Assembly: GCA_020052415.1 (NCBI GenBank)
Contig: JAGVPB010000021.1
Location: 1 to 64,000, forward strand
Source: Bacteroidales bacterium
Lineage (GTDB): Bacteria > Bacteroidota > Bacteroidia > Bacteroidales > JAADJA01
Direction of reading: 5' to 3'
Length of the DNA stretch: 64,000 nucleotides
Part shown: in pieces, positions 1-64,000 of the stretch
Layout of the letters: every line of letters begins with the position of its first letter
Position numbering within the stretch: position 1 is the first letter of the stretch
The notes under the pieces: generated by a model
Database searches by the model: none
What the model was told of the DNA's origin: nothing
Seen by the model: only the letters and a program-made list of their open reading frames with translations
Program-made: the position numbers and the translations under genes

Positions 1-1226
1 CAACCTAATGTAAATGAAAATAACGAATTTTTTTTGGGGAAGTATTTTATTATGATATATGCAAATTTGTAGGTAAAGAAAATAAAGGATAAAATCAAAA
101 GGCCGAAACACAAGATACCAATAATGCTATAAATATCTATGGTCGTCAACCTGTAAAGATCAAAGGACAATTTAGAATTGATGATCAGACTTGTAAGAAA
201 AAAATATAGAAAAACCAGGAGTAGGAAAATAATTAATGTAAATACCCACGCGAAAAAATATTTTTTGATTGGTTTTGCTTTTTCTAAAAATATTTCAAGG
301 TTCAATCGTTTGCTGATAAAAAATGATATGGCGAGAAGGGTAATGGAATTGACCAATAAATCTCCTAAGGATGGATTAATATAAGAAGCGGCGTAAATAG
401 CGGGGCTGAATAATTGCGATTCATAAAGTGCATGTGGAATTTTAAAATAGAAAATAATAAATCGAAACAAAAGAATATCAAAAAGAAAACCAAAAAATAT
501 TAGAAAATTGTTTTTTATCAGGCGTAATAAATGAATATAAGCGAAGTAAAGTGCAATAATAAAAAACACATAGGCAGTTAAATATAAAAATATGAGTAGA
601 ACTGCATTATACCCAGGAATAGACAACTCATTTGGGATCCCTAGTGAAAATAAGAAGTTACCGTCGCGGTCGTTAATATTGTAATTAGATGGTTTGTTAT
701 TTATTATTAATTTATCCTGAAAATTAAAGTCTTCCTGAAATTCATTTCTCAAATATTGGTTTTCATAAGTGTATTCATTTTTTATTTTAATGAGGCCGGC
801 AATAAAATAATTTGCTGAGGATATCTTCTTTATTACATACCATCCGTTGGAGAGAAAGGCAAAAGTAGTGGAAGTATCACTCTTCAAATAACTGAAAGAA
901 ATGCTGACAGAATTATCTGACCAATAAATTAATACACTATCCCGATAAACAAAAAAGAGACAACCATTTTTTTCAAATTTGTCGTTGATGCCATCATTCT
1001 GAAATAAGTCAGGTACCGCGCCAGAAAGCAATCGGTTCTCTATTTCTTCAAAACTATTTTCAACAAATGATTCCTTATCGGTTAATACAGCCTGTGCCTT
1101 TTCTGTTTCTTTTATCAAATTTCCGGGTAAACTACTTTTAGTAAGAATAAAAGCTGCAACCACAATAAAAAACGATAACAGAAAGAAAATGAGAGCGTTG
1201 CGTTTATAATTCGAAACCTGATTCAT
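1..1226 (-). CDS. Polytopic membrane sensor protein, N-terminal part (probable histidine kinase)
   Basis: An open frame of 408 codons runs without a stop from ATG at 1226 to the window edge, so the C-terminus lies outside. Residues 11-28 form a transmembrane helix, followed by an extracytoplasmic domain of about 175 residues (30-205) and then five or more hydrophobic segments (about 207-234, 241-262, 288-306, 324-347, 364-396). This layout, with the YRDSVLIYWSDNS stretch at 94-106, resembles the sensory half of large Bacteroidota histidine kinases. No kinase domain is visible here, so the kinase assignment is inference; another multi-helix membrane protein is possible. It is the same strand as the methyltransferase upstream (129-bp gap). 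Confidence 0.6.
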   Translation of the reverse strand, partial: MNQVSNYKRNALIFFLLSFFIVVAAFILTKSSLPGNLIKETEKAQAVLTDKESFVENSFEEIENRLLSGAVPDLFQNDGINDKFEKNGCLFFVYRDSVLIYWSDNSVSISFSYLKSDTSTTFAFLSNGWYVIKKISSANYFIAGLIKIKNEYTYENQYLRNEFQEDFNFQDKLIINNKPSNYNINDRDGNFLFSLGIPNELSIPGYNAVLLIFLYLTAYVFFIIALYFAYIHLLRLIKNNFLIFFGFLFDILLFRFIIFYFKIPHALYESQLFSPAIYAASYINPSLGDLLVNSITLLAISFFISKRLNLEIFLEKAKPIKKYFFAWVFTLIIFLLLVFLYFFLTSLIINSKLSFDLYRLTTIDIYSIIGILCFGLLILSFIFFTYKFAYIIIKYFPKKNSLFSFTLG

Positions 1227-1354
1227 AAGTCGTTTATAAATAACACGAATTCAACAAGTTAGCATGAAGCAAAATAAAACGTTCTCCTGAATTATCTCAA
1301 GGAAAAAGGGTTGTAATACTACAACACGCCAATAGACTGTTTAATCGCTTAAAA

Positions 1355-2245
1355 TTAGCTATTATTCAATCTAAAAAGATAAACATGACTCGAAAAATTT
1401 TTAGCGGAAAAAAGGGCTGAGATATCCGAAATTAATCCATAATAAAAACCTTTTAAGAAATTTGATTTACCTGTTTTATTTTTCTCACTTAAGATGCTGA
1501 CATAAAATGAATCAAAAAGCATCGGTTTGGTTTTTACATAACTAAAACCATTCGTATCCAGAAGCTGAATCAATGTAGAAGTATTGAAATGATATAAGTG
1601 TCTGGGAACATCATAAGCAGCCCAGTAATTTTTATAATGTTTAGCATCAAAAGAATCACAGTTAGGTACCGCAATTATTAATATTCCATTGGACTTTAAT
1701 AGATTTTTTATTTGAATTATCCTTTGGTTTAGATCATATACATGTTCAAGCACATGCCAAAGTGTTATTATATCGAAACTTGCCTTTTGAAGCTGATCAA
1801 GCTCAGTTTCATCAAATACTTCAAGAGTATATTTTTCAATTGCTTTTAATCTGGCTTTATTGTTTGGTTCAATACCGGTAACTTCGAATTTCTTTTTTTT
1901 CATATAATTTAAAAATTCACCGGTACCACAGCCTATATCTAATAATTTACCTTTGGAAACGAATAATTTAATGAATTTAGCCTTGCTGTAAAGGGTATAG
2001 AATCTAACTAATTTATAAACTCGATTAATAACTCCTCTTGAATTGTTTGAGTGGGAAAGGTATTCGTCGGATTCATAATATTTTGAAAGCTCTTTTTCGG
2101 ATGGCCTTGGGTTAGTAATCTTAAAATTACAGTATTGACATTCACTGATATTGAATACATCATTTGTCAGAAAATAATCCTTTAGCGACAATATTGTTTT
2201 AAATGAATTCCTTTTGCAGATTGGACAATTATTTAATAGTTCCAT
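1355..2245 (-). CDS. Zinc-ribbon class I SAM-dependent methyltransferase
   Basis: Starts with a CPIC...CQYC zinc-ribbon-like cysteine set, then a Methyltransf_23-type fold with motif I LLDIGCGTGEF (SAM-binding glycine loop) and the post-motif block LWHVLEHV. This architecture is common in methyltransferases of surface polysaccharide or small-molecule clusters; the substrate cannot be told. I chose ATG at 2245 (296 residues). The longer GTG start at 2260 lies inside a parS-like palindrome and would leave only 12 bp after mnmG. Neither start has a clear Shine-Dalgarno sequence. It is probably the last gene of the mnmG operon. Confidence 0.85.
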   Translation of the reverse strand: MELLNNCPICKRNSFKTILSLKDYFLTNDVFNISECQYCNFKITNPRPSEKELSKYYESDEYLSHSNNSRGVINRVYKLVRFYTLYSKAKFIKLFVSKGKLLDIGCGTGEFLNYMKKKKFEVTGIEPNNKARLKAIEKYTLEVFDETELDQLQKASFDIITLWHVLEHVYDLNQRIIQIKNLLKSNGILIIAVPNCDSFDAKHYKNYWAAYDVPRHLYHFNTSTLIQLLDTNGFSYVKTKPMLFDSFYVSILSEKNKTGKSNFLKGFYYGLISDISALFSAKNFSSHVYLFRLNNS

Positions 2246-2252
2246 TTTATTG

Positions 2253-2268
2253 ACTTTCACGTGAAACG
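2253..2268. promoter_or_regulatory. parS-like palindrome (copy 1)
   Basis: The core CTTTCACGTGAAAC differs at one base from the parS core GTTTCACGTGAAAC; the full 16-mer matches the canonical TGTTTCACGTGAAACA at 13 positions. It sits in the short gap between mnmG and the methyltransferase gene. ParB binding is inferred from the match alone. Confidence 0.6.
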
Positions 2269-2272
2269 ACTT

Positions 2273-4147
2273 TTACCTGCCTACAAATACTGCAAGAACT
2301 GAAATATCAGAAGGAGTAATACCTGAAATTCTTGAAGCCTGCCCAATCGTTGATGGTTTAATTTTTGTCAGCTTTTCACGTGCTTCGTATGAAAGTGATT
2401 GCAATTTAAAATAATCAATTTCAGGATTAAGATAAATTTCTTCAAGACGGTCTATTTTTTCAGCGATTTCCTGTTCCTTTTCAATATATCCTCCATATTT
2501 GATTAGAATCTCGGCTTCTTCCATGCATTCATTGATCACATCAATATCCATATTTGCAATAAAATTGAAAAGTTTGTCATAGCTTTTCATTAAGTCTTGA
2601 AGTGTAACCTGTGGACGAAGGAGTAGTGTTGCCAGTTTAACTTTATGAGTAATCGGGGGCGTGTTTTTATTAATCAGGGCACTCTCAATAATTTCCGGTG
2701 ATATGCTCTCAGTGTTTAGGAATGCAATAAGTTCCGAAATAATTCTCTGTTTTTTATTTACTATTTGAAATCTTTGGTCAGTAACCAAACCTATTTCGAA
2801 GGCTTTAGGTGTAAGACGAATATCTGCATTATTATGACGAAGTAAAATTCTGTATTCAGCTCTGGAGGTAAACATTCTATAAGGCTCATCAACACCTTTG
2901 GTAATTAAATCATCTATTAAAACTCCGATATATGCTTCCGATCTTTTTAGAATAAATTCTGATTGTCTGTTTATTTTTAGGTGGGCATTGATTCCCGCAA
3001 TCAATCCCTGGCAGGCCGCTTCTTCATAACCCGTTGTGCCGTTAATTTGACCTGCAAAAAATAAATTCGCTATTAGCTTTGTTTCAAGAGAGTGTTTTAA
3101 TTGAATTGGAGGGAAATAATCATATTCAATCGCATAACCTGGTCTGAATATTTTAGCATTTTCAAATCCCACAATGCTTTTTAATGCCTTATATTGAACG
3201 TGATCGGGTAATGATGATGAAAATCCATTCAGATAATATTCAATCGTATTCCAACCCTCGGGCTCCACAAAAAGCTGATGGCTTGTCTTATGTGAAAACC
3301 GATTGATTTTGTCCTCTATTGAAGGACAATAGCGTGGGCCTACTCCTTCAATTCTGCCATTAAACATCGGAGATTCACTAAATCCGGTCTTTAGGATATC
3401 ATGAACTTTAGTTGAAGTATAAGCAAGATAACAACTCCGCTGCTGAGTTAATGCTGCAGTATTTGTAAAACTAAATTTACCGGGAACTTCATCACCGGGC
3501 TGTTCCTCAAGTTTTGAAAAATCTATAGTACGGCCATCAAGTCTTACAGGGGTTCCGGTCTTCATCCGGTTTGAAGTAAAACCTAAAGCGTTCAGATTTT
3601 CAGTTATTCCTGTGGAAGATTTCTCGCCAATTCTTCCACCTCCGAATTGTTTTATACCGATGTGTATTTTCCCGTTTAAAAAAGTGCCGTTTGTCAGTAT
3701 TACAGCCTGGGATTTTATTTCGTGTCCCATTGAAGTCCTCACACCAGTAACACGACCTGATTCAACGGTAAGACCTATAACCATATCCTGCCAAAAATCA
3801 AGATTATGAATTTGTTCAAGAACATTTCTCCATTCTTTTGAGAAAAGCATACGATCATTTTGAGACCGGGGGCTCCACATTGCTGGACCTTTTGATTTAT
3901 TCAGCATTCTGAATTGGATCATGGATTTATCAGTCACAATGCCGGAATATCCTCCGATTGCATCAATTTCTCGAATTATCTGACCTTTTGCAATTCCACC
4001 CATTGCTGGGTTACACGACATCTGAGCAATATTTGTCAAATTCATTGTAATGAGCAATACTGAAGATCCAAGGTTTGCAGCAGCAGCAGCAGCTTCACTT
4101 CCGGCATGACCGGCACCTACAACAATTATGTCGTACTCTTTAATCAT
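2273..4147 (-). CDS. mnmG: tRNA uridine-5-carboxymethylaminomethyl(34) synthesis enzyme MnmG
   Basis: A 624-residue FAD-dependent enzyme that, with MnmE, builds the cmnm5 modification on wobble U34 of certain tRNAs. The N-terminus carries the dinucleotide-binding motif GAGHAGSEAA (residues 11-20). The MnmG signatures MSCNPAMGGIAKG and GTTGYEEAACQG are present, as is the C-terminal helical region with the SYEAREKL segment. Length matches the family. It lies 30 bp after ybeY on the same strand and is bracketed by two parS-like palindromes. In many bacteria gidA/mnmG lies near the replication origin, which fits those sites. mnmE is not in this window. Confidence 0.98.
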   Translation of the reverse strand: MIKEYDIIVVGAGHAGSEAAAAAANLGSSVLLITMNLTNIAQMSCNPAMGGIAKGQIIREIDAIGGYSGIVTDKSMIQFRMLNKSKGPAMWSPRSQNDRMLFSKEWRNVLEQIHNLDFWQDMVIGLTVESGRVTGVRTSMGHEIKSQAVILTNGTFLNGKIHIGIKQFGGGRIGEKSSTGITENLNALGFTSNRMKTGTPVRLDGRTIDFSKLEEQPGDEVPGKFSFTNTAALTQQRSCYLAYTSTKVHDILKTGFSESPMFNGRIEGVGPRYCPSIEDKINRFSHKTSHQLFVEPEGWNTIEYYLNGFSSSLPDHVQYKALKSIVGFENAKIFRPGYAIEYDYFPPIQLKHSLETKLIANLFFAGQINGTTGYEEAACQGLIAGINAHLKINRQSEFILKRSEAYIGVLIDDLITKGVDEPYRMFTSRAEYRILLRHNNADIRLTPKAFEIGLVTDQRFQIVNKKQRIISELIAFLNTESISPEIIESALINKNTPPITHKVKLATLLLRPQVTLQDLMKSYDKLFNFIANMDIDVINECMEEAEILIKYGGYIEKEQEIAEKIDRLEEIYLNPEIDYFKLQSLSYEAREKLTKIKPSTIGQASRISGITPSDISVLAVFVGR

Positions 4148-4155
4148 GAAAAATG

Positions 4156-4171
4156 CGTTTCACGTGAAACC
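4156..4171. promoter_or_regulatory. parS-like palindrome (copy 2)
   Basis: Contains a perfect 14-bp parS core, GTTTCACGTGAAAC (4157-4170); only the two outermost bases of the 16-bp consensus differ. It lies in the 30-bp gap between ybeY and mnmG, about 1.9 kb from copy 1. It is the better of the two sites. Confidence 0.7.
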
Positions 4172-4177
4172 TAAGTA

Positions 4178-4621
4178 TCAATTGTGGATAAAATTGGGAA
4201 GCAAAGATAAATAATAATCCTCTTTTTTTCGCATTGTTTCAATCTCACTTCTCTTTTTATCATTGTAACCAAACAAATGCAATAGGCCATGTATCATGAC
4301 CCGATGGATTTCTTCGAGAAATGGTGTATTGAAATTTTTGGAATTATCGCGAACCCTTTCTACACTGATAAAAACATCGCTGATTATATGGCTACTATTT
4401 TCAGCGTTATTAAAAGTTATTATATCAGTATAACTGTTGTGATGGAGGTATTTTATATTGAGGTCCAGGAGAAAAGCATCACTGCAAAAAACGTAATTTA
4501 AACTTATTAATTCTTTCTTTTCTTGCCTCAAAACTTCAGAAATCCACTTCCTGACTTTAATTTTATTTGGTAAAACAAATTTAATGTCTTCAGAAAAGAA
4601 GTGGATTTCTTTACTATTCAC
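4178..4621 (-). CDS. ybeY: Endoribonuclease YbeY (rRNA maturation factor)
   Basis: A 147-residue UPF0054 protein acting in 16S rRNA maturation and ribosome quality control. The metal-binding motif is HGLLHLFGYND at 111-121. H111 and H115 match the family, but the third ligand of the usual HGxLHLxGYDH is Asp (D121) instead of His. The middle block YTDIITFN (residues 64-71) is also typical. It lies 19 bp after the anti-sigma-type ATPase gene and 30 bp before mnmG on the same strand, so it is probably co-transcribed. Confidence 0.93.
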   Translation of the reverse strand: MNSKEIHFFSEDIKFVLPNKIKVRKWISEVLRQEKKELISLNYVFCSDAFLLDLNIKYLHHNSYTDIITFNNAENSSHIISDVFISVERVRDNSKNFNTPFLEEIHRVMIHGLLHLFGYNDKKRSEIETMRKKEDYYLSLLPNFIHN

Positions 4622-4640
4622 AATGACAGAAAGGTCAGTA

Positions 4641-5126
4641 CTATTTTACAGTGTTTTTTTCAGAATTGGAATAATCCTTTAATTTCTTCATTCTGTCAAC
4701 AGCCGTTTCAAAATTGATACTTGAAATTTTAAATCCAATTTCAAGCTCATTGCCAGAACCTAAAAATTTAACATCGTCGGCTAAAGTTTTAATCAGAAAA
4801 ATTCCCCGGCCCGGAAATACTTTTTCTGTACCATCATCTTTTAAATCCGGAATACCATGGTAATTGAATCCTGTTCCCTCATCCGCAATATTAAACGAAA
4901 GCCCGGTGGGTGATTTTTCGTAACTTACGGTAATAAATTTTTCAGGATTGTTTTTGTTCCCATGTTCTAAGGCATTACTAAATGCTTCCGTCAAAGCAAC
5001 TGTAATACAACCCAGATAATTATGATTCAGGTTGTTAAAGTCACAGACGTCTTCGATTAGTTTTTCAATCTGGTGAATGCTTTCAGGCACTGATTTTAGC
5101 CTGAGCGTTTGTTGTTCCTGTTTCAT
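4641..5126 (-). CDS. Anti-sigma factor-like ATP-binding protein (RsbW/SpoIIAB type HATPase)
   Basis: A 161-residue stand-alone GHKL ATPase domain. The N box is TEAFSNALEHGN, the G1 box DEGTGFN, and the G2-like segment PGRGIFLIKTLADDV. Proteins of this type are serine kinases of anti-sigma-antagonist partners or bind sigma factors directly. No antagonist, PP2C phosphatase or sigma factor gene is next to it. Its start codon overlaps the stop of the DUF4175 gene by 4 bp (ATGA), implying translational coupling. Confidence 0.88.
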   Translation of the reverse strand: MKQEQQTLRLKSVPESIHQIEKLIEDVCDFNNLNHNYLGCITVALTEAFSNALEHGNKNNPEKFITVSYEKSPTGLSFNIADEGTGFNYHGIPDLKDDGTEKVFPGRGIFLIKTLADDVKFLGSGNELEIGFKISSINFETAVDRMKKLKDYSNSEKNTVK

Positions 5127-8100
5127 TTTTCTAATAATTCATCAAAGTTAATAAAATATTGGTTCACTTTACTTTTGTAAAATGGCGTCATCGTTGGTAG
5201 CATCGTCTTTAACAGCTCAATTTCATTTGATTCACGCTCCTTATACTCCAATATTTCACCAGGGTTACGATTTATTTTATTTTTTGCTTCAGTTGATTCT
5301 CTTTTTTCCTCTTTTTCTCTTTCCAATTCCGCTTTTTCAGAATTCAGTAACCTTGTCAAAATTTCCTGTTGTCGCAATAATGTTTCCTGTGTCACTTTTT
5401 TATTAACAAGATCAATCTCGGTTTTTTCCATATCACTCATAATTTTCTTCAGCTCTTTACTTGAACCCATATTTCCTTCTTTTTCGAGCTGATCGGCATA
5501 TTGTTGCATTTGATTCCTTATTGCTTCCTGTTCTGCTGCCATTCTTGCAAGTTGTTCGCTTCCTGATTGACCGGAATTTCCTTTTTTCCCATTTTGCTTT
5601 TTCCCATCCTCCTTGTTGCCATTATTCATTTTACCCAGTTGTTTATTAAGTTGCTCCTGTAATTGCCGCATAGATTTCATGGATGCTTTACCTGCTCCGG
5701 GTTTTGGCTGACCATTTTTACAGGAACTGTTTGAAGAGCTTTGTTGCATCATACTTTGCATCATTTGATCCAGGGCTTCTGACAACATTAAAGCAAGGTT
5801 ATTTAATGAGGTCATTACAAATTGTTGTTTCTCCGCAGCCTGTTTTAATCTGCGATTATTAAGGTAATCGGTCGCTTTATCAATGTTTTGATGAATTGAA
5901 GTAAACTCTTTTGAAATAAATGGCTCGATCATGATTTGCCGTTTACTTAATGCAAATAAAGAGTCTTCCACGCTTTTTAAATCATCTTTTATATTCTTCT
6001 GTTCCCTGATCATCGCTGTGAAATTAGGATCATTTGGATTGATCTGATTCGTTTTATCTATTAAACTTTCCTGGTCAAAAGAAAGCTGTATCAGGTTTTC
6101 AAGAATATCGCGCAAAGCATCCATGTCCTCACTCATTCCTTCTCCGATCATCTCCTGCTGCATGCTGGTCAAAGCTTCCGACATTTTCTGCATTTTCTGA
6201 GCAGCATTTTTTTGTGATTCCTCAGCTTTATTTCTCTGATTTTTTTCCAGGGAATTTTGACTATCGTTTAGCTCCTGCTCAATTTCTTCCTGCTTTTCCT
6301 CCATTTTTTCAAACTTATTGGGCTCCTCAAGCTCTTTATTCAATTCATCAAGTTTATCCAGGTCTTTTTTTATATTTTGAAATTCATCGTTGATTTGTTT
6401 CTGTTCTGAATTTAAATCGTCTTTTTCATTATTTTTATCAGATGTCTTTTCACTTAATTGTTCTTGTTTTTCTGATAATTTATTCAAATTCTCAATCGTT
6501 TCTTCAAGCTTAGATTCAAATTCCAATTGCTTGAAAATTTCAAGATTACGGTCAAGCATTTTTTCCATATCCTTGTTGGATAATTTCATTTTTTCAAGCA
6601 TTTCATTGACTTTTTCCTTGTCAACCTGCTCGAGTAGCTTCTTCATATCCTCCATTAGCTTATTAAATTCTTCATTGTCCGCAAGCTTATTGAATAGTTC
6701 CTCCAGTTGTTTTTGCTTCTCGGCAATACTCTGGTCTATCTCTTTAAATTCCTGTTCCTGCCTTGCTTTCTCCTCGTTTTCAGTTTTAATTGATTCGATT
6801 TTTTCATAAATCTCGTTGTGTCTTTGGATCATTGATTGTATTTGCTGCTTATCTTCCCAGTTAAGTTCTTTCTTATCTATCATTTTTTTATTGAGTTCCT
6901 CAATATCTTTTTGAATTTGTTTGGCCTCATTAATTGCTTCCTCCATTTGTTCTTTAATGGATTTATTACTTTCTTCCGTTTGTTTGTTTATTTCATCAAT
7001 GCTTGGAAGCCGATACTCCAGCAATTGCGACTTTGACGATTTACTTCCATTGATAGCGTCATTATCCCATATTTCAAAATAATATTCAATGGCATTTCCG
7101 GCAGTTATATTCAGGTTTGCAATATCGAAATTATAGAAAAACTGTTGAGGTGTTTTTCCTCCATTTAATTGAATAGTGCTAACCTGTAAGGGCATTTCCG
7201 GTACACGCTCATCTTTAATTCTGTAATTAAAAATAAGTTTATTAAACCCATAGTCATCTTTAATTAATCCTTTAAAAAAAAGCTGTTTAAGAAATGCAGA
7301 ATCTCTGTATTCTTCAACAGAGATAGATGGAAAGAGATCAGGGATTACCTGGATTGAGTAACTAAGCGAATCGTGATTCTTTATAAATGCATTCGATGAT
7401 GTGATCAAATAATTCTGACTATCATAAAAAGCTTCTTTAAATTTAAATGAATTGGAAGAACCGTGTTCAAGATTAATTGTTTTTTCCCTAAAGCTAAGGG
7501 TTAAATTATCTGTGTTTTTAGTAAAGAAATTCCAGTCAATCACTGTTCCGAGCAGAACGACAAGATCCCCGGTATTTCTGAGTGTTTCATCTTTCTTGCC
7601 TGTATATTGTGGATAATCAAGTGAAACATCAAAATCAATAACACCGGGTTTTGGCAGTACAGTTATCAGAATTTCATCGGACTTGAAATTTTCAGCCGAC
7701 AACCTGAATCTTAATGATTTTTGAATATTTAAAAATGAATAGGTGAATTTAACCGGGTTTTCCCTGGTCATACTTATTTTGTTATTCCCTGTTTCAAGAA
7801 AGAAGTGTTCAGGAATTTCTTCTCCCTCTGCTTTAATCTGAAGTATAAAATTCTCATATTGAATGGCTTCCAGCTTATCGTTAAGAATTGTAATTGTAAA
7901 GGGTGTTTCTTTCTCAAACGCAGTATTATAATTGACCAGCCTTTTGGTCGGCCCGGTAATAATGGTGGGTGATGCGAAAAGCATTATTATCAATATCAGT
8001 AATGGAGGAATCGCATATTTTAAATATTTATTATTTTTTTTAAAGTCAATTGCAATACCGAACGGAACAGGTTTCAATTTAAGTATCCTTTGTTCAATAC

Positions 8101-8536
8101 TCGCTTTGATTAGTTCAATATTTTTCGTTTCGGTATCGCTAATTCCTTTAAGCTGTAAGGTATTTAAAAGTTTATCGTTAACCTCCGGAAAATGATTTCC
8201 AATAATATCAGCTGCTTGTTCATTCGTTATTATTTCTCCTATCCTGAATATTTTCAGTACGGGAATTATTATATTTACGACGAATACAATTCCGTTTAAA
8301 ACAAGATATAAATAAAAAATTATTGTTCTGACAAGGCTATCGAAATGACCATAAAACTCAAACAGGTTGACAAGAATGAAAAACACTATAAAAATGCTTA
8401 GAAAGTATATTCCTCCCCTGATGAGTTGGTTTTTATAATACTTTCGGATGAATAAATCCAGTTTGTCAAGCAGTATTTTGTAATGTTCTATCAAAGTGTT
8501 TTTATTTGTTTTTATGTATTTCGATGATCTTTTCAA
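5123..8536 (-). CDS. DUF4175 family membrane and coiled-coil protein
   Basis: A 1137-residue protein typical of Bacteroidota. Two transmembrane helices near residues 38-60 and 70-95 and a third near 175-190 anchor it in the inner membrane. A beta-rich region follows to about residue 520, then a long charged E/K/Q coiled coil with many EEL, NKK and EKQ repeats to about 760. A Met/Gln/Ser/Gly-rich linker near 930-1000 contains MMQSMMQQSSSNSS. No catalytic motif is seen and its biochemical role is unknown. It heads the minus-strand operon with the anti-sigma-type ATPase, ybeY and mnmG. Confidence 0.88.
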   Translation of the reverse strand: MKRSSKYIKTNKNTLIEHYKILLDKLDLFIRKYYKNQLIRGGIYFLSIFIVFFILVNLFEFYGHFDSLVRTIIFYLYLVLNGIVFVVNIIIPVLKIFRIGEIITNEQAADIIGNHFPEVNDKLLNTLQLKGISDTETKNIELIKASIEQRILKLKPVPFGIAIDFKKNNKYLKYAIPPLLILIIMLFASPTIITGPTKRLVNYNTAFEKETPFTITILNDKLEAIQYENFILQIKAEGEEIPEHFFLETGNNKISMTRENPVKFTYSFLNIQKSLRFRLSAENFKSDEILITVLPKPGVIDFDVSLDYPQYTGKKDETLRNTGDLVVLLGTVIDWNFFTKNTDNLTLSFREKTINLEHGSSNSFKFKEAFYDSQNYLITSSNAFIKNHDSLSYSIQVIPDLFPSISVEEYRDSAFLKQLFFKGLIKDDYGFNKLIFNYRIKDERVPEMPLQVSTIQLNGGKTPQQFFYNFDIANLNITAGNAIEYYFEIWDNDAINGSKSSKSQLLEYRLPSIDEINKQTEESNKSIKEQMEEAINEAKQIQKDIEELNKKMIDKKELNWEDKQQIQSMIQRHNEIYEKIESIKTENEEKARQEQEFKEIDQSIAEKQKQLEELFNKLADNEEFNKLMEDMKKLLEQVDKEKVNEMLEKMKLSNKDMEKMLDRNLEIFKQLEFESKLEETIENLNKLSEKQEQLSEKTSDKNNEKDDLNSEQKQINDEFQNIKKDLDKLDELNKELEEPNKFEKMEEKQEEIEQELNDSQNSLEKNQRNKAEESQKNAAQKMQKMSEALTSMQQEMIGEGMSEDMDALRDILENLIQLSFDQESLIDKTNQINPNDPNFTAMIREQKNIKDDLKSVEDSLFALSKRQIMIEPFISKEFTSIHQNIDKATDYLNNRRLKQAAEKQQFVMTSLNNLALMLSEALDQMMQSMMQQSSSNSSCKNGQPKPGAGKASMKSMRQLQEQLNKQLGKMNNGNKEDGKKQNGKKGNSGQSGSEQLARMAAEQEAIRNQMQQYADQLEKEGNMGSSKELKKIMSDMEKTEIDLVNKKVTQETLLRQQEILTRLLNSEKAELEREKEEKRESTEAKNKINRNPGEILEYKERESNEIELLKTMLPTMTPFYKSKVNQYFINFDELLEK

Positions 8537-8563
8537 AACGTAACAAAAGATACCTTATTTTGT

Positions 8564-8605
8564 TATCTTTGGCAAATATAGAAATTGATTTGATAATTCT
8601 GCAAA
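8564..8605. promoter_or_regulatory. Divergent, interleaved Bacteroidota promoters
   Basis: On the plus strand a -7 element TATCTTTG lies at 8564-8571, upstream of the first M1 peptidase. On the minus strand a -7 element TATATTTG (8580-8573) follows a TTTG -33 element (8605-8602) with 21-bp spacing, directed toward the DUF4175 operon. The two -7 boxes are one base apart, so initiation in the two directions may compete. No clear plus-strand -33 element is seen. Confidence 0.5.
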
Positions 8606-8625
8606 TTATTGAATTTTAAGCTTGT

Positions 8626-10599
8626 TTGAATGTGAGAGATGTAATTTTATTTGCTTTTATTCTGGTAATTTTTTCATTTACTGAAGCTCTGTGCCAGCGT
8701 GAATTCCAACGTGAAAATATTTGCAGTCAGGCAAAGTCCCGGAGTTTTTTAATAAAGGATTATAAAAATATAATTCAAACTCCCTTGCTTCAATGCTACG
8801 ATGTAAAATTCTATTTTCTAGATTTGAATGTTGAAAACAATACCATTGCTATTTCTGGAAATGTTACGTTTAACGCCTCTGTTGTGACGAATGTATTGGA
8901 TACATTTGCCTTTGAACTAATTGATGAACTCTATATTGACTCGATTAAAGTAAACGGAATCGGTGAAAATTACTTTCGGAATAATGACGAGGTGTTTGTT
9001 CCTCTGGATTTTCCTCTTCCGGTAAATGATAATTTTATTAGTCAGATTTTTTATCATGGAAGCCCTCCAACGGGTGATTTTTTCTCAGGAGTTTCAACGG
9101 AATATGATTCCACCTGGCAGAAAAATGTTACATGGACTTTATCTGAGCCTTTTAATGCACGTGAATGGTGGCCAACAAAACAGATACTGACCGATAAGGC
9201 AGATTCCGTCTGGGTCTTCTTGACAACAAGTTCAGAGAATAAAGCCGGCTCTATCGGCATTTTAAGGAACATTGTGCCTTTAACGGGCAACAAGATCAGA
9301 TACGAATGGAAATCAAAATACCCTATAGACTATTACTTGATTTCTTTTGCTGTAGCAGATTACCAGGATTATTCAATTTATGCTTACCCTTCAAACCTGC
9401 TCAACGACTCCATTCTGATTCAAAATTATATATATGACACACCCGAATGCCTGACATTTAACAAGCAGGGAATGGATGGCACTAAAGAAATGTTGGAACT
9501 TTATTCCACCTTGTTAGGATTATACCCTTTTCATGAAGAAAAATATGGTCATTGTCTGGCTGGATTATCGGGTGGGATGGAACATCAAACCATGACTACC
9601 CTTGGAGGTTTTCATTTCGACCTTGTTGCTCATGAACTTGCTCACATGTGGTTTGGCGATAATGTGACTTGTTCCAATTGGAGCGATATCTGGATCAATG
9701 AAGGTTTTGCAACTTATTGCGATTTTCTGGCACTCGAAATGATCGCCGGTGATCCCTGGCCTGAGATTTGGAAAAATAATGTTCACAGCTTCGTTTTATC
9801 CGAACCTGATGGCAGTGTTTATGTGCCTGAGGAGGATGTAACCTATGACAATGTGGAACGGATTTTCGATAGCAGGCTTACTTATTGGAAAGGTGCATTG
9901 ATAATAAATATGATCAGGTTCGAAATTCAAAATGATGATTTATTTTTCCAGGTTCTGAAAAATTTTCAAATAGAATTTGCCGATAGTACTGCTTCAGCAA
10001 TTGATTTTATTAATCTCCTGAATGAAACCACAGGCAAAAATTTTAATGAATTTTTTCAGCAATGGTACTACGGCGAAGGTTACCCTATATTCTCATTTAG
10101 CTGGAAGCAGCAGGATAGTCAGTTTGTAATTAATTCTGTCCAAACAACCTCGAAACCTGAAAGTATACCTCTTTTTAATACGAAACTTCCCTGTAAACTG
10201 TTTTTTAATGATGGTACCGATAGTACTTTGGTTTTGAACCAGCAAACCAATGCAGATTTTTTTTCCTTTCCGGTTGAAAAAACCATTGATAGTATTCAGA
10301 TTGATCCGGAGAGATGGATTTTGAAAAAAATTGAAAGCATAATTGGTATCCAGGAAACTGATATAGTAAGCAATTTCCTTTTCTTTCCAAACCCTGTTAA
10401 TGACCAACTTTTTATAAGCTCAGCGCAAAATGATATTAAAGAGGTTTCGATTTCTGATTTATATGGAAACAACTTAATAATGATTGAGGTGAAGCAACCT
10501 TCCTGCATGCTCGACTTGTCAGGGTTAAGTCCTGGTGTGTATTTTTTACAAATAAAAACTATGCTTGAATTTGAAACAAAGAAGATTATTAAAATCTAA
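8626..10599 (+). CDS. Secreted M1 family metallopeptidase with T9SS sorting domain (copy 1)
   Basis: A 657-residue zinc peptidase with an N-terminal signal peptide (hydrophobic residues 6-22). The zinc site is HELAHMWFGDN (H336, E337, H340) with E359 in NEGFATY at the expected 18-residue spacing. The substrate-amine motif reads GGMEH at 316-320 where classical M1 aminopeptidases have GAMEN. A YWKGA motif provides the usual Tyr. The last ~80 residues (FFPNPVNDQLFI to the end) are a type A T9SS sorting domain, so the enzyme should be exported and released or surface-attached. The start is TTG at 8626; GTG at 8632 is an alternative. Copy 2 follows 56 bp downstream. Confidence 0.93.
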   Translation: MNVRDVILFAFILVIFSFTEALCQREFQRENICSQAKSRSFLIKDYKNIIQTPLLQCYDVKFYFLDLNVENNTIAISGNVTFNASVVTNVLDTFAFELIDELYIDSIKVNGIGENYFRNNDEVFVPLDFPLPVNDNFISQIFYHGSPPTGDFFSGVSTEYDSTWQKNVTWTLSEPFNAREWWPTKQILTDKADSVWVFLTTSSENKAGSIGILRNIVPLTGNKIRYEWKSKYPIDYYLISFAVADYQDYSIYAYPSNLLNDSILIQNYIYDTPECLTFNKQGMDGTKEMLELYSTLLGLYPFHEEKYGHCLAGLSGGMEHQTMTTLGGFHFDLVAHELAHMWFGDNVTCSNWSDIWINEGFATYCDFLALEMIAGDPWPEIWKNNVHSFVLSEPDGSVYVPEEDVTYDNVERIFDSRLTYWKGALIINMIRFEIQNDDLFFQVLKNFQIEFADSTASAIDFINLLNETTGKNFNEFFQQWYYGEGYPIFSFSWKQQDSQFVINSVQTTSKPESIPLFNTKLPCKLFFNDGTDSTLVLNQQTNADFFSFPVEKTIDSIQIDPERWILKKIESIIGIQETDIVSNFLFFPNPVNDQLFISSAQNDIKEVSISDLYGNNLIMIEVKQPSCMLDLSGLSPGVYFLQIKTMLEFETKKIIKI

Positions 10600-10655
10600 G
10601 AAATACAACAGCATCAGGTTTTAAATCTCTGATTCTACAACTTAAACAGAAAAAA

Positions 10656-12626
10656 ATGAAAAGGCTTATTACTGTATTGATTTTTTGTATTATTACTTTA
10701 TTTACTTACACTCAAACACAGGATACATTTAATGTACCTGAATGCAGCCATGCAAAATTCTTCTCATATTTTTTGAAAAATTCCAAAGACATTATTCAGA
10801 CCCCTTTGCTCAATGATTATGATGTGAAGTTTTACTTTCTTGATTTGAATGTTGAAAACAATACGATTTATATTTCGGGTAAAGTAACTTTTTATGCTGA
10901 AGTAGTAGCCGCCACTATGGACACATTTGCCTTTGAATTACTGGATGAAATGACCATAGACCAGGTTGAGGTAAATGCATTGAATGAGCCATTTTCACAA
11001 GTAAGTGATGAAGTCTTTGTGCCACTTTCAAATGCATTCGTATCTGGTGAAATAATTACCTGTAAAATTACTTATCATGGCACACCTCCCACCGGTGGAT
11101 TTTTTTCCGGAGTTTCAACCGGAACAGGTTGGGATAAAAATGTGACCTGGACGCTTGCAGAACCTTTTGCAGCCCGCGACTGGTGGCCAACCAAACAGGT
11201 GTTGCAGGACAAAGCTGACTCTGTTTGGATTTTTCTAACTACCAGCGATGAAAATATGGCGGGTTCAAATGGAGTACTGACCAATGTAACACCCATGCCT
11301 GACAATAAACTCCGCTATGAGTGGAAATCAAACTATCCGATTGACTATTACCTGATCTCGTTTGCAGTTTCGGAGTACCAGGATTACCAAATATATGCAC
11401 ATCCGGCTGAAATGGGTAACGATTCACTGCTGATTCAGAATTTTATTTATGATTCCCCCGGATGCCTCGAAAATTATCAGGACGGGATTGATCAAACTGC
11501 AGAGTTCATTGAGTTGTATTCTGATCTTTTTAGTTTGTACCCGTTTCACGAAGAGAAATATGGACATTGTCTTACACCGCTTGGAGGTGGTATGGAACAT
11601 CAAACTATGACAACACTTGGCGGTTTCAGTTTCGGATTGGTGGCCCATGAACTTGGACACATGTGGTTTGGCGACAATGTTACCTGTGCTACATGGAGCG
11701 ATATTTGGGTAAATGAAGGCTTTGCAACCTATACCGATTATCTGGCAAATGAATTTATTTTAGGACAAGCGGCTGCAGACGCAAAGATGAACTCCATCCA
11801 TAATTCGGTAATGTCGCAGCCCGGAGGAAGCGTTTATGTTCCGCCTGCTGAAGTTACCTACGATAATATTTGGAGGATATTTGACGGCAGGTTATCCTAC
11901 AACAAAGGCGCTGCTATTCTGCACATGATCCGGTTTGAATTACAAAATGACGAGATGTTTTTCCAGGTTCTGAAAAATTACCAGGAACAATTTGCCGACA
12001 GCACAGCTACCGGCCTTGATTTTATGAATGTTTTGAACGGAACCTCTGGCCAGGATTTTACACAATTTTTCAATCAATGGTACTTTGGTGAAGGATACCC
12101 GACTTACAGTATAGTTTGGTCGCAAAATCAGACAGGAACCTACATGGAAGTCTCACAGTCAGTTTCTGAACCATCCATTACACCGTTATTTGAAATGTTG
12201 ATGGCGTACAAATTTTCTTTCAACGACGGAACAGATACAACTGTATGTTTAAATCAAACCGCAAACTTGAATAGTTTTGCTTTGCCCGTTACCAAAGAAA
12301 TTACATCCTTACAGGTTGATCCTGATAACTGGGTATTGAACCATGTTGGAAGCATCACCGTGGGACTAGATACAGACGAAAGCATTAATTCATTTACTTT
12401 TTTACCGAATCCGGCGAACAATAAATTGAACCTGTCTTTTTCCTCAAATAATCAGTTGACTCGCAGTATTAAGATACTTGATCTCAACGGGAAAGTGAGA
12501 ATATTTCATACCTCTGACCTAAACCGGTTTGCTTTGGATATTTCCGGATTATCAGCAGGTTCTTACATTCTTCAGATAGAAGAAGCCAATGCCACCTTTT
12601 CCAAAAAGTTTATTAAACAGGATTAA
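10656..12626 (+). CDS. Secreted M1 family metallopeptidase with T9SS sorting domain (copy 2)
   Basis: A 656-residue paralogue of the preceding gene, similar along the whole length, including the NDYDVKFYFLDLNVENNTI segment near the N-terminus. The zinc ligands are H331, H335 and E354 (HELGHMWFGDN plus NEGFATY), again with GGMEH in place of GAMEN. Signal peptide residues 1-20; the C-terminal sorting domain begins at FLPNPANNKLNLSF. The short gap and shared architecture indicate a tandem duplication, probably co-transcribed. A terminator follows at 12645-12685. Confidence 0.94.
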   Translation: MKRLITVLIFCIITLFTYTQTQDTFNVPECSHAKFFSYFLKNSKDIIQTPLLNDYDVKFYFLDLNVENNTIYISGKVTFYAEVVAATMDTFAFELLDEMTIDQVEVNALNEPFSQVSDEVFVPLSNAFVSGEIITCKITYHGTPPTGGFFSGVSTGTGWDKNVTWTLAEPFAARDWWPTKQVLQDKADSVWIFLTTSDENMAGSNGVLTNVTPMPDNKLRYEWKSNYPIDYYLISFAVSEYQDYQIYAHPAEMGNDSLLIQNFIYDSPGCLENYQDGIDQTAEFIELYSDLFSLYPFHEEKYGHCLTPLGGGMEHQTMTTLGGFSFGLVAHELGHMWFGDNVTCATWSDIWVNEGFATYTDYLANEFILGQAAADAKMNSIHNSVMSQPGGSVYVPPAEVTYDNIWRIFDGRLSYNKGAAILHMIRFELQNDEMFFQVLKNYQEQFADSTATGLDFMNVLNGTSGQDFTQFFNQWYFGEGYPTYSIVWSQNQTGTYMEVSQSVSEPSITPLFEMLMAYKFSFNDGTDTTVCLNQTANLNSFALPVTKEITSLQVDPDNWVLNHVGSITVGLDTDESINSFTFLPNPANNKLNLSFSSNNQLTRSIKILDLNGKVRIFHTSDLNRFALDISGLSAGSYILQIEEANATFSKKFIKQD

Positions 12627-12644
12627 CGGTTTTTTGGCATAACG

Positions 12645-12685
12645 AAGTGGTACCGGGTACAGAAATTCCGATACCACTTTTTTTT
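12645..12685 (+). terminator. Rho-independent terminator of the M1 peptidase pair
   Basis: Arms AAGTGGTA (12645-12652) and TACCACTT (12672-12679) are followed by a T-tract to 12685. The T-tract runs directly into the gltX -7 element. Confidence 0.75.
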
Positions 12686-12692
12686 ATCTTTG
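12685..12692 (+). promoter_or_regulatory. gltX -7 promoter element
   Basis: TATCTTTG matches the Bacteroidota -7 consensus TAnnTTTG and ends 18 bp before the gltX ATG. No convincing -33 TTG lies upstream, where the terminator hairpin occupies the position. Confidence 0.5.
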
Positions 12693-12710
12693 CGGTTCAT
12701 ATTGAATACC

Positions 12711-14246
12711 ATGTTGAGTAAAGAAATCCGGGTTCGGTTTGCTCCTTCTCCAACAGGACCATTGCACATTGGCGGTGTAAGGACGGCCTTGTATAACTAT
12801 TTGTTTGCCCGAAAATATGGTGGAAAAATGATCCTGCGAATTGAGGATACGGATCAAAACCGTTTTGTGAAGGGCGCTGAAGAATATATATTCGAATCAT
12901 TATCCTGGTGTGGAATTCAGTTTGATGAAGGTGTAAATGAAGGTGGCCCGTTTGCTCCATACCGTCAGTCGGATCGCAAATCCATCTATCACCGGTATGC
13001 CATGCAATTAATAGAATCCGGTAACTCATACTATGCTTTTGATACGCCGGATGAGCTCGATGCAATGCGAAAAAAACTTGAATCGGAAAAAGCACTAAAT
13101 ACAAGTTATAGCTCCGTTTCAAGGTTGACGATGCGGAATTCTCTTACATTGAGCAAACAGGAAGTTGATGCAAAATTGAACTCAGGAGCGAATTATGTGA
13201 TCCGTTTTAAGACTCCGGAAAATGAAGATATACAATTTACCGATATCATTAGAGGGGAGATTACAGTAAGATCTTCTGCTTTGGATGATAAAGTGCTATT
13301 TAAATCGGACGGGATGCCAACCTACCACCTTGCCAATGTTGTGGATGACTATTTTATGAAAATCAGTCATGTGATCAGGGGTGAGGAATGGCTACCCTCA
13401 CTTGCATTGCATGTTTTGTTATACAGGGCATTTGGATGGGGTGATGAGATGCCGAAGTTTGCTCACCTGCCGTTAATATTAAAGCCGGATGGCAAGGGTA
13501 AACTAAGTAAGCGGGACGGCGATCGCCTTGGTTTTCCGGTATTTCCAATTGAATGGATCAGTCCGGAAAACAGTGAAGTATCTTCCGGTTTTCGTGAATC
13601 GGGTTATTTCCCGGAAGCATTTGTAAACATTCTTGCATTTTTGGGCTGGAATCCGGGAACAGAACAGGAAATGTTTTCAATGGATGGACTGATCGCATCA
13701 TTTTCGCTGGAAAGGGTTGGAAAATCCGGAGCCCGCTTCGATCCGGATAAAGCCAAATGGTATAATCACCAATACCTGATTCAGAAAGATGATTCTGACC
13801 TGCTTGAAGATTTTAGATCAATATTGTCGGGAAAGGGAATTCAGGAGACTGACGACCGGATTGCAAAGATTATCGGACTGGTCAAAGAAAGATCCAATTT
13901 CGTAAAAGATTTCTGGGAACAATCTTACTTCTTTTTTGAACGCCCCGGTTCTTATGATTCGCAGATGATAAAAAAGATCTGGAAAGAGAATACTTCCGAA
14001 ATAATGAATTCATTCGAAAAAAGATTAAGAAACCAGGATGACTTTGATGTTGTACACCTGGATGCCATGATAAAGGAATTTACAGAAGAGCAACAAATCG
14101 TAATGGGACAGGTGATGACACCGATGCGATTGGCGCTGGTCGGTGCAGCAATGGGTCCCGGAGTAACCACAATCATGGAACTGATCGGAAAAGATGAAGT
14201 ATTGAAAAGGATCAACAGAATGCTTGAATTTATCAAAACAAATTAA
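12711..14246 (+). CDS. gltX: Glutamate--tRNA ligase
   Basis: Class I aminoacyl-tRNA synthetase charging tRNA-Glu, 511 residues from ATG at 12711. An upstream in-frame start at 12690 overlaps the -7 promoter element and is unlikely. The ATP-binding motifs are PSPTGPLHIGG (HIGH equivalent at 19-22) and KLSKR at 264-268 (KMSKS equivalent). The length is family-typical. The stop codon overlaps the folB start by one base, so the two are translationally coupled. Confidence 0.98.
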   Translation: MLSKEIRVRFAPSPTGPLHIGGVRTALYNYLFARKYGGKMILRIEDTDQNRFVKGAEEYIFESLSWCGIQFDEGVNEGGPFAPYRQSDRKSIYHRYAMQLIESGNSYYAFDTPDELDAMRKKLESEKALNTSYSSVSRLTMRNSLTLSKQEVDAKLNSGANYVIRFKTPENEDIQFTDIIRGEITVRSSALDDKVLFKSDGMPTYHLANVVDDYFMKISHVIRGEEWLPSLALHVLLYRAFGWGDEMPKFAHLPLILKPDGKGKLSKRDGDRLGFPVFPIEWISPENSEVSSGFRESGYFPEAFVNILAFLGWNPGTEQEMFSMDGLIASFSLERVGKSGARFDPDKAKWYNHQYLIQKDDSDLLEDFRSILSGKGIQETDDRIAKIIGLVKERSNFVKDFWEQSYFFFERPGSYDSQMIKKIWKENTSEIMNSFEKRLRNQDDFDVVHLDAMIKEFTEEQQIVMGQVMTPMRLALVGAAMGPGVTTIMELIGKDEVLKRINRMLEFIKTN

Positions 14247-14617
14247 TGGCGACAATTGCTCTTAACGGAATGGAATTTCATGCTTACCATGGGTGCTTTA
14301 AAGAAGAGCAAATCATTGGAAATAATTTTATAGTTGATCTTTATCTTGTAACTGACACTTCAAAAGCTGAGGTTTCTGATGAGCTTCGTGATACTGTTGA
14401 TTACTCAAGGATTTACAACCTTGTAAAAAAAGAAATGGGAATCACATCCAAATTACTCGAACATGTTGCAAGGCGGATTCTAAACGTTATTTTAAAAGCT
14501 TACCCGCAAGCTACCTTTGCCGAACTCAGAGTTGCGAAAATGAATCCTCCCGTTGGAGGCAAGGTGGAAAGGGTTGTTGTAACTATAAATTCGGATAAAA
14601 ATGGCAAAGCAGAATAA
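14246..14617 (+). CDS. folB: Dihydroneopterin aldolase
   Basis: A 123-residue folate-biosynthesis enzyme converting dihydroneopterin to 6-hydroxymethyl-dihydropterin and glycolaldehyde. The N-terminal IALNGMEFHAYHGCFKEEQ block contains the FHAYHGC/E active-site region, with the DTVDYSRIYNLVK and NPPVGGKVERVVV segments typical of FolB. It starts on the last base of the gltX stop. No other folate gene is nearby. Confidence 0.95.
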   Translation: MATIALNGMEFHAYHGCFKEEQIIGNNFIVDLYLVTDTSKAEVSDELRDTVDYSRIYNLVKKEMGITSKLLEHVARRILNVILKAYPQATFAELRVAKMNPPVGGKVERVVVTINSDKNGKAE

Positions 14618-14792
14618 AATTATTATGGAGAAGGAGATTTGCCCACGATGCGGCAGAGAATTTCGCTGCAGCAAATCATCCAAATGCTGGTGTTATGAAA
14701 TGGATGTTCCTGTTGAAACACTGGAATCCCTGCAGCAGGATTTTGAAAGTTGCATTTGTCCGGATTGTTTGAAAGAGTTTGCACGACAATAG
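14601..14792 (+). CDS. Small cysteine-rich CWC family protein
   Basis: A 63-residue putative zinc-binding protein with CPRCGREFRC near the N-terminus, CWCYEMDVP in the middle and CICPDCLKEF at the end, the pattern of the Cys_rich_CWC family. Function is unknown. It overlaps the end of folB by 17 bp if the first ATG is used; an internal ATG at 14625 would start 7 bp after folB and still keep all cysteines. Probably the last gene of the gltX operon. Confidence 0.8.
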   Translation: MAKQNKIIMEKEICPRCGREFRCSKSSKCWCYEMDVPVETLESLQQDFESCICPDCLKEFARQ

Positions 14793-14824
14793 AATATCGA
14801 ATTAAAATCAGATATCATATTACA

Positions 14825-16933
14825 TTAACTGATCAGGCTCCAGTTTGGCTTATTTTTATTAAGGAAATGGAGCTGTTTTAAAACTGGCAGATTTTTGGCC
14901 AGTTCGAGGTGAGGATCTTCGCTGAGCAAGCCGGAAGCAATATCCCTGGATACTTTCAGTATTTTTTCATCTTTAATAATATCGGCAATCTTCAGATCGA
15001 GTATTCCGCTTTGCTGTGTTCCCTGCAGATCACCTGGACCGCGAAGCTTAAGATCCACTTCGGCAATTTCAAAACCGTCTGTGGTTCTTACCATGGTTTG
15101 TAACCTTTGCCTTGCTTCTCCGGTAAGTTTATATCCTGTCATCAGAATGCAATATGATTGGTCGGCGCCCCTGCCCACCCTGCCGCGTAACTGATGCAAC
15201 TGCGATAATCCAAACCGCTCCGCATTCTCGATCACCATTACCGATGCATTGGGAATATCCACTCCAACTTCAATAACCGTTGTTGCCACCATGATTTGGG
15301 TTTCTCCTTTTATGAACCTTTGCATTTCAAAATCCTTATCCTTTACATGCAGTTGGCCATGTACCATACTCACAGCATAATCCGGTAGCGGGAATTCGCG
15401 GGTAATTCCTTCGAAACCATCCATAAGAAATTTCAGGTCAAGTTTTTCAGATTCATTGATGAGCGGATAAACAAAATATACCTGTCTGCCGGTGGCGATT
15501 TGTTTCTTTAGGAAACCAAATACCTTTAGCCTGTCTTTGTCAAAATAATGGACCGTTTTAATGGTTTTTCTGCCGGGCGGCAACTCATCAATCACTGAAA
15601 TATCAAGGTCGCCGTACAATGTCATTGCAAGCGTTCTCGGAATAGGAGTTGCAGTCATCACAAGCACATGAGGCGGAATGACATTCTTTTTCCAGAGTTT
15701 GGCCCTTTGCTCTACTCCAAATCGGTGTTGTTCATCAATAACCACCAGCCCAAGGTTACCGAACCGGACATTTTCCTCGATTAGTGCATGCGTTCCAATA
15801 AGAATATGAAGTTCCCCGCTTTGCAACAATTTGTGAAGTTCTCTTCTTTGCTTGGCTTTGGTCGAACCGGTGAGTAAATCCACCTGAACTCCCAAACCTT
15901 CAACCATCCTTGAAATAGTGTTGAAATGCTGGCTGGCAAGAATTTCGGTAGGTGCCATCAGGCAAGCCTGAAAGCCGTTATCCAACGCAATGAGCATTGA
16001 CATCAGAGCAACTAAGGTTTTACCACTGCCCACATCCCCTTGCAACAGGCGGTTCATTTGCTTACCGGAGCCGATATCTGCCCTGATTTCACGGATCACT
16101 TTTTTTTGTGCATTGGTTAATTCAAAAGGAAGATTGTTCTTATAAAAATTATTCAGGAACGATCCAACAATGGAAAATTTATGTCCTTTTATTTTTTCGG
16201 TGCGAAGCAGCTTTAGCTTTAATAGCCTTATCTGGATAAAAAATAACTCCTCAAACTTCAACCGGATTCTTGCTTTATCCAATATATCCTCATCAGGTGG
16301 AAAATGAACGGAGATCATAGCTTCTTCCCTTGGAATAAATCTCATGCGGTCGAGTATAGGTACTGAAAGTGTTTCCGGGATAAATCCCTTTGCCTGGACT
16401 AAGAGATTTCGCATGATTTTGCTTAACCCTTTACTATCCAAACCTTTTGCCTTGAGCTTTTCGGTGGAAGGGTAAAAAGGCTGGAGTTGTTCTCCGAGAT
16501 CAATATTCTCAGAAGAAACAGCCTCAATCTCGGGATGAGGAAAATTGTATTTATTATTGAAAATTGCCGGTTTACCGAAAACAATATATTCATCATTAAG
16601 TATGATCTTGTCAATAATCCATTTTATTCCTTTGAACCAAACCAGTTCAGTTTCTCCCGTATCGTCCTGAAGGATTGCAATAAGACGCTCAGACCTGGGT
16701 TTACCGATCTTCTGAAAATGAATTATTTTTCCTTTGAGCTGGACATACAATGCATCGCTGTTGATCTCGCTGATTTTATAGAATTTACTTCTGTCAACAT
16801 ATCTGAAAGGAAAATGATGTAACAGGTTGTTGAAGGTAAATATACCCAGTTCCTTTTTGAGGACAGCGGCTCTTGCGGGTCCGACGCCCTTTAGGTATTC
16901 AATTGAAGTTTCAAGAATATCAACAGGTTTCAT
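14825..16933 (-). CDS. recG: ATP-dependent DNA helicase RecG
   Basis: A 702-residue superfamily 2 helicase that remodels stalled forks and branched recombination intermediates. An N-terminal wedge/OB domain (about residues 60-150) is followed by the helicase core: Walker A GDVGSGKT, DEQH box in VVIDEQHRFG, motif III MTATPIPRTLAMT, and motif VI QLRGRVGRG. The VATTVIEVGVDIPNA segment is a RecG hallmark. Length is typical. It ends convergently with the CWC gene (32-bp gap) and lies downstream of the gldN terminator. Confidence 0.98.
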   Translation of the reverse strand: MKPVDILETSIEYLKGVGPARAAVLKKELGIFTFNNLLHHFPFRYVDRSKFYKISEINSDALYVQLKGKIIHFQKIGKPRSERLIAILQDDTGETELVWFKGIKWIIDKIILNDEYIVFGKPAIFNNKYNFPHPEIEAVSSENIDLGEQLQPFYPSTEKLKAKGLDSKGLSKIMRNLLVQAKGFIPETLSVPILDRMRFIPREEAMISVHFPPDEDILDKARIRLKFEELFFIQIRLLKLKLLRTEKIKGHKFSIVGSFLNNFYKNNLPFELTNAQKKVIREIRADIGSGKQMNRLLQGDVGSGKTLVALMSMLIALDNGFQACLMAPTEILASQHFNTISRMVEGLGVQVDLLTGSTKAKQRRELHKLLQSGELHILIGTHALIEENVRFGNLGLVVIDEQHRFGVEQRAKLWKKNVIPPHVLVMTATPIPRTLAMTLYGDLDISVIDELPPGRKTIKTVHYFDKDRLKVFGFLKKQIATGRQVYFVYPLINESEKLDLKFLMDGFEGITREFPLPDYAVSMVHGQLHVKDKDFEMQRFIKGETQIMVATTVIEVGVDIPNASVMVIENAERFGLSQLHQLRGRVGRGADQSYCILMTGYKLTGEARQRLQTMVRTTDGFEIAEVDLKLRGPGDLQGTQQSGILDLKIADIIKDEKILKVSRDIASGLLSEDPHLELAKNLPVLKQLHFLNKNKPNWSLIS

Positions 16934-16981
16934 CCCATGAATTGAATTTCACAAAATTATTGAATTAAGCGGGATGAAGGC

Positions 16982-17011
16982 AAAAAAAAACTCCCCCGAA
17001 GCGGAGGAGTT
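16982..17011 (-). terminator. Terminator of the T9SS operon after gldN
   Basis: Stem AACTCC(C)CCG / CGGAGGAGTT (16989-17011) with a run of nine T on the minus strand (complement of 16982-16990), located just after the gldN stop. It separates the T9SS operon from recG. Confidence 0.85.
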
Positions 17012-17029
17012 GATTTATTGCATTACAGC

Positions 17030-17884
17030 TTAAAATTCCCACAGATCATGCTCATATTCAAAAAGCTCATTTTTAATCCTTTCGGCCTCGAGAAGTGCAT
17101 CCATCTGAGAAGCATAATCAGTTATTTTTCTGTCGTAAACATTTTCTTCCTTGTAAACGTAACTGCCAAAAATTCTTTTCCAGAAAATCTCATCATAGGT
17201 TCTTTTTTCAGCGCCGTTCTTACTATTGAATACGATTGATTTTGCAAGGATAGGACGGGCTTCGGGGAAATAGATCCAAAACATTTCCTGGAGACCGAAA
17301 AAATTACCATCGTCATCATAAAGGTTGATTACCGGGCATATTCCGAGTATCCGCACATCCATTTGTGAGCGTTGTTTATCGAAGAACCAGTCTTCTTTAA
17401 TTTCAATCCTTTGAACATCTGATGATCTGAAATCTTCTTTCACTACATCATATCTCAGTATATGCTGCGGATTTTCAGGGTCATAAATAGCAACAGTATC
17501 AGTTTTATTATACTTTTTTTCAATTTCCTGGTAAGTTACCGGAACTAAAAAATGATCATCTTTTGAAGGGTCATAGGCAGTTATTGTTCCTTCTCTGATG
17601 GCATCCATAACGACTGTCATGAAATTCTTCCATTCTTTCTGAGGTACTTCAGGATAATAGAAGGGATGATTGATTTTCTGACGCAGGTCCATTATCCTCC
17701 ATATCCTTTTTTCCCAAACTACATCAGCTTCTCTTACCGGTGCGTACGGTATGGGTAACTTCTCCTGTAAATGGATCTGATCAAATACTTTATCGCGGGG
17801 ACTATCCAAAATTTGTGCAACCGGGGTGGAGTTAATTCCGAAAAAAAGGCTGACAAATAGTATTACGCTTATTGTTGTTTTCAT
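17030..17884 (-). CDS. gldN: Type IX secretion / gliding protein GldN (PorN)
   Basis: A 284-residue periplasmic protein with an N-terminal signal peptide (residues 1-20). The family blocks are present: READVVWEKRIWRIMDLRQK, NHPFYYPEVP, IKEDWFFDKQRSQMDVRILGI and FWIYFPEARPIL. GldN/PorN forms the periplasmic ring with GldK/PorK. It follows gldM by 11 bp and is the last gene of the operon. Confidence 0.97.
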   Translation of the reverse strand: MKTTISVILFVSLFFGINSTPVAQILDSPRDKVFDQIHLQEKLPIPYAPVREADVVWEKRIWRIMDLRQKINHPFYYPEVPQKEWKNFMTVVMDAIREGTITAYDPSKDDHFLVPVTYQEIEKKYNKTDTVAIYDPENPQHILRYDVVKEDFRSSDVQRIEIKEDWFFDKQRSQMDVRILGICPVINLYDDDGNFFGLQEMFWIYFPEARPILAKSIVFNSKNGAEKRTYDEIFWKRIFGSYVYKEENVYDRKITDYASQMDALLEAERIKNELFEYEHDLWEF

Positions 17885-17895
17885 AACTAATCCGG

Positions 17896-19494
17896 TTAGT
17901 TTATTGTAATATTAATGGATTCAATTTTACGGGGACCCTCTGGTCCTTTTACTTTTATATCACGGAAAACGATTACATCATTCTTTTTCAATGATTGGAT
18001 CTGACTCTTCATTTTATCAGTGAACATCTGATTTTCGGACATTTCGGTAACAAAATAGCCTCCCCCTTGCGGGATGAACATTGTGAAGGATGTCACCTTA
18101 AAATCATACTGAAAATCTACATATTCCGGCAATTGGCAAACCAGGAAAGCGTTTGCAAGCATTTTCTTGATAGAAACTTTATTGTCTTCTGCTCCAATTA
18201 TCTTTGCAAGTGGGTCGGGCAATCTTTTTATCCTGAACTTTTGCTGACCCATAAACTTCTTGGTTCCGTTGTCGTCAGCATTAATTTTAATAATGGTTTC
18301 GAATGCATCAGGAGGAATATCTCTTACAACCCATCCGGAATCGGTACGCGAAATCTTTCCTGCACTTATATCAGGAAATAACTGGGAATCGGCTTTTCCG
18401 GATGCTGCAATTGAAACCGGATTATCCACCCCTCGGTAAAATACATTCATTTTGGTAGCTGAAACTGTTGCAGATGGTTTTGCCACAATATATTCATGGT
18501 TGAAATGATAGTCTTTAGCAGTTCCCCAGGGCGTTTTCAGCCTGATCAATCCTGCATACTTCCGGGTGCCTTCTGAACTGGCCGGAAGCTCAAGATTGAC
18601 GATTCCTTCTTTACCTTCTATGCGGGTTGCCCTTGAAAATGATGCTTCGGTTAAAGTATCGGATCCTTCCAGAACATATACTTCGGGATCCTGCTTGGTA
18701 TCATAAGCAGCTACAAGAATCTCAGCCCTGTATTTATCACCCTGGAATACATAATTACTATTCGGGATAACCTTTGCATTGACCTCGTCAAACTTAAAAT
18801 CTTCAGCCGAAATAGAAGAATACAGGTAATTTACAACGTTGGTTTCTGCATTATATACTTCAGTGATCAATTTGTTCAAAATAGTTATATCAGCTGCCAG
18901 GATTGTGCGATAAAAATGGTGCGTTTGCCAGGATTCGTTTTTACCGTCGCGATTTTTATATTCGCCATCTGTTTTAAGCCCTAACTCAAACCCTTCCCTG
19001 TCTTTTTCACTGATCATTTTCAATAAACTCTGTTTATATTCTGTGATTTTTGCCAATAATGTTTCGGACTCACCCTTTTTAGTATCATTACCCATGAAAT
19101 AATTGGTTGGGGCGTCGTAGTTGTCCTTCTTTTCAACAAATTGCAATCTGATCGTGTCGGCAACTTCGACAGGAATGCGCTCAGTAATTGATATTACATT
19201 TGCTTTCAAACCATCAATATATTTTACCATTTCATCTGACAGAGTCTTTACTTTTTTTGCTTGATTATAGTATTCTTCGACTTTTTTTGGGTTGAGAGAA
19301 TATTGTTTTTCAAAATCCGAATAAACTTCGTCAACCTTAGCGGAAAACTGCTTGTTTGTTGTTTCCATGCTTTCATTCACTACCAGGAAAGCACTTAAAA
19401 TTTCGCGTGAAACGTTGAGCGCCAACAAAGCAGTCAATACCAGGTACATCATGGCTATCATCTTTTGCCGTGGGGTTTCCTTATATCCTGCCAT
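17896..19494 (-). CDS. gldM: Type IX secretion motor protein GldM (PorM)
   Basis: A 532-residue protein with one N-terminal transmembrane helix inside the conserved start GYKETPRQKMIAMMYLVLTA, followed by a periplasmic helical domain (about 35-220) and tandem Ig-like domains to the C-terminus. GldM pairs with GldL to form the proton-driven inner-membrane motor and spans the periplasm to the GldK/N ring. Length is typical. It lies 43 bp downstream of gldL. Confidence 0.97.
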   Translation of the reverse strand: MAGYKETPRQKMIAMMYLVLTALLALNVSREILSAFLVVNESMETTNKQFSAKVDEVYSDFEKQYSLNPKKVEEYYNQAKKVKTLSDEMVKYIDGLKANVISITERIPVEVADTIRLQFVEKKDNYDAPTNYFMGNDTKKGESETLLAKITEYKQSLLKMISEKDREGFELGLKTDGEYKNRDGKNESWQTHHFYRTILAADITILNKLITEVYNAETNVVNYLYSSISAEDFKFDEVNAKVIPNSNYVFQGDKYRAEILVAAYDTKQDPEVYVLEGSDTLTEASFSRATRIEGKEGIVNLELPASSEGTRKYAGLIRLKTPWGTAKDYHFNHEYIVAKPSATVSATKMNVFYRGVDNPVSIAASGKADSQLFPDISAGKISRTDSGWVVRDIPPDAFETIIKINADDNGTKKFMGQQKFRIKRLPDPLAKIIGAEDNKVSIKKMLANAFLVCQLPEYVDFQYDFKVTSFTMFIPQGGGYFVTEMSENQMFTDKMKSQIQSLKKNDVIVFRDIKVKGPEGPRKIESINITIN

Positions 19495-19537
19495 TTACGG
19501 TTCTTGTTTTAGTTTTAATTAATAAATAAATATTTTG

Positions 19538-20722
19538 TTAACGCTCTGATTTTACATTCATTGCTGTGAGCATATTTCCATATACTGTATTCAGGGCAGA
19601 GACTTTCTTCGACAAATTTTCCAATTCTGAATTATATTTCAGCGTCTTATCAGCTGAATCACTGATCCTGGAAAGAAGTTCATTAAGTGTATTTTTAAGT
19701 TTCTCTGTTACTTCCACCTGTTCATTAGTCCCTTTTAACTGGGTTTGGAATACATTATTTAATACGGAAATATTTTCCTGGTATTTTGATGTATTTACAA
19801 TCGTATTATTGAGGTTTGAAATAAATTTCTCAAAGGTCTCATGCAGTTTACCTGACGATTCAGTCTGATTTTTCGAAAATTGTAATTGTTTTTCGTAGGC
19901 TGTGTTCAGAGAGGCAAGATTCTGAGATATCTTGTTTAGCTGTTCGTTGAAATTATTTTCTTTTAAGGCGGAGAAGTCAAGTGCATTGGCAGATTGTGAA
20001 AGCAAATCGGCCGATTTGGTATAATTTAGGGCAAGCTTGTTTGCCGATTGGGTTACAGCCTTCACACTATCAGCAAAACCATCGGTGATGCTCAAATCGT
20101 TTTTAATTGATTCTGATGCCTTATTGTATGAATTTGCAAGATTTGTAACAGAACCGGAAGCATTTTTAACGGTATTGATATACTCCTGAGTGGCAGAAAT
20201 ATCTTTAATTAAATTTTCGGACTGTTTATTATAAGACTCTGTTAAATTTCCGACTGACTTGGTTGCCCCTTTCATTTTCTCGGTAAATTCATTTGCGGCC
20301 AGCGCTGAATTTGATACATCACTAAGCTTGTTGGTGTTTTCGCTCAGGTTTCGTAATCCGGTTCCCAACCGGTCAATGAGCTCCGGACCGATTTTGGCAT
20401 CTGCCAGCATGTTATCAAGATCCTCAGTTAATCCAAGTCTTTTCGCATTAGTGTCATCAATTTCGGCTGTGACTCCATGGTACATGCCTGCCAGTTCAGG
20501 ATAAACCAAACTCCAGTCAGGTTCTACATGAGGAGGTTCAAAAGCTGAGAAAAAGAAAATTACAGACTCTGTTCCCAATCCGATAATCAGCATAATATCA
20601 GATCCCTGATAGTGATTGATTTTAAAAAGTGCTCCTAAGATTACAACTGCAGCACCCCAGCCATAAAGTTTGGCCATGAAATTTTTAAACCCCCTGCTTT
20701 TAACAATATTGTTTAAACCCAT
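19538..20722 (-). CDS. gldL: Type IX secretion motor protein GldL (PorL), with a long helical tail
   Basis: The first ~80 residues are classic GldL: two transmembrane helices (about 18-35 and 42-60) around LYGWGAAVVILGALFKINHY, then AFEPPHVEPDWSLVYPEL. At 394 residues it is longer than the roughly 200-300 usual for the family. The extra length is a Ser/Asn/Lys-rich helical tail with loose internal repeats of about 45 residues (SYNKQSENLIKD, SYNKASESIKND, NYTKSADLL, AYEKQLQFSKNQ). The tail faces the cytoplasm if the usual topology holds. It sits between gldK and gldM. Confidence 0.96.
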   Translation of the reverse strand: MGLNNIVKSRGFKNFMAKLYGWGAAVVILGALFKINHYQGSDIMLIIGLGTESVIFFFSAFEPPHVEPDWSLVYPELAGMYHGVTAEIDDTNAKRLGLTEDLDNMLADAKIGPELIDRLGTGLRNLSENTNKLSDVSNSALAANEFTEKMKGATKSVGNLTESYNKQSENLIKDISATQEYINTVKNASGSVTNLANSYNKASESIKNDLSITDGFADSVKAVTQSANKLALNYTKSADLLSQSANALDFSALKENNFNEQLNKISQNLASLNTAYEKQLQFSKNQTESSGKLHETFEKFISNLNNTIVNTSKYQENISVLNNVFQTQLKGTNEQVEVTEKLKNTLNELLSRISDSADKTLKYNSELENLSKKVSALNTVYGNMLTAMNVKSER

Positions 20723-20776
20723 GATTTGATGTTAAAAAAGTGATTAATGATTGAAATATAAAATGTTCCGGTTTGA

Positions 20777-22141
20777 TTATTTTTTATAAATATTTGAGGC
20801 TTTGGCTGGATTGTCATCTTGTTGCCTGCCCAGATAAGGTTGAACACACCTAAACCCAATGTATGATTTGGCTGTATCCTGATATTCATACGAACGCGAT
20901 GCTACCTGCATATAATAACCGATATCCTTCCATGAACCGCCTCTGATAACTTTACGCTTAAGAACCGGTGGATCATTTTCATTGGCATTATATTGATAGT
21001 AAGGATTAAGGTCCCAGGTAAAGTTATAAGAAGATTCATCGAATGCATCCGAGGTCCACTCTGCCACATTACCAGCCATATCGTATAATCCCCAGTCGTT
21101 AGGTGGGTAGTGCGCTGCAATAATAGGTGTAGCGCCACCGTCGTCACTATAGTTTCCTTTTAAAGGTTTATAATTTCCGAGAAAACATCCTTTGTCATTT
21201 CGTGTATATGGTCCGCCCCAGGGATAAGGATTGTAATCATGTCCTCCCCTGGATGCCCATTCCCATTCAGCTTCAGTGGGCAGGCGATAATCATGTATAA
21301 ATGATTCGCCTTTTCTTTGGGCAAGGTAGCTGTTCTTGAGTTGGGTTCTCCAAACACAGAAGGCGGTTGCCTGACGCCAGCTTATCCCGACAACAGGATA
21401 ATTGTCATAAGCCGGATGCCAGAAATATTTTTGAGTTAAAGGTTCGTTGAACGAATAGGAATAATCAAACAACCAGCACAGGGTATCGGGATAAACATTG
21501 ATCAGTTCTTTTCTCACGTAAACCGATCTGTCCTGTAATCCTTGCGGACGGTTTGCCAGTGATCCGGCTTCATGATTGCCTTCCTGTGAAAAATCCTTTT
21601 TGGATGCGGCTTGCAGGTCAACCCAATAATATTCATAGTTGAGTTTTCTGGTATCCAATTCTTTTCTCCTGAAATATCTTTCATTTTCCGACAGGAACAA
21701 TTCATCCAGCACCTCTTTTTCTTCTTCACCGTCCCAGTTTATGCGGGTTTGCCAGTTAAGAAAAGGAGGATCATAAACTTCTCCTGTCTTTTTATCCTCT
21801 TCGATTAAAAAATCTTCGGGTTTAATATCTCCCAGTAAAACTCTGGCAACAGAATCTCTTACCCAGTAAACAAACTGCCTGTATTCGTTGTTTGTTATTT
21901 CAGTTTCGTCCATGTAAAAGGCGGCAACTGTTACTGTTTTCGGTTGGTGGATTAGAGCATACGCTGCATCTTCTTCTCCAACCCCCATGGTATAACTTCC
22001 AAGCGGTATGTAAGCCATTCCGTAAGGGGTCGGTTGGTAGAACGGTTTTCTTTCCTGTACTCCAATTAACTCACCATTTCCCGAACTGCCACAGCTACCT
22101 AAAATTATTAAAGCGGCCAGATAAAAAAGAACTCTTTTCAT
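20777..22141 (-). CDS. gldK: Type IX secretion lipoprotein GldK (PorK)
   Basis: A 454-residue lipoprotein: signal peptide with lipobox ILGSC and lipidated Cys17. The rest is a formylglycine-generating-enzyme/sulfatase-modifying fold: GMAYIPLGSYTMG at the start, NEYRQFVYWVRDS, YRLPTEAEWEWASRGG, WGLYDMAGNVAEWTSD and RKVIRGGSWKD near the end. In T9SS this fold is structural; PorK forms a ring under the outer membrane with PorN. It lies between porP and gldL on the same strand. Confidence 0.97.
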   Translation of the reverse strand: MKRVLFYLAALIILGSCGSSGNGELIGVQERKPFYQPTPYGMAYIPLGSYTMGVGEEDAAYALIHQPKTVTVAAFYMDETEITNNEYRQFVYWVRDSVARVLLGDIKPEDFLIEEDKKTGEVYDPPFLNWQTRINWDGEEEKEVLDELFLSENERYFRRKELDTRKLNYEYYWVDLQAASKKDFSQEGNHEAGSLANRPQGLQDRSVYVRKELINVYPDTLCWLFDYSYSFNEPLTQKYFWHPAYDNYPVVGISWRQATAFCVWRTQLKNSYLAQRKGESFIHDYRLPTEAEWEWASRGGHDYNPYPWGGPYTRNDKGCFLGNYKPLKGNYSDDGGATPIIAAHYPPNDWGLYDMAGNVAEWTSDAFDESSYNFTWDLNPYYQYNANENDPPVLKRKVIRGGSWKDIGYYMQVASRSYEYQDTAKSYIGFRCVQPYLGRQQDDNPAKASNIYKK

Positions 22142-22219
22142 AATTAAGCTGATTTTATTCTTATAGAAACAGAATTAACAAAATTTTTACTTTCAATCTT
22201 CATAAAGGTTTCATTTTCA

Positions 22220-23188
22220 TTATAGAAACCTGGTATTCCTGTAACTTCTCCTGCCTTTTTCAAAATCAATTTTAAAGCAATAGCCAACCATCACTTCATG
22301 ACTTCCACCACTGCCTATTGCAGAAGTTGGAATGGTATAGGCATAACCTATCCTGATATCCTTTATTTGTACGCCGAGCAATACTGCAATGGGATCCATA
22401 ACTCCAAAACTGCTATAGCTAACGCCACCCCACACTTTATTATTGTACTTTAATAAAACAGCAAGATCATAGTCGGTCTTTACTGCATCACTTTTTACAA
22501 GCAAAGATGGTTCAATAATAAATGATGGATTATTGGGCAGTTGCCATTCATATCCTCCCGTTAAAAAGTAATGTCTTTTATATTTATAATAGAGTTTTGC
22601 GCTTGCCGACTCCAGAATTCTGGTTGAGGATAAGCCCACATAGAATTTTTCCGGTATGTGATATTGTAATCCAAATCCAAAATCAAGCACCATATCAGTT
22701 TGTTTACCAACTGTTAATAAAGGGTCCTGCCCGGGTTCTTCTGAACCGAGGTCTAAAGCATCAAAATCAATAGTGGCATTCATAAAATCGAGTTGTGCGC
22801 CAACACCAAGATTTCCCATTCCCAGATCTACACGGTAAGCATACATGATTTTTACGCCGATTTCGCTTTGATAACCCAACTTATCCGAATATACATTTAA
22901 CCCGACTCCACCATGTAAAAAGTTCATCGGCGAATGAATACTTACTGTGTAAGTATTGGGAGCTACATTAGTTCCATCCTCATCCTCAAATCCTACCCAT
23001 TGCTGCCTGACCAGACCGGTAGCACAAATTCCACCCACACTGCCTGCAAATCCAGGGTTGTAATAGATGTTATTGAACATGTTTTGGGCAAAATGCGCTT
23101 CCTGCTGAGCAAAAATTTGAGTAAGTGGAAGAGTCAAAAGGAGCAGAAATAAGGCGCTTGTATATATTTTCATCTGAATTGTTTGCAT
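22220..23188 (-). CDS. porP: PorP/SprF family type IX secretion outer-membrane protein
   Basis: A 322-residue outer-membrane beta-barrel protein with a signal peptide ending at IFAQ. The family start QQEAHFAQNMFNNIYYNPGFAGS is followed by PMNFLHGGVGLNVYSDKLGY and a barrel region with alternating aromatic strands, ending in VMVGYCFKI. The first ATG is at 23188; ATG at 23173 (MKIYTS) gives an equally good signal peptide. It is the first gene of the porP-gldK-gldL-gldM-gldN operon; the 78-bp gap to gldK shows no terminator. Confidence 0.94.
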   Translation of the reverse strand: MQTIQMKIYTSALFLLLLTLPLTQIFAQQEAHFAQNMFNNIYYNPGFAGSVGGICATGLVRQQWVGFEDEDGTNVAPNTYTVSIHSPMNFLHGGVGLNVYSDKLGYQSEIGVKIMYAYRVDLGMGNLGVGAQLDFMNATIDFDALDLGSEEPGQDPLLTVGKQTDMVLDFGFGLQYHIPEKFYVGLSSTRILESASAKLYYKYKRHYFLTGGYEWQLPNNPSFIIEPSLLVKSDAVKTDYDLAVLLKYNNKVWGGVSYSSFGVMDPIAVLLGVQIKDIRIGYAYTIPTSAIGSGGSHEVMVGYCFKIDFEKGRRSYRNTRFL

Positions 23189-23748
23189 GATAAAAAGGTC
23201 GCTAAATTAACTAAAAAAATTAAAAACAAAGTTTACGGTATTCCAAATTACCTTAAAGTACAATTAAAAGCACTATTTGTTTATAAAAATTCACGATAGA
23301 GTAACTTATTGTCAAATAAATACTGTTATTTAAAATTGTTGATAAATTTATTTTCCTTTCAAAAAAATAAACAAAAGCAAAAACGTTAAATTCTGAATAT
23401 TAGTGCCTAATACAGAACCTAATCACAATCAGTACTAAAAATTCAAGACAAGGACTTTGTTGAAAAAGTTGCTTAATCCTGCAGATGACTATCATCAATG
23501 ATTTATTTTACTACATTCTATAAATAATGCTATTGAAATTAATTCGTGCAGAGTTTAAAAGCACTAAAGAAAAACCTTAGATCAGAAAATTTTACTGACC
23601 CGTTTTAAGATGGCCGACATTTTAATTGTAATTTTGTTTAATCTAATAAATTATTTCTTTGGAAGATTTAAAATATGCAGTATTTTTTGGAGGAGAAAGT
23701 TACGAGTTGGTAGTATTTTGGTTTTTTACAAATTAAGAAATAAATATC
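23189..23748. other. 560-bp AT-rich divergent intergenic region
   Basis: It separates the minus-strand T9SS operon from the plus-strand M48 gene and must hold both promoters, but I find no full TAnnTTTG/TTG pair for either. Short open frames here have no recognisable features. I see no RNA gene or strong hairpin. Confidence 0.5.
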
Positions 23749-24564
23749 ATGAACCCGAGAAAGTTTTCATTGAGATTATTGACATCCCTGATATTTTTAT
23801 TAGTAATTTCCGGATGTTCAAAAGATGGAAGTGATCCTACAATCAACATTTTTACTATTGACGATGATATTGCCTTCGGCAAAGAACTTCAAAATGAAAT
23901 CAGAGCGAATCCCGGTGATTACCCGGTGCTTGATTCCCTTCAATATAACGAAGCATACAGTCACATATACCGGATAAGAGATTCGATACTGCAAAGTGAT
24001 GAGCTGATTTATGCGGATAAATTCGACTGGAGAATTGATATTATCAGGAATGACACTATCCTCAATGCTTTCTGTGCTCCGGGGGGATATATTTGTGTTT
24101 ATACCGGGATCATAAAATTTCTTGACAACGAATCGCAATTTGCAGGAGTCATGGGTCACGAAATGGCTCATGCCGACCGGCGTCATTCAACTGATCAGTT
24201 GACAAAAGTGTATGGAATAGAGCTTTTGCTTGGAATTGTTTTGGGAAATAACCCTTCTCAGCTTGCCGAAATAGCTGCAAACCTGGCGGCCGGAGTTGCC
24301 ACGCTGGCTTTCAGTCGTGACGCTGAATATGAATCCGATGAATACAGTGTCCGTTATCTTTATACCACTGCTTATGATGCCAGAGGTGTTGGCGGATTTT
24401 TCCAAAAGCTCGACGGTAGTCCTCAGCCTCCGGAGTTTTTAAGCACGCATCCCCATCCTGACAACCGTTATGATAAAATAATTGAAATGTGGGAAAGTTT
24501 GGGCGGCAAGGAGGGAGGTACATTTGAAAGTTCTTACAACGACTTCAAAAATTCTCTGCCCTGA
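23749..24564 (+). CDS. M48 family metalloprotease lipoprotein
   Basis: A 271-residue zinc peptidase of the periplasmic BepA/YfgC-like M48 class. Signal peptide with lipobox VISGC and lipidated Cys23. The zinc motif is HEMAH at 137-141, within GVMGHEMAHADRRHS; the third ligand is probably E195 in AEYESDEYS. The substrate-cleft segment APGGYICVYTGIIKFL precedes it. The C-terminal STHPHPDNRYDKI block is also typical. The family acts in outer-membrane protein quality control. A single-gene unit, 66 bp before glyS. Confidence 0.95.
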   Translation: MNPRKFSLRLLTSLIFLLVISGCSKDGSDPTINIFTIDDDIAFGKELQNEIRANPGDYPVLDSLQYNEAYSHIYRIRDSILQSDELIYADKFDWRIDIIRNDTILNAFCAPGGYICVYTGIIKFLDNESQFAGVMGHEMAHADRRHSTDQLTKVYGIELLLGIVLGNNPSQLAEIAANLAAGVATLAFSRDAEYESDEYSVRYLYTTAYDARGVGGFFQKLDGSPQPPEFLSTHPHPDNRYDKIIEMWESLGGKEGGTFESSYNDFKNSLP

Positions 24565-24596
24565 AATATCCGGATTTCAACCTGTCTAAGTTTTCC

Positions 24597-24626
24597 TTTG
24601 TACATATTTCTTTTCATTTAATTTTG
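24597..24626 (+). promoter_or_regulatory. glyS promoter
   Basis: A -33 TTTG (24597-24600) and a -7 TAATTTTG (24619-24626) are separated by 18 bp, close to the Bacteroidota consensus. The -7 element ends only 4 bp before the ATG, so transcription would start at or next to the start codon. Confidence 0.65.
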
Positions 24627-24630
24627 CAGG

Positions 24631-26157
24631 ATGGCAAATAATGAAGAACTTTTCAAAAAAATCATCGCCCATGCCAAAGAGTATGGGTTTGTTTTTCCAT
24701 CGAGTGAGATATACGATGGATTAAGTGCCGCATATGATTACGGACAATATGGTGTAGAATTAAAAAACAACATCCGAAACTATTGGTGGAAATCCATGGT
24801 TCAGCATCATGAAAACATTGTTGGATTAGACGCGGCAATTTTTATGCATCCGACGGTCTGGAAGGCTTCCGGGCATGTGGATGCGTTCAACGACCCGATG
24901 ATTGATAACAAAGACTCTAAGAAAAGATACAGGGCTGACGTACTCGTGGAGGATCACATTGTAAAAATTGAGGGTAAAATTGCGAAAGAGGTTGAAAAGG
25001 CAGCCAAACGATTTGGAGAAGCATTTAACGAAAAGCAGTATATCTCGACAAATCCACGTGTCGTTGAATATCAGCAGCAGATTGATGATATAAAGCACAG
25101 GCTGTATCCGGCAATGGAAGAAAACCGCCTTGACGACATTAATAAGCTGATAGAAGATTTGGGGATCGTTTGCCCGATTTCCGGTTCGAAAAACTGGACT
25201 GAAGTCCGCCAGTTTAACCTGATGTTTTCCACACAGATGGGCTCATTAAGCGAGGATACAAACCAGATTTTTCTCCGGCCCGAAACCGCTCAGGGCATTT
25301 TTGTCAATTATCTGAACATACAGAAAACCGGAAGAATGAAAATCCCGTTTGGCATTGCACAGACAGGAAAAGCTTTTCGGAACGAAATCGTCGCCCGTCA
25401 GTTTATTTTCAGGATGCGTGAATTCGAACAGATGGAAATGCAATTTTTCGTTAAGCCCGGTGAAGAACTTAAATGGTTTGAATACTGGAAGCAGGAACGC
25501 ATGAAATGGCATCTCGGTATGGGTATCCCTGAAACAGAATACCGCTTTCATGAACATGATAAGCTTGCACATTATGCCAATGCTGCTTTCGACATAGAAT
25601 TCAACTTCCCGATCGGATTTAAAGAACTTGAAGGAATTCATTCCCGGACTGATTTTGACCTGGCCTCACACCAAAAATATTCAGGTAAAAAAATCCAGTA
25701 TTTCGACCCGGAACTCAATGAAAGCTATGTGCCTTATGTTGTTGAAACGTCCATCGGATTAGACAGGACTTTCCTTGCAGTTATGAGTTATGCCTATCAT
25801 GATGAAAAGCTTGAAGATGGTTCGGATCGTGTAGTGATGATGATTCCGCCCTTCCTTGCACCTATAAAAGCTGCTGTTTTACCGTTGGTTAAAAAAGACG
25901 GATTGCCTGAAAAAGCTTTGGAAATTTTCGATAAGCTAAAGTACGACTACATGTGCTTTTACGAAGAAAAAGACTCCATCGGAAAACGTTACCGCCGGCA
26001 GGACGCTATTGGAACGCCTTATTGCATCACCGTTGATCATCAAACACTTCAGGACAATACGGTCACCATCCGAGAAAGGGATACCATGAAGCAGGAAAGG
26101 ATTGGAATTGAAAAGATATCGGAGATTATTTCAAATCGGTTGAAATCGAATAAATAA
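24631..26157 (+). CDS. glyS: Glycine--tRNA ligase, homodimeric (eukaryote/archaeal type)
   Basis: A 508-residue class II synthetase charging tRNA-Gly as an alpha2 enzyme. The N-terminus (SSEIYDGLSAAYDYGQYG) is characteristic of the single-chain type, and motif 2 (AFRNEIVARQFIFRMREFEQ) and motif 3 (SIGLDRTFLAVM) are intact. The anticodon-binding domain occupies the last ~110 residues. The start is fixed by conservation of the MANNEELFKKII beginning. A -7 promoter element sits just 4 bp upstream, so the message may be leaderless. Confidence 0.98.
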   Translation: MANNEELFKKIIAHAKEYGFVFPSSEIYDGLSAAYDYGQYGVELKNNIRNYWWKSMVQHHENIVGLDAAIFMHPTVWKASGHVDAFNDPMIDNKDSKKRYRADVLVEDHIVKIEGKIAKEVEKAAKRFGEAFNEKQYISTNPRVVEYQQQIDDIKHRLYPAMEENRLDDINKLIEDLGIVCPISGSKNWTEVRQFNLMFSTQMGSLSEDTNQIFLRPETAQGIFVNYLNIQKTGRMKIPFGIAQTGKAFRNEIVARQFIFRMREFEQMEMQFFVKPGEELKWFEYWKQERMKWHLGMGIPETEYRFHEHDKLAHYANAAFDIEFNFPIGFKELEGIHSRTDFDLASHQKYSGKKIQYFDPELNESYVPYVVETSIGLDRTFLAVMSYAYHDEKLEDGSDRVVMMIPPFLAPIKAAVLPLVKKDGLPEKALEIFDKLKYDYMCFYEEKDSIGKRYRRQDAIGTPYCITVDHQTLQDNTVTIRERDTMKQERIGIEKISEIISNRLKSNK

Positions 26158-26201
26158 ACCTCTACCTTTATTAATCTGAATAATTCACAAAGATTATATT
26201 C

Positions 26202-26291
26202 AGGACTAAAGTCCTTGATTTGCTGTAAGATTTCTTAACCTCAGACTTAAGTCTGATGTTAATAGAATCCGGTACGAATGGGCTGCAGCCC
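26202..26291. repeat. Trio of regularly spaced palindromes between glyS and leuS
   Basis: Three different palindromes occur about 40 bp apart: AGGACT-AA-AGTCCT (26202-26215), the perfect TCAGACTTAAGTCTGA (26241-26256) and the perfect GGGCTGCAGCCC (26280-26291). None has a T-tract of a standard terminator. They occupy much of the 316-bp gap; the remainder is AT-rich with a weak leuS -7-like TAATTTCG at 26422-26429. Confidence 0.7.
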
Positions 26292-26473
26292 TGATTTATG
26301 AATTAATCATGTTAAATATTATCAATTTAATTTTTACACTCCTGAATTTTTTTTAAAGAAATTTTAAAGGAAGCAAAGGGTTCTTAGATAAACCGTGATC
26401 AGCCTTTCAGGAAAAATTCTTTAATTTCGCGCACTTTACTTTAAAAAAATCAGTGTAAATTGTTATATAGTTA

Positions 26474-29260
26474 ATGGAATACAATCACAACGAAATAGAA
26501 AAAAAGTGGCAGAAATTCTGGGCTGAGAACAAGACTTTTAAAAGCATTATAGATCACAATAAACCCAAATATTATGTGCTCGATATGTTTCCTTACCCAT
26601 CAGGAGCAGGATTGCATGTCGGCCATCCGCTCGGCTATATTGCATCCGATATTTATTCAAGGTATAAACGGCTGAAAGGCTTCAATGTCTTACATCCGAT
26701 GGGTTACGATGCCTATGGCCTGCCGGCTGAACAATATGCCATTCAAACCGGTACTCATCCTGCAATTACTACCGAGAAAAACATACAACGTTACCGTGAA
26801 CAACTGGACAGGATTGGTTTTTCCTTCGACTGGGACAGAGAGGTGAGGACTTCCGATCCAAAATATTACAAGTGGACACAATGGACTTTTATCCAGCTTT
26901 TTAAGCATTGGTATAACAAAGAAACGAACAGAGCTGAAACCATTAATGATCTTGTTAAGGAATTTACAAAGAGTGGGAATCAGAAGATCAATGCTGCGTG
27001 CGACTCTACATATATATTTACCGCTTCTCAATGGAAAAACAAATCAGAAAAAGAACAGCAACAAATTCTGATGAATTACAGGCTTGCTTATTTGGCCGAT
27101 ACCTGGGTCAACTGGTGTCCTGCCCTGGGGACTGTTCTTGCGAATGATGAAGTTGTGAACGGGGTCTCAGAAAGAGGTGCCCATCCGGTAGAGCGAAAGC
27201 TGATGAAGCAATGGTCGCTTAGAATCACCGCTTATGCACAAAGATTGCTCGACGGATTGGATAAAATTGACTGGTTTGAATCGCTGAAAGAGATGCAGAG
27301 ATACTGGATAGGTCGGAGTGAAGGTGCATCTGTAAATTTCAGAATAAAGGATTTGGAAAGGGTCATTGAGGTATTCACGACCCGGCCCGATACCCTCTGG
27401 GGTGCAACTTTCATGGTTCTCGCCCCGGAACATGAACTTATTTCTAAAATCACTACACCAGAACACCGGGAAGAAGTCGAAAAATATATCACCTGGGCGA
27501 AAAACCGTTCAGAAGTAGAACGTATGTCAGAAGTAAAACAGATTACCGGGAAGTTTACCGGTGCTTTTGGCATTAATCCGGTGAACGGTAAGGAAATACC
27601 CATCTGGATTGCTGATTATGTATTGGCTGGTTATGGAACCGGAGCCATCATGGCCGTTCCTGCTCATGACAGCCGCGACTATGCTTTTGCAAAACACTTT
27701 AACCTTCCTATTATTCAGGTTGTGGCAAAAGAGGGAGAAGAGCCTTCCGATCCGGCAGCCTGGGATGGTTCTTACGATGCAAAAGAGGGTAAAATGATCA
27801 ACTCTGGCTTTATTACAGAAATGGATGTGAAGGATGCCATTCGCAAAACCATAGAATATCTCGAGGAAGAAGACATGGGTTTTGGCAAAGTGAATTTTAA
27901 GCTTCGCGATGCCATCTTTAGCAGGCAGCGATACTGGGGTGAGCCGTTTCCAATTTATTACAAAGACAGTATGCCCTATCCTCTCGATGAATCTGAGCTT
28001 CCTCTCGAATTGCCGCCTGTTGATAAATATCTTCCAACCGAAACAGGAGAACCGCCTTTAGCCAGGGCATTAAACTGGAAAACAAAAGAAGGGCATCTGC
28101 TTGAGACCAACACTATGCCCGGTTTTGCCGGTTCAAGCGGATATTATCTCAGGTATATGGACCCTCATAATGACAAAGAATATTTTTCAAAAGAAGCCAA
28201 TGAATACTGGCGCGATATTGACCTTTACCTCGGAGGGGATGAACATGCCACCGGACATCTAATTTACAGCCGCTTCTGGAACATGTTTCTATATGACCTC
28301 GGATTGGTTTGCGAGGCTGAACCTTTCAAGAAGCTGATCAACCAGGGAAAAATTCTGGGGCGTTCCAACCTTGTTTATCGCATCAATGGATCGAATAAAT
28401 ATGTTTCATATAATCTGAAAAAGGATTTTTCTGCTACATCAATTCATGTGGATGTGAATTTTGTGGAAAATGATGTCCTTGATCTCGACGCCTTTAGAAG
28501 ATGGCGGCCTGAATTTGAGAATGCTGAATTTATTCTTGAAGACGGTAAATACATTTGCGGTTGGGAAGTTGAAAAAATGTCGAAGTCGAAACACAACGTT
28601 GTGAATCCGGATGAGCTTATGGATCGTTATGGTGCTGACACTTTCCGGCTTTATGAAATGTTTCTCGGCCCGCTCGAAAGCCACAAACCCTGGGACACAA
28701 AGGGAATCGAGGGCGTTTATCGGTTCATGAAGAAACTATGGAGATTATTTTATAATGAAAATGCCGGATTAATCATCACAACCGAAAAAGCCGATGGCAG
28801 GGAACTGAAAATCCTTCATCAGACAATCAAAAAAGTTCAGGATGATATAGAGCGTTTTTCTTTTAATACAGCAGTCAGTCAGTTTATGATCTGTGTAAAT
28901 GAATTGACCGAACTGAAATGTCATAAAAGAGAAATTCTGCAGGATGTGGTTTTGCTATTGGCTTCCTACGCACCGCATATTGCTGAAGAGTTGTGGGAAG
29001 TACTTGGAAATCCGCCTGGAATTTCAAATGCTTCATTCCCTGAATTTATGGAAGAGTATATCCGTGAGGATACATTTGAATATCCGGTTTCATTTAATGG
29101 GAGGATGCGGTATAAGCTTGAATTGCCAAAGACATTATCTGTTCAGGAAATTGAAAGACAAGTTCTGGCAGATGAACGATTGCTGAAATGGACTGAAGGA
29201 AAGCAAATCAGGAAAGTCATCATTGTTCCCAATAAAATAATAAACATTGTACATTCTTAG
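26474..29260 (+). CDS. leuS: Leucine--tRNA ligase
   Basis: A 928-residue class I synthetase. HIGH equivalent HVGH at 48-51 within [16 protein letters not shown], and KMSKS at 701-705. The large CP1 editing domain is intact ([36 protein letters not shown] with the conserved editing Asp). Compared with proteobacterial LeuRS there is an insertion around residues 155-205 containing [11 protein letters not shown], as in other Bacteroidota enzymes. It ends 30 bp before the DUF3108 gene. Confidence 0.98.
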
Positions 29261-29290
29261 TTTATAACTTAAATTTCTTATTAGCCGCGA

Positions 29291-30130
29291 ATGCACGAAT
29301 ACTCTAAATATAAATTTTGCAGGTTGTTTTTGTACATTCTATCTATTGCATTTTCCGGAACTTTACATCACAATGCAATTGCTCAGGAAGAATGGCGACA
29401 GGTAAATAATGAAGCCTTCATGGTGGGTGAAAAACTGGAGTACCGCTTTTATTATGATGCCTGGCTCACAGGAAAAGTTACTGCCGGAACCGGAATCATG
29501 GAAGTGAAAGACGCAGAACAGCAATACAATAACCGGGAAGTTTATCATATTGATGCTGAAGGTCAATCGAAAGGGATGTTCAATTTCTTTTTCAAAGTTC
29601 TTGACCAGTTCGATTCCTATATTGATAAGGAATTTATAGCACCTCATTATTTTGAACGCAGAACACATGAAGGTGGCTATAAAAAGGATGATGAATACAG
29701 GTTTGACCAGGTCAATAATAAGGTAACCACCCGTAAAAAGACCAATTCGGTTCCAAAATACACTCAGGATTTCATATCGGCCGTTTATTTTGCGCGCACC
29801 TTCAAAACGGATACTCTTAAAGTTGGGGATATGCTTCCGGTCAATTTTTTTATTGATGATTCGGTTTATACCTCCGCAATTATTTTTGAAGGAAAGGAGG
29901 TCATTAATATTGATCTGGGCAAGTTCAGGTGTTTGCGGTTCAAACCCGGAATGGCAACAGGTGAAGTGTTCTCAAATAAATATCCCATGACTCTTTGGGT
30001 GACCGATGACAAGAACCATATTCCGGTATTAGCTGTTTCGGCAGTTGTTGTTGGAAATGTCAAAGCCGAACTGATGAAATATGAAGGACTTGCCAATCCT
30101 CTTACTTCGTTTATCGGGAAGGTAGAATAA
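29291..30130 (+). CDS. DUF3108 domain-containing secreted protein
   Basis: A 279-residue protein with a signal peptide (hydrophobic residues 12-24, cleavage likely after AIA). The body matches DUF3108: FMVGEKLEYRFYYDAWLTGKVTAG, YHIDAEGQSKGMFNFFFKVLDQFDSYID and the RRTHEGGYKK segment, forming a predicted periplasmic lipocalin-like beta-sheet fold. Function unknown. The start lies within a CGAATGCACGAAT stretch like the intergenic repeats elsewhere in the window. It may be co-transcribed with leuS. Confidence 0.88.
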   Translation: MHEYSKYKFCRLFLYILSIAFSGTLHHNAIAQEEWRQVNNEAFMVGEKLEYRFYYDAWLTGKVTAGTGIMEVKDAEQQYNNREVYHIDAEGQSKGMFNFFFKVLDQFDSYIDKEFIAPHYFERRTHEGGYKKDDEYRFDQVNNKVTTRKKTNSVPKYTQDFISAVYFARTFKTDTLKVGDMLPVNFFIDDSVYTSAIIFEGKEVINIDLGKFRCLRFKPGMATGEVFSNKYPMTLWVTDDKNHIPVLAVSAVVVGNVKAELMKYEGLANPLTSFIGKVE

Positions 30131-30243
30131 ACAAATAGATTAATAGTAAAATAAAAACTTTAAACTGACTAAATGTTAAATGTAATTTACACATAGACGT
30201 CTGGATGTAAAATAAACTTGCAATTTTTTAATTTCTGAAAGAA

Positions 30244-30251
30244 TAAATTTG
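30244..30251 (+). promoter_or_regulatory. Possible -7 element for the alpha-2-macroglobulin gene
   Basis: TAAATTTG matches TAnnTTTG; a TTG at 30218-30220 is 23 bp upstream, longer than usual. It would give a leader of about 80 bases. Confidence 0.3.
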
Positions 30252-30332
30252 ATTATATTTATGGAATAATAAAAAGAACTGTATCTATTGGTCGCAAATG
30301 TTTAGATAATATATTTTATAAAATAAATCGTT

Positions 30333-33300
30333 ATGAAAATAAGACCGATCCTTCTTACCAGTTTATTTATTTTAGCTGTATTTGCAAGCACCCTAGCAAT
30401 TTTTATAAGTTCCCAGAATAAGCCAAACTCTCTGCTTGTCCTTCCTAATACCGACGACTATAGCCAGGATTGGAAAAAAGTGGATTCCCTCGTCACTGCC
30501 GGATTACCGAAATCAGCACTCGACCTTGTTGAGGTAATATATTCAAAGGCACAAAAAGAAGCTAACCATCCACAATTTATCAAATCCACTCTTTATAAAA
30601 TAAAACTCAAGGCAGATTTCGAGGAAGAATTTATGGAATCGTCAATACAGGATATCGAAAAGGTCATTCAAAAATCAGGAACACCGGTAAAGCAAATCCT
30701 GTATTCCATTGAAGCCGATCTTTACTGGCGGTATTATCTGGCCAACCGGTATAAATTCATGGACAGGACAACTGTGGTGAATGTGAATTTGAAAGATATC
30801 CGCACATGGGACTTGAAAACTCTGCTCTATGCGGTAATTAAAAATTATAATTTATCAATTGGCGAAAAGGAAACCCTAAAAAAAACCAGTTTGAAGGATT
30901 ATGATGCCATCCTTGAAACTCAAAAAGATTCTAAAAAATACCGACCGACACTTTACGATTTTCTTGCTCACCGGGCACTGGAGTTTTTCAGGAATGACGA
31001 ATCCTCTATCATTCAACCCGTCTTCAGGTTTGAACTGGATAAAGAAAATTACTTTTCAAATGCCTCCGATTTTAAGGACATTCAGATTGAAACAAAAGAT
31101 ACAATTTCATTGAAGTTTTATGCTGTTGAAATCCTGCAGGATTTGATTTCCTTTCATCTGAATGATGCAGATCCAACGGCTTTGATTGATGCCGATCTGA
31201 TCCGGTTGGATTTTGTCCGCGATAATTCCATACTTGAAAATAAAGACAGTCTGTATCTTAATTCACTTTTAATTTTGGAAAAACAGTTTACCTCCCAACC
31301 GGCAGTGGCTGATGCTGGCTATAAAATTGCCAAGGAATATTCAAGGATGGGAAACCTTTACAATCCAAAGATTTCGGACCAGTATAAATGGGACAAAAAG
31401 AAAGCACTTGAAAAGTGCCAGGATGTAATCGAAAAATACCCTGGTACAGATGGAGCTCAGAATTGTATGATCCTGCAGCAGCAACTTAACAGACAAAATG
31501 TACAGCTTACATTTGAAAGCGTAAATGTTCCGGACAAACCATTCCTGGCATTGGCAGACTTCAGGAATACATCCAGGTTATGGCTTAAAATAATTCATTT
31601 GAATTATGATGAAGAAAGAGGTTTTCGTGATGAATACCGAAACACACGGGACCTTTTGATAAAATACAATTCCTATCCAGCTCAGCAATCCTGGTCAGTC
31701 GCCATTCCTGATGACGGTGATTTGCAGAATCATAGCGCCGAAATTAAAATACCGGCTTTACCATTAGGATATTATGTCGTTCTTGCAAGTACAACCGAAA
31801 AATTTCTCCCCGACAGCAGCCTCACGGCTTATGACTCATTCTGGATTTCCAATATCAGCTATATCAGCCAGAGTAATAACAAAACAGGTTACAGGTTTTA
31901 TCTGCTGGAAAGAGAAAACGGAACCGCACTTGTAAATGTCAACATAAGATTATTTTACAGACAGTATGATTATAATTCAAGGAAATACGAATATAAGGAA
32001 GGCGGTAATTTTATTTCTGATTCGAAGGGTTTATTTGAAATTCCTCCGATTGATGCCAATATCCATCCTAATTCATTTTCACTTGAATTCACTCTGAAAG
32101 GCGACAAGCTTGTTACAGGTGATCAGTATTATCATTCCGGATATTATCCACAGGAAGAAAGAAAAGAAACAAGAACGTGGTTTTTCACCGACCGGTCTAT
32201 TTACCGTCCAGGCCAAACGGTTTATTTCAAAGGAATTGTAATTGATAAATATAAAGACAGTTACTCAATTAAAACCGGATTTAAAACGACTGTTGAATTC
32301 ATGGATGTCAACTACCAGAAAATCACTGAAATTGTTCTTACAACCAATGAATACGGTTCTTTCAATGGAACATTCACGGCTCCTTCAGGTGTTCTGAATG
32401 GTTCGATGAGCATCAAAAATGAAAGCGGTTCCGTTAATATAAATGTTGAAGAATACAAACGGCCGACCTTTGAAGTGGTGTTCAATCCTTTGAAAGGCAG
32501 CTATAAACTTAATGAAAGGGTCACAGTTTCGGGTTCTGCAAAAGCGTATGCAGGGAATGCCATTGACCAGGCAGCAGTTAAGTACCGGGTAGTCCGATAT
32601 ACTTATTTCCCATGGAGATATTATTGGTTCGATTACTTCCCGTCGCAGCCGGAGATGGAAATTGCACAGGGTAGTACAGTAACCGGTCAGGATGGAAATT
32701 TTACAATTCAATTCATTGCCACTCCTGATCAATCTGTCCCTGAAAAACAACAGCCGTCATTCAGGTACATGGTTTATGCAGATATTACGGATATCAGCGG
32801 TGAAACTCAATCGGAATCAACCTCTGTTGAGGTTAGCAATATTGCCTTAAAAGTTGACTTGAATTTAGCTGAAACTATTGACAGAGCTGAGTTCAAAGAA
32901 ATTAAAATCAGAACCACCAATTTAAACGGACAACCTGAACCGGCTTCGGGTAAGATCATCATTTCAAAATTAATGGAGCCCGAACGTATTCTGAGAAGCA
33001 GGAAGTGGGAAAATCCTGATCTATCCCAGATGACAAAAGAGGAATTCGTAAAGGATTTTCCTTTTGATAGCTATATGAATGAGTCCGATCCCGAAAACTT
33101 AAAGACGGAATCAGTTGTTACCACTGTAAATTTTGATACAAAGACAGATTCAATCATTCAATTGGACAATGTACAGAGTTGGAAAAGCGGAAGATATATT
33201 GTAAATGTTGAAACCAAAGACAGTTTCGGGCAGGATGTTAAAACGAAAACCTTTTTCATGCTTTTTGAGAGAGAGGAAACCAAACCTCCGGTGAATGAGA

Positions 33301-36300
33301 TAAACTGGTTCCATGTGATCAAAGGTAAAGGTGAACCAGGCGAAAAGGCTTCATTCCTGCTCGGAACCAGGGATAAAAATGTCCATGTTCTGTATGAAGT
33401 TGTTCAAAAAGAAAAAATCATTCTAAACCAGTGGCTTGAATTGAGCAATGAACAAAAATTAATCGAAATACCGATTATTGAAGAGCATCGTGGTGGAATT
33501 TCGGTGAATCTCCTATTTATAAAGCACAACCGAAGTTTTGAAAGCCAGTTTAATGTTGAAGTTCCTTTTACCAATAAACAAATTGACTTTGAGTTTGAAA
33601 CCTTCCGCGATAAACTGGTTCCAGGACAAAAGGAACAGTGGAAGATAAAGCTTAAGGGTCATAACGGTGAAAAAATAGCCGCTGAACTTCTTACTTCCAT
33701 GTACGATGCTTCGCTTGATGCATTGCTCGATCATTCCTGGCAGTTCAGTCTTTATTCACAATTATTCGGGCATCTTTCGTGGGAGGCTTTTCAGTCATTC
33801 GGGACAAGCAAAAGCAGCCTTTATGTTCCTCCTTTTGTTTTCGATCAGCCTGTTTTCAGAGAATACGACCAGCTGAACTGGTTTGGATTTGATTATTTTG
33901 GAAGTTTGTATTATCGCAAAGGATATATGGAAAAAGGCGCTGCGATGGACGGCAGGCAGGCGCTCCCGGGGCAGGAAATGGCTATGGATAAAACAGAGGC
34001 TGTTCAGGAAGGAAATATAATTACGGAATCAATTAATAAAGATGAACCGGTTTCGGGTGAAAATTACCCCGGAAAAGAAACTGAAAAATTCTCAGGTATG
34101 CAGGTACGCAGGGATTTTCGGGAAACAGCATTCTTTTATCCATCGCTTAAAACGAACGAATCAGGTGAAATTGAAATCAGCTTTACGGTTCCTGAATCCC
34201 TTACCAAATGGAAGCTGATGGGGTTAAGTCACTCGAAAGATTTGTCATACGGACAATTTCAAAAGGAAGTTGTTACCAGTAAGAATCTGATGGCAATGCC
34301 AAATGCCCCGCGATTCTTCAGAGAGGGCGATAAAATGTTCTTTCCTGTCAAGATCGTAAATTTATCTGATAGTTCCCTTTCAGGATTCGCAGAGCTAAAG
34401 TTCTTCGATGCACGGACGATGAAAGACATATCCGAAATGCTCATGCCGGCTAATGAATCCTTGTCTTTTTCGGTTACCAAAGGAAATTCACAGGTTGTTT
34501 ACTGGGAGATAAATATTCCTGAAAATATTGATGTCATTGTTTACCGCATCAAAGCTACGTCTGGTGATTTTTCCGATGGAGAAGAGAAAGCAATTCCTGT
34601 TTTGAAAAACCGTATGCTGGTTACCGAATCGCTTCCAATGCCTTTAAAGGGAAATCAAACCCGGACGTTTAAATTTGAAAAACTTATTAATTCAGGCAAA
34701 GATTCAAAAACCCTGAAAAATCATAGATTCACCCTCGAATTTTCTTCCAACCCGGCGTGGTATGCGATTCAGGCACTGCCTTCCATTATGGAAAGCGAAA
34801 TAGAATCAGCGGATAACATCTTCGACCGTTACTATGCAAATAGCATTGCTTCTTACCTCGTAAATAAAAATCCAAAGATTAAATCGGTTTTTGAAGCCTG
34901 GAAGAATTATTCACCGGATGCGTTATTGTCGAACCTGGAAAAGAACCAGGAATTGAAATCAGCTATTTTGCGGGAAACTCCCTGGGTGATGGATGCTAAA
35001 AGTGAAACGGAACGCAAACAAAGAATTGCCCTCTTGTTCGATCTGAACCGGATGTCGGACGAATTGGCCGCCTCTCTTCGCAAACTTCAGCAAAAGCAAT
35101 CTCCCAATGGCGGCTGGCCGTGGTTCAAGGGAATGCCTGAGAGCAGGTACATTACACAGGAAATTGTGACCGGTTTCGGGCATTTGCAGCACCTCGGCAT
35201 CGCTGACCTGAAAAAGAATCCGGAAACCTGGAACATGGTCCGAAGTGCTATTTATTACCTTGATGAACGAATTAAGGAAGACTATGACTGGTTGATCAAA
35301 CACGATGCAGACTTAAATCTAAATCATTTGGACTATACCCAAATTCAATACTTATATGCCAGGAGTTATTTCCTTAGCATGCTTCCTGTTAAAGAAAATA
35401 TTCAGACGGCATTTAATTATTATCAGGAACAGGCAAAAAAATACTGGCTTGAAAATAACAAATATGCACAGGGTATGATCGCACTTGCCCTAAACAGACT
35501 TGGTGATAGTGCAATTTCTCAAAAGATCATGGCCTCCATCAAGGAACATGCATTGTATTCAGATGAAATGGGAATGTACTGGCGGGATAATATTGGAGGT
35601 TATTATTGGCATGAAGCTCCGATCGAAACACAGGCCTTGCTTATTGAAGCGTTTGATGAAGTTTCAATGGATTCCGGATCGGTCGAACAGATGAAAATAT
35701 GGCTTTTAAAACAAAAGCAAACTCAAAACTGGAAAACACCAAAAGCCACTGCCGAAGCGGTTTATGCATTGTTACTTAAAGGTTCCGATTGGCTGGTTTA
35801 CGATGAATTAGCAGAAATCAAAGTTGGTAAAGAGGTAATCAATCCTTTCGAAAGAGATGATACAAAATTCGAAGCCGGAACGGGATACTTTAAAACTTCA
35901 TGGTCAGGTGGTGATGTTAAACCTGAAATGGGAAACATTACAGTCACCAACAAAAATGAAGGGATTGCCTGGGGCGCCGTTTACTGGCAGTATTTTGAGG
36001 ACCTTGACAAGATCACATCACAGGAAACACCTTTAACTTTGGATAAAAAGCTCTTTGTTGAACGCAATACCGATGCGGGACCTGTTTTAGAAGCTTTGGC
36101 GGATGGAAAGAAGCTTAAAGTCGGAGACAAGATTAAAGTTCGTATTGAACTCCGTTCCGACCGTGATATGGAATACCTTCACATGAAAGATATGCGGGCA
36201 TCAGCCTTTGAACCTGTCAATGTATTGTCAGGTTATCATTACCAGGATGGATTAGGTTATTACGAAAACACTCTGGATGCTTCGACAAACTTTTTCTTTG

Positions 36301-36449
36301 AGCACCTGCGTAAGGGAACATATGTTTTCGAATACACATTAAAGGTTTCACAAAAAGGTGATTTCTCAAATGGCATTACCACCATCCAGTGCATGTATGC
36401 ACCTGAATTTACAAGCCATTCGGAGGGAGTAAGGGTTGTGGTTGAATAA
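30333..36449 (+). CDS. Bacterial alpha-2-macroglobulin family protein (thioester-less)
   Basis: A 2038-residue envelope protein with an N-terminal signal or anchor helix (residues 5-26). A helical N-terminal region reaches about 390, then the MG domains with the MG2 signature FFTDRSIYRPGQTVYFKGIV near 617. The alpha-2-macroglobulin core FRETAFFYPSLKTNESGEI lies near 1260, with SLTKWKLMGLSHSKD shortly after. The alpha/alpha-toroid near 1480-1800 contains NGGWPWFKGMPESRY. Where thioester forms have CxEQ, this one reads MESEIESADN with no cysteine. Bacterial members are thought to trap attacking proteases in the periplasm; no PBP1C partner gene is adjacent. Confidence 0.95.
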   Translation: MKIRPILLTSLFILAVFASTLAIFISSQNKPNSLLVLPNTDDYSQDWKKVDSLVTAGLPKSALDLVEVIYSKAQKEANHPQFIKSTLYKIKLKADFEEEFMESSIQDIEKVIQKSGTPVKQILYSIEADLYWRYYLANRYKFMDRTTVVNVNLKDIRTWDLKTLLYAVIKNYNLSIGEKETLKKTSLKDYDAILETQKDSKKYRPTLYDFLAHRALEFFRNDESSIIQPVFRFELDKENYFSNASDFKDIQIETKDTISLKFYAVEILQDLISFHLNDADPTALIDADLIRLDFVRDNSILENKDSLYLNSLLILEKQFTSQPAVADAGYKIAKEYSRMGNLYNPKISDQYKWDKKKALEKCQDVIEKYPGTDGAQNCMILQQQLNRQNVQLTFESVNVPDKPFLALADFRNTSRLWLKIIHLNYDEERGFRDEYRNTRDLLIKYNSYPAQQSWSVAIPDDGDLQNHSAEIKIPALPLGYYVVLASTTEKFLPDSSLTAYDSFWISNISYISQSNNKTGYRFYLLERENGTALVNVNIRLFYRQYDYNSRKYEYKEGGNFISDSKGLFEIPPIDANIHPNSFSLEFTLKGDKLVTGDQYYHSGYYPQEERKETRTWFFTDRSIYRPGQTVYFKGIVIDKYKDSYSIKTGFKTTVEFMDVNYQKITEIVLTTNEYGSFNGTFTAPSGVLNGSMSIKNESGSVNINVEEYKRPTFEVVFNPLKGSYKLNERVTVSGSAKAYAGNAIDQAAVKYRVVRYTYFPWRYYWFDYFPSQPEMEIAQGSTVTGQDGNFTIQFIATPDQSVPEKQQPSFRYMVYADITDISGETQSESTSVEVSNIALKVDLNLAETIDRAEFKEIKIRTTNLNGQPEPASGKIIISKLMEPERILRSRKWENPDLSQMTKEEFVKDFPFDSYMNESDPENLKTESVVTTVNFDTKTDSIIQLDNVQSWKSGRYIVNVETKDSFGQDVKTKTFFMLFEREETKPPVNEINWFHVIKGKGEPGEKASFLLGTRDKNVHVLYEVVQKEKIILNQWLELSNEQKLIEIPIIEEHRGGISVNLLFIKHNRSFESQFNVEVPFTNKQIDFEFETFRDKLVPGQKEQWKIKLKGHNGEKIAAELLTSMYDASLDALLDHSWQFSLYSQLFGHLSWEAFQSFGTSKSSLYVPPFVFDQPVFREYDQLNWFGFDYFGSLYYRKGYMEKGAAMDGRQALPGQEMAMDKTEAVQEGNIITESINKDEPVSGENYPGKETEKFSGMQVRRDFRETAFFYPSLKTNESGEIEISFTVPESLTKWKLMGLSHSKDLSYGQFQKEVVTSKNLMAMPNAPRFFREGDKMFFPVKIVNLSDSSLSGFAELKFFDARTMKDISEMLMPANESLSFSVTKGNSQVVYWEINIPENIDVIVYRIKATSGDFSDGEEKAIPVLKNRMLVTESLPMPLKGNQTRTFKFEKLINSGKDSKTLKNHRFTLEFSSNPAWYAIQALPSIMESEIESADNIFDRYYANSIASYLVNKNPKIKSVFEAWKNYSPDALLSNLEKNQELKSAILRETPWVMDAKSETERKQRIALLFDLNRMSDELAASLRKLQQKQSPNGGWPWFKGMPESRYITQEIVTGFGHLQHLGIADLKKNPETWNMVRSAIYYLDERIKEDYDWLIKHDADLNLNHLDYTQIQYLYARSYFLSMLPVKENIQTAFNYYQEQAKKYWLENNKYAQGMIALALNRLGDSAISQKIMASIKEHALYSDEMGMYWRDNIGGYYWHEAPIETQALLIEAFDEVSMDSGSVEQMKIWLLKQKQTQNWKTPKATAEAVYALLLKGSDWLVYDELAEIKVGKEVINPFERDDTKFEAGTGYFKTSWSGGDVKPEMGNITVTNKNEGIAWGAVYWQYFEDLDKITSQETPLTLDKKLFVERNTDAGPVLEALADGKKLKVGDKIKVRIELRSDRDMEYLHMKDMRASAFEPVNVLSGYHYQDGLGYYENTLDASTNFFFEHLRKGTYVFEYTLKVSQKGDFSNGITTIQCMYAPEFTSHSEGVRVVVE

Positions 36450-36572
36450 TAAACTGTAATTCTCTATTCGATTGAATTCTCCCAGGTTGCCAGACTCCGT
36501 GGTAGGAATAAACTGTATTGTATAGGTTTCCATTCAGGACTTTTTGCCTCCCATATCGCCGTTAGTATTAGC

Positions 36573-37031
36573 TTAAATTTCATAATTAGCAGAATGGATT
36601 TGAGGGAAACTTCTACCAGTTAATCTTACCTTTTGAAAGAATGAAAACAGTAAAACCAGGAAAATATACACAGCTAAAGTCATCCCATAAAAACCAGGAA
36701 ACTGCAACGGATGTGTAATCAAAATGATTACTTTTCCGAGAACGGCAAACGGATCCGTAAAAATATCCCAGCTATTAGGAAGAAAAAGCAGCCAAAGCAG
36801 GCCGGGAAGAATAATATGGTGCAATCGCCCGTACATCCTTAATACTATTCGGCTGCTAATCCATAGGGGAACAAAAGCCAGGAAAAGATTCCAGGCAAGA
36901 AAAATAAAATGCAGGGACCCTGTAAAAACTATCCTAACAAAAAGCAGACTGAGACTGAATACGCATGATACCAGTATGTAAAATACAAGACTGTTTTCCA
37001 GGGTTAGAACCCTATTTATTGTCCTGTTCAT
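36573..37031 (-). CDS. Short DUF1361-like membrane protein
   Basis: A 152-residue protein with about four transmembrane helices (18-38, 40-60, 73-90, 105-135). The segments FIFLAWNLFLAFVPLWIS and LLWLLFLPNSWDIFTD match the N-terminal half of DUF1361 proteins. These usually exceed 200 residues, and the C-terminal part here diverges (FPGFYGMTLAVYIFLVLLF), so it may be truncated or frame-shifted. No function is known. It lies 58 bp upstream of the creD end on the same strand. Confidence 0.6.
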   Translation of the reverse strand: MNRTINRVLTLENSLVFYILVSCVFSLSLLFVRIVFTGSLHFIFLAWNLFLAFVPLWISSRIVLRMYGRLHHIILPGLLWLLFLPNSWDIFTDPFAVLGKVIILITHPLQFPGFYGMTLAVYIFLVLLFSFFQKVRLTGRSFPQIHSANYEI

Positions 37032-37089
37032 AATGAATTATTTAAAATCTGCGCTCACAGAAATTCACTACTGTGAGCGCAGGGTAAAT

Positions 37090-38421
37090 TTAATTGCTTT
37101 GATTTGCTGCGTTATTTATTTGTCCGTACCAGTTGATCCGCTTTGAAAGGTACATAACTACTCCCAGGATAACAAAGAGCCCGATACTACCGAGAAGCAG
37201 GCTGTAATCCTCCATCTGAAGAATAACAAACAGGAAAGCATACAGTGTAACAAGTAATGAAAAAGTTATAGTCGTAAGTTTATAGGATTTGAACATGCTT
37301 TGAGAATAAACCGTGATCAATCCGACTATTGCAGCGGCAGAAATCACATATGCCAGGTTAAAACCAACCTGTTCGGAAAGCGATAGAAGAAGGGAATAGA
37401 ACAGGAGTAGCGCAAATCCAACCAAAAGGTACTGAACCGAATGAATCCGTTTTTTATTGATGATCTCGGCAAACAGAAAAATAAGGAACGTCAAAGCAAT
37501 GAACATGAAAGCGTATTTGGCAGATCGCATGGATTTCTGATATTCATCAACGGCGAAAAGCAGGTTTACCCCGAAAAATGAATCATTCATGTTGAACGTC
37601 TGGTTATCCCAGAATTGAGGAAAATTCCGGTTCAAATCGAGTATGTTCCAGTTAGCTTTAAAACCTGACTCACTGATCTCATGGTGATCGGGTAAAAAAC
37701 TGCCGGTAAAAGAAGGCGAAGTCCAGGGTGACTGAATAGTAACATTCGTAGTTTTACCTGCAGGGATAAAATACAGATTTTCACTTCCATTCAGGCTAAG
37801 GTCCAGACTGAAAGTATAACTTCCTGCGCCGGGATCGGGATTTATTTTGGAGGTTACTCCGGAACTTGCAATACCCGGATACTCAATTCCGGACTCAGCA
37901 GAGAAGGTATGATTATTAAGTTTCAGCAATATTTCATTCTGGATACCCCTGAGATCGCTTATTCCTGTTAGCAGGCAGGCCTTTTCCCAATAGATTTGTT
38001 CTGATGAAATTCCGTATTTGCCGAACTCAGGAAGCGTTATTGAACCGGACAGGTGAATATGCGATTGATAAACAATCACCTTGTAGATGCCCCGGTATCG
38101 TATCTCCGGGTTCATCTGTCCTGAAATATCAAGAGTTTCAGGAAGCACATAAAATGTTTTGGAAACCGTATATTCCTCATCACCATTTTTTTGTATCTCG
38201 AAATAAGGTAATGCCAGGATGGGCCCTGAAATGGTTTGGGACCGGCCCCATTTATCACTCACTTCCTGTACTACAGAATCACGGGTCATCTGCCGCTCCC
38301 TGATCATATCCTGTATCATGGCGCCGGGGATCAGGAGTAAAAGGATTAAAAATCCAATGATCGCTATCTTTACTGAGATTGAACGCGAAATTTTTTCTGT
38401 GAATTCTTGTAATGTTTGCAT
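37090..38421 (-). CDS. creD: Cell envelope integrity inner-membrane protein CreD
   Basis: A 443-residue protein with an N-terminal transmembrane helix (about 18-36), a large periplasmic domain (about 40-300) and a C-terminal block of five to six helices (about 305-425). Family blocks are seen: IPGAMIQDMIRERQMTRDSVVQEV, QTISGPILALPY and SEQVGFNLAYVISAAA. CreD is linked to envelope stress and beta-lactam response. An operator-like palindrome precedes the gene and a winged-helix regulator lies 54 bp upstream. Confidence 0.94.
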   Translation of the reverse strand: MQTLQEFTEKISRSISVKIAIIGFLILLLLIPGAMIQDMIRERQMTRDSVVQEVSDKWGRSQTISGPILALPYFEIQKNGDEEYTVSKTFYVLPETLDISGQMNPEIRYRGIYKVIVYQSHIHLSGSITLPEFGKYGISSEQIYWEKACLLTGISDLRGIQNEILLKLNNHTFSAESGIEYPGIASSGVTSKINPDPGAGSYTFSLDLSLNGSENLYFIPAGKTTNVTIQSPWTSPSFTGSFLPDHHEISESGFKANWNILDLNRNFPQFWDNQTFNMNDSFFGVNLLFAVDEYQKSMRSAKYAFMFIALTFLIFLFAEIINKKRIHSVQYLLVGFALLLFYSLLLSLSEQVGFNLAYVISAAAIVGLITVYSQSMFKSYKLTTITFSLLVTLYAFLFVILQMEDYSLLLGSIGLFVILGVVMYLSKRINWYGQINNAANQSN

Positions 38422-38440
38422 ATTTATTTATTTGTTTAAA

Positions 38441-38461
38441 GTACTTTGAAATACAAAGTAC
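38441..38461. promoter_or_regulatory. Operator-like palindrome upstream of creD
   Basis: Arms GTACTTTG and CAAAGTAC (perfect 8-bp complement) around a 5-bp spacer AAATA, placed between the regulator gene and creD. The same palindrome recurs at 39417-39437 upstream of the membrane partner. It is the probable binding site of the adjacent winged-helix regulator. Confidence 0.65.
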
Positions 38462-38475
38462 AAGGTAAAAAAAAT

Positions 38476-38772
38476 TTATTGCTTTTTAATTAAATCTTCC
38501 AGGGCATCAAGGTGTAATCTGAAAAGGGTTTTTCCTGCTTCCGTGGCCTGGTAACTGGTATTGGGCTTCCGGCCAACAAATTGTTTTTTCATTTTGATAT
38601 ATGCCTTTTCTTCGAGGGCTTTAAGGTGGCTGGCTAAATTTCCATCGGTTGTTTCCAGCAATTCCTTCAGGCTGTTGAATTCCATCCAGTCATTGACCAT
38701 CAGCACCGACATAATTCCCAGTCGTATCCTGTTTTCAAAAGCTTTATTTAAATTGGCCAGAATGTTTTTCAT
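38476..38772 (-). CDS. Winged-helix transcriptional regulator of the creD cluster
   Basis: A 98-residue stand-alone winged helix of the HTH_34/ArsR-MarR-like group: NRIRLGIMSVLMVNDWMEFNSL (helices 1-2), LLETTDGNLASHLKALEEKAYI (recognition helix), then a wing with KKQFVGRKPNTSYQATEAG. There is no sensor domain, so any signal must come via a partner. Its start overlaps the stop of the upstream membrane protein by 4 bp. Matched palindromes flank the two-gene unit, suggesting autoregulation together with control of creD. Confidence 0.88.
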   Translation of the reverse strand: MKNILANLNKAFENRIRLGIMSVLMVNDWMEFNSLKELLETTDGNLASHLKALEEKAYIKMKKQFVGRKPNTSYQATEAGKTLFRLHLDALEDLIKKQ

Positions 38773-39398
38773 CGTTCGTAGCGGAAGTACATGATCAGTC
38801 CATAAACAATATGCAATATCCCAAACCCGATCGTCCAGAAAACCAGACCGAAGTTCGTGAATATTCCGGCAAGCAAACCTAAAGTAATTTCTAAAATACC
38901 AAGGTAATGAATTTCGCCAAAGGTATATTTACCGGCATTAACCAGGGCCAAACCGTAAAATGTCAGCATTGCAGAGGCGACCAGAGTAATATCACTGCGG
39001 AAAATGAGAATCAGGGTAAACAATCCTCCCGTTATCAATGGAATAAAAAAGTGAACTAACAATCTTTTGGTTGTGTGGTCCCACAATTTCAGATGATTTC
39101 TTTTCGCTTTCCGGTAGGAGAAAAACAGTGCGCACCCCAGTGCAAAAATGAATGTTAAAGATGCTACAAGCAAAAGCAGACCAGTCATATTTCTGCGGAC
39201 AGATGATCCAGGAACATAAAGATGCTCATCGTACATAAGTTGTCCGAAGTTTAGCAACCAGTATATCGCAAAAGCTCCAAGAATGGCGACAATGCCGGCA
39301 GAAACTCCGGATAAGCCACTCAGCGAATGAAATCGCGAGGAGCGTTCCATCAGGTTCTTTATTTCACTTAAGTCTTTAAAATTCTGTGAATCTTCCAT
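38769..39398 (-). CDS. Membrane protein co-transcribed with the creD regulator
   Basis: A 209-residue protein with about six transmembrane helices (32-50, 72-95, 112-130, 135-150, 160-178, 182-200) after a soluble N-terminal segment of about 30 residues. I recognise no characterised family. It is coupled to the regulator gene by a 4-bp overlap, so it may modulate or sense for that regulator; this is inference from position. Confidence 0.8.
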   Translation of the reverse strand: MEDSQNFKDLSEIKNLMERSSRFHSLSGLSGVSAGIVAILGAFAIYWLLNFGQLMYDEHLYVPGSSVRRNMTGLLLLVASLTFIFALGCALFFSYRKAKRNHLKLWDHTTKRLLVHFFIPLITGGLFTLILIFRSDITLVASAMLTFYGLALVNAGKYTFGEIHYLGILEITLGLLAGIFTNFGLVFWTIGFGILHIVYGLIMYFRYER

Positions 39399-39416
39399 GT
39401 TCTATTAATATTAAAA

Positions 39417-39437
39417 GTACTTTGAAACGCAAAGTAA
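39417..39437. promoter_or_regulatory. Operator-like palindrome upstream of the membrane protein-regulator unit
   Basis: Arms GTACTTTG and CAAAGTAA (7 of 8 pairs) around AAACG, 18 bp upstream of the ATG at 39398. It has the same sequence family and spacing as 38441-38461. Confidence 0.65.
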
Positions 39438-39524
39438 AGACATATTATTTTATCTTACAAACATTTTATGAAAATTTATTCAGATCCGTTTTTTGAAATT
39501 GTAAGGACAGAAATTCCAATAGGA

Positions 39525-39574
39525 TAAAAAAAAGTGAAAACTTTACAGGAAACCATCCTGAAACTATTCACTTT
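39525..39574 (-). terminator. Terminator after the LiaF-like gene
   Basis: Outer arms AAAGTGAA (39531-39538) and TTCACTTT (39567-39574) enclose an inner hairpin CAGGA/TCCTG. On the minus strand a T-run (complement of 39525-39533) follows. Confidence 0.65.
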
Positions 39575-39620
39575 CCAAAGGATAAGTATTTGTACTTCCA
39601 ATCTGATTCTTGCCGGCTCT

Positions 39621-40538
39621 CTAATACCTGATAACGCTCAAACTTGACACTGCAGCCTCAACATCAATTATTATCTGGTTGGTGGCACTTGAAAAATTTG
39701 AAGTCCGGTACAATCCTGTGCTTATTTTTTCGAATCCTTCGAGATCTCTTGAAGAAAGAACTGTGCTGGTATGTAACTCGCAACCACTGGCTTCCGGAAT
39801 TTTTAACTCTATTGATGATGCCCCTGCATCAATATTTACTTTTGTTTGTACCGACCGTTCCCCAAGCCTCAGTTCAAGACTTGAGGCACCTCCTTTAATA
39901 TCAATTTTTTCAACTTTAAACGGTGTTATATCCATTTCAAGGCCTGCAGCTCCAACTTCAATATTCATTTCCCAAACAGGCTCCGGATTCAAGGCCAGCC
40001 AAACCGTATTCTTAAAATCCCGGTTGCGAATATGAGTTTGATCCTGCCTGACTTTTATGGTTGCATTATTTCCATCACGGGTTGTTATTGCGCTGTAGGA
40101 TCCAAATCCTCCTTCATTATCAATTTCGTAAAGCTCCTGTGTCTGGTTTTTAATATAGAATTTACCGGCAGCAGCATCAAGGTCAAGCCTAACCATTGTC
40201 AGTGTGGAATCATAGGAATCGGTAAGATGTTGTTGCTTCCAGGCATCTTCATCATTATATTCATGGGTATGTTCATGTGAATTCCATCTGAACCAGGAAT
40301 ATTCTTCGGATGGATACAGGGCAAGAATGATAATGGCAATGAGGATGGCGGCTCCTGAAAGAATTAATTTAATAAAGGACTTTACCGGCAAAATGGCAAT
40401 TCCCCAGAAAACAAAAATCAAAGGCCAAAGCCTGAACAAGGAGTGGAAGTTAAAATAAAAGACGTCTAAATTCCTTAAAATAAAAATAACTCCAAGCGTA
40501 ACCAGAAGGATACCCCAAAATACATTTCCCTTTTTCAT
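39621..40538 (-). CDS. LiaF-like envelope-stress membrane protein (LiaI-LiaF transmembrane region)
   Basis: A 305-residue protein beginning with GILLVTLGVIFILRNLDVF and LWPLIFVFWGIAIL, the LiaI-LiaF-like membrane region (three helices within residues 8-75). A soluble beta-rich domain follows with repeated short strands such as GGASSLELRLG, DAGASSIELKIP and EAAVSSLSVIRY, suggesting a stacked beta-helix-like fold. A His/Glu/Asp-rich stretch (SHEHTHEYNDED) sits after the last helix. Its start overlaps the PspC gene's stop by one base. Relatives take part in cell-envelope stress sensing; the role here is inferred. Confidence 0.82.
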   Translation of the reverse strand: MKKGNVFWGILLVTLGVIFILRNLDVFYFNFHSLFRLWPLIFVFWGIAILPVKSFIKLILSGAAILIAIIILALYPSEEYSWFRWNSHEHTHEYNDEDAWKQQHLTDSYDSTLTMVRLDLDAAAGKFYIKNQTQELYEIDNEGGFGSYSAITTRDGNNATIKVRQDQTHIRNRDFKNTVWLALNPEPVWEMNIEVGAAGLEMDITPFKVEKIDIKGGASSLELRLGERSVQTKVNIDAGASSIELKIPEASGCELHTSTVLSSRDLEGFEKISTGLYRTSNFSSATNQIIIDVEAAVSSLSVIRY

Positions 40539-40984
40539 TATAATTTGTTTTTTTGAAAACTGTTAATAATAAGAATAGCTCCAATTACAACCAGGATCAG
40601 CGGCCACAAGTCACCGAAATCAATCCTGGGAACAAACCGGTCAATAAGAAAAATAGAGCCTATGGTTATGAGGATTATTCCTCCCCATATACTGCCGTCA
40701 CTTTTTTGTTTCATTTTTTGTTCCATGTTTTCTGGTTTAATTTCTTTATCCGTTGGTTCTTCCTTAACTGATTGAGCTGTTGGATTTCCCGTTTGATAAG
40801 GCTGAATCGGTGTTATGATCCAAAATACGAGATAGGCAAGTAAGCCGCTACCACCGGCAAAAAAAGCCACAACAAATATTACTCTGAAAATTACCGGATC
40901 GGTACTGAAGTACTCGCCAAGGCCACCGCAAACTCCACCTATCGTGGAATTATGAAGGCTCCGGTATAAACGCTTTTGTTCCAT
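40538..40984 (-). CDS. PspC domain-containing membrane protein
   Basis: A 148-residue protein. The N-terminal PspC domain has the signature GGVCGGLGEYF followed by a helix FRVIFVVAFFAGGSGLLAYLVFWII. A charged linker (about 65-95) leads to a second hydrophobic region GGIILITIGSIFLIDRFVP and LWPLILVVIGAILII, a LiaF-like membrane unit. It overlaps the downstream LiaF-like gene by one base, so the pair forms an envelope-stress module. Confidence 0.9.
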   Translation of the reverse strand: MEQKRLYRSLHNSTIGGVCGGLGEYFSTDPVIFRVIFVVAFFAGGSGLLAYLVFWIITPIQPYQTGNPTAQSVKEEPTDKEIKPENMEQKMKQKSDGSIWGGIILITIGSIFLIDRFVPRIDFGDLWPLILVVIGAILIINSFQKNKL

Positions 40985-41266
40985 TTTTTAAAATTATACA
41001 AAATCAAAATATGATTTGAGATAACGGCTAATAAGACGCTTATTTATCCTTGCCGTTACAATGTTAATCAAATAAAGATTTTAGACGACCAATTATTTAG
41101 CACCTTATTGTAATTGTAATATTTAAATACAAATTTAAGTTTTATTTTTATATTCTCTAAATTGACATATTTTTAATGAGATTACTTTATTTTCTAATTT
41201 AGTTTTGTATTTTTACCCACCTAAAATATGCAGATATTTATATTTATAAAATAGCAAAACAATCAA
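40985..41266. other. Divergent intergenic region between the PspC gene and icd
   Basis: Very AT-rich. A plus-strand -7 candidate TAGTTTTG lies at 41200-41207, about 60 bp before icd, and a minus-strand TAAATTTG lies at 41137-41130, about 145 bp before the PspC gene. Neither has a clear -33 element. Confidence 0.4.
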
Positions 41267-42637
41267 ATGATAACCGGAGAACAAATAATAATGAAGGATG
41301 GAAAGCTGGAGGTCCCTGATTATCCAGTAATCCCATATATTGAAGGGGATGGTACCGGCCCCGATATTTGGAAGGCTTCGCAGCGGGTTTTTGATGCTGC
41401 GGTTGATAACGCATATCATGGAAAACGGAAAGTGGTGTGGAAGGAAGTATTTGCCGGTGAGAGTTCCTTCAACAAATCAGGAAACTGGCTTCCGGAGGAA
41501 ACTATTGATGCCTTCAGAGAATATGTTGTCGGAATAAAAGGTCCGCTGACAACACCGGTTGGAGGCGGTATCACGTCATTGAATGTTGCCCTGAGACAGA
41601 TACTTGACTTATATGTATGTCTGAGGCCAGTTAAATATGTTGATGGAGTTCCTTCTCCGGTTAAAAAGCCGGAGGATGTGGATATGGTAATTTTCAGAGA
41701 GAATACAGAGGATATTTATGCAGGTATTGAATGGAAAGAAGGTTCGGCAGAAGCTAAAAAAGTGATCAGCTTTATACAGGATGAAATGAATGTTAAAAAA
41801 ATCCGGTTTCCCGAAACATCAGGTATTGGTATAAAGACAGTCTCAAAAGAAGGGTCGTTCCGGTTGGTAAAAGCAGCAATTGAATATGCATTGGGTGAGG
41901 AACGAAAATCATTGACCCTGGTTCACAAAGGCAATATCATGAAATTTACTGAAGGCGCTTTTAAAAACTGGGGTTATGAAATTGCCCGAAATGAGTTCAG
42001 AGATAAAATAGTCACGGAGCGTGAAAGCTGGATCATCGGGAATAAAGACGGCAATCCGAATCTTACAGTTGAAGCAAATGCTATTATGATTGACCCCGGT
42101 TATGTGATGATGACCAATACTCAAAAAGCAGAAATCAGGGATGAAATCGAGACTGCTTTGAAACTTTTACCCACTCATGGAAATGGCCAGTGGAAACAAA
42201 AATTATTGATCAGGGATTCAATTGCTGATATCACACTTCAGCAGGTACTTACGCGTGCCAAAGAATTTGATGTGATAGCTACCTTGAATTTGAACGGGGA
42301 TTATCTTTCGGATGCCTTGGCTGCACAAGTCGGAGGGATCGGAATTGCCCCGGGGGCCAACATCAATTATATGACCGGGCATGCAATTTTTGAGGCAACA
42401 CATGGTACTGCCCCTAAATATGCCGGCCTCGACAGAGTCAATCCCGGATCTGTTATCCTTTCGGGAGCCATGATGTTTAAATATCTTGGCTGGAACAAGG
42501 TAAATGAACTCATCTGGAAAGGATTGGTAAAATCAATACAACAGAAAAAGGTAACCTATGATTTTCACCGTTTGATGCCGGGGGCAAGTTTGTTAAAATG
42601 TTCAGAATTTGCAGACAATATAATCGTTAATATGTAA
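41267..42637 (+). CDS. icd: Isocitrate dehydrogenase (NADP-dependent type)
   Basis: A 456-residue TCA-cycle enzyme converting isocitrate to 2-oxoglutarate and CO2. Key blocks: [12 protein letters not shown] near residue 25, the substrate loop [17 protein letters not shown] containing the Ser equivalent to the E. coli phosphorylation site, [23 protein letters not shown], and the C-terminal [11 protein letters not shown] and [12 protein letters not shown]. It is somewhat longer than the E. coli enzyme. Citrate synthase follows after 24 bp, forming a two-gene TCA operon. Confidence 0.97.
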
Positions 42638-42661
42638 TAAGTTAAATAACAATAATTAAAA

Positions 42662-44032
42662 ATGCGAACTTTAAAAGAAAAATTATTTCAGAAAATAGAA
42701 GAATTCAGACCCAGAACTGAACGACTTCTTAATGAATATGGCGATGTTGTGATTGACAAGGTAACTATTGCACAAGCGATAGGCGGGATGCGTGGTGTGA
42801 AAAGCCTGGTGACCGATATCTCCTACCTCGACCCGAATGAAGGAATCAGGTACAGAGGCTATACACTGGAAGAAGTATTTCAACTCCTGCCCAAGCCAAA
42901 AGACTCAGAGATGCCTTTTGTTGAAGGATTGTTCTATCTTCTTCTCACTGGTGATATTCCGACTGAAGAAGAAGTGCTTGATGTGGTTGACGAATTCAGT
43001 AAAAGGAGAATTGTACCACGATACATTTATGAGGTGATAGATGCGCAACCCTGTTGTAGTCATCCCATGACAATCTTTTCGACGGCAATACTTACAATGC
43101 ATCGTGAATCATTTTTTACAAAGAAATATTATGCAGGAATCAATAAAAAAGACTATTGGGATCCGATGTATGAAGATGTTTTGAATCTTCTTGCAAAACT
43201 TCCGGAAATTGCTACCTACACTTATGCCAAGCTTTATCGTGATGGTAAGCGTATCCAATCGAATCCGAACCTCGACTTTGGTGGTAATTTCGCGTTTATG
43301 ATGGGTAAACCCAAACCTTATGACGATGTTTCACGCCTGCATTTTATTCTTCACAGTGATCATGAAAGTGGAAATGTAAGCGCACATACAGGTCATCTTG
43401 TAGCCAGTTCGCTTTCTGATATTTATCTTTCAGTTTCTGCCATGGTTAACGGACTCGCAGGACCATTGCACGGCCTTGCTGCCCAGGGTGTACTTCAATG
43501 GCTGCATGAACTTATAGAACGGATGGGAGGTGCAGACGCAGAACCTTCGGAAGAAGAGGTAAGACAATATGTATGGGAAACTTTAAATTCAGGTTATCTT
43601 ATTCCGGGGTTCGGACATGCTGTTCTCCGGAAAACAGATCCCCGCTATACGTTGCAACGAAAATTCTCTCAGAAACATTTGAAAGATGATCCTATTTTCA
43701 AATATGTTGACATATTGTATAAAGTTGTTCCTCCGATTTTACAGGAACAGGGTAAGGCCAAAAATCCCTGGCCGAATGTGGATGCGCAATCAGGCGTAAT
43801 ACAATGGCATTACGGGGTGAGGGAATATGACTTTTATACAGTGCTTTTCAGTATAGGAAGGGCATTAGGAATTAGTGCCAATATTATCTGGGACAGGGCC
43901 CTTGGTTATCCGCTCGAACGTCCCAAATCGCTGACTACTGAAATGCTTGAGGAAATAGCAGGTATTAGAAAGAAAATTGAGAAAAAAGAAGAAGCTCCAA
44001 AAGAAAAAACCGTAGTTAAAAAAGAATCCTGA
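42662..44032 (+). CDS. gltA: Citrate synthase
   Basis: A 456-residue enzyme condensing oxaloacetate and acetyl-CoA. The active-site regions are present: HSDHESGNVSAHTGHLVAS with the substrate-binding His, GLAGPLHGLAAQ, the catalytic-loop His in GFGHAVLRKTDPRY, and the Asp-containing NVDAQSGVI. The sequence resembles the eukaryotic/type I form more than the E. coli hexameric form. A Lys/Glu-rich tail of about 25 residues ends the protein. Second gene of the icd operon. Confidence 0.96.
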   Translation: MRTLKEKLFQKIEEFRPRTERLLNEYGDVVIDKVTIAQAIGGMRGVKSLVTDISYLDPNEGIRYRGYTLEEVFQLLPKPKDSEMPFVEGLFYLLLTGDIPTEEEVLDVVDEFSKRRIVPRYIYEVIDAQPCCSHPMTIFSTAILTMHRESFFTKKYYAGINKKDYWDPMYEDVLNLLAKLPEIATYTYAKLYRDGKRIQSNPNLDFGGNFAFMMGKPKPYDDVSRLHFILHSDHESGNVSAHTGHLVASSLSDIYLSVSAMVNGLAGPLHGLAAQGVLQWLHELIERMGGADAEPSEEEVRQYVWETLNSGYLIPGFGHAVLRKTDPRYTLQRKFSQKHLKDDPIFKYVDILYKVVPPILQEQGKAKNPWPNVDAQSGVIQWHYGVREYDFYTVLFSIGRALGISANIIWDRALGYPLERPKSLTTEMLEEIAGIRKKIEKKEEAPKEKTVVKKES

Positions 44033-44099
44033 GTTTAGGTCATTACGAATTTTCATCGCCTCTCAGGTAAGTATCATCAACCATTTGCTTTAAAAATAT

Positions 44100-44510
44100 A
44101 TGGTTGAACAAATTGAAATATTGTTACCATCTTATCAGCGCGGATTTCATCTTATTACCGGCGTGATCGAAGATAGTTTGCCTAATTTACCAGCCGTTGG
44201 AATATTGCATCTGTTCATCAGGCATACTTCAGCCGGCCTGACAATTAATGAAAACGCCGATCCAACCGTAAGGACTGACCTTGAAAGAATATTTAATAAA
44301 CTTGTTCCGGAAGGGTCGAAGGAATACATACACACAATGGAAGGCCCTGATGATATGCCGGCACATATAAAATCAACTCTTACCGGACAATCAGTGACAA
44401 TTCCAATAACCAATCATCATTTAAACCTCGGAACATGGCAAGGTATATACATGTGCGAATTCCGAAACAGAGGCGGAAGAAGGAAAGTGGTTGCAACGAT
44501 ATATTATTGA
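44100..44510 (+). CDS. YjbQ family protein (secondary thiamine-phosphate synthase, UPF0047)
   Basis: A 136-residue UPF0047 protein. The hallmark blocks are IRHTSAGLTINENADPTVR, MEGPDDMPAHIKSTLTG and LGTWQGIYMCEFRNRGGRR. Related E. coli YjbQ has weak thiamine-phosphate synthase activity; the true role is uncertain. It ends 4 bp from the convergent FG-GAP gene, so no separate terminator fits between them. Confidence 0.93.
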   Translation: MVEQIEILLPSYQRGFHLITGVIEDSLPNLPAVGILHLFIRHTSAGLTINENADPTVRTDLERIFNKLVPEGSKEYIHTMEGPDDMPAHIKSTLTGQSVTIPITNHHLNLGTWQGIYMCEFRNRGGRRKVVATIYY

Positions 44511-44514
44511 TTTA

Positions 44515-46098
44515 TCACTTAACAAACTTACCATTCTGTGTAAAACTGTTTATACCTGATAATAAATAAAGGTATAATCCTGGAAGAAAATGTGAAATAT
44601 CAATGGATTGTCTATTGCCAACTTTGCAGGTAAGAATTTTTTGACCGGTTGGATTTATTATTATCAAATCAAATTCTTCAGACGAACTGAATTCCAATTT
44701 CAATATTTGTTCAGAAGAAATGTATTTTAAGGAATGCCCCTGATACGTGACGACCGGTTCAGGTATTGAAACTGAACCAGTATCACACACACAAGCACTG
44801 CGGATAATATCTCTGCGGAACATAGGCCAATCCGGACCACCCACACTTTCAAGTGAAACAGCATACGCCCGGCCATAATTTAACTGGACATTCGGATATT
44901 CGGCATGGCCGCCCACTACAAAAGCATCGAGCAATCCATCATTGTCAAAATCGCCAATCAACGGACCATGATCAATTTCAAAATCCTGAGTCCCGAAATG
45001 TGCCTGGAGGTCAACATTCCAGATCAAACTTCCGTCATTTCCATTTAAACCGATCAGGTTTCCTTCGCTTGTGCCAAAAACAACATCCAGAAATTCATCA
45101 TTGTTTACACCTGAAATAGCTGCTCCTCTGAATGTTGAGCCATAACCCGGAATGGAATAACTCCAGAGCAGATTACCATCGCTTTTAACCGCACCTATTT
45201 TATACCAGTCGCTGACAACGATTTCAAGGGATTCATCATTATTTAGGTCGGCAATGCTTGTAGGTGCTCCAATGTAAAAAGGTGATGGAAAAGAAAAATC
45301 CCACAAAAGACTTCCATCTTCAACATTTAAAACATTTAGCAAACCTGAATAATCACCTATTGCGACTTCTTTTATCCCATCTCCATCAATATCGGCTTGT
45401 GAAGCACCATGATAAATAACATCGTTGGGCAGGTCCGATTCCCAAATCAATTCATGATTATCGCCCCTGAATGCAAAGATTTTATGATTTGTTCCAAAAC
45501 TCCAGTTGGCTACAACAAAATCAAGTTGTCCGTTCCCATCCACATCGAGGATCGTTGGTTCAGTTTGTATCCAGCAATTGGGATCGGCATTGAACTCCCA
45601 TTCGATTGAACCGTCTTCACCATTAATACAAATGATCCATCCATCAAATTCACCGTGGAGGATTTCAGGCTTATTGTCATTGTCAACATCGGCAATGGCA
45701 GGAGGTGAATCGCTGCCATGAGTGGGTGTTGTCCATTCAATATCTCCGGTGAGCGCATCAAAGCAAAAGGTTTGTGCTACACAGGAACCTGGAAGGACGA
45801 TTTCAAGTTCCCCATCCAAATCCACATCATAGATTATGGGAGCCACATCATTACAACCGCCGGTATTTACATCCCACAGCAATGAGCCATCTTCGGCATT
45901 CAAAACTATGATTCGTTCATCATTTCTATAAGTGCTGAATACTATTTCAGGCAGGTTATCATTGTCCACATCAGCCATAGCTGCGTTACCAAACGACATA
46001 TCATCAGTGTCGTACCACCACTTGATTTGCGGAGTTTGTGAGTTACAATTATACCAAAATTGGAATATTAGCAACAGGAATAAAAATTGAGTTTTCAT
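44515..46098 (-). CDS. Secreted FG-GAP/VCBS beta-propeller protein with T9SS sorting domain
   Basis: A 527-residue protein with a signal peptide (residues 1-20). At least eight acidic calcium-binding repeats are spaced about 45-50 residues apart: DVDNDNLPEIV, DVDLDGELEIV, DVDNDNKPEIL, DVDGNGQLDFV, DIDGDGIKEVA, DLNNDESLEIV, VNNDEFLDVV and DFDNDGLLDAF. Intervening NAEDGSLLWD-type strands resemble PQQ-like blades. The C-terminal ~70 residues are a type A T9SS sorting domain. A minus-strand -7 candidate TATATTTG lies at 46149-46142. Probable surface or secreted protein of unknown ligand. Confidence 0.92.
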   Translation of the reverse strand: MKTQFLFLLLIFQFWYNCNSQTPQIKWWYDTDDMSFGNAAMADVDNDNLPEIVFSTYRNDERIIVLNAEDGSLLWDVNTGGCNDVAPIIYDVDLDGELEIVLPGSCVAQTFCFDALTGDIEWTTPTHGSDSPPAIADVDNDNKPEILHGEFDGWIICINGEDGSIEWEFNADPNCWIQTEPTILDVDGNGQLDFVVANWSFGTNHKIFAFRGDNHELIWESDLPNDVIYHGASQADIDGDGIKEVAIGDYSGLLNVLNVEDGSLLWDFSFPSPFYIGAPTSIADLNNDESLEIVVSDWYKIGAVKSDGNLLWSYSIPGYGSTFRGAAISGVNNDEFLDVVFGTSEGNLIGLNGNDGSLIWNVDLQAHFGTQDFEIDHGPLIGDFDNDGLLDAFVVGGHAEYPNVQLNYGRAYAVSLESVGGPDWPMFRRDIIRSACVCDTGSVSIPEPVVTYQGHSLKYISSEQILKLEFSSSEEFDLIIINPTGQKILTCKVGNRQSIDISHFLPGLYLYLLSGINSFTQNGKFVK

Positions 46099-46690
46099 GC
46101 TTCGGGGATTCTAATTATCAAATTCCAAAACCAACAGGACACAAATATATTAAAAAGTTTGCTGAAATGATTTATAGAAAATAAAGACTGAATATTAATT
46201 CAAGGTTTGAAAAAGTAACAATCATCATTTACAGATACAATTGGTAGTGAACAGCAAAAATATAGAGTTCTCACAATTTGGTGCAGGTATTTGACATATT
46301 TTTTAGTAAATGGTGTTTGAAATATTAAAGTTTTAAGCATGAAACGTCTGATTCCTTAAAGGAATAATAAGGTGAGAGCCATGCAGGTTCATTTTGTTAC
46401 TAAGGTCAAAGTCATCTCAAAAATAAGGTTTAAGTAACAAGCAGGAATAATGTGAAGTCCTTATATATCGAAAAAACCTTATTTTCCTCTTTTGCTAACC
46501 TTAGTAAAAATCACTCAATAAAATGTGATAACCTTATTATTATTTCTCATACGATAGTGAAATTCTAACTGGTCCGTCTCAGGCGGAAATAATTGAATTT
46601 CTTACTTTTGCTAATGCCGATTATATTTATGTTATTGTCCGGTGAGAAGAATTCATTTTTGGTTAGACCATTATATAAATCTCATTGGTT
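46099..46690. other. 592-bp gene-free region
   Basis: AT-rich with no supportable coding frame. Its middle holds a nested inverted repeat (46363-46541, listed separately). I recognise no known RNA family. Confidence 0.5.
46363..46541. repeat. Nested imperfect inverted repeat of about 180 bp
   Basis: Three motifs occur in order on the left and as reverse complements in reverse order on the right: AATAATAAGGT (46363) with ACCTTATTATT (46531), TACTAAGGT (46398) with ACCTTAGTA (46498), and AAAATAAGGTTT (46420) with AAACCTTATTTT (46474). The spacings on the two arms agree within 1 bp, so these are two diverged inverted copies of one unit of about 70 bp around a 42-bp centre. Confidence 0.7.
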
Positions 46691-47269
46691 TTAATTATTC
46701 CAACCTTGAGTATAATGAATAATTTCCGGGAAAAACTCCCTGAATTCGCGCTTGTAGAGATTATAATCCATTTTTAAATCTTTAATGGCATTCTCCATAC
46801 CCGATTTAAACGGAGTACGAATAGCCATTCCGGTCAATGCTCTTCCCAAACCTTCAAATGTCCCATAACCCTTTAACCAGTTGAATTTATTCATATAGGC
46901 TATAAACCGCTGGCTTCTGTCAGGAAGAATCGGATAATTCTTAAATAAAATTTTTTGGATTCGCTCAATGAAAAGATCGAGTGATTCTTCGGAATATATA
47001 CTCCAGTCAGAGGAAAGAAAATGATCATAAAACATATCGGCAACAACACCCGCATATTTTCTATAATTGCCGGACAATCTTGCTTTGCTTTTCAGGTAAA
47101 CAGGATGTGAGTCGGTGAAGGCATCTATTGCCCGGTGCAGCCGAATCCCGTGCTGAATCTCACTTCTGAATTTTAATATTCCCTCTCCTTTTACATGGTC
47201 GGCAATGAAATTTCCAATGATTATTTCTTCATTCTCACCTGATAAATATAAATGTGCCAAAAAATTCAT
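46691..47269 (-). CDS. acpH: Acyl carrier protein phosphodiesterase
   Basis: A 192-residue HD-like hydrolase that removes 4'-phosphopantetheine from holo-ACP. The N-terminal MNFLAHLYLSGE, GNFIADHVKG, GIRLHRAIDAFTDSHP and VVADMFYDHFLSSDW blocks carry the conserved His/Asp metal ligands and match AcpH. Length is typical. It stands alone on the minus strand, divergent from iorA. Confidence 0.92.
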   Translation of the reverse strand: MNFLAHLYLSGENEEIIIGNFIADHVKGEGILKFRSEIQHGIRLHRAIDAFTDSHPVYLKSKARLSGNYRKYAGVVADMFYDHFLSSDWSIYSEESLDLFIERIQKILFKNYPILPDRSQRFIAYMNKFNWLKGYGTFEGLGRALTGMAIRTPFKSGMENAIKDLKMDYNLYKREFREFFPEIIHYTQGWNN

Positions 47270-47352
47270 TACTTCATTTTATGAAATTGTAAAAATAAAA
47301 AGATAATACATGCAAACTTTACTATTTAAAATCAATTTAGATAGCATATTGA

Positions 47353-47385
47353 TTTTGAAATCACAAATATTTGTTTTTAAATTTG
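47353..47385 (+). promoter_or_regulatory. iorAB promoter
   Basis: TTTTG at 47353-47357 (-33) and TAAATTTG at 47378-47385 (-7) with 20-bp spacing, ending 40 bp before the iorA ATG. Confidence 0.6.
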
Positions 47386-47425
47386 TTGAGTTTACAGAAA
47401 GACTCAGTCCGTAACGATACAACAC

Positions 47426-49051
47426 ATGGAAAATCTATTGTTATTAGGTGATGAAGCCATTGCTCAGGGCGCTATTGATGCAGGAATATCAGGGATTTAT
47501 GCTTATCCCGGAACACCCTCAACAGAAATAATGGAGTATGTAATGAATTCCAAAGAACCGGAGGCTAAACAAATAAGATCCGGTTTTGCCACAAATGAAA
47601 AGACTGCAATGGAAGCTGCACTTGGAATGTCATATACAGGTAAACGTGCGATCGTATGTATGAAACATGTAGGATTAAATGTAGCTGCCGATGCTTTTAT
47701 TAATTCTGCCATTACAGGTGCAAACGGTGGACTCATCGTTGTTGCCGCGGACGACCCTTCAATGCATTCTTCACAGAACGAGCAGGATTCACGATTTTAT
47801 GGTAAGTTTGCCATGATCCCGACTCTTGAGCCCTCAAACCAGCAGGAAGCTTACGACATGGTTCATCATGGGTTTGATCTTTCTGAACGTTATCATGTAC
47901 CCATATTAATGCGAATTACGACAAGGCTTGCACATTCCAGGTCGGGGGTCAGAAGAAAAGAACAAAGGGGACAAAATCAAATTCATTTACCCGAAAATCC
48001 AAAACAGTTTATTCTTCTTCCTGCAAATGCCAGGAAACAATACAGGCATCTCCTGGATATTCAGGAAAGCTTTCAGGCAGAGTCGGATAACAGTGAATTT
48101 AATATTTATTACAATGGAATTAATAAACAGCTTGGTATTGTAGCTTGCGGAATTTCCTATAATTATCTGATGGAAAATTATCCGGAAAGACTTATTCCAT
48201 ATCCGGTTCTTAAAATCGGGCAATACCCGGTTTCCAGGCCAAAAATGAACAGACTTTATAAGGAATGTGACGAAATTCTAGTCCTGGAGGACGGTTACCC
48301 GATAATAGAAGAGCTGATCAGCAGCTTCTTCGGACAAGGTAAAAAAATAAAAGGGCGGCTGGATGGCACTGTTCAGCGTGATGGTGAACTTAATCCCAAT
48401 AAAGTAGGAAAGGCTTTAGGGCTGGTTTTCCCGGAAACAAGGCCTGTTCCTAAGCTGGTAACTGGGAGGCCGCCAAAACTTTGTCAGGGATGCCCGCACA
48501 TTTATTCCTACAATGCTTTAAATGAAGCACTGGCGGGTTTTACAAAAGGCAGGGTTTTTTCTGATATTGGATGTTACACCCTCGGAGCTCTTGAACCTTT
48601 TGAAGCTATCAATACCTGCGTGGATATGGGTGCCTCCATTACTATGGCAAAGGGTGCCCATGATGCTGGATTTTCTCCTGCAGTAGCAGTAATTGGAGAT
48701 TCCACATTTACCCATTCAGGGATGACCGGTTTACTTGATGCAGTAAATGATAACTCGTCAATTACCGTAATTATTCTTGATAATGCAACGGTAGCAATGA
48801 CCGGAGGACAAAAATCTGCAGCAACAGGCAAAATCGAATCCATTTGCGAAGCTCTTGGGGTTGAAAAGGAGCATATTAAAGTGATCAATCCTTCCCCCAA
48901 AAACCATGAAGAAAATATGAATATTTATAAGAAGGAGATAATGTACGAAGGTGTTTCAGTAATAATTCCACGAAGAGAGTGCTTGCAGACTGCAGCAAAG
49001 AGGCTTAAAGATGAAAGCAGGAAAAAAGAATTGGATAAGATTAACGTTTAA
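47426..49051 (+). CDS. iorA: Indolepyruvate oxidoreductase subunit alpha, thiamine-diphosphate dependent
   Basis: A 541-residue subunit that oxidatively decarboxylates aryl pyruvates to aryl-acetyl-CoA with ferredoxin. The N-terminal pyrimidine-binding domain starts LLLGDEAIAQGAIDAG and has YPGTPSTEIME. The C-terminal thiamine-diphosphate domain contains LCQGCPHIYSYNAL and the GDSTFTHSGMTGLLDAV...DNATVAMTGGQ motif. Longer IorA proteins end in a ferredoxin domain with two CxxCxxC clusters; none is present here. iorB follows after 15 bp. Confidence 0.93.
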   Translation: MENLLLLGDEAIAQGAIDAGISGIYAYPGTPSTEIMEYVMNSKEPEAKQIRSGFATNEKTAMEAALGMSYTGKRAIVCMKHVGLNVAADAFINSAITGANGGLIVVAADDPSMHSSQNEQDSRFYGKFAMIPTLEPSNQQEAYDMVHHGFDLSERYHVPILMRITTRLAHSRSGVRRKEQRGQNQIHLPENPKQFILLPANARKQYRHLLDIQESFQAESDNSEFNIYYNGINKQLGIVACGISYNYLMENYPERLIPYPVLKIGQYPVSRPKMNRLYKECDEILVLEDGYPIIEELISSFFGQGKKIKGRLDGTVQRDGELNPNKVGKALGLVFPETRPVPKLVTGRPPKLCQGCPHIYSYNALNEALAGFTKGRVFSDIGCYTLGALEPFEAINTCVDMGASITMAKGAHDAGFSPAVAVIGDSTFTHSGMTGLLDAVNDNSSITVIILDNATVAMTGGQKSAATGKIESICEALGVEKEHIKVINPSPKNHEENMNIYKKEIMYEGVSVIIPRRECLQTAAKRLKDESRKKELDKINV

Positions 49052-49066
49052 AAATTCATTTGAGGG

Positions 49067-49654
49067 ATGAAAAAAGATATCATATTAGCCGGGGTCGGCG
49101 GCCAGGGAATTCTTTCAATTGCAGCAGTAATTGGAACGGCCGCCGTTGATTCGGGTTTATTTTTAAAACAGGCTGAAGTTCATGGAATGAGCCAGAGAGG
49201 TGGTGATGTTCATTCAGATTTGAGAATTTCTGACAAAGAAATTGCATCCGATCTTATACCCGAAGGCAAGGCAGATATGATAATTTCAGTAGAGCCGATG
49301 GAATCACTGCGGTATATCCCAATGCTTAACCCGGGCGGATGGTTGATAACAAATACCGATCCTTACATTAATATTACCAATTATCCGGACATGCAGTTGG
49401 TTTTGAATGAAATAAGGTCATTTCCAAACCATGTAGCCATTGATGCAAATAAAATCGCTGCTAAACTCGGCCAGAAAAAATCTGCAAACATGATAATTTT
49501 AGGTGCATCATCAATATTTATAGGGCTTGAATACCGGAGGCTTGAAAATTCAATAAAGACAATTTTTAAAAACAAAGGTGAAGATGTAGTGGAATCAAAT
49601 ATTGTAGCGTTAATTGCCGGAAGGAATTTTGCTGAAAGTTATATCAAAAATTAA
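49067..49654 (+). CDS. iorB: Indolepyruvate oxidoreductase subunit beta
   Basis: A 195-residue gamma-type subunit of 2-oxoacid:ferredoxin oxidoreductases. It begins DIILAGVGGQGILSIAAVIG, the family's nucleotide-loop signature, and has VHGMSQRGGDVHSDLRIS. It partners with IorA immediately upstream. The pair suggests amino-acid fermentation or aryl-acid metabolism. Confidence 0.94.
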   Translation: MKKDIILAGVGGQGILSIAAVIGTAAVDSGLFLKQAEVHGMSQRGGDVHSDLRISDKEIASDLIPEGKADMIISVEPMESLRYIPMLNPGGWLITNTDPYINITNYPDMQLVLNEIRSFPNHVAIDANKIAAKLGQKKSANMIILGASSIFIGLEYRRLENSIKTIFKNKGEDVVESNIVALIAGRNFAESYIKN

Positions 49655-49767
49655 AAATTGTTTTCAAATCTTAAAAATGTATTAATTTAGCCCCAATATT
49701 TGCAGAGATAAAGAGTTGATTTAAAAATATAATAATTTTAATAAATTTTAATGTTTAACTAAATTTA

Positions 49768-51648
49768 ATGATCATGAAGAGGATTTTACTTTTAACCTTT
49801 GTATTAGGTTTTGTTGCCAGTGGGTTTACTCAGCGGGCATCAATTTCCAAAGAACAACGCAATTATGCGGTAAAAAAGGTTCAGCCGACGACTGAAACCA
49901 TGAATTTCAGTCATGAAACTATGACTTCTGCCATGCAACTTGTTACACCGACAGAAGATGTTATTATGCCTAATGACCGCTTTGATCTTCAAACCAATAC
50001 CAGCATGCAAAACAGGATTTATGTTTATGATGATGGTACTATTGGAGCAACATTTACTTTCGGTGTGGCTGAAACAGCCTTTGCAGACCGTGGTACGGGT
50101 TACAACTATTTCGATGGTACTGCATGGGGTCCTGCACCATCTGCAAGAATCGAATCTGACCGTACCGGATGGCCAGCCTATGCTAAATGGGGAGTCAATG
50201 GCGAAATCAATTGCTCTCATTATTCAGGTGCCGCTATTGGAGGCCTTGACATTTCAAAAAGGACAAATAAGGGAACGGGAACATGGGAATCCTCAGTGTT
50301 TCATAGTCCCGAACCTTTAGCCGAGTATTTATGGCCAAGAATGACTACCGGAGGAACTGACAATTCTGTTATTCATGTCATTTCCCTTACCATGCCTGTT
50401 GCCAATGGTGGTGTTGTATATCAGGGAATTGATGGAGCATTGCTCTATTCCAGATCATCCGACGGTGGTACCACCTGGGATCCGCAACATTTAATTATGG
50501 AAGAACTGAGCAGTAATTTTTACAACAGTTTTGCAGGTGATACCTATGAAATTCAGGCTCAGGGTGACAATGTTGCAATCCTGTATGGTGAATCATGGCA
50601 GGATCTTGCTATGATGAAATCAACTGACGGCGGAACCACATGGACCCAGACTATTATCTGGCAGCATCCTTATCCTTTCTATGTAACCGGTGATATTACC
50701 GATACATTCTATTGTGCTGACGGCGCTCACAGCCTTGCTTTCGATCAGAGCGGTATGGTTCATGTCGCTTTTGGTATTAACAGGGCATATTCAGATGCTG
50801 CAGGCAGCTATTGGTTCCCGCTTGTTGATGGTTTGGGATACTGGAATGAATCCAGACCGACTTTCTCCGACGATATGGATGCATTATGCCCATATTCAGA
50901 TTGCGGTTACTCAGAATTGGTTGAAGACTATAGCCTTATCGGATGGGCACAGGACATCAACGAAAACGGAACGTGGGATATAATTGGTGAAGTTGGAGCT
51001 TATTACATCGGCGCTTCAAGTCAGCCTCAAATTCTGGTTGATGATGTGAACGGGATTTATGTGGTATGGGCTGGCGTAACCGAAACTTATAACAACGGAA
51101 CCCAGGATTATCGTCACCTCTGGGCACGTTACTCACCCAACGGCGATTGGTGGGCTAACAAATTTGTTGACTTGACCGGTTCCCTTGAGCATATTTTTGA
51201 TGAATGCGTTTTCCCGTCAATAGCTTCAACTTCTGACGATTATTTCTACCTTGTTTTCCAGACTGATATTGAACCCGGACTTGCCGTAAGAGGCGATTTG
51301 GATCCTTATACAGACAATGCCATCAGGGTGATGAAGGTTGATAAAAATGAGGTAAAAGTTGGAATAAAAGAAAACAATATGCCGTTCGACGAATACGATG
51401 TATTGCAAAACTATCCAAACCCGGCTTCGGGAATGACCAGCGTTAAAGTTAATATCAGAAAAGCTACTGAACTTTCAATGGATATTGTTAACATGATGGG
51501 ACAAAAAGTTCTTGAAGTTGCTCCACGTTCAGTTCTTCCTGGCATGAACGAAATAACGTTTGATGCATCCAAACTTACTCCCGGCGTTTATTTTTACGTT
51601 GTAAATGCAGGCGATGCATCCATCAGTAAAAAAATGGTTGTTGAATAA
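49768..51648 (+). CDS. Secreted Asp-box propeller with T9SS sorting domain (array copy 1)
   Basis: A 626-residue first member of a six-gene paralogous array. Signal peptide residues 1-21; ATG at 49774 is an alternative start. Asp boxes SSDGGTTWDP (about 229-238) and STDGGTTWTQ (about 284-293) are clear; a third is degenerate (SPNGDWW). A calcium-loop-like DINENGTWD sits at about 396-404. Family landmarks: FADRGTGYNYFDGTAWG, DTFYCADGAHSLAFD and DGLGYWNE. The type A sorting domain starts near 544 (LQNYPNPASG) and ends KKMVVE. Asp boxes mark sialidase-like beta-propellers, but no sialidase catalytic motif is seen. Closest in the array to copy 5. Confidence 0.88.
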   Translation: MIMKRILLLTFVLGFVASGFTQRASISKEQRNYAVKKVQPTTETMNFSHETMTSAMQLVTPTEDVIMPNDRFDLQTNTSMQNRIYVYDDGTIGATFTFGVAETAFADRGTGYNYFDGTAWGPAPSARIESDRTGWPAYAKWGVNGEINCSHYSGAAIGGLDISKRTNKGTGTWESSVFHSPEPLAEYLWPRMTTGGTDNSVIHVISLTMPVANGGVVYQGIDGALLYSRSSDGGTTWDPQHLIMEELSSNFYNSFAGDTYEIQAQGDNVAILYGESWQDLAMMKSTDGGTTWTQTIIWQHPYPFYVTGDITDTFYCADGAHSLAFDQSGMVHVAFGINRAYSDAAGSYWFPLVDGLGYWNESRPTFSDDMDALCPYSDCGYSELVEDYSLIGWAQDINENGTWDIIGEVGAYYIGASSQPQILVDDVNGIYVVWAGVTETYNNGTQDYRHLWARYSPNGDWWANKFVDLTGSLEHIFDECVFPSIASTSDDYFYLVFQTDIEPGLAVRGDLDPYTDNAIRVMKVDKNEVKVGIKENNMPFDEYDVLQNYPNPASGMTSVKVNIRKATELSMDIVNMMGQKVLEVAPRSVLPGMNEITFDASKLTPGVYFYVVNAGDASISKKMVVE

Positions 51649-51665
51649 ATTACTCTTTATTTATA

Positions 51666-51698
51666 AAAAAAGCTCTCTGTCATGAGAGCTTTTTTTTT
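51666..51698 (+). terminator. Terminator after array copy 1
   Basis: Perfect 12-bp stem AAAAAAGCTCTC / GAGAGCTTTTTT with loop TGTCAT, followed by further T to 51698. Confidence 0.92.
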
Positions 51699-51790
51699 CA
51701 CTGATCTTACCTATTTATTATTGAAACCGCAGTGAGGTTTGAAATTCCTTATCGAAAATATTTTTTACAAACTGTTCAATAATTATTTTG

Positions 51791-51798
51791 TAAATTTG
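51791..51798 (+). promoter_or_regulatory. -7 element of array copy 2
   Basis: TAAATTTG matches TAnnTTTG, 40 bp before the ATG at 51839; no clear -33 element. With the terminator upstream it implies separate transcription of copy 2. Confidence 0.5.
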
Positions 51799-51838
51799 TT
51801 TCAATTTATTTGTAAGCAGTACTTTAAAATTAAATACC

Positions 51839-53707
51839 ATGAAAAAAATTTTAACTTTCTTTTTCGCCCTCACTTTGGTGATTGCTGGATTTTCGCAAAA
51901 AAGAGCAGTCCTTTCTGATAACCTCAGGAATTATGGCGTCATTAAACCTTTGCCGGGTAATGAACCTGCCACTGTTGCTCAGAATAGTTATCCAATTATT
52001 AAAGCTGGTGATGATTTTTATGATGAGATTCAGGTGGGTACCACTCGATTCGACGATCAATCAAATGCCAGTATGCAAAACAGATTGTATTTGTATGAGG
52101 ATGGTACAATCGGCGCTGCATGGATTTTTGGACTGGGAGAAACAGCATTTACTGACCGGGGTACAGGATATAATTATTTTGACGGAACCGCCTGGGGTGC
52201 TATTCCGGGTATAAGAATAGAAGATGAAAAAACCGGCTGGCCATCCTATTCTCCTTTGGGAGAAGAGGGTGAAATTGTTATAAGCCATACCGGAGCCACA
52301 GGGATGAAAATAGCCAAACGGGCTCAAAAAGGAACCGGTGACTGGAACTATTCGTTACTTGAAGGCCCCGACGGACACCACATGCTTTGGGGACGTTCAA
52401 TTACAAGTGGCGTTGACCATAACAGGGTTCATGTTCTTGCACTTACCCTCCCGTTATCACATGCCGGAACTCCTTATGCCGGACTTGACGGCGCTTTGGT
52501 ATATTCACGTTCAACAGACGGAGGAGATACCTGGGAGATCGAAAACCAGATTTTGGATGGAATGACCGCTAATGAATATTATGGTTTTTCTTCCGATATT
52601 TACGCTTTTGCAGAACCAAAAAACGATGTCATCGCTTTTACAGTCGGTGAAAGCTGGACAGATTTGTTTCTCATGAAGTCAATTGACGGTGGCCAGACAT
52701 TTGAAAAAACCATGATCTGGGAAAATCCCTATCCTTTTTTCAACACTCAGGCACCCGCAGCAACCGATACATTTTATTGTATAGATGGTGCTCATAGCCT
52801 TGTTATTGATGACGATAATAAGGTTCACGTGGTATTCGGTATAAACAGGTCGCTTTCGGATGGAACCAATATGTACTGGTTCCCGTTTGTGGATGGAATC
52901 GGTTACTGGAATGAAGATATGCCTGCCTTTTCAAACGATGTGAATGCTTTGAGTCCTTATGGCGATCCGGGTTCCGAGCTTGTTGAAGATTACAATCTGA
53001 TTGCATGGACCCAGGATGTAGATGGTGACGGCCAGATTACCTTTGTCGGTAACGGTACCGAAAATATCGGGACTTATTATCTGGGCCTGTCGAGTATGCC
53101 GCAGCTCGTTATCAACAGCAATGATCTTTATCTGATCTTTTCATCTACAACTGAAACCTATGATAACGGAACGGCTAATTACCGGCATTTGTGGGAGCGT
53201 TATTCGACTGACGGTGGAACCACATGGGACGATTTTACGGATCTTACATCCGATCTTATCCACATCTTCGATGAATGTGTTTACCCAAGCTGTGCATCAA
53301 ATACGGATGAAAATCTTTACCTGCTGTACCAGCAGGACAACGAACCCGGCAATGCTGTTTGGGGTGCACAGCATCCTTACGGAGACAATAAAATTGTGAT
53401 GATGACGGTTCCAATTCTGGGCACAGATATTAAGAAAACGAGTGATCTTGAAAACAATGTATCTCAAAACTATCCCAATCCTTTCGATAAATATACCGAA
53501 GTAAATATTATTTTTACTGAATCATGTACAATATCAATTGAGGTTTCAAATGGTTTGGGTCAAAAAATTTGGGAGTCCAAATCACTTAGCTGCAGACCTG
53601 GTAAGAACACAATTACCATTGATGGTGCAGGTTTGTTTCCGGGAGTTTATTTCTATACAGTAAGAACAGGTGACGATGCAGTAACCAAAAAAATGACTGT
53701 TAAATGA
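51839..53707 (+). CDS. Secreted Asp-box propeller with T9SS sorting domain (array copy 2)
   Basis: A 622-residue paralogue with a signal peptide (residues 1-18, ending AGFSQ). Three Asp boxes: STDGGDTWEI, SIDGGQTFEK and STDGGTTWDD. The calcium-loop-like motif is DVDGDGQIT, the closest in the family to an EF-hand loop. Landmarks TDRGTGYNYFDGTAWG, DTFYCIDGAHSLVID and DGIGYWNE are conserved. The C-terminal sorting domain starts at VSQNYPNPFDKY and ends KKMTVK. Closest relative in the array is copy 3: both share a DECVYPSCA...AVWG...HPY...DN region absent from the others. It is bounded by terminators on both sides. Confidence 0.88.
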   Translation: MKKILTFFFALTLVIAGFSQKRAVLSDNLRNYGVIKPLPGNEPATVAQNSYPIIKAGDDFYDEIQVGTTRFDDQSNASMQNRLYLYEDGTIGAAWIFGLGETAFTDRGTGYNYFDGTAWGAIPGIRIEDEKTGWPSYSPLGEEGEIVISHTGATGMKIAKRAQKGTGDWNYSLLEGPDGHHMLWGRSITSGVDHNRVHVLALTLPLSHAGTPYAGLDGALVYSRSTDGGDTWEIENQILDGMTANEYYGFSSDIYAFAEPKNDVIAFTVGESWTDLFLMKSIDGGQTFEKTMIWENPYPFFNTQAPAATDTFYCIDGAHSLVIDDDNKVHVVFGINRSLSDGTNMYWFPFVDGIGYWNEDMPAFSNDVNALSPYGDPGSELVEDYNLIAWTQDVDGDGQITFVGNGTENIGTYYLGLSSMPQLVINSNDLYLIFSSTTETYDNGTANYRHLWERYSTDGGTTWDDFTDLTSDLIHIFDECVYPSCASNTDENLYLLYQQDNEPGNAVWGAQHPYGDNKIVMMTVPILGTDIKKTSDLENNVSQNYPNPFDKYTEVNIIFTESCTISIEVSNGLGQKIWESKSLSCRPGKNTITIDGAGLFPGVYFYTVRTGDDAVTKKMTVK

Positions 53708-53726
53708 TATTCCTCGTAAATTATTT

Positions 53727-53762
53727 AAAACCCCGATGAGACTTTGCACATTGGGGTTTTTT
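53727..53762 (+). terminator. Terminator after array copy 2
   Basis: AAAACCCC (53727-53734) pairs with GGGGTTTT (53753-53760), followed by T residues to 53762. Confidence 0.85.
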
Positions 53763-53778
53763 CTATATCATGCCAGGA

Positions 53779-53807
53779 TTTGTTTATTTTTTATTTCATT
53801 AATTTTG
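53779..53807 (+). promoter_or_regulatory. Promoter of array copy 3
   Basis: TTTG (53779-53782) and TAATTTTG (53800-53807) with 17-bp spacing; the -7 element ends 22 bp before the ATG. Confidence 0.62.
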
Positions 53808-53829
53808 CTAATCTAAAAAAAGATATACA

Positions 53830-55701
53830 ATGAAAAAATCTATTATCATACTTGTAATGTTGTACCTGCCCTTTTTAGCGATTTCGCAGGACAGAGCCTT
53901 ACCATCACAATCTCTCAGGGATATAGTGCTGGTAAAAAATAGTGGAGAAAAAAGATTTAATTTTTCCGAAATAAAGTCAGAACCCATGGTTAAATCCGAT
54001 GGAGTGACTGTGGAAGAGGCTTCCATTGGCGACACACGTTATGATAACCAGTCGAATGCCAGTATTCCGAACAGAATTTGTTTTTTCGACGATGGAACCA
54101 TTGGCACGACATGGACACGAAGCATGCAGGAAACCATGTTTCCTGACAGGGGGACCGGCTATAATTATTTCGATGGCACACAATGGGGCGATTGGCCGGA
54201 AGCAAGGGTAGAGGCAGCACAAACAAACCGACCGACTTATACTCGCTGGGGTGCAACTGGTGAAATGATCGTATCGCATACCGGCGGAAGTGGATTGTAC
54301 ATATCAACCCGCGAAGAAAAAGGAACCGGATCGTGGGATTTTTCTTCTTTTTCAGGTCCTGCCGGCCAACCTTACATCCTTTGGGACAGAGCCATCACCA
54401 GCGGTCCAGATTACAACAGGGTTCATTTGCTTGCCCTCACTTTACCTACAACTCATGGCGGCACACCCTACATGGGATTGGATGGAGCTTTACTTTATTC
54501 TTACTCAACCGACGGGGGCCTCACATGGTACTGGCAAAACGAAATCCTCAGTGGAATGGCCTCCGACGAATATACCGGATTTTCAGCAGATATTTACACT
54601 TTTGCCCAGCCAAAGGAAGATGTTGTAGCATTTGTTGTCGGCGATAGCTGGTGCGATTTGTTTTTGATGAAATCGGTTGATGGAGGTGAATCATTTGAAA
54701 AAACCATCATCTGGCAGCATCCTTATCCGCTATGGCAATTTGGAACACCCACTGATACCTTTTATTGTGCCGATGGCGCACATAGCCTGGTAATTGATAA
54801 TGCAGGGACGGTTCATGTGGCTTTCGGAATCAGCAGGGCGCTGGCCGATGCTGATAATACCTACTGGTATCCGTTTGTTGATGGAATTGCATACTGGAAT
54901 GAAAACATGCCGGCTTTTTCAAACAATGTAAATGCTCTCAGTCCTTATGGTGATGCTGGTTCAGAACTGACAGAAGACTATAACCTGATCGGCTGGTCGC
55001 AGGATGTGGACGGTAACGGCTCCCTGGACTTAATTGGAGAGATAGGTTTATATTTTATCGGATTATCAAGCATGCCGCAACTGGTAATGGATGATCAGAA
55101 CAGGTTATACCTTGTATATTCGTCTGCCACCGAAACCTATACCAATGGAACTCATAATTACCGGCATATCTGGGCAAGGGGTTCCAATGACGGAGGACAG
55201 AACTGGTTCGATTTTTTAGATCTCACTTCTGATTTTGTCCACCTGTTTGATGAGTGTGTATATCCCAGTTGTGCAGCCGGTTCCGACGATTACATTCACC
55301 TGATTTATCAGCATGACAACTCTCCCGGAACTGCAGTATGGGGATCGCAACATCCTTATGAAGATAACACCATCGGATATTTAAAAATTAGCAAGGCCGA
55401 ATTGACACCCGTTGGCATAAAAGAAATAAACGAAACGCTAACTGATAGCGATGTCAACCAGAATTATCCGAACCCATTTCGGGGAAGTACGGAGGTTATG
55501 GTAAATCTTAAACAAATATGTGATCTGACTCTGGAAGTGGTCAGTATTACCGGCCAAAAAGTGTATGAAACTGAAATATTGAGGGCAAAGCCGGGTTTAA
55601 TCAGAATATCCATAAATGCTGAAAATATAAAACCAGGAATTTATTTTTATACGGTTAAAGCAGGGAATTCAGCATTTACGAAGAAAATGGTGGTGGAATA
55701 A
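53830..55701 (+). CDS. Secreted Asp-box propeller with T9SS sorting domain (array copy 3)
   Basis: A 623-residue paralogue with a signal peptide (residues 1-19). Asp boxes STDGGLTWYW, SVDGGESFEK and SNDGGQNWFD; calcium-loop-like DVDGNGSLD. Landmarks PDRGTGYNYFDGTQWG, DTFYCADGAHSLVID and DGIAYWNE. The sorting domain begins VNQNYPNPFRGS and ends KKMVVE. It is most like copy 2 and has its own promoter and a strong terminator. Ligand and function are unknown. Confidence 0.88.
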   Translation: MKKSIIILVMLYLPFLAISQDRALPSQSLRDIVLVKNSGEKRFNFSEIKSEPMVKSDGVTVEEASIGDTRYDNQSNASIPNRICFFDDGTIGTTWTRSMQETMFPDRGTGYNYFDGTQWGDWPEARVEAAQTNRPTYTRWGATGEMIVSHTGGSGLYISTREEKGTGSWDFSSFSGPAGQPYILWDRAITSGPDYNRVHLLALTLPTTHGGTPYMGLDGALLYSYSTDGGLTWYWQNEILSGMASDEYTGFSADIYTFAQPKEDVVAFVVGDSWCDLFLMKSVDGGESFEKTIIWQHPYPLWQFGTPTDTFYCADGAHSLVIDNAGTVHVAFGISRALADADNTYWYPFVDGIAYWNENMPAFSNNVNALSPYGDAGSELTEDYNLIGWSQDVDGNGSLDLIGEIGLYFIGLSSMPQLVMDDQNRLYLVYSSATETYTNGTHNYRHIWARGSNDGGQNWFDFLDLTSDFVHLFDECVYPSCAAGSDDYIHLIYQHDNSPGTAVWGSQHPYEDNTIGYLKISKAELTPVGIKEINETLTDSDVNQNYPNPFRGSTEVMVNLKQICDLTLEVVSITGQKVYETEILRAKPGLIRISINAENIKPGIYFYTVKAGNSAFTKKMVVE

Positions 55702-55752
55702 GAACCTTCGCGCTGTTGGTGTCTGCGCCAAAGAAATGAAAAAAGATTACCC

Positions 55753-55790
55753 GACCTGTCAGGTTTTTTCCAACCTGACAGGTCTTTTTT
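55753..55790 (+). terminator. Terminator after array copy 3
   Basis: Perfect 13-bp stem GACCTGTCAGGTT / AACCTGACAGGTC (55753-55765, 55772-55784), six-base loop, then six T. Confidence 0.93.
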
Positions 55791-55849
55791 ATGACATTTT
55801 TATATTTATATTTTTTCTTAACTTTACTGCAACTTTAATTCATTGACCC

Positions 55850-57592
55850 ATGAAAAGAATTATACTTTGCATTGCGCTTGCAACCATTAACCTTGCAGTT
55901 TATTCGCAGGAACCTATCATCGGCGAGACTTATTATGATCTTCAAACCAACGGTTCGTGCCAGAACAGGATTTATGTTTACGAGGATGGAACTATCGGCA
56001 CCACATGGACAAGAGGAATGGAATATTTTTCTTTTGTTGACCGTGGCACCGGTTATAATTATTTCGACGGCAGCGTTTGGCAGCCCTGGCCTGAAGAAAG
56101 GATTGAAAACCAGCGCTGTGGTTGGCCATCGTATGCTCCTTATGGTGAGAGTGGTGAACTCGTGGTAGCTCATCTTTCTGGCGCAGATACAGTAGGATTA
56201 TTATTCAACAAAAGAACTATCAAGGGCACAGGTGGCTGGACTGAATCTTTATTCACCGGCCCTGTTGGCAATGAGACATTATTATGGCCAAGGATGGTGA
56301 CGGGTGGTTTGAACCATGAACACATTTTTCTGATTGCGTTTTCTTCCCCTGAAGCCAATGGCGGAGATCCCTACCAAGGTCTAGATGGCGCATTGCTTTA
56401 TTCCCGCTCGATAAATGGCGGGAACTCATGGGATATTCAGAACCAAATATTCCCGGGAATGGATTCTACGGAATACAATGGCTTTGCAGGCGACTGCTAT
56501 GCTATTGCTGAACCAAAAGACAATATAATTGCTTTTGTTGTTGGTTCTTTCAGAACAGATATGTTTTTGATGAAATCAATTGATTATGGCCAGACATTTG
56601 AAAAAACCATTATCTGGGACAATCCTTATGATACCATCCTTCCGGCGGATACTTTTTATTGTGTTGACGGCTCAGTTGCTGTTGCTTTGGATGTAAGCGG
56701 GAAAGCACATGTTGTATTTGGAATTACGAATCTCTGGTACAATGGTGGTTGGTATGGTGACAGATCAATTGACGGTATAGGATACTGGAATGAAGACCGC
56801 CCGGTATTTTCATCCGAAGTCAATGCCTTAAATCCTACCGGCGGTCCGGGCAGTGAGATGGTGACCGACTACAACCTGATAGGATGGGCTCAGGATATAA
56901 CCGGAGATGGTATAGTTACATATTCTCCCTATAATTCATTCGGCTATTGTAACCACTATAGTGTTTCAAGCATGGTACAGCTTGTGACTGATGACCAGAA
57001 CAGGATTTTCATCTTTTATACTTCCGTTACTGAAACCTATAACAACGGCATTGATAATTACCGGAGATTATGGTCACGATCTTCATTGAATGGGGGTGAA
57101 ACCTGGGGGCAATTCTATCACTTTTTTGCAGATGATACGACCACTATTTTCAATGAATATGCTTTTCCTTCCTGTGCTGCCCGGTCGGATGATTATATTC
57201 ATCTTGTGGCAATGATCGATATGGCACCCGGTATTTACAATTGTCCGGAAGAAAATTATTATGAAAATAACTTTCAATATATTAAGGTTTCGAAAGTGGA
57301 TATTGTCGGTATTGAACCGGTCATTGAAAAGCCTGGATTTGAGGTTTCTCAGAACTTTCCCAATCCTTTCTCTGAATCCACTCTTGTTAAAGTCAACCTT
57401 TCCGTACCTGCCAATCTGACCCTCGATATCCTGAATTTATTAGGGCAAAAAGTTGGTCCGACAAAATATTTCAATGGATTAACAGGAAACAATAACCTGA
57501 AGATTGAAAGAGCAAACCTTTCGCCGGGTGTGTATTATTATAATGTAAGAGCCGGGGAAAACTCGGTGACAAAAAAAATGATCGTTAAATAA
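55850..57592 (+). CDS. Secreted Asp-box propeller with T9SS sorting domain (array copy 4)
   Basis: A 580-residue paralogue, the shortest, because the variable segment between signal peptide (residues 1-18) and the first conserved block is nearly absent. Asp boxes are weaker: SINGGNSWDI, SIDYGQTFEK, SLNGGETWGQ. The calcium-loop-like motif is DITGDGIVT. The DTFYCVDGSVAVALD block replaces GAHSL with GSVAV, a feature shared with copy 6, as are PWPEERIE and GADTVGLLFNKR. The sorting domain begins VSQNFPNPFSES. It leads a tight three-gene run (gap of 11 bp to copy 5). A 7-of-8 -7 element TAACTTTA lies near 55819. Confidence 0.88.
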   Translation: MKRIILCIALATINLAVYSQEPIIGETYYDLQTNGSCQNRIYVYEDGTIGTTWTRGMEYFSFVDRGTGYNYFDGSVWQPWPEERIENQRCGWPSYAPYGESGELVVAHLSGADTVGLLFNKRTIKGTGGWTESLFTGPVGNETLLWPRMVTGGLNHEHIFLIAFSSPEANGGDPYQGLDGALLYSRSINGGNSWDIQNQIFPGMDSTEYNGFAGDCYAIAEPKDNIIAFVVGSFRTDMFLMKSIDYGQTFEKTIIWDNPYDTILPADTFYCVDGSVAVALDVSGKAHVVFGITNLWYNGGWYGDRSIDGIGYWNEDRPVFSSEVNALNPTGGPGSEMVTDYNLIGWAQDITGDGIVTYSPYNSFGYCNHYSVSSMVQLVTDDQNRIFIFYTSVTETYNNGIDNYRRLWSRSSLNGGETWGQFYHFFADDTTTIFNEYAFPSCAARSDDYIHLVAMIDMAPGIYNCPEENYYENNFQYIKVSKVDIVGIEPVIEKPGFEVSQNFPNPFSESTLVKVNLSVPANLTLDILNLLGQKVGPTKYFNGLTGNNNLKIERANLSPGVYYYNVRAGENSVTKKMIVK

Positions 57593-57603
57593 AATTCTGA
57601 ATT

Positions 57604-59463
57604 ATGAAAACAGAAGTATTTATTTCAGCATGTGTATTGATCAGCCTTACCGGCTTTTCCCAAAAAAGGGTGATGATCTCAAAGGAATGGCAGAATTATG
57701 GAGTAAGAATTGATAATTATGTTAAACAAAATCCGGAAGAACAACAATTAATACTTCCCTTAAAAAACAGTTGTCTCCTTGAAGAGGATATAGGTACAAC
57801 CTATTACGACCTCCAAACCATGGCAAGCACACAAAAGCGTATTCATGTATTCGATGACGGCACTATGGGTGCGGTTTGGACAATGGGATTTGATTATACG
57901 GCTTTTTGGGACAGGGGCACAGGATATAATTATTACGACGGAGCAAGCTGGGGGCCTTTTCCTGATAGTATTATTGAATCGAATCGTTCGGGCTGGCCTG
58001 AATATGCTCCTTATGGTGAGAATGGTGAAATCGTTGTTTCCCACATTTCAGGGGCGGGTGAAGCAGAAGGGCTAACCTTATTAAAGCGTGAAAACAAAGG
58101 GACCGGAGATTGGGAGGAATTAAATTTTCTTGGCCCTCCTGATTGTGAAGATTTAAAGTGGCCGCGAATTGCCACAGGAGGGGTCAGCAATTCGGTGATC
58201 CATTTATTAGCAGTTACTGCTCCCACTTCTAATTGTGGATTTCCATATCAGGGTCAGGAGGTTGCCATATTGTATTCACGATCATTCGATGGAGGAGGTA
58301 ACTGGAATCCGGAAAACTATGTAATACCAGATATAGACAGCAGCTACTATAACGGATTTAGCGCTGATGTTTATGAAATAAGAGCCGATGGCGACAATGT
58401 AGGAATTTTGATCGGGGACCCATGGATTGGTTTGCTGTTGCTAAAATCAACGGACGGAGGAGATACCTGGACAAAAACGATCATCTGGGATCATCCCTAT
58501 CCATTTTGGATAAATGGTCAGGAGACGGATACCTTTTATTGTGCCGATGGAGCCCACAGCCTGGATTTTGATGATAATGGAATTACTCATGTTGTATTCG
58601 GCATTAACCGGACTTATTCAGATGCTGCAGGATCATACTGGTTTCCTGCCGTGGATGGTATCGGTTACTGGAACGAAAACAGACCCACGTTTTCAAATAA
58701 TCTCAATGCTTTAAGTCCTTACGGAGATCCCGGATCAGAGCTGGAAGAAAATTACAGCCTGATAGGCTGGACACAGGATGTGAATCAAAACGGACAACTC
58801 GATATCCTGGAGGACTGGGGTAGATATTACTTAGGTTTTTCGAGTATGCCACAGATTATTTTTGATGAGAGCTCGAATATTCTGGTCTTAGTTTTCTCTT
58901 CTGTGACCGAGACATACGATAACGGAGCTCAGAATTACAGACATTTGTGGATGAGAGGGTCTCCCAATGGTTCATGGTGGGGGGCTTTTCATGATTTAAC
59001 GAATGATCTTTCTCACCTTTATGATGAATGCGTATTTCCTTCACTTGCTACTTTTTCTGATGATGCCTATTATTTGACTTACCAACGCGACAATGAGCCC
59101 GGACTTGCTGTGAGAGGTGATTTAGATGAGTACACAGAAAATCAAATTACTTTCATGACAACATATTTAGGTGTGGGTTTCAATGAAAAAGAAATATCAG
59201 GTGAAATCCTCAGTGTTAGCCAGAACCAGCCCAATCCGTTCAGGGGTGAAACGAAAGTAAAGGTTGAGCTTTTTGAATCCGCTAATGTATCCCTTACGAT
59301 GACAACTCTGACAGGCCAGAAGGTGCAGGAACTAAATAAAGGTCCTCTTCAGCCGGGAGTAAATATTATCACCATCGATGCGGCAGGACTCAAGCCCGGG
59401 GTTTATTTCTATACGGTAAAAGCCGGGGATAACTCCATAACGAAAAAAATGATCATCAAATAA
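57604..59463 (+). CDS. Secreted Asp-box propeller with T9SS sorting domain (array copy 5)
   Basis: A 619-residue paralogue with a signal peptide (residues 1-19, ending TGFSQ). Asp boxes SFDGGGNWNP and STDGGDTWTK, the third degenerate (SPNGSWW) as in copy 1. The calcium-loop-like motif is DVNQNGQLD. It shares with copy 1 the C-terminal propeller segment EPGLAVRGDLD.YT, so it belongs to that subgroup. The sorting domain begins VSQNQPNPFRGE and ends KKMIIK. It is separated from copies 4 and 6 by near-identical 11-bp gaps, so the three are probably one transcript. Confidence 0.88.
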   Translation: MKTEVFISACVLISLTGFSQKRVMISKEWQNYGVRIDNYVKQNPEEQQLILPLKNSCLLEEDIGTTYYDLQTMASTQKRIHVFDDGTMGAVWTMGFDYTAFWDRGTGYNYYDGASWGPFPDSIIESNRSGWPEYAPYGENGEIVVSHISGAGEAEGLTLLKRENKGTGDWEELNFLGPPDCEDLKWPRIATGGVSNSVIHLLAVTAPTSNCGFPYQGQEVAILYSRSFDGGGNWNPENYVIPDIDSSYYNGFSADVYEIRADGDNVGILIGDPWIGLLLLKSTDGGDTWTKTIIWDHPYPFWINGQETDTFYCADGAHSLDFDDNGITHVVFGINRTYSDAAGSYWFPAVDGIGYWNENRPTFSNNLNALSPYGDPGSELEENYSLIGWTQDVNQNGQLDILEDWGRYYLGFSSMPQIIFDESSNILVLVFSSVTETYDNGAQNYRHLWMRGSPNGSWWGAFHDLTNDLSHLYDECVFPSLATFSDDAYYLTYQRDNEPGLAVRGDLDEYTENQITFMTTYLGVGFNEKEISGEILSVSQNQPNPFRGETKVKVELFESANVSLTMTTLTGQKVQELNKGPLQPGVNIITIDAAGLKPGVYFYTVKAGDNSITKKMIIK

Positions 59464-59474
59464 AATCCAGAATT

Positions 59475-61283
59475 ATGAAAAGAACAATTTTATCCACAGC
59501 ATTATCAGTATTTGTGTTGATCCTTTTTGCACAGTTTCCAACCCAGCCGGTTTCGATTTTGAATCCTGTCGAAGATACAATCGGGGAATCCATTTACGAT
59601 CTCCAGACAAATGCGTCATGCCAGAACCGGATTTACCTTTTTGACGACGGCACCATCGGGGCCACCTGGACGAGAGGGATGGAAGAAACAACAGCTTTTA
59701 ATGACCGTGGTACAGGCTATAATTATTATGATGGAAGCACTTGGCAATCCTGGCCGGAAGAAAGGATCGAGAGCATGAGAACGGGCTGGCCTTCGTATGC
59801 TCCTTATGGTGAAGGAGGTGAAATAGTGGCGGCTCATATTTCAGGTGCAGATACCATTGGTTTATTATTCAATAAAAGAAACATCAAAGGCTCAGGAGAG
59901 TGGGTTGAATTTTTATTTACCGGCCCTGCAGGTCATGAACTATTATTGTGGCCAAGAATGGTCACCGGAGGCACTGATCATAGCAATATTTGCCTGATTG
60001 CAATGACTGCTCCTGTGGCCAATGGTGGTGCGTTATTCCAGGGAATGGACGGTGCATTGCTTTATTCCCGCTCAACCGATGGCGGAGAAACCTGGGATAT
60101 TCAGAATCAATTATTGCCAGGAATGGATTCGAACTTATATACCGGATTTTACAGGGACGGCTATGCTTTTGCTGAGCCTGAAAATAATATTGTCGCCTTT
60201 GTGGTAGGTTCTTATCAGAGCGACTTTTTCCTTATGAAATCAACTGATCAAGGCCAGACATTTACAAAAACTATTATCTGGGATAATCCTTACGACCTGG
60301 TTAGTCCAACATTTCCAACCGATACCTTTTATTCCGTAGATGGCTCATTAGCTGTTGCCTTGGATAATGAAGGAATGGCTCATGTGGCTTTTGGAATCGT
60401 CAAAACGTGGTATGTTTATTATGATGAAGGTTGGGCATTTGATAAATTGACTGATGGAGTGGGTTACTGGAATGAAACCATGGAAACATTTTCCTCCAAC
60501 CCGAATGCACTTGATCCGTCCTGCGGACCGGAAAGCGAGCTGGTGCAGGATGTAAGCCTTATTGGCTGGACACAGGATTTGAACGGAAATGGGGTGATGG
60601 ATATCCTTGGTGACGTAACCCCTTATTCATGTTTTTATTTTTCAATGGGAATTTCAAGTATGGTTCAGCTTGTAATAGATAGTCAAAACCGGTTATTTCT
60701 TGTCTATACCTCTCTCACCGAATCATACAATGATGGGACAAGAGATTACCGGCGTATATGGTTGAGATCTTCATTAGACGGAGGACAAAACTGGGGACAG
60801 TTTTATCACTTGGATGGCGATGATTCAACATCCATTTACACAGACTATGCATTTCCTTCATGTGCTGCGATTTCGGATGAGAAAATTTATTTAACCTTTA
60901 TGGGAGATATCGGGGCGGGGATGTATTGTATTGGGGATCTGTGTCCACCGGATGAAAATTTTATTTATTTTACTACTGTTCCGAAAGATGAAATCGTAGG
61001 CATAAATCCAGCAGGATCAGAGCCTAACTTCGAAGTTTCTCAAAACTTCCCGAATCCGTTTTCAGAATCGAGCATGATCCATGTGAACCTGGTTGAGCCT
61101 ACTGAACTCAATGTTGACATTATTAATCTGATGGGGCAAAAGGTAGCTGAATCTCAATATATAAAAGGGAAAACCGGGATAAATACGATCAAGATAGAGA
61201 GGAAGGATTTGTCGCCGGGGGTTTATTTTTACAATGTTAAAACAGATCAATCGTCGATTCGTCATAAAATGATTATTGAATAG
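59475..61283 (+). CDS. Secreted Asp-box propeller with T9SS sorting domain (array copy 6)
   Basis: A 602-residue paralogue with a signal peptide (residues 1-17). Asp boxes STDGGETWDI, STDQGQTFTK and SLDGGQNWGQ; calcium-loop-like DLNGNGVMD. It pairs with copy 4 (SWPEERIE, GADTIGLLFNKR, LLLWPRMVTGG, DGSLAVALD). The sorting domain begins VSQNFPNPFSES and ends HKMIIE. Last gene of the array; TTCG hairpins and a repeat tract follow instead of a strong T-tract terminator. Confidence 0.88.
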   Translation: MKRTILSTALSVFVLILFAQFPTQPVSILNPVEDTIGESIYDLQTNASCQNRIYLFDDGTIGATWTRGMEETTAFNDRGTGYNYYDGSTWQSWPEERIESMRTGWPSYAPYGEGGEIVAAHISGADTIGLLFNKRNIKGSGEWVEFLFTGPAGHELLLWPRMVTGGTDHSNICLIAMTAPVANGGALFQGMDGALLYSRSTDGGETWDIQNQLLPGMDSNLYTGFYRDGYAFAEPENNIVAFVVGSYQSDFFLMKSTDQGQTFTKTIIWDNPYDLVSPTFPTDTFYSVDGSLAVALDNEGMAHVAFGIVKTWYVYYDEGWAFDKLTDGVGYWNETMETFSSNPNALDPSCGPESELVQDVSLIGWTQDLNGNGVMDILGDVTPYSCFYFSMGISSMVQLVIDSQNRLFLVYTSLTESYNDGTRDYRRIWLRSSLDGGQNWGQFYHLDGDDSTSIYTDYAFPSCAAISDEKIYLTFMGDIGAGMYCIGDLCPPDENFIYFTTVPKDEIVGINPAGSEPNFEVSQNFPNPFSESSMIHVNLVEPTELNVDIINLMGQKVAESQYIKGKTGINTIKIERKDLSPGVYFYNVKTDQSSIRHKMIIE

Positions 61284-61316
61284 TAATAATGTTTTTTGCG
61301 GCTTTGAAAATATATC

Positions 61317-61381
61317 ACCCCTTCGGGGTTTGACGTAGATATGTAATCTTATTTACTACAATAATGACATCCCTTCGGGAT
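61317..61381. repeat. Pair of REP-like TTCG hairpins
   Basis: ACCCC-TTC-GGGGT (61317-61329) and ATCCC-TTC-GGGAT (61369-61381) are two short GC-rich hairpins about 50 bp apart, a pattern like dispersed palindromic elements in Bacteroidota intergenic regions. The first may also end transcription of the array. Confidence 0.6.
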
Positions 61382-61452
61382 TATAAAATGCCGGAAAGCA
61401 AAAATTCATCATCCCATTAATTGTCTTGCTACTTACTGATACTATTTCCAAA

Positions 61453-61707
61453 TTACCCGATTTACCCATTTCAACCATTTCAACCAGTTCATCCGATTCT
61501 GTCCACGAATTTCACGAATTACACAAATCTACCGATTTAACCAGTTTAACCGATTCAACCAAACAAACAAATTAAGTCGGCAATCTGCAGTCCACAGTCG
61601 GTCTCGCCGCCGGCGAAAGCAATCAACCAATTCAACCCATTTAACCTAATTAACCCAATTAACCAGATAACCATTTAACTCAATTAACCTAATCAACCCA
61701 ATTAACC
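61453..61707. repeat. Degenerate 9-bp-period tandem repeat tract upstream of dnaG
   Basis: Two blocks (61453-61563 and 61625-61707) consist mostly of 9-bp units with an ACCnAT core, such as TTACCCGAT, TCAACCATT, TTAACCAGT, AACCCAATT and AACCTAATT; two units are 8 bp. At least nine units run in series in the second block. The dnaG ATG is 19 bp after the tract. Confidence 0.75.
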
Positions 61708-61726
61708 TTTTTACTAATTTCGCCCA

Positions 61727-63685
61727 ATGATTACCCGCGACACTATACAAACCATTATCGAAACCGCCCGCATCGAGGAGGTGGTCAGCGACTTCGTAAC
61801 CCTGAGAAAGCGCGGTGTAAACATGCTCGGCCTTTGCCCTTTTCATAATGAGAAAACGCCTTCTTTCACCGTTTCACCTGCAAAAGGAATTTACAAATGT
61901 TTCGGTTGCGGAAAAGCCGGAAATTCTGTGAATTTTGTGATGGAGCATGAGCACTATACCTATCCCGAAGCTCTCCGGTTCCTGGCAAAAAAATACAACA
62001 TCGAAATCGAGGAAGCCGAGCAAACACCGGAGCAAATCCAGGAGATAAACGAAAAGGAGAGTTTGTACGCGGTAACGGCGTTCGCACAGAAATTCTTTAC
62101 GGAGCAGCTTTTTCAAACCGAAGAGGGAAAGTCGGTTGGTCTTACTTATTTTAAGAACCGGGAATTCCGTGAAAACATCATGGAGATGTTTCAGCTTGGC
62201 TACAGTCCCGATGCATGGGAGGCATTCACACAGACAGCAATAAAAAATGGTTACAACCTGGAATTTTTAGTAAAATCAGGATTAATCATCGAAAAAGACG
62301 GAAAGCATTTCGACAGGTTCAGTGCACGGGTTATCTTTCCGATCCACAACCTTTCGGGAAGGGTCATCGGCTTTGGCGGAAGGATCTTAAAAAAAGACGA
62401 AAAGAAAGCGAAATATATCAATTCGCCGGAGTCGGACATTTACAATAAGAGCCAGGTTCTGTATGGGATTTATTTCGCGAGGAATGCCATCATCAAAAAA
62501 GACAACTGCTACCTCGTAGAAGGTTACACGGATGTGATCTCCCTTGTCCAGGCCGGCTTCGAAAATGTGGTTGCTTCTTCCGGGACTTCCCTTACTACCG
62601 ATCAGATAAGGCTGATCAAACGCTATACGCCCAATATCACCATTCTGTATGACGGCGATGAAGCCGGCCTGAAAGCTTCCTTCCGCGGTATTGATATGAT
62701 ACTCGAACAGGGAATGAATGTGAAGATCGTGATGTTTCCCGACGGAGAGGATCCTGATTCTTTTGTAAGAACCCACCGCTCTATTGAAGTTGAAGAGTTC
62801 CTTGATAAAAAATCGAATGATTTTATCCGGTTCAAGACAAATATCCTTCTTAAGGATGTCCAGGACGATCCCATCAAAAAGGCGGGCTTGATAAGGGAAA
62901 TTGTTCAGTCAATCGCGCTGATACCCGATGCCATCATCCGTTCGGTTTATGTGAAAGAATGTTCCGCAACCATGGACATGGCCGAACAAACCCTGATGAA
63001 TGAACTGAATAAGCTTTTGCGTAAAAAGTTTAAACACACCACCGGTCAGGCTATTCCGGAGGAAATAATTCCCACTCCTGAACAGCCCGACGAAAAGCAG
63101 GTCGAAACAGATCACCACAATACTGAATTCCAGGAAAAAGATATCATCCGGCTGCTGCTGACTTATAGCCGGGAGAACCTTGAATTCAGCGAGAAGGATG
63201 AACACAATCATCCTGTTACGGTGGCTGTTAATGTTGCTAAATTTATCGTAGATGATATAAAAAATGATGAAATCATGTTTTCTAACCCTGTCTATCAAAA
63301 GGTATTCGATGAATATGCTGAATTCATTTCGAGGGAAGATATCCCTGATGAAAAATATTTCATCAATCACAACAGCAAGAAGGTATCCGCGGCTGTTATT
63401 GACCTTTTAACTTCGCCCTACGAACTGAGCGAAAACTGGGAACTTGTTGCGAGGATAGAAGTGGTTACTGAGAGCCGGAACCTGAAGGATGCCATTGTAC
63501 ATTCGGTTTTGTCGTTTAAAGCAAAAAAAATCGAGCAACTGATATCCGAAAGCCAGCTTGAAATAAAAAAAGCCCAGGATGAGGAAAACTATGAGGAAAT
63601 CCCTTTGTTACTGAATAAGCAAAAAGACCTAAAAACCATCAGCAGAGACATCAACCGGCAATTGGGGAGGATTGTGACGAGATAA
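61727..63685 (+). CDS. dnaG: DNA primase
   Basis: A 652-residue primase making RNA primers at the replication fork. The N-terminal zinc ribbon has C37, H40, C58 and C61 (CPFH...CFGC). The catalytic core contains the RFSARVIFPIHNLSGRVIGFGGR block and the Toprim motifs YLVEGYTDVISL and LYDGDEAGLKA. The C-terminal ~200 residues form the DnaB-interacting region, less conserved and Glu/Lys-rich. Length is typical. Local codon use looks somewhat more GC-rich than in the array upstream. Confidence 0.98.
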   Translation: MITRDTIQTIIETARIEEVVSDFVTLRKRGVNMLGLCPFHNEKTPSFTVSPAKGIYKCFGCGKAGNSVNFVMEHEHYTYPEALRFLAKKYNIEIEEAEQTPEQIQEINEKESLYAVTAFAQKFFTEQLFQTEEGKSVGLTYFKNREFRENIMEMFQLGYSPDAWEAFTQTAIKNGYNLEFLVKSGLIIEKDGKHFDRFSARVIFPIHNLSGRVIGFGGRILKKDEKKAKYINSPESDIYNKSQVLYGIYFARNAIIKKDNCYLVEGYTDVISLVQAGFENVVASSGTSLTTDQIRLIKRYTPNITILYDGDEAGLKASFRGIDMILEQGMNVKIVMFPDGEDPDSFVRTHRSIEVEEFLDKKSNDFIRFKTNILLKDVQDDPIKKAGLIREIVQSIALIPDAIIRSVYVKECSATMDMAEQTLMNELNKLLRKKFKHTTGQAIPEEIIPTPEQPDEKQVETDHHNTEFQEKDIIRLLLTYSRENLEFSEKDEHNHPVTVAVNVAKFIVDDIKNDEIMFSNPVYQKVFDEYAEFISREDIPDEKYFINHNSKKVSAAVIDLLTSPYELSENWELVARIEVVTESRNLKDAIVHSVLSFKAKKIEQLISESQLEIKKAQDEENYEEIPLLLNKQKDLKTISRDINRQLGRIVTR

Positions 63686-63794
63686 TTATCCGAATTTATT
63701 AATTCTTTGAAGCGTTCCTATAGTTAAATATACCGTTACCGATTCAAAATCAACCATTAGTAAATTTTCAGGCAATTTCTTTAGAATGATAGAT

Positions 63795-63802
63795 TACCTT
63801 TG
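63795..63802 (+). promoter_or_regulatory. -7 element of the response regulator gene
   Basis: TACCTTTG matches TAnnTTTG and ends 5 bp before the ATG at 63808. No obvious -33 element. Transcription would begin at or just before the start codon. Confidence 0.5.
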
Positions 63803-63807
63803 CAGTA

Positions 63808-64000
63808 ATGAAAAATTATAGCGCCATTATTATTGATGATGAAAGGAATGTGAGGGAAGCTTTAATGTTTTCCATCAAACAAAACTGTCCCGATATATTT
63901 ATCAGTGGCGCCGCATCATCGGCTGAGCAGGGCAGGGAATTGCTGAAAAATTATGAAGTGGACATCATTTTTCTCGATATTTCAATGCCTGTTGAAAATG
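63808..64000 (+). CDS. Response regulator, N-terminal part (receiver domain)
   Basis: An open frame of 64 codons from ATG at 63808 to the window edge. It encodes the start of a receiver domain: acidic pocket IIIDDE (D10, D11, E12) and the phosphoacceptor D57 in IIFLDISMP. The DDERNVREAL start is typical of LytTR-type regulators in Bacteroidota, but the output domain lies outside the window. Confidence 0.88.
   Translation, partial: MKNYSAIIIDDERNVREALMFSIKQNCPDIFISGAASSAEQGRELLKNYEVDIIFLDISMPVEN

Follow-up and report, generated by a model that had tools for sequence, protein, structure and literature searches.

A palindrome pair around a winged-helix regulator gene next to creD in Bacteroidota, very probably the regulator's own control switch for cell-envelope genes

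The locus considered here raises the question of what controls creD in a member of the Bacteroidales. In gammaproteobacteria, CreD is described as an inner-membrane protein under the control of the two-component system CreBC, and its loss as harmful to envelope integrity in Stenotrophomonas (PMC4689548). We analyzed a stretch of 64,000 nucleotides (termed the window; contig JAGVPB010000021.1 of assembly GCA_020052415.1, positions 1 to 64,000), in which the product of creD (37090..38421, minus strand) matches PF06123 with 525.8 bits, over positions 2 to 428 of the 428 of the profile, and the equivalog NF008712 (inner-membrane protein CreD) with 505.5 bits. The cre-tag has the consensus TTCAC-N6-TTCAC, and we found no copy of it with at most one mismatch between positions 34503 and 40276. 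Since the creD region holds no cre-tag, we rejected a CreBC-type direct repeat as the control of this gene; neither creB nor creC lies beside it, as no kinase or response regulator was found among the six neighboring genes scanned.

Two palindromes around a regulator gene

The order of the features on the minus strand is a PspC gene (40538-40984), a LiaF-TM-type gene (39621-40538), operator A (39417..39437), a membrane protein gene (38769..39398), a regulator gene (38476..38772), operator B (38441..38461), creD, and the gene of a DUF1361 membrane protein (36573..37031; PF07099, 29.3 bits for a cut-off of 25). The stop codon of the membrane gene overlaps the start of the regulator gene. The gap between creD and the DUF1361 gene is 58 nt, and the latter is probably part of the creD operon. 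The PspC and LiaF-TM-type genes (39621-40984, minus strand) belong to envelope-stress families and lie directly upstream of the operon of operator A, in the same direction. On the plus strand, an open frame of 2038 residues (30333-36449) looks, as judged by eye, like a bacterial surface protein of the alpha-2-macroglobulin type.

The original prediction had placed a palindrome before creD, a copy of it with one mismatch before the membrane protein-regulator unit, and a small winged-helix regulator gene between the two, and we found all three. Read on the minus strand, operator B, upstream of creD, is a perfect palindrome, GTACTTTG-N5-CAAAGTAC, with 8-bp arms and a 5-bp spacer, and operator A, upstream of the membrane protein/regulator pair, reads TTACTTTG-N5-CAAAGTAC; the scan returned GTACTTTGAAATACAAAGTAC at 38441-38461 with 0 mismatches and GTACTTTGAAACGCAAAGTAA at 39417-39437 with 1 mismatch. 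Both palindromes are intergenic, with 19 nt between B and the creD ATG and 18 nt between A and that of the membrane gene, and many motif copies within coding regions, which the original prediction had named as evidence against it, are not what the window holds. The two operators are its sole places with at most 3 mismatches (0.22 expected), and two or more such places occurred in 1 of 100 shuffles.

Evaluation of the host genome (4,671,819 bases in 94 contigs) revealed the core TACTTTG-N5-CAAAGTA at 2 places, both in the window, and a reversed control pattern gave 0 occurrences. When the full 16 bases were searched with at most one mismatch, a third place appeared at C84:30098, before a PadR gene. 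Allowing 2 to 3 mismatches added 11 further places, for a total of 14 at 3 mismatches or fewer; because the reversed control gave 26, we regard these additional places as noise and rejected a large regulon in the host genome.

We then analyzed the regulator protein. Its 98 residues match PF13601 (HTH_34) with 101.6 bits, over the curated cut-off of 27; the match to PadR (PF03551) is 20.5 bits, under the cut-off of 27, and the score for HxlR equals the HxlR cut-off. The AlphaFold model (pLDDT 92.9) has the winged-helix elements H-H-H-E-E-H. The closest sequence in the PDB is the archaeal PF13601-like protein PH1061 (1ub9; E value of 7.9e-8), which also came first among the best Foldseek folds, together with the PadR protein Rv3488. 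To our knowledge, PH1061 has no known operator or target, and we found no paper on PH1061/1UB9 in the open literature. In the motif TDGNLASH, residues D43 to H49 are invariant among 16 aligned orthologues and T42 is nearly so; D43 to H49 are predicted by the model to lie in the recognition helix.

Linkage of the palindrome to the regulator across Bacteroidota

A scan of genome contigs for relatives of the regulator yielded 67 loci, all from Bacteroidota lineages (three of them, L035 to L037, apparently belong to genomes that also figure, as G012, G005, and G010, in the phylum sample described below). The membrane gene was detected by tblastn at all 67 loci, the copy of L069 being cut by the end of its contig. 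When up to 3 mismatches were allowed, 66 of the 66 testable loci had a site upstream of the membrane gene (A site), and 61/67 had one in the gap that separates the regulator from its downstream neighbor (B site); no B site at this threshold was found in L054, L091, L093, L097, L098, and L100. Matches elsewhere in the regulator loci numbered only 3, and Markov-shuffled controls gave 8 matches in 1.59 Mb, all with 3 mismatches. The arms are about 100% conserved in these relatives; the spacer and the flanks vary. As a control, the 3.2 kb taken at the second HTH_34 gene of the host genome (C2:46360, L034; 35% identity) contained no site.

The original prediction had also called for a search of the genome and its relatives, and this search revealed that the palindrome travels with the orthologues of the regulator. 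Among 60 genomes (the host genome and 59 relatives), the regulator is present in 14 and the exact core in 12, of which 10 have the regulator; the 4 remaining regulator-bearing genomes contain the longer pattern with at most one mismatch. The core matches of the 2 other genomes (L024 and L025) were rejected as operators, each lying within a reading frame of 185 to 194 codons. In the host genus, the regulator was found in only 6 of 17 genomes (G000-G016), several of the others being incomplete, a distribution that we ascribe to patchy loss or transfer.

A wider sample comprised 247 Bacteroidota genomes, the host genome included. The strict pattern ACTTTG-N5-CAAAGTNCTTT gave 109 sites in 58 of these genomes, and the reversed control gave 1. 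By hand-tallied scores, a regulator match of at least 90 bits was present in 74 genomes, one of 60 to 90 bits in 20, a weaker one in 54, and none in 99. Strict sites were found in 53/74 genomes of the first class, in 3/20 of the second, and in 2 of the 153 others (G169 and G274), i.e., in 56/94 versus 2/153 genomes (odds ratio of 111; P value of 2e-27, which relatedness among the genomes inflates). Among the strong-match genomes, the 21 that lack a strict site all have a copy with 2 mismatches or fewer ahead of the membrane gene, and in G085, G108, G128, G197, and G245, where the strict sites all lie elsewhere, the linked copy has 1 mismatch; a linked operator copy with at most 2 mismatches is present in 74/74 genomes with a regulator of at least 90 bits. 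In the 60- to 90-bit class, an upstream copy with at most 3 mismatches was found in 19/20 genomes (G223 being the one without), and in distant clades the site has drifted, for example to ACTTTG-N5-TAAAGTTCTTT.

The position and strand of the sites are equally fixed. The distance to the regulator is at most 2.6 kb for 80 of 109 strict sites, all 80 of which share its strand; most of these stand either at -640 to -750 relative to its start or at +20 to +50 past its end. The other 29 are unlinked. G274 has its strict site before the membrane gene, beside a regulator that scores 53 bits. In G169, the strict match (C7:82059, L180) stands in a genome with a weak HTH_34 match only and has no convincing gene downstream; it may be a chance match.

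Promoter anatomy and candidate modes of control

Bacteroidota promoters have a consensus -33 element, and TTG is found 18 to 21 nt upstream of the A site in 49 of 66 loci (0 to 12 of 66 at nine other offsets). In the window, the predicted -33 element TTTG (39458..39461, minus strand) lies 20 nt 5' of the predicted -7 box, which is the 5' arm of operator A (39430-39437, minus strand). Across the loci this arm reads T[T/A]ACTTTG, with the first T and the terminal TTTG present in 65/66 and an exact TAnnTTTG in 28/66. The -7 box of sigma-A promoters in Flavobacterium psychrophilum is reported as TAnnTTTG, at -12 to -5 (PMC9723704). Since the 5' arm of the A site matches such a box, the start point would fall within the palindrome; the first ATG follows after 4 to 8 nt in most loci and after 18 nt in the window. 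A protein bound at A would cover both the -7 box and the start point, which points to a repressor site and to autorepression.

The same palindrome stands in the promoters of the regulator's own operon and of the neighboring unit, as is typical of an autoregulated repressor, and the pair is very probably the regulator's own control switch for cell-envelope genes. We infer that the regulator, as a PF13601 dimer, likely binds operators A and B and represses both its own two-gene operon with the six-helix membrane protein and the next transcription unit, here creD-DUF1361. On A, the dimer would block RNA polymerase by occupying the -7 box and the start point; upon its release, CreD and the regulator/membrane protein pair would be made together, and newly made regulator would close the switch again. 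The membrane partner would probably relay an envelope signal.

The promoter at B is less certain, because TTG is absent at the right distance and a T-tract is found instead. Only 2 of 61 B sites have TTG at the A-type distance; a T run occupies positions -13 to -7 (T in 89 to 100% of the 61 sites) and is followed by ACTTTG-N5-CAAAGTACTTTTAAAA. In the window, the tract consists of 8 T on the minus strand (38467..38474), directly 5' of operator B. Over the 61 B sites (in L035-L101), a run of about 7 to 8 T keeps a fixed distance before B, whatever the target gene, and is absent before A. The T-tract is possibly an upstream promoter element of creD.

This difference between the two promoters, with -33 and -7 elements and the operator on the -7 box at A and a T-tract without properly spaced TTG at B, lends some weight to another reading, namely, that the regulator binds both sites, represses at A, and activates the creD-side promoter at B. 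We consider it unlikely, as only 19 nt separate B from the ATG in the window, and no more than 37 nt separate it from the first ATG in the 61 relatives, a spacing too short for a usual activator site, and as PadR- and MarR-type regulators are mostly repressors. The Listeria PadR proteins described in PMC6624303 are cases in point.

That the palindrome belongs to some other protein, e.g., a PadR-family regulator, and that the HTH_34 gene is a bystander is very improbable, even though the sole PadR gene of the host genome has a look-alike site, the near-copy at C84 (L004, G000:C84:30098-30118). In 30 PadR loci of the host genome and its relatives (L243-L272), in some of which the start codon is possibly misplaced, we found a perfect TACTATG-N5-CATAGTA in 8 and near copies in several more. 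This PadR site differs by one base pair per arm and, judging from its letters, is best read as the sister operator of a sister regulator; we rejected the one-mismatch place at C84 as a true target, since it has the look of a sister operator that serves the PadR gene itself. The single base pair that differs in each arm would keep the two related regulators apart. Moreover, that PadR is present in 38/60 genomes versus 14/60 for the regulator, and it is the regulator that the TACTTTG-type core follows (in 10 of the 12 core genomes, the matches of L024 and L025 lying within a reading frame), with site positions fixed relative to the HTH_34 gene. Least probable of all is a palindrome without a dedicated protein, whether a mere core-promoter element of face-to-face -7 boxes, as the resemblance of TTACTTTG and TAACTTTG to the sigma-A box TAnnTTTG (PMC9723704) might suggest, or an RNA hairpin: the arms are equally conserved, yet only one can be a -7 box, the core occurs at just two places in the host genome and is nearly absent from regulator-less genomes, and, on the coding strand, the T-tract comes before the palindrome and not after it, for which reason a terminator or attenuator was rejected.

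Targets of the operator and the membrane partner

Repression by the regulator, as we propose it, would act on more than creD. The gene was found in 32 of the 67 regulator loci; in the Flammeovirga loci L080, L081, L083, and L084, another gene (of the radical-SAM type in L080) lies between the regulator and creD. Of the 35 loci without creD, 29 have a downstream protein from one cluster that holds DUF4153 proteins (3 members were checked against Pfam, and all are DUF4153), with DUF1361, diacylglycerol kinase, and small proteins encoded nearby, and a DUF1361-type cluster, one member of which was confirmed by Pfam, is represented in 18. In L047, the gene next after the regulator encodes a VIT-domain protein. 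Seen from the side of creD, 50 of the 247 sample genomes contain the gene, which is adjacent to the regulator in 21 of them by hand count; of the 29 creD genes not linked to a regulator, 18 were examined in their upstream DNA, and 17 of these lack any site within 3 mismatches. A copy with 2 mismatches precedes creD in G131, where the regulator lies elsewhere. In G108 (C7:78028-79591, L201), the regulator-adjacent creD appears as two separate matches, and this creD may be broken.

The unlinked strict sites extend the list of candidate targets. None of the 26 tested (of 29) lies inside a reading frame of at least 150 codons, and the families checked with Pfam behind such sites are VIT-domain, C92 papain-like, DUF4153, and DUF2809 proteins and an mpaB-type oxygenase, in addition to weak DoxX matches and a distant CreD relative. 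A membrane-like family of about 190 residues, without a Pfam match, was also seen behind unlinked sites in different genera (L110:1501, L111:1501, L113:1501, L168:2527, and L239:2287), its likeness being judged by eye. We found no convincing gene downstream of the site in L166, L178, and L180. Members of the CreD, DUF4153, and VIT-domain families are encoded behind unlinked sites as well as in the regulator-adjacent slot, which argues for one regulon. As far as the sequences tell, the constant unit is the membrane protein/regulator pair with its own operator, and creD is one interchangeable target among mostly membrane proteins. The autoregulated switch of the original prediction is therefore upheld in its autoregulation, by co-occurrence across the phylum and by fixed positions, and falls short in its restriction to CreD (32/67 loci and 21/50 genomes).

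The partner of the regulator has 209 residues, with an N-terminal helix followed by six predicted membrane-length helices. The N-terminal helix is conserved (DLxxIRxxMERSSRFxSLSGLSG) and contains residues that are invariant or nearly so among the relatives. The partner matched no Pfam family over its cut-off, no fold in the PDB (no hit below an E value of 0.65), and none of HAAS, DUF1700, and DUF1129 at E values up to 1. It may be an envelope sensor.

Several known systems resemble this dyad. LftR, LstR, and LltR of Listeria are described as PadR-type repressors of membrane-protein operons and are thought to answer envelope-acting compounds (PMC6624303). As described there, they have in common with the present system, as we predict it, a small winged-helix protein, cotranscription with membrane proteins, negative autoregulation, and few targets; the present system differs in a regulator that belongs to PF13601 and stays under the PadR cut-off, in a second operator, set apart from the first, that precedes creD or other genes, and in a fixed six-helix partner. 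The HAAS-PadR dyad, for which a role in membrane stress, alternative to that of two-component systems, has been proposed (PMC11237479), likewise joins a lone winged-helix regulator to a membrane protein, and the window has PspC and LiaF-TM genes in the immediate vicinity of the pair; unlike the dyad of that account, ours has a partner without a HAAS-type match and a regulator under the Pfam cut-off for PadR. By analogy, this is a dyad that would work like the PadR-type repressors and HAAS-PadR while failing both the PadR cut-off and the HAAS domain tests. In the CreBC-CreD system, control is exerted by two components (PMC4689548), whereas a one-domain regulator would suffice here. In the open literature, a scope that excludes subscription papers and regulon databases, we found no description of the operator or the regulator; the matches listed for the motif letters were unrelated, the search for HTH_34/PF13601 led nowhere, and no paper on the regulation of DUF4153 was found by title.

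More tentatively, and with the chances somewhat against it, the regulator and its six-helix partner may form a phylum-wide membrane-signaling dyad, built from parts other than those of HAAS-PadR, that holds interchangeable envelope proteins (CreD, DUF4153, DUF1361, VIT-domain, DoxX-like, C92, DUF2809, and others) under one operator, with the partner sensing the envelope and capturing or releasing the regulator via its conserved N-terminal helix.

Since the same families occur in the slot and at unlinked copies, the operator would tie DUF4153, DUF1361, and VIT-domain proteins and the 190-residue family to CreD by shared control. For CreD and several envelope proteins of unknown function in Bacteroidota, the analysis thus predicts which regulator and which operator control them and what regulon they form, and a single small protein and a single palindrome would suffice to test all of this.

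Follow-up and report, generated by a model that had tools for sequence, protein, structure and literature searches.

Six tandem paralogues with predicted Asp-box propellers and T9SS sorting domains belong to an old, genus-wide family and probably handle sugars outside the cell

The window analyzed here, a 64,000-nucleotide stretch from the genome of a Bacteroidales bacterium (4.67 Mb in 94 contigs, 97% complete), contains six consecutive open reading frames on the + strand that encode proteins of 580-626 amino acids and span exactly 49768-61283, from the first start to the final stop. The pairwise identity between the six copies is 45-61%, well over chance, and near-identical recent duplicates are absent among them. 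The first-pass annotation had described such an array of same-strand paralogues, with which the coordinates, lengths and identities agree. The features of the locus are as follows:

47426..49654, + strand: left flank, two genes read as iorA and iorB (indolepyruvate ferredoxin oxidoreductase), names from reading the sequence; orthologues 66-82% identical lie beside the array in related genomes
49768..51648, + strand: copy 1 (626 aa), signal peptide-like start, predicted seven-bladed propeller (residues ~60-531; AlphaFold model) and T9SS type A tail (46.7 bits)
49945..51360, + strand: predicted propeller domain of copy 1, whose seven blades were delimited manually on the DSSP strands; VIA-align matches cover residues 60-531
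50953..50979, + strand: candidate DxDxDG-type calcium-loop motif of copy 1, DINENGTWD, residues 396-404, in the blade-5 insertion (motif scan)
51412..51642, + strand: T9SS type A sorting domain of copy 1, PF18962 and TIGR04183 above cut-off
51839..53707, + strand: copy 2 (622 aa), T9SS tail ~53471-53701; orthologues in genomes G003, G005, G007, G012 and G014
53830..55701, + strand: copy 3 (623 aa), T9SS tail ~55465-55695; orthologues in G003, G007, G012 and G014
55753..55784, + strand: terminator-like element between copies 3 and 4, a perfect 13-bp inverted repeat followed by six T (consensus scan)
55850..57592, + strand: copy 4 (580 aa), T9SS tail ~57356-57586; propeller (residues 21-510) modelled by AlphaFold
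57604..59463, + strand: copy 5 (619 aa), T9SS tail ~59230-59457; starts 11 bp past copy 4
59475..61283, + strand: copy 6 (602 aa), T9SS tail ~61047-61277; starts 11 bp past copy 5
61727..63685, + strand: right flank, gene read as dnaG (DNA primase), name from reading the sequence; it adjoins family copies in G003, G007, G010, G012 and G015/L062

The 11-bp gap between copies 4 and 5 makes their co-transcription probable. The hairpin at 55753..55784 would divide the array into copies 1-3 and copies 4-6; in the consensus scan, its stem is by far the longest, and the total of terminator-like elements, 12 compared with 10.5 in shuffled sequences, shows no excess. The promoter scan likewise gave no surplus relative to shuffles, and the phage, plasmid and PADLOC comparisons gave no match. 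The neighbors are mostly housekeeping genes, and no polysaccharide utilisation locus was seen among the near ones.

Each of the six proteins starts, as read from the sequence, with a lysine and a hydrophobic stretch that ends near Ala/Ser-x-Gln, in agreement with the signal peptides assigned at first pass. The C-terminal Por_Secre_tail scores above the curated cut-offs in all six copies, with 34-47 bits for PF18962 (cut-off 27) and 36-46 bits for TIGR04183 (cut-off 23), so that the type A T9SS sorting domain claimed for each copy is upheld. Secretion by this route is supported by the presence, in the same genome, of genes for SprA (2566 bits) and two PorU proteins (1330 and 1261 bits), along with at least 150 T9SS tails. 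From these signals, we infer that the six proteins are secreted via the T9SS and located at the cell surface. We found no literature that links the T9SS to propellers of the Asp-box or sialidase-like type.

The model of copy 1, for which an alignment of 33 relatives served as AlphaFold input (pLDDT 84.3, pTM 0.76), and that of the copy 4 propeller (pLDDT 87.9, pTM 0.90) both predict a seven-bladed Asp-box propeller in which, with blades assigned by hand along the DSSP line, the N-terminal strand completes the last blade. Under the pattern [ST]-x-[DN]-x-G-x-x-[WF], copies 1 and 5 contain two Asp boxes each, and copies 2, 3, 4 and 6 contain three, the range given by the first-pass annotation; in the copy 1 model, strands 225-230 and 278-285 run into the boxes at residues 230 and 285, so that the boxes occupy c-d turns of the propeller. 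Local alignments between blades are weak and short, with the exception of the Asp-box pair 3-4. When the two models were compared with solved structures using VIA-align, seven-bladed proteins ranked at the top: the PLL lectin 8q82 (Z 26.4 and 27.4, with 306-310 residues aligned at an rmsd of 2.9-3.0 A), GH145/PL42 proteins (Z 25-27, 3.4-3.7 A, 340-360 residues), CylK (Z 24-25), Rha-GlcA lyase (Z 22-25.5) and PL25 ulvan lyase (Z 22-24). The beta-propeller proposed at first pass is thus supported by both models and by these matches. WD40-type and YncE propellers come next at Z 20-23, so the fold by itself tells little about function. In Foldseek alone, six-bladed sialidases ranked high but with large rmsd, whereas VIA-align preferred seven-bladed folds.

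In Asp-box propellers, the Asp boxes lie at the bottom face and the function resides at the top face (PMC2716378), and the blade faces of the modelled copies agree with this rule. Of all loop classes, variability is highest in the b-c loops of the top face (mean entropy 2.4 bits vs 1.8-2.2 elsewhere); variable top loops are usual for this type of propeller (PMC2716378).

Among curated models, none covers the six copies full-length beyond the T9SS tail, which is consistent with the suggestion of the first-pass annotation that these proteins fall outside the named enzyme families. The best sequence-profile match in the PDB is the GH74 protein 2cn3 (E 5e-11), whereas a PDB sequence search with one copy retrieved the T9SS tail at E 0.16, chance matches and nothing else. 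BNR_4 (PF15892) is absent from the matches of the six copies and 33 relatives, and no BNR_4 protein was detected in the same genome at E 1e-15; a profile comparison with four BNR_4 proteins gave a 22% probability with a one-blade shift, too weak for mapping catalytic residues. Matches to two other Pfam families, Tli3 (best E 1.4e-4) and DUF4185 (3 members), were below the cut-off or minor and were taken as Asp-box or propeller cross-hits.

The family extends well beyond the array. The genome encodes 14 members: the six in the window and eight further paralogues, of which five lie on contig 9 (an array of four and one solitary gene) and one each on contigs 19, 50 and 81. The family occurs in every one of the 16 congeneric genomes, with 2-19 matches each, whereas among 43 genomes sampled from the order's other families, matches were limited to 3 (1, 1 and 7). 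Across the phylum, E 1e-30 was reached in 16 of the 296 genomes sampled, in some via the last blades and tail only; with four candidates scored per genome, this sample is no measure of copy number. The named relatives belong to MAGs of Bacteroidales, Saprospiraceae, Flavobacteriales and Chitinophaga and to one MAG labelled Candidatus Tenebribacter. The paralogue on contig 19 (1167 aa) combines the propeller with a carboxypeptidase-regulatory domain followed by an Fn3 domain and is adjoined by a gene for a GH38 glycosidase, and a protein of genome G008 (1711 aa) contains two propellers in tandem. Such re-use of the propeller resembles that in other modular exported proteins.

In congeneric genomes, the array occupies a conserved slot, with the order iorA-iorB-[2 to 6 copies]-dnaG. 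Between these borders, G003 has three copies and G015 has two. In G007, where the slot is split across contig ends, copies 1-2-3 follow iorB on one side, and on the other dnaG is preceded by relatives of copies 6 and 4. The order is partial in two further genomes: G012 has iorAB-1-2-3 and a copy-4 relative that adjoins dnaG, and G014 has iorAB-1 and a separate 2-3 pair. In the phylogenetic tree, copy 2 clusters with copies from the five genomes listed above for it (the joining node is weak, at 0.66), copy 3 with those from its four, copies 4 and 6 with the two dnaG-side genes of G007 (the copy 6 pairing is weak, at 0.57) and copy 5 with two G007 genes; several deep nodes of this tree are poorly supported, and support is better for the groups given here, barring the copy 6 pairing and the copy 2 node. 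Because the window copies group with same-slot orthologues from other species, the copy types predate the species. Furthermore, the dN/dS values (Nei-Gojobori) for 13 close pairs, mostly orthologues, are 0.07-0.22, the estimates for the more distant pairs being rough, with dS near saturation. Averaged over the gene, the orthologues are under purifying selection. Thus, the family is an old, stably and vertically inherited, genus-wide T9SS cargo in which distinct orthologous types are maintained.

These observations go against the conclusion of the first-pass annotation that local amplification with divergence reflects selection for variant surface proteins. An array that is a reservoir of such variants, under diversifying selection for antigenic variation or phage escape, would be in keeping with the tandem arrangement of copies as divergent as these, the spread in copy number across species and the variability of the top-face b-c loops. 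It is at odds with the persistence of orthologue groups in the same slot across species, with the low gene-wide dN/dS, with the lack of recent near-identical copies in the window and with the retention of the conserved residues discussed below, and variable top loops are, as noted, normal for this fold. We consider this explanation very improbable.

Conservation was computed over 117 family members from much of Bacteroidota and is given here in copy 1 numbering. The most conserved positions are Gln75, Arg83, Tyr112, Trp120, Tyr227, the Asp-box residues, His332, Tyr358-Trp359, Glu361, Trp462, Glu479, Asp500 and Gly504; among the residues with potential chemical roles, Arg83 is retained in 96% of the members, His151 in 91%, Asp258 in 89%, Tyr260 in 91%, Glu479 in 95% and Asp500 in 98%. 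All six window copies keep the conserved residues of the family, with Asp in place of Glu479 in copy 6, so no copy looks degenerate. Judging by strand topology in the model, Arg83, His151, Asp258, Tyr260, Asp318, Glu479 and Asp500 would occupy the top rim, where strand a begins or strand b ends; charged conserved residues show no significant enrichment there (6/29, Fisher p = 0.41). The DRGTGYNYFDG block, reported at first pass as shared by all six proteins, is exact in copies 1-4 and reads DRGTGYNYYDG in copies 5 and 6. The DxDxDG calcium-type loop in the blade-5 insertion is present in five of the six window copies and, across the family, in 69 of 117 members under the strict and 94 of 117 under the loose pattern, compared with 0.8% of shuffled segments; by its motif, this loop may bind calcium.

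So what could these propellers do outside the cell? The similarity to the GH74 xyloglucanase 2cn3 consists of Asp-box hairpins spread over the protein. GH74 xyloglucanases contain two propeller domains with catalytic Asp residues, whereas each window copy has a single propeller. Like GH33 sialidases and other BNR/BNR_2 proteins, the window copies possess Asp boxes and a comparable first-blade arginine. The sialidase active site combines three arginines with a Tyr/Glu pair and an Asp (PMC2531273); by sequence conservation and strand position, this set is incomplete in the family, with a counterpart just for Arg83 and perhaps for Asp107, and of the remaining arginines, those well conserved are 108, in the blade of Arg83, and 165, near the bottom. 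The first-pass annotation was therefore correct in seeing no sialidase catalytic motif, and the blade number differs as well, six in sialidases and seven in the two models. The GH145/PL42, PL25 and PL24 enzymes share with the family the Asp boxes, occurrence in Bacteroidota and seven blades (Z 22-27 for GH145/PL42 and PL25). The PL24, PL25 and PL42 lyases employ a His, a second His ~20 residues later, a Tyr and an Arg neutraliser (PMC8377490, PMC8406133). This His-His/Tyr/Arg set is not conserved in the window family, which also lacks the BNR_4 match: among the 117 members, no conserved His pair ~20 residues apart was found, the conserved histidines being 151, 203, 332 and 450. Finally, the PLL lectins of Photorhabdus, which give the top structural score (Z 26-27), are seven-bladed, as predicted for the window copies, and form a paralogous set within one genome, with five paralogues, PLL to PLL5 (PMC12203525), as does the window family. 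In the top-ranked match, the identity is 12-14%. The sugar sites of PLL lie between adjacent similar blades with conserved tryptophans, whereas the blades of the window copies are dissimilar and irregular, with large insertions; moreover, unlike PLL, the window copies carry a T9SS tail and Asp boxes.

A tentative explanation, the one we favor, is that the six proteins bind glycans through their propellers after export, either held at the surface or released, and that the ligand differs from copy to copy. Each protein would be exported by Sec, and its propeller would fold in the periplasm; the protein would then cross the outer membrane via SprA, PorU would remove the tail, and the mature propeller would be held at the surface or released, with residues of its top face binding a carbohydrate ligand. 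Given that the copies are maintained as distinct orthologous types, one ligand per copy would be most likely. That the ligand would be a glycan, and that it would be bound instead of cleaved, is suggested by the PLL lectins and GH145/PL42 as the best solved matches and by the finding that the catalytic sets of the closest enzyme families are not conserved here. Against this explanation, the dissimilarity of the blades means that multivalent inter-blade sites of the PLL type are not visible, the top rim shows no significant surplus of conserved charge, and the neighbors are housekeeping genes; the GH38 gene beside one paralogue is consistent with glycans although not with binding specifically. 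Furthermore, the strong conservation of His151, Asp258, Tyr260, Glu479 and Asp500 would be compatible with an enzyme, too.

In the main competing explanation, the propellers would represent an undescribed family of secreted glycoside hydrolases or lyases with the active site in a putative top-face pocket, to which residues such as Arg83, His151, Asp258, Tyr260, Asp318, Glu439, Glu479 and Asp500 of copy 1 would contribute, and with a different linkage for each copy. The high retention of six of these residues (Arg83, His151, Asp258, Tyr260, Glu479 and Asp500) among the 117 members and their apparent location at the rim are compatible with this possibility, as is the enzymatic nature of several of the nearest folds (GH145/PL42, PL25, CylK and sialidases); in addition, Arg83, at the start of the first blade, is followed by Asp107 24 residues on, close to the Arg347-Asp372 spacing of the sialidase NanA (PMC2531273). 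Nevertheless, every known catalytic set is incomplete, the rim shows no enrichment of conserved charge, carbohydrate degradation genes are not co-located at the window locus, and the pocket itself is deduced from topology, so we regard an enzymatic function as somewhat unlikely. The bolder version, in which a new enzyme family with an acidic top pocket (Asp258, Asp318, Glu439, Glu479 and Asp500, together with Arg83 and His151) unlike those of known propeller glycosidases and lyases has been multiplied into a linkage-specific secreted set, appears unlikely. Alternatively, the propellers might bind protein or matrix partners, in cell-cell contact, in the extracellular matrix or as a scaffold, with no glycan ligand at all. 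The seven-bladed WD40 and YncE propellers, which are nearly as close structurally, and the fusions to Fn3 and possibly to PKD-like segments would fit, but the Asp-box propellers in databases that are similar at the sequence level are mostly glycan-active, which makes this alternative rather improbable. Overall, the six proteins probably handle sugars outside the cell.

T9SS cargo accounts for a large share of what these uncultured bacteria present to their surroundings, and most of it is unnamed. The family described here is multi-copy, syntenic, genus-wide and under purifying selection, and yet only its tail has a curated model. The fold is already known, and the family is new just in lacking such a model; it would be tractable for structure determination and a glycan screen, and a new Pfam or NCBIfam entry could usefully be seeded from it. 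More generally, a diverged tandem array of surface proteins need not imply antigenic variation.

Besides the six-gene array of Asp-box propellers, the window holds a further duplicated secreted gene, a tandem pair of M1-family peptidases with T9SS tails. Upstream of the array, at a distance of a few genes, a secreted-looking protein of the PQQ/FG-GAP propeller type, a class different from that of the Asp-box propellers, is encoded, and the window also holds a gene for an alpha-2-macroglobulin-like protein:

8626-12626, tandem T9SS-tailed M1-family peptidases (657 and 656 aa)
30333-36449, bacterial alpha-2-macroglobulin-like protein (2038 aa; domains MG2, A2M and bMG10)
44515-46098, PQQ/FG-GAP propeller-type protein (527 aa)

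Elsewhere in the source genome, G000, the T9SS sortase PorU is encoded by two full-length genes in tandem (contig C42, 149522-156718; 1330 and 1261 bits). In the search of this genome for T9SS tails, equally scoring matches on opposite strands formed mirrored pairs along contig C87 (for example, 11567 with 118097 and 31403 with 98258); this contig is therefore an inverted duplicate, and the duplication is probably an assembly artefact.

As for relatives of the array propellers, one paralogue on contig 19 of the same genome is fused to carboxypeptidase-regulatory and Fn3 domains and adjoins a GH38 alpha-mannosidase-like gene, and distant homologues form tandem arrays of five to six genes in genomes of the same phylum outside the window's class, matching the array propellers mainly through the last blades and the tail:

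L098 (contig 19 locus), 2713-9813, propeller fusion paralogue and adjoining GH38 gene
L148, 1-10911, tandem array of distant homologues
L149, 5598-14000, tandem array of distant homologues
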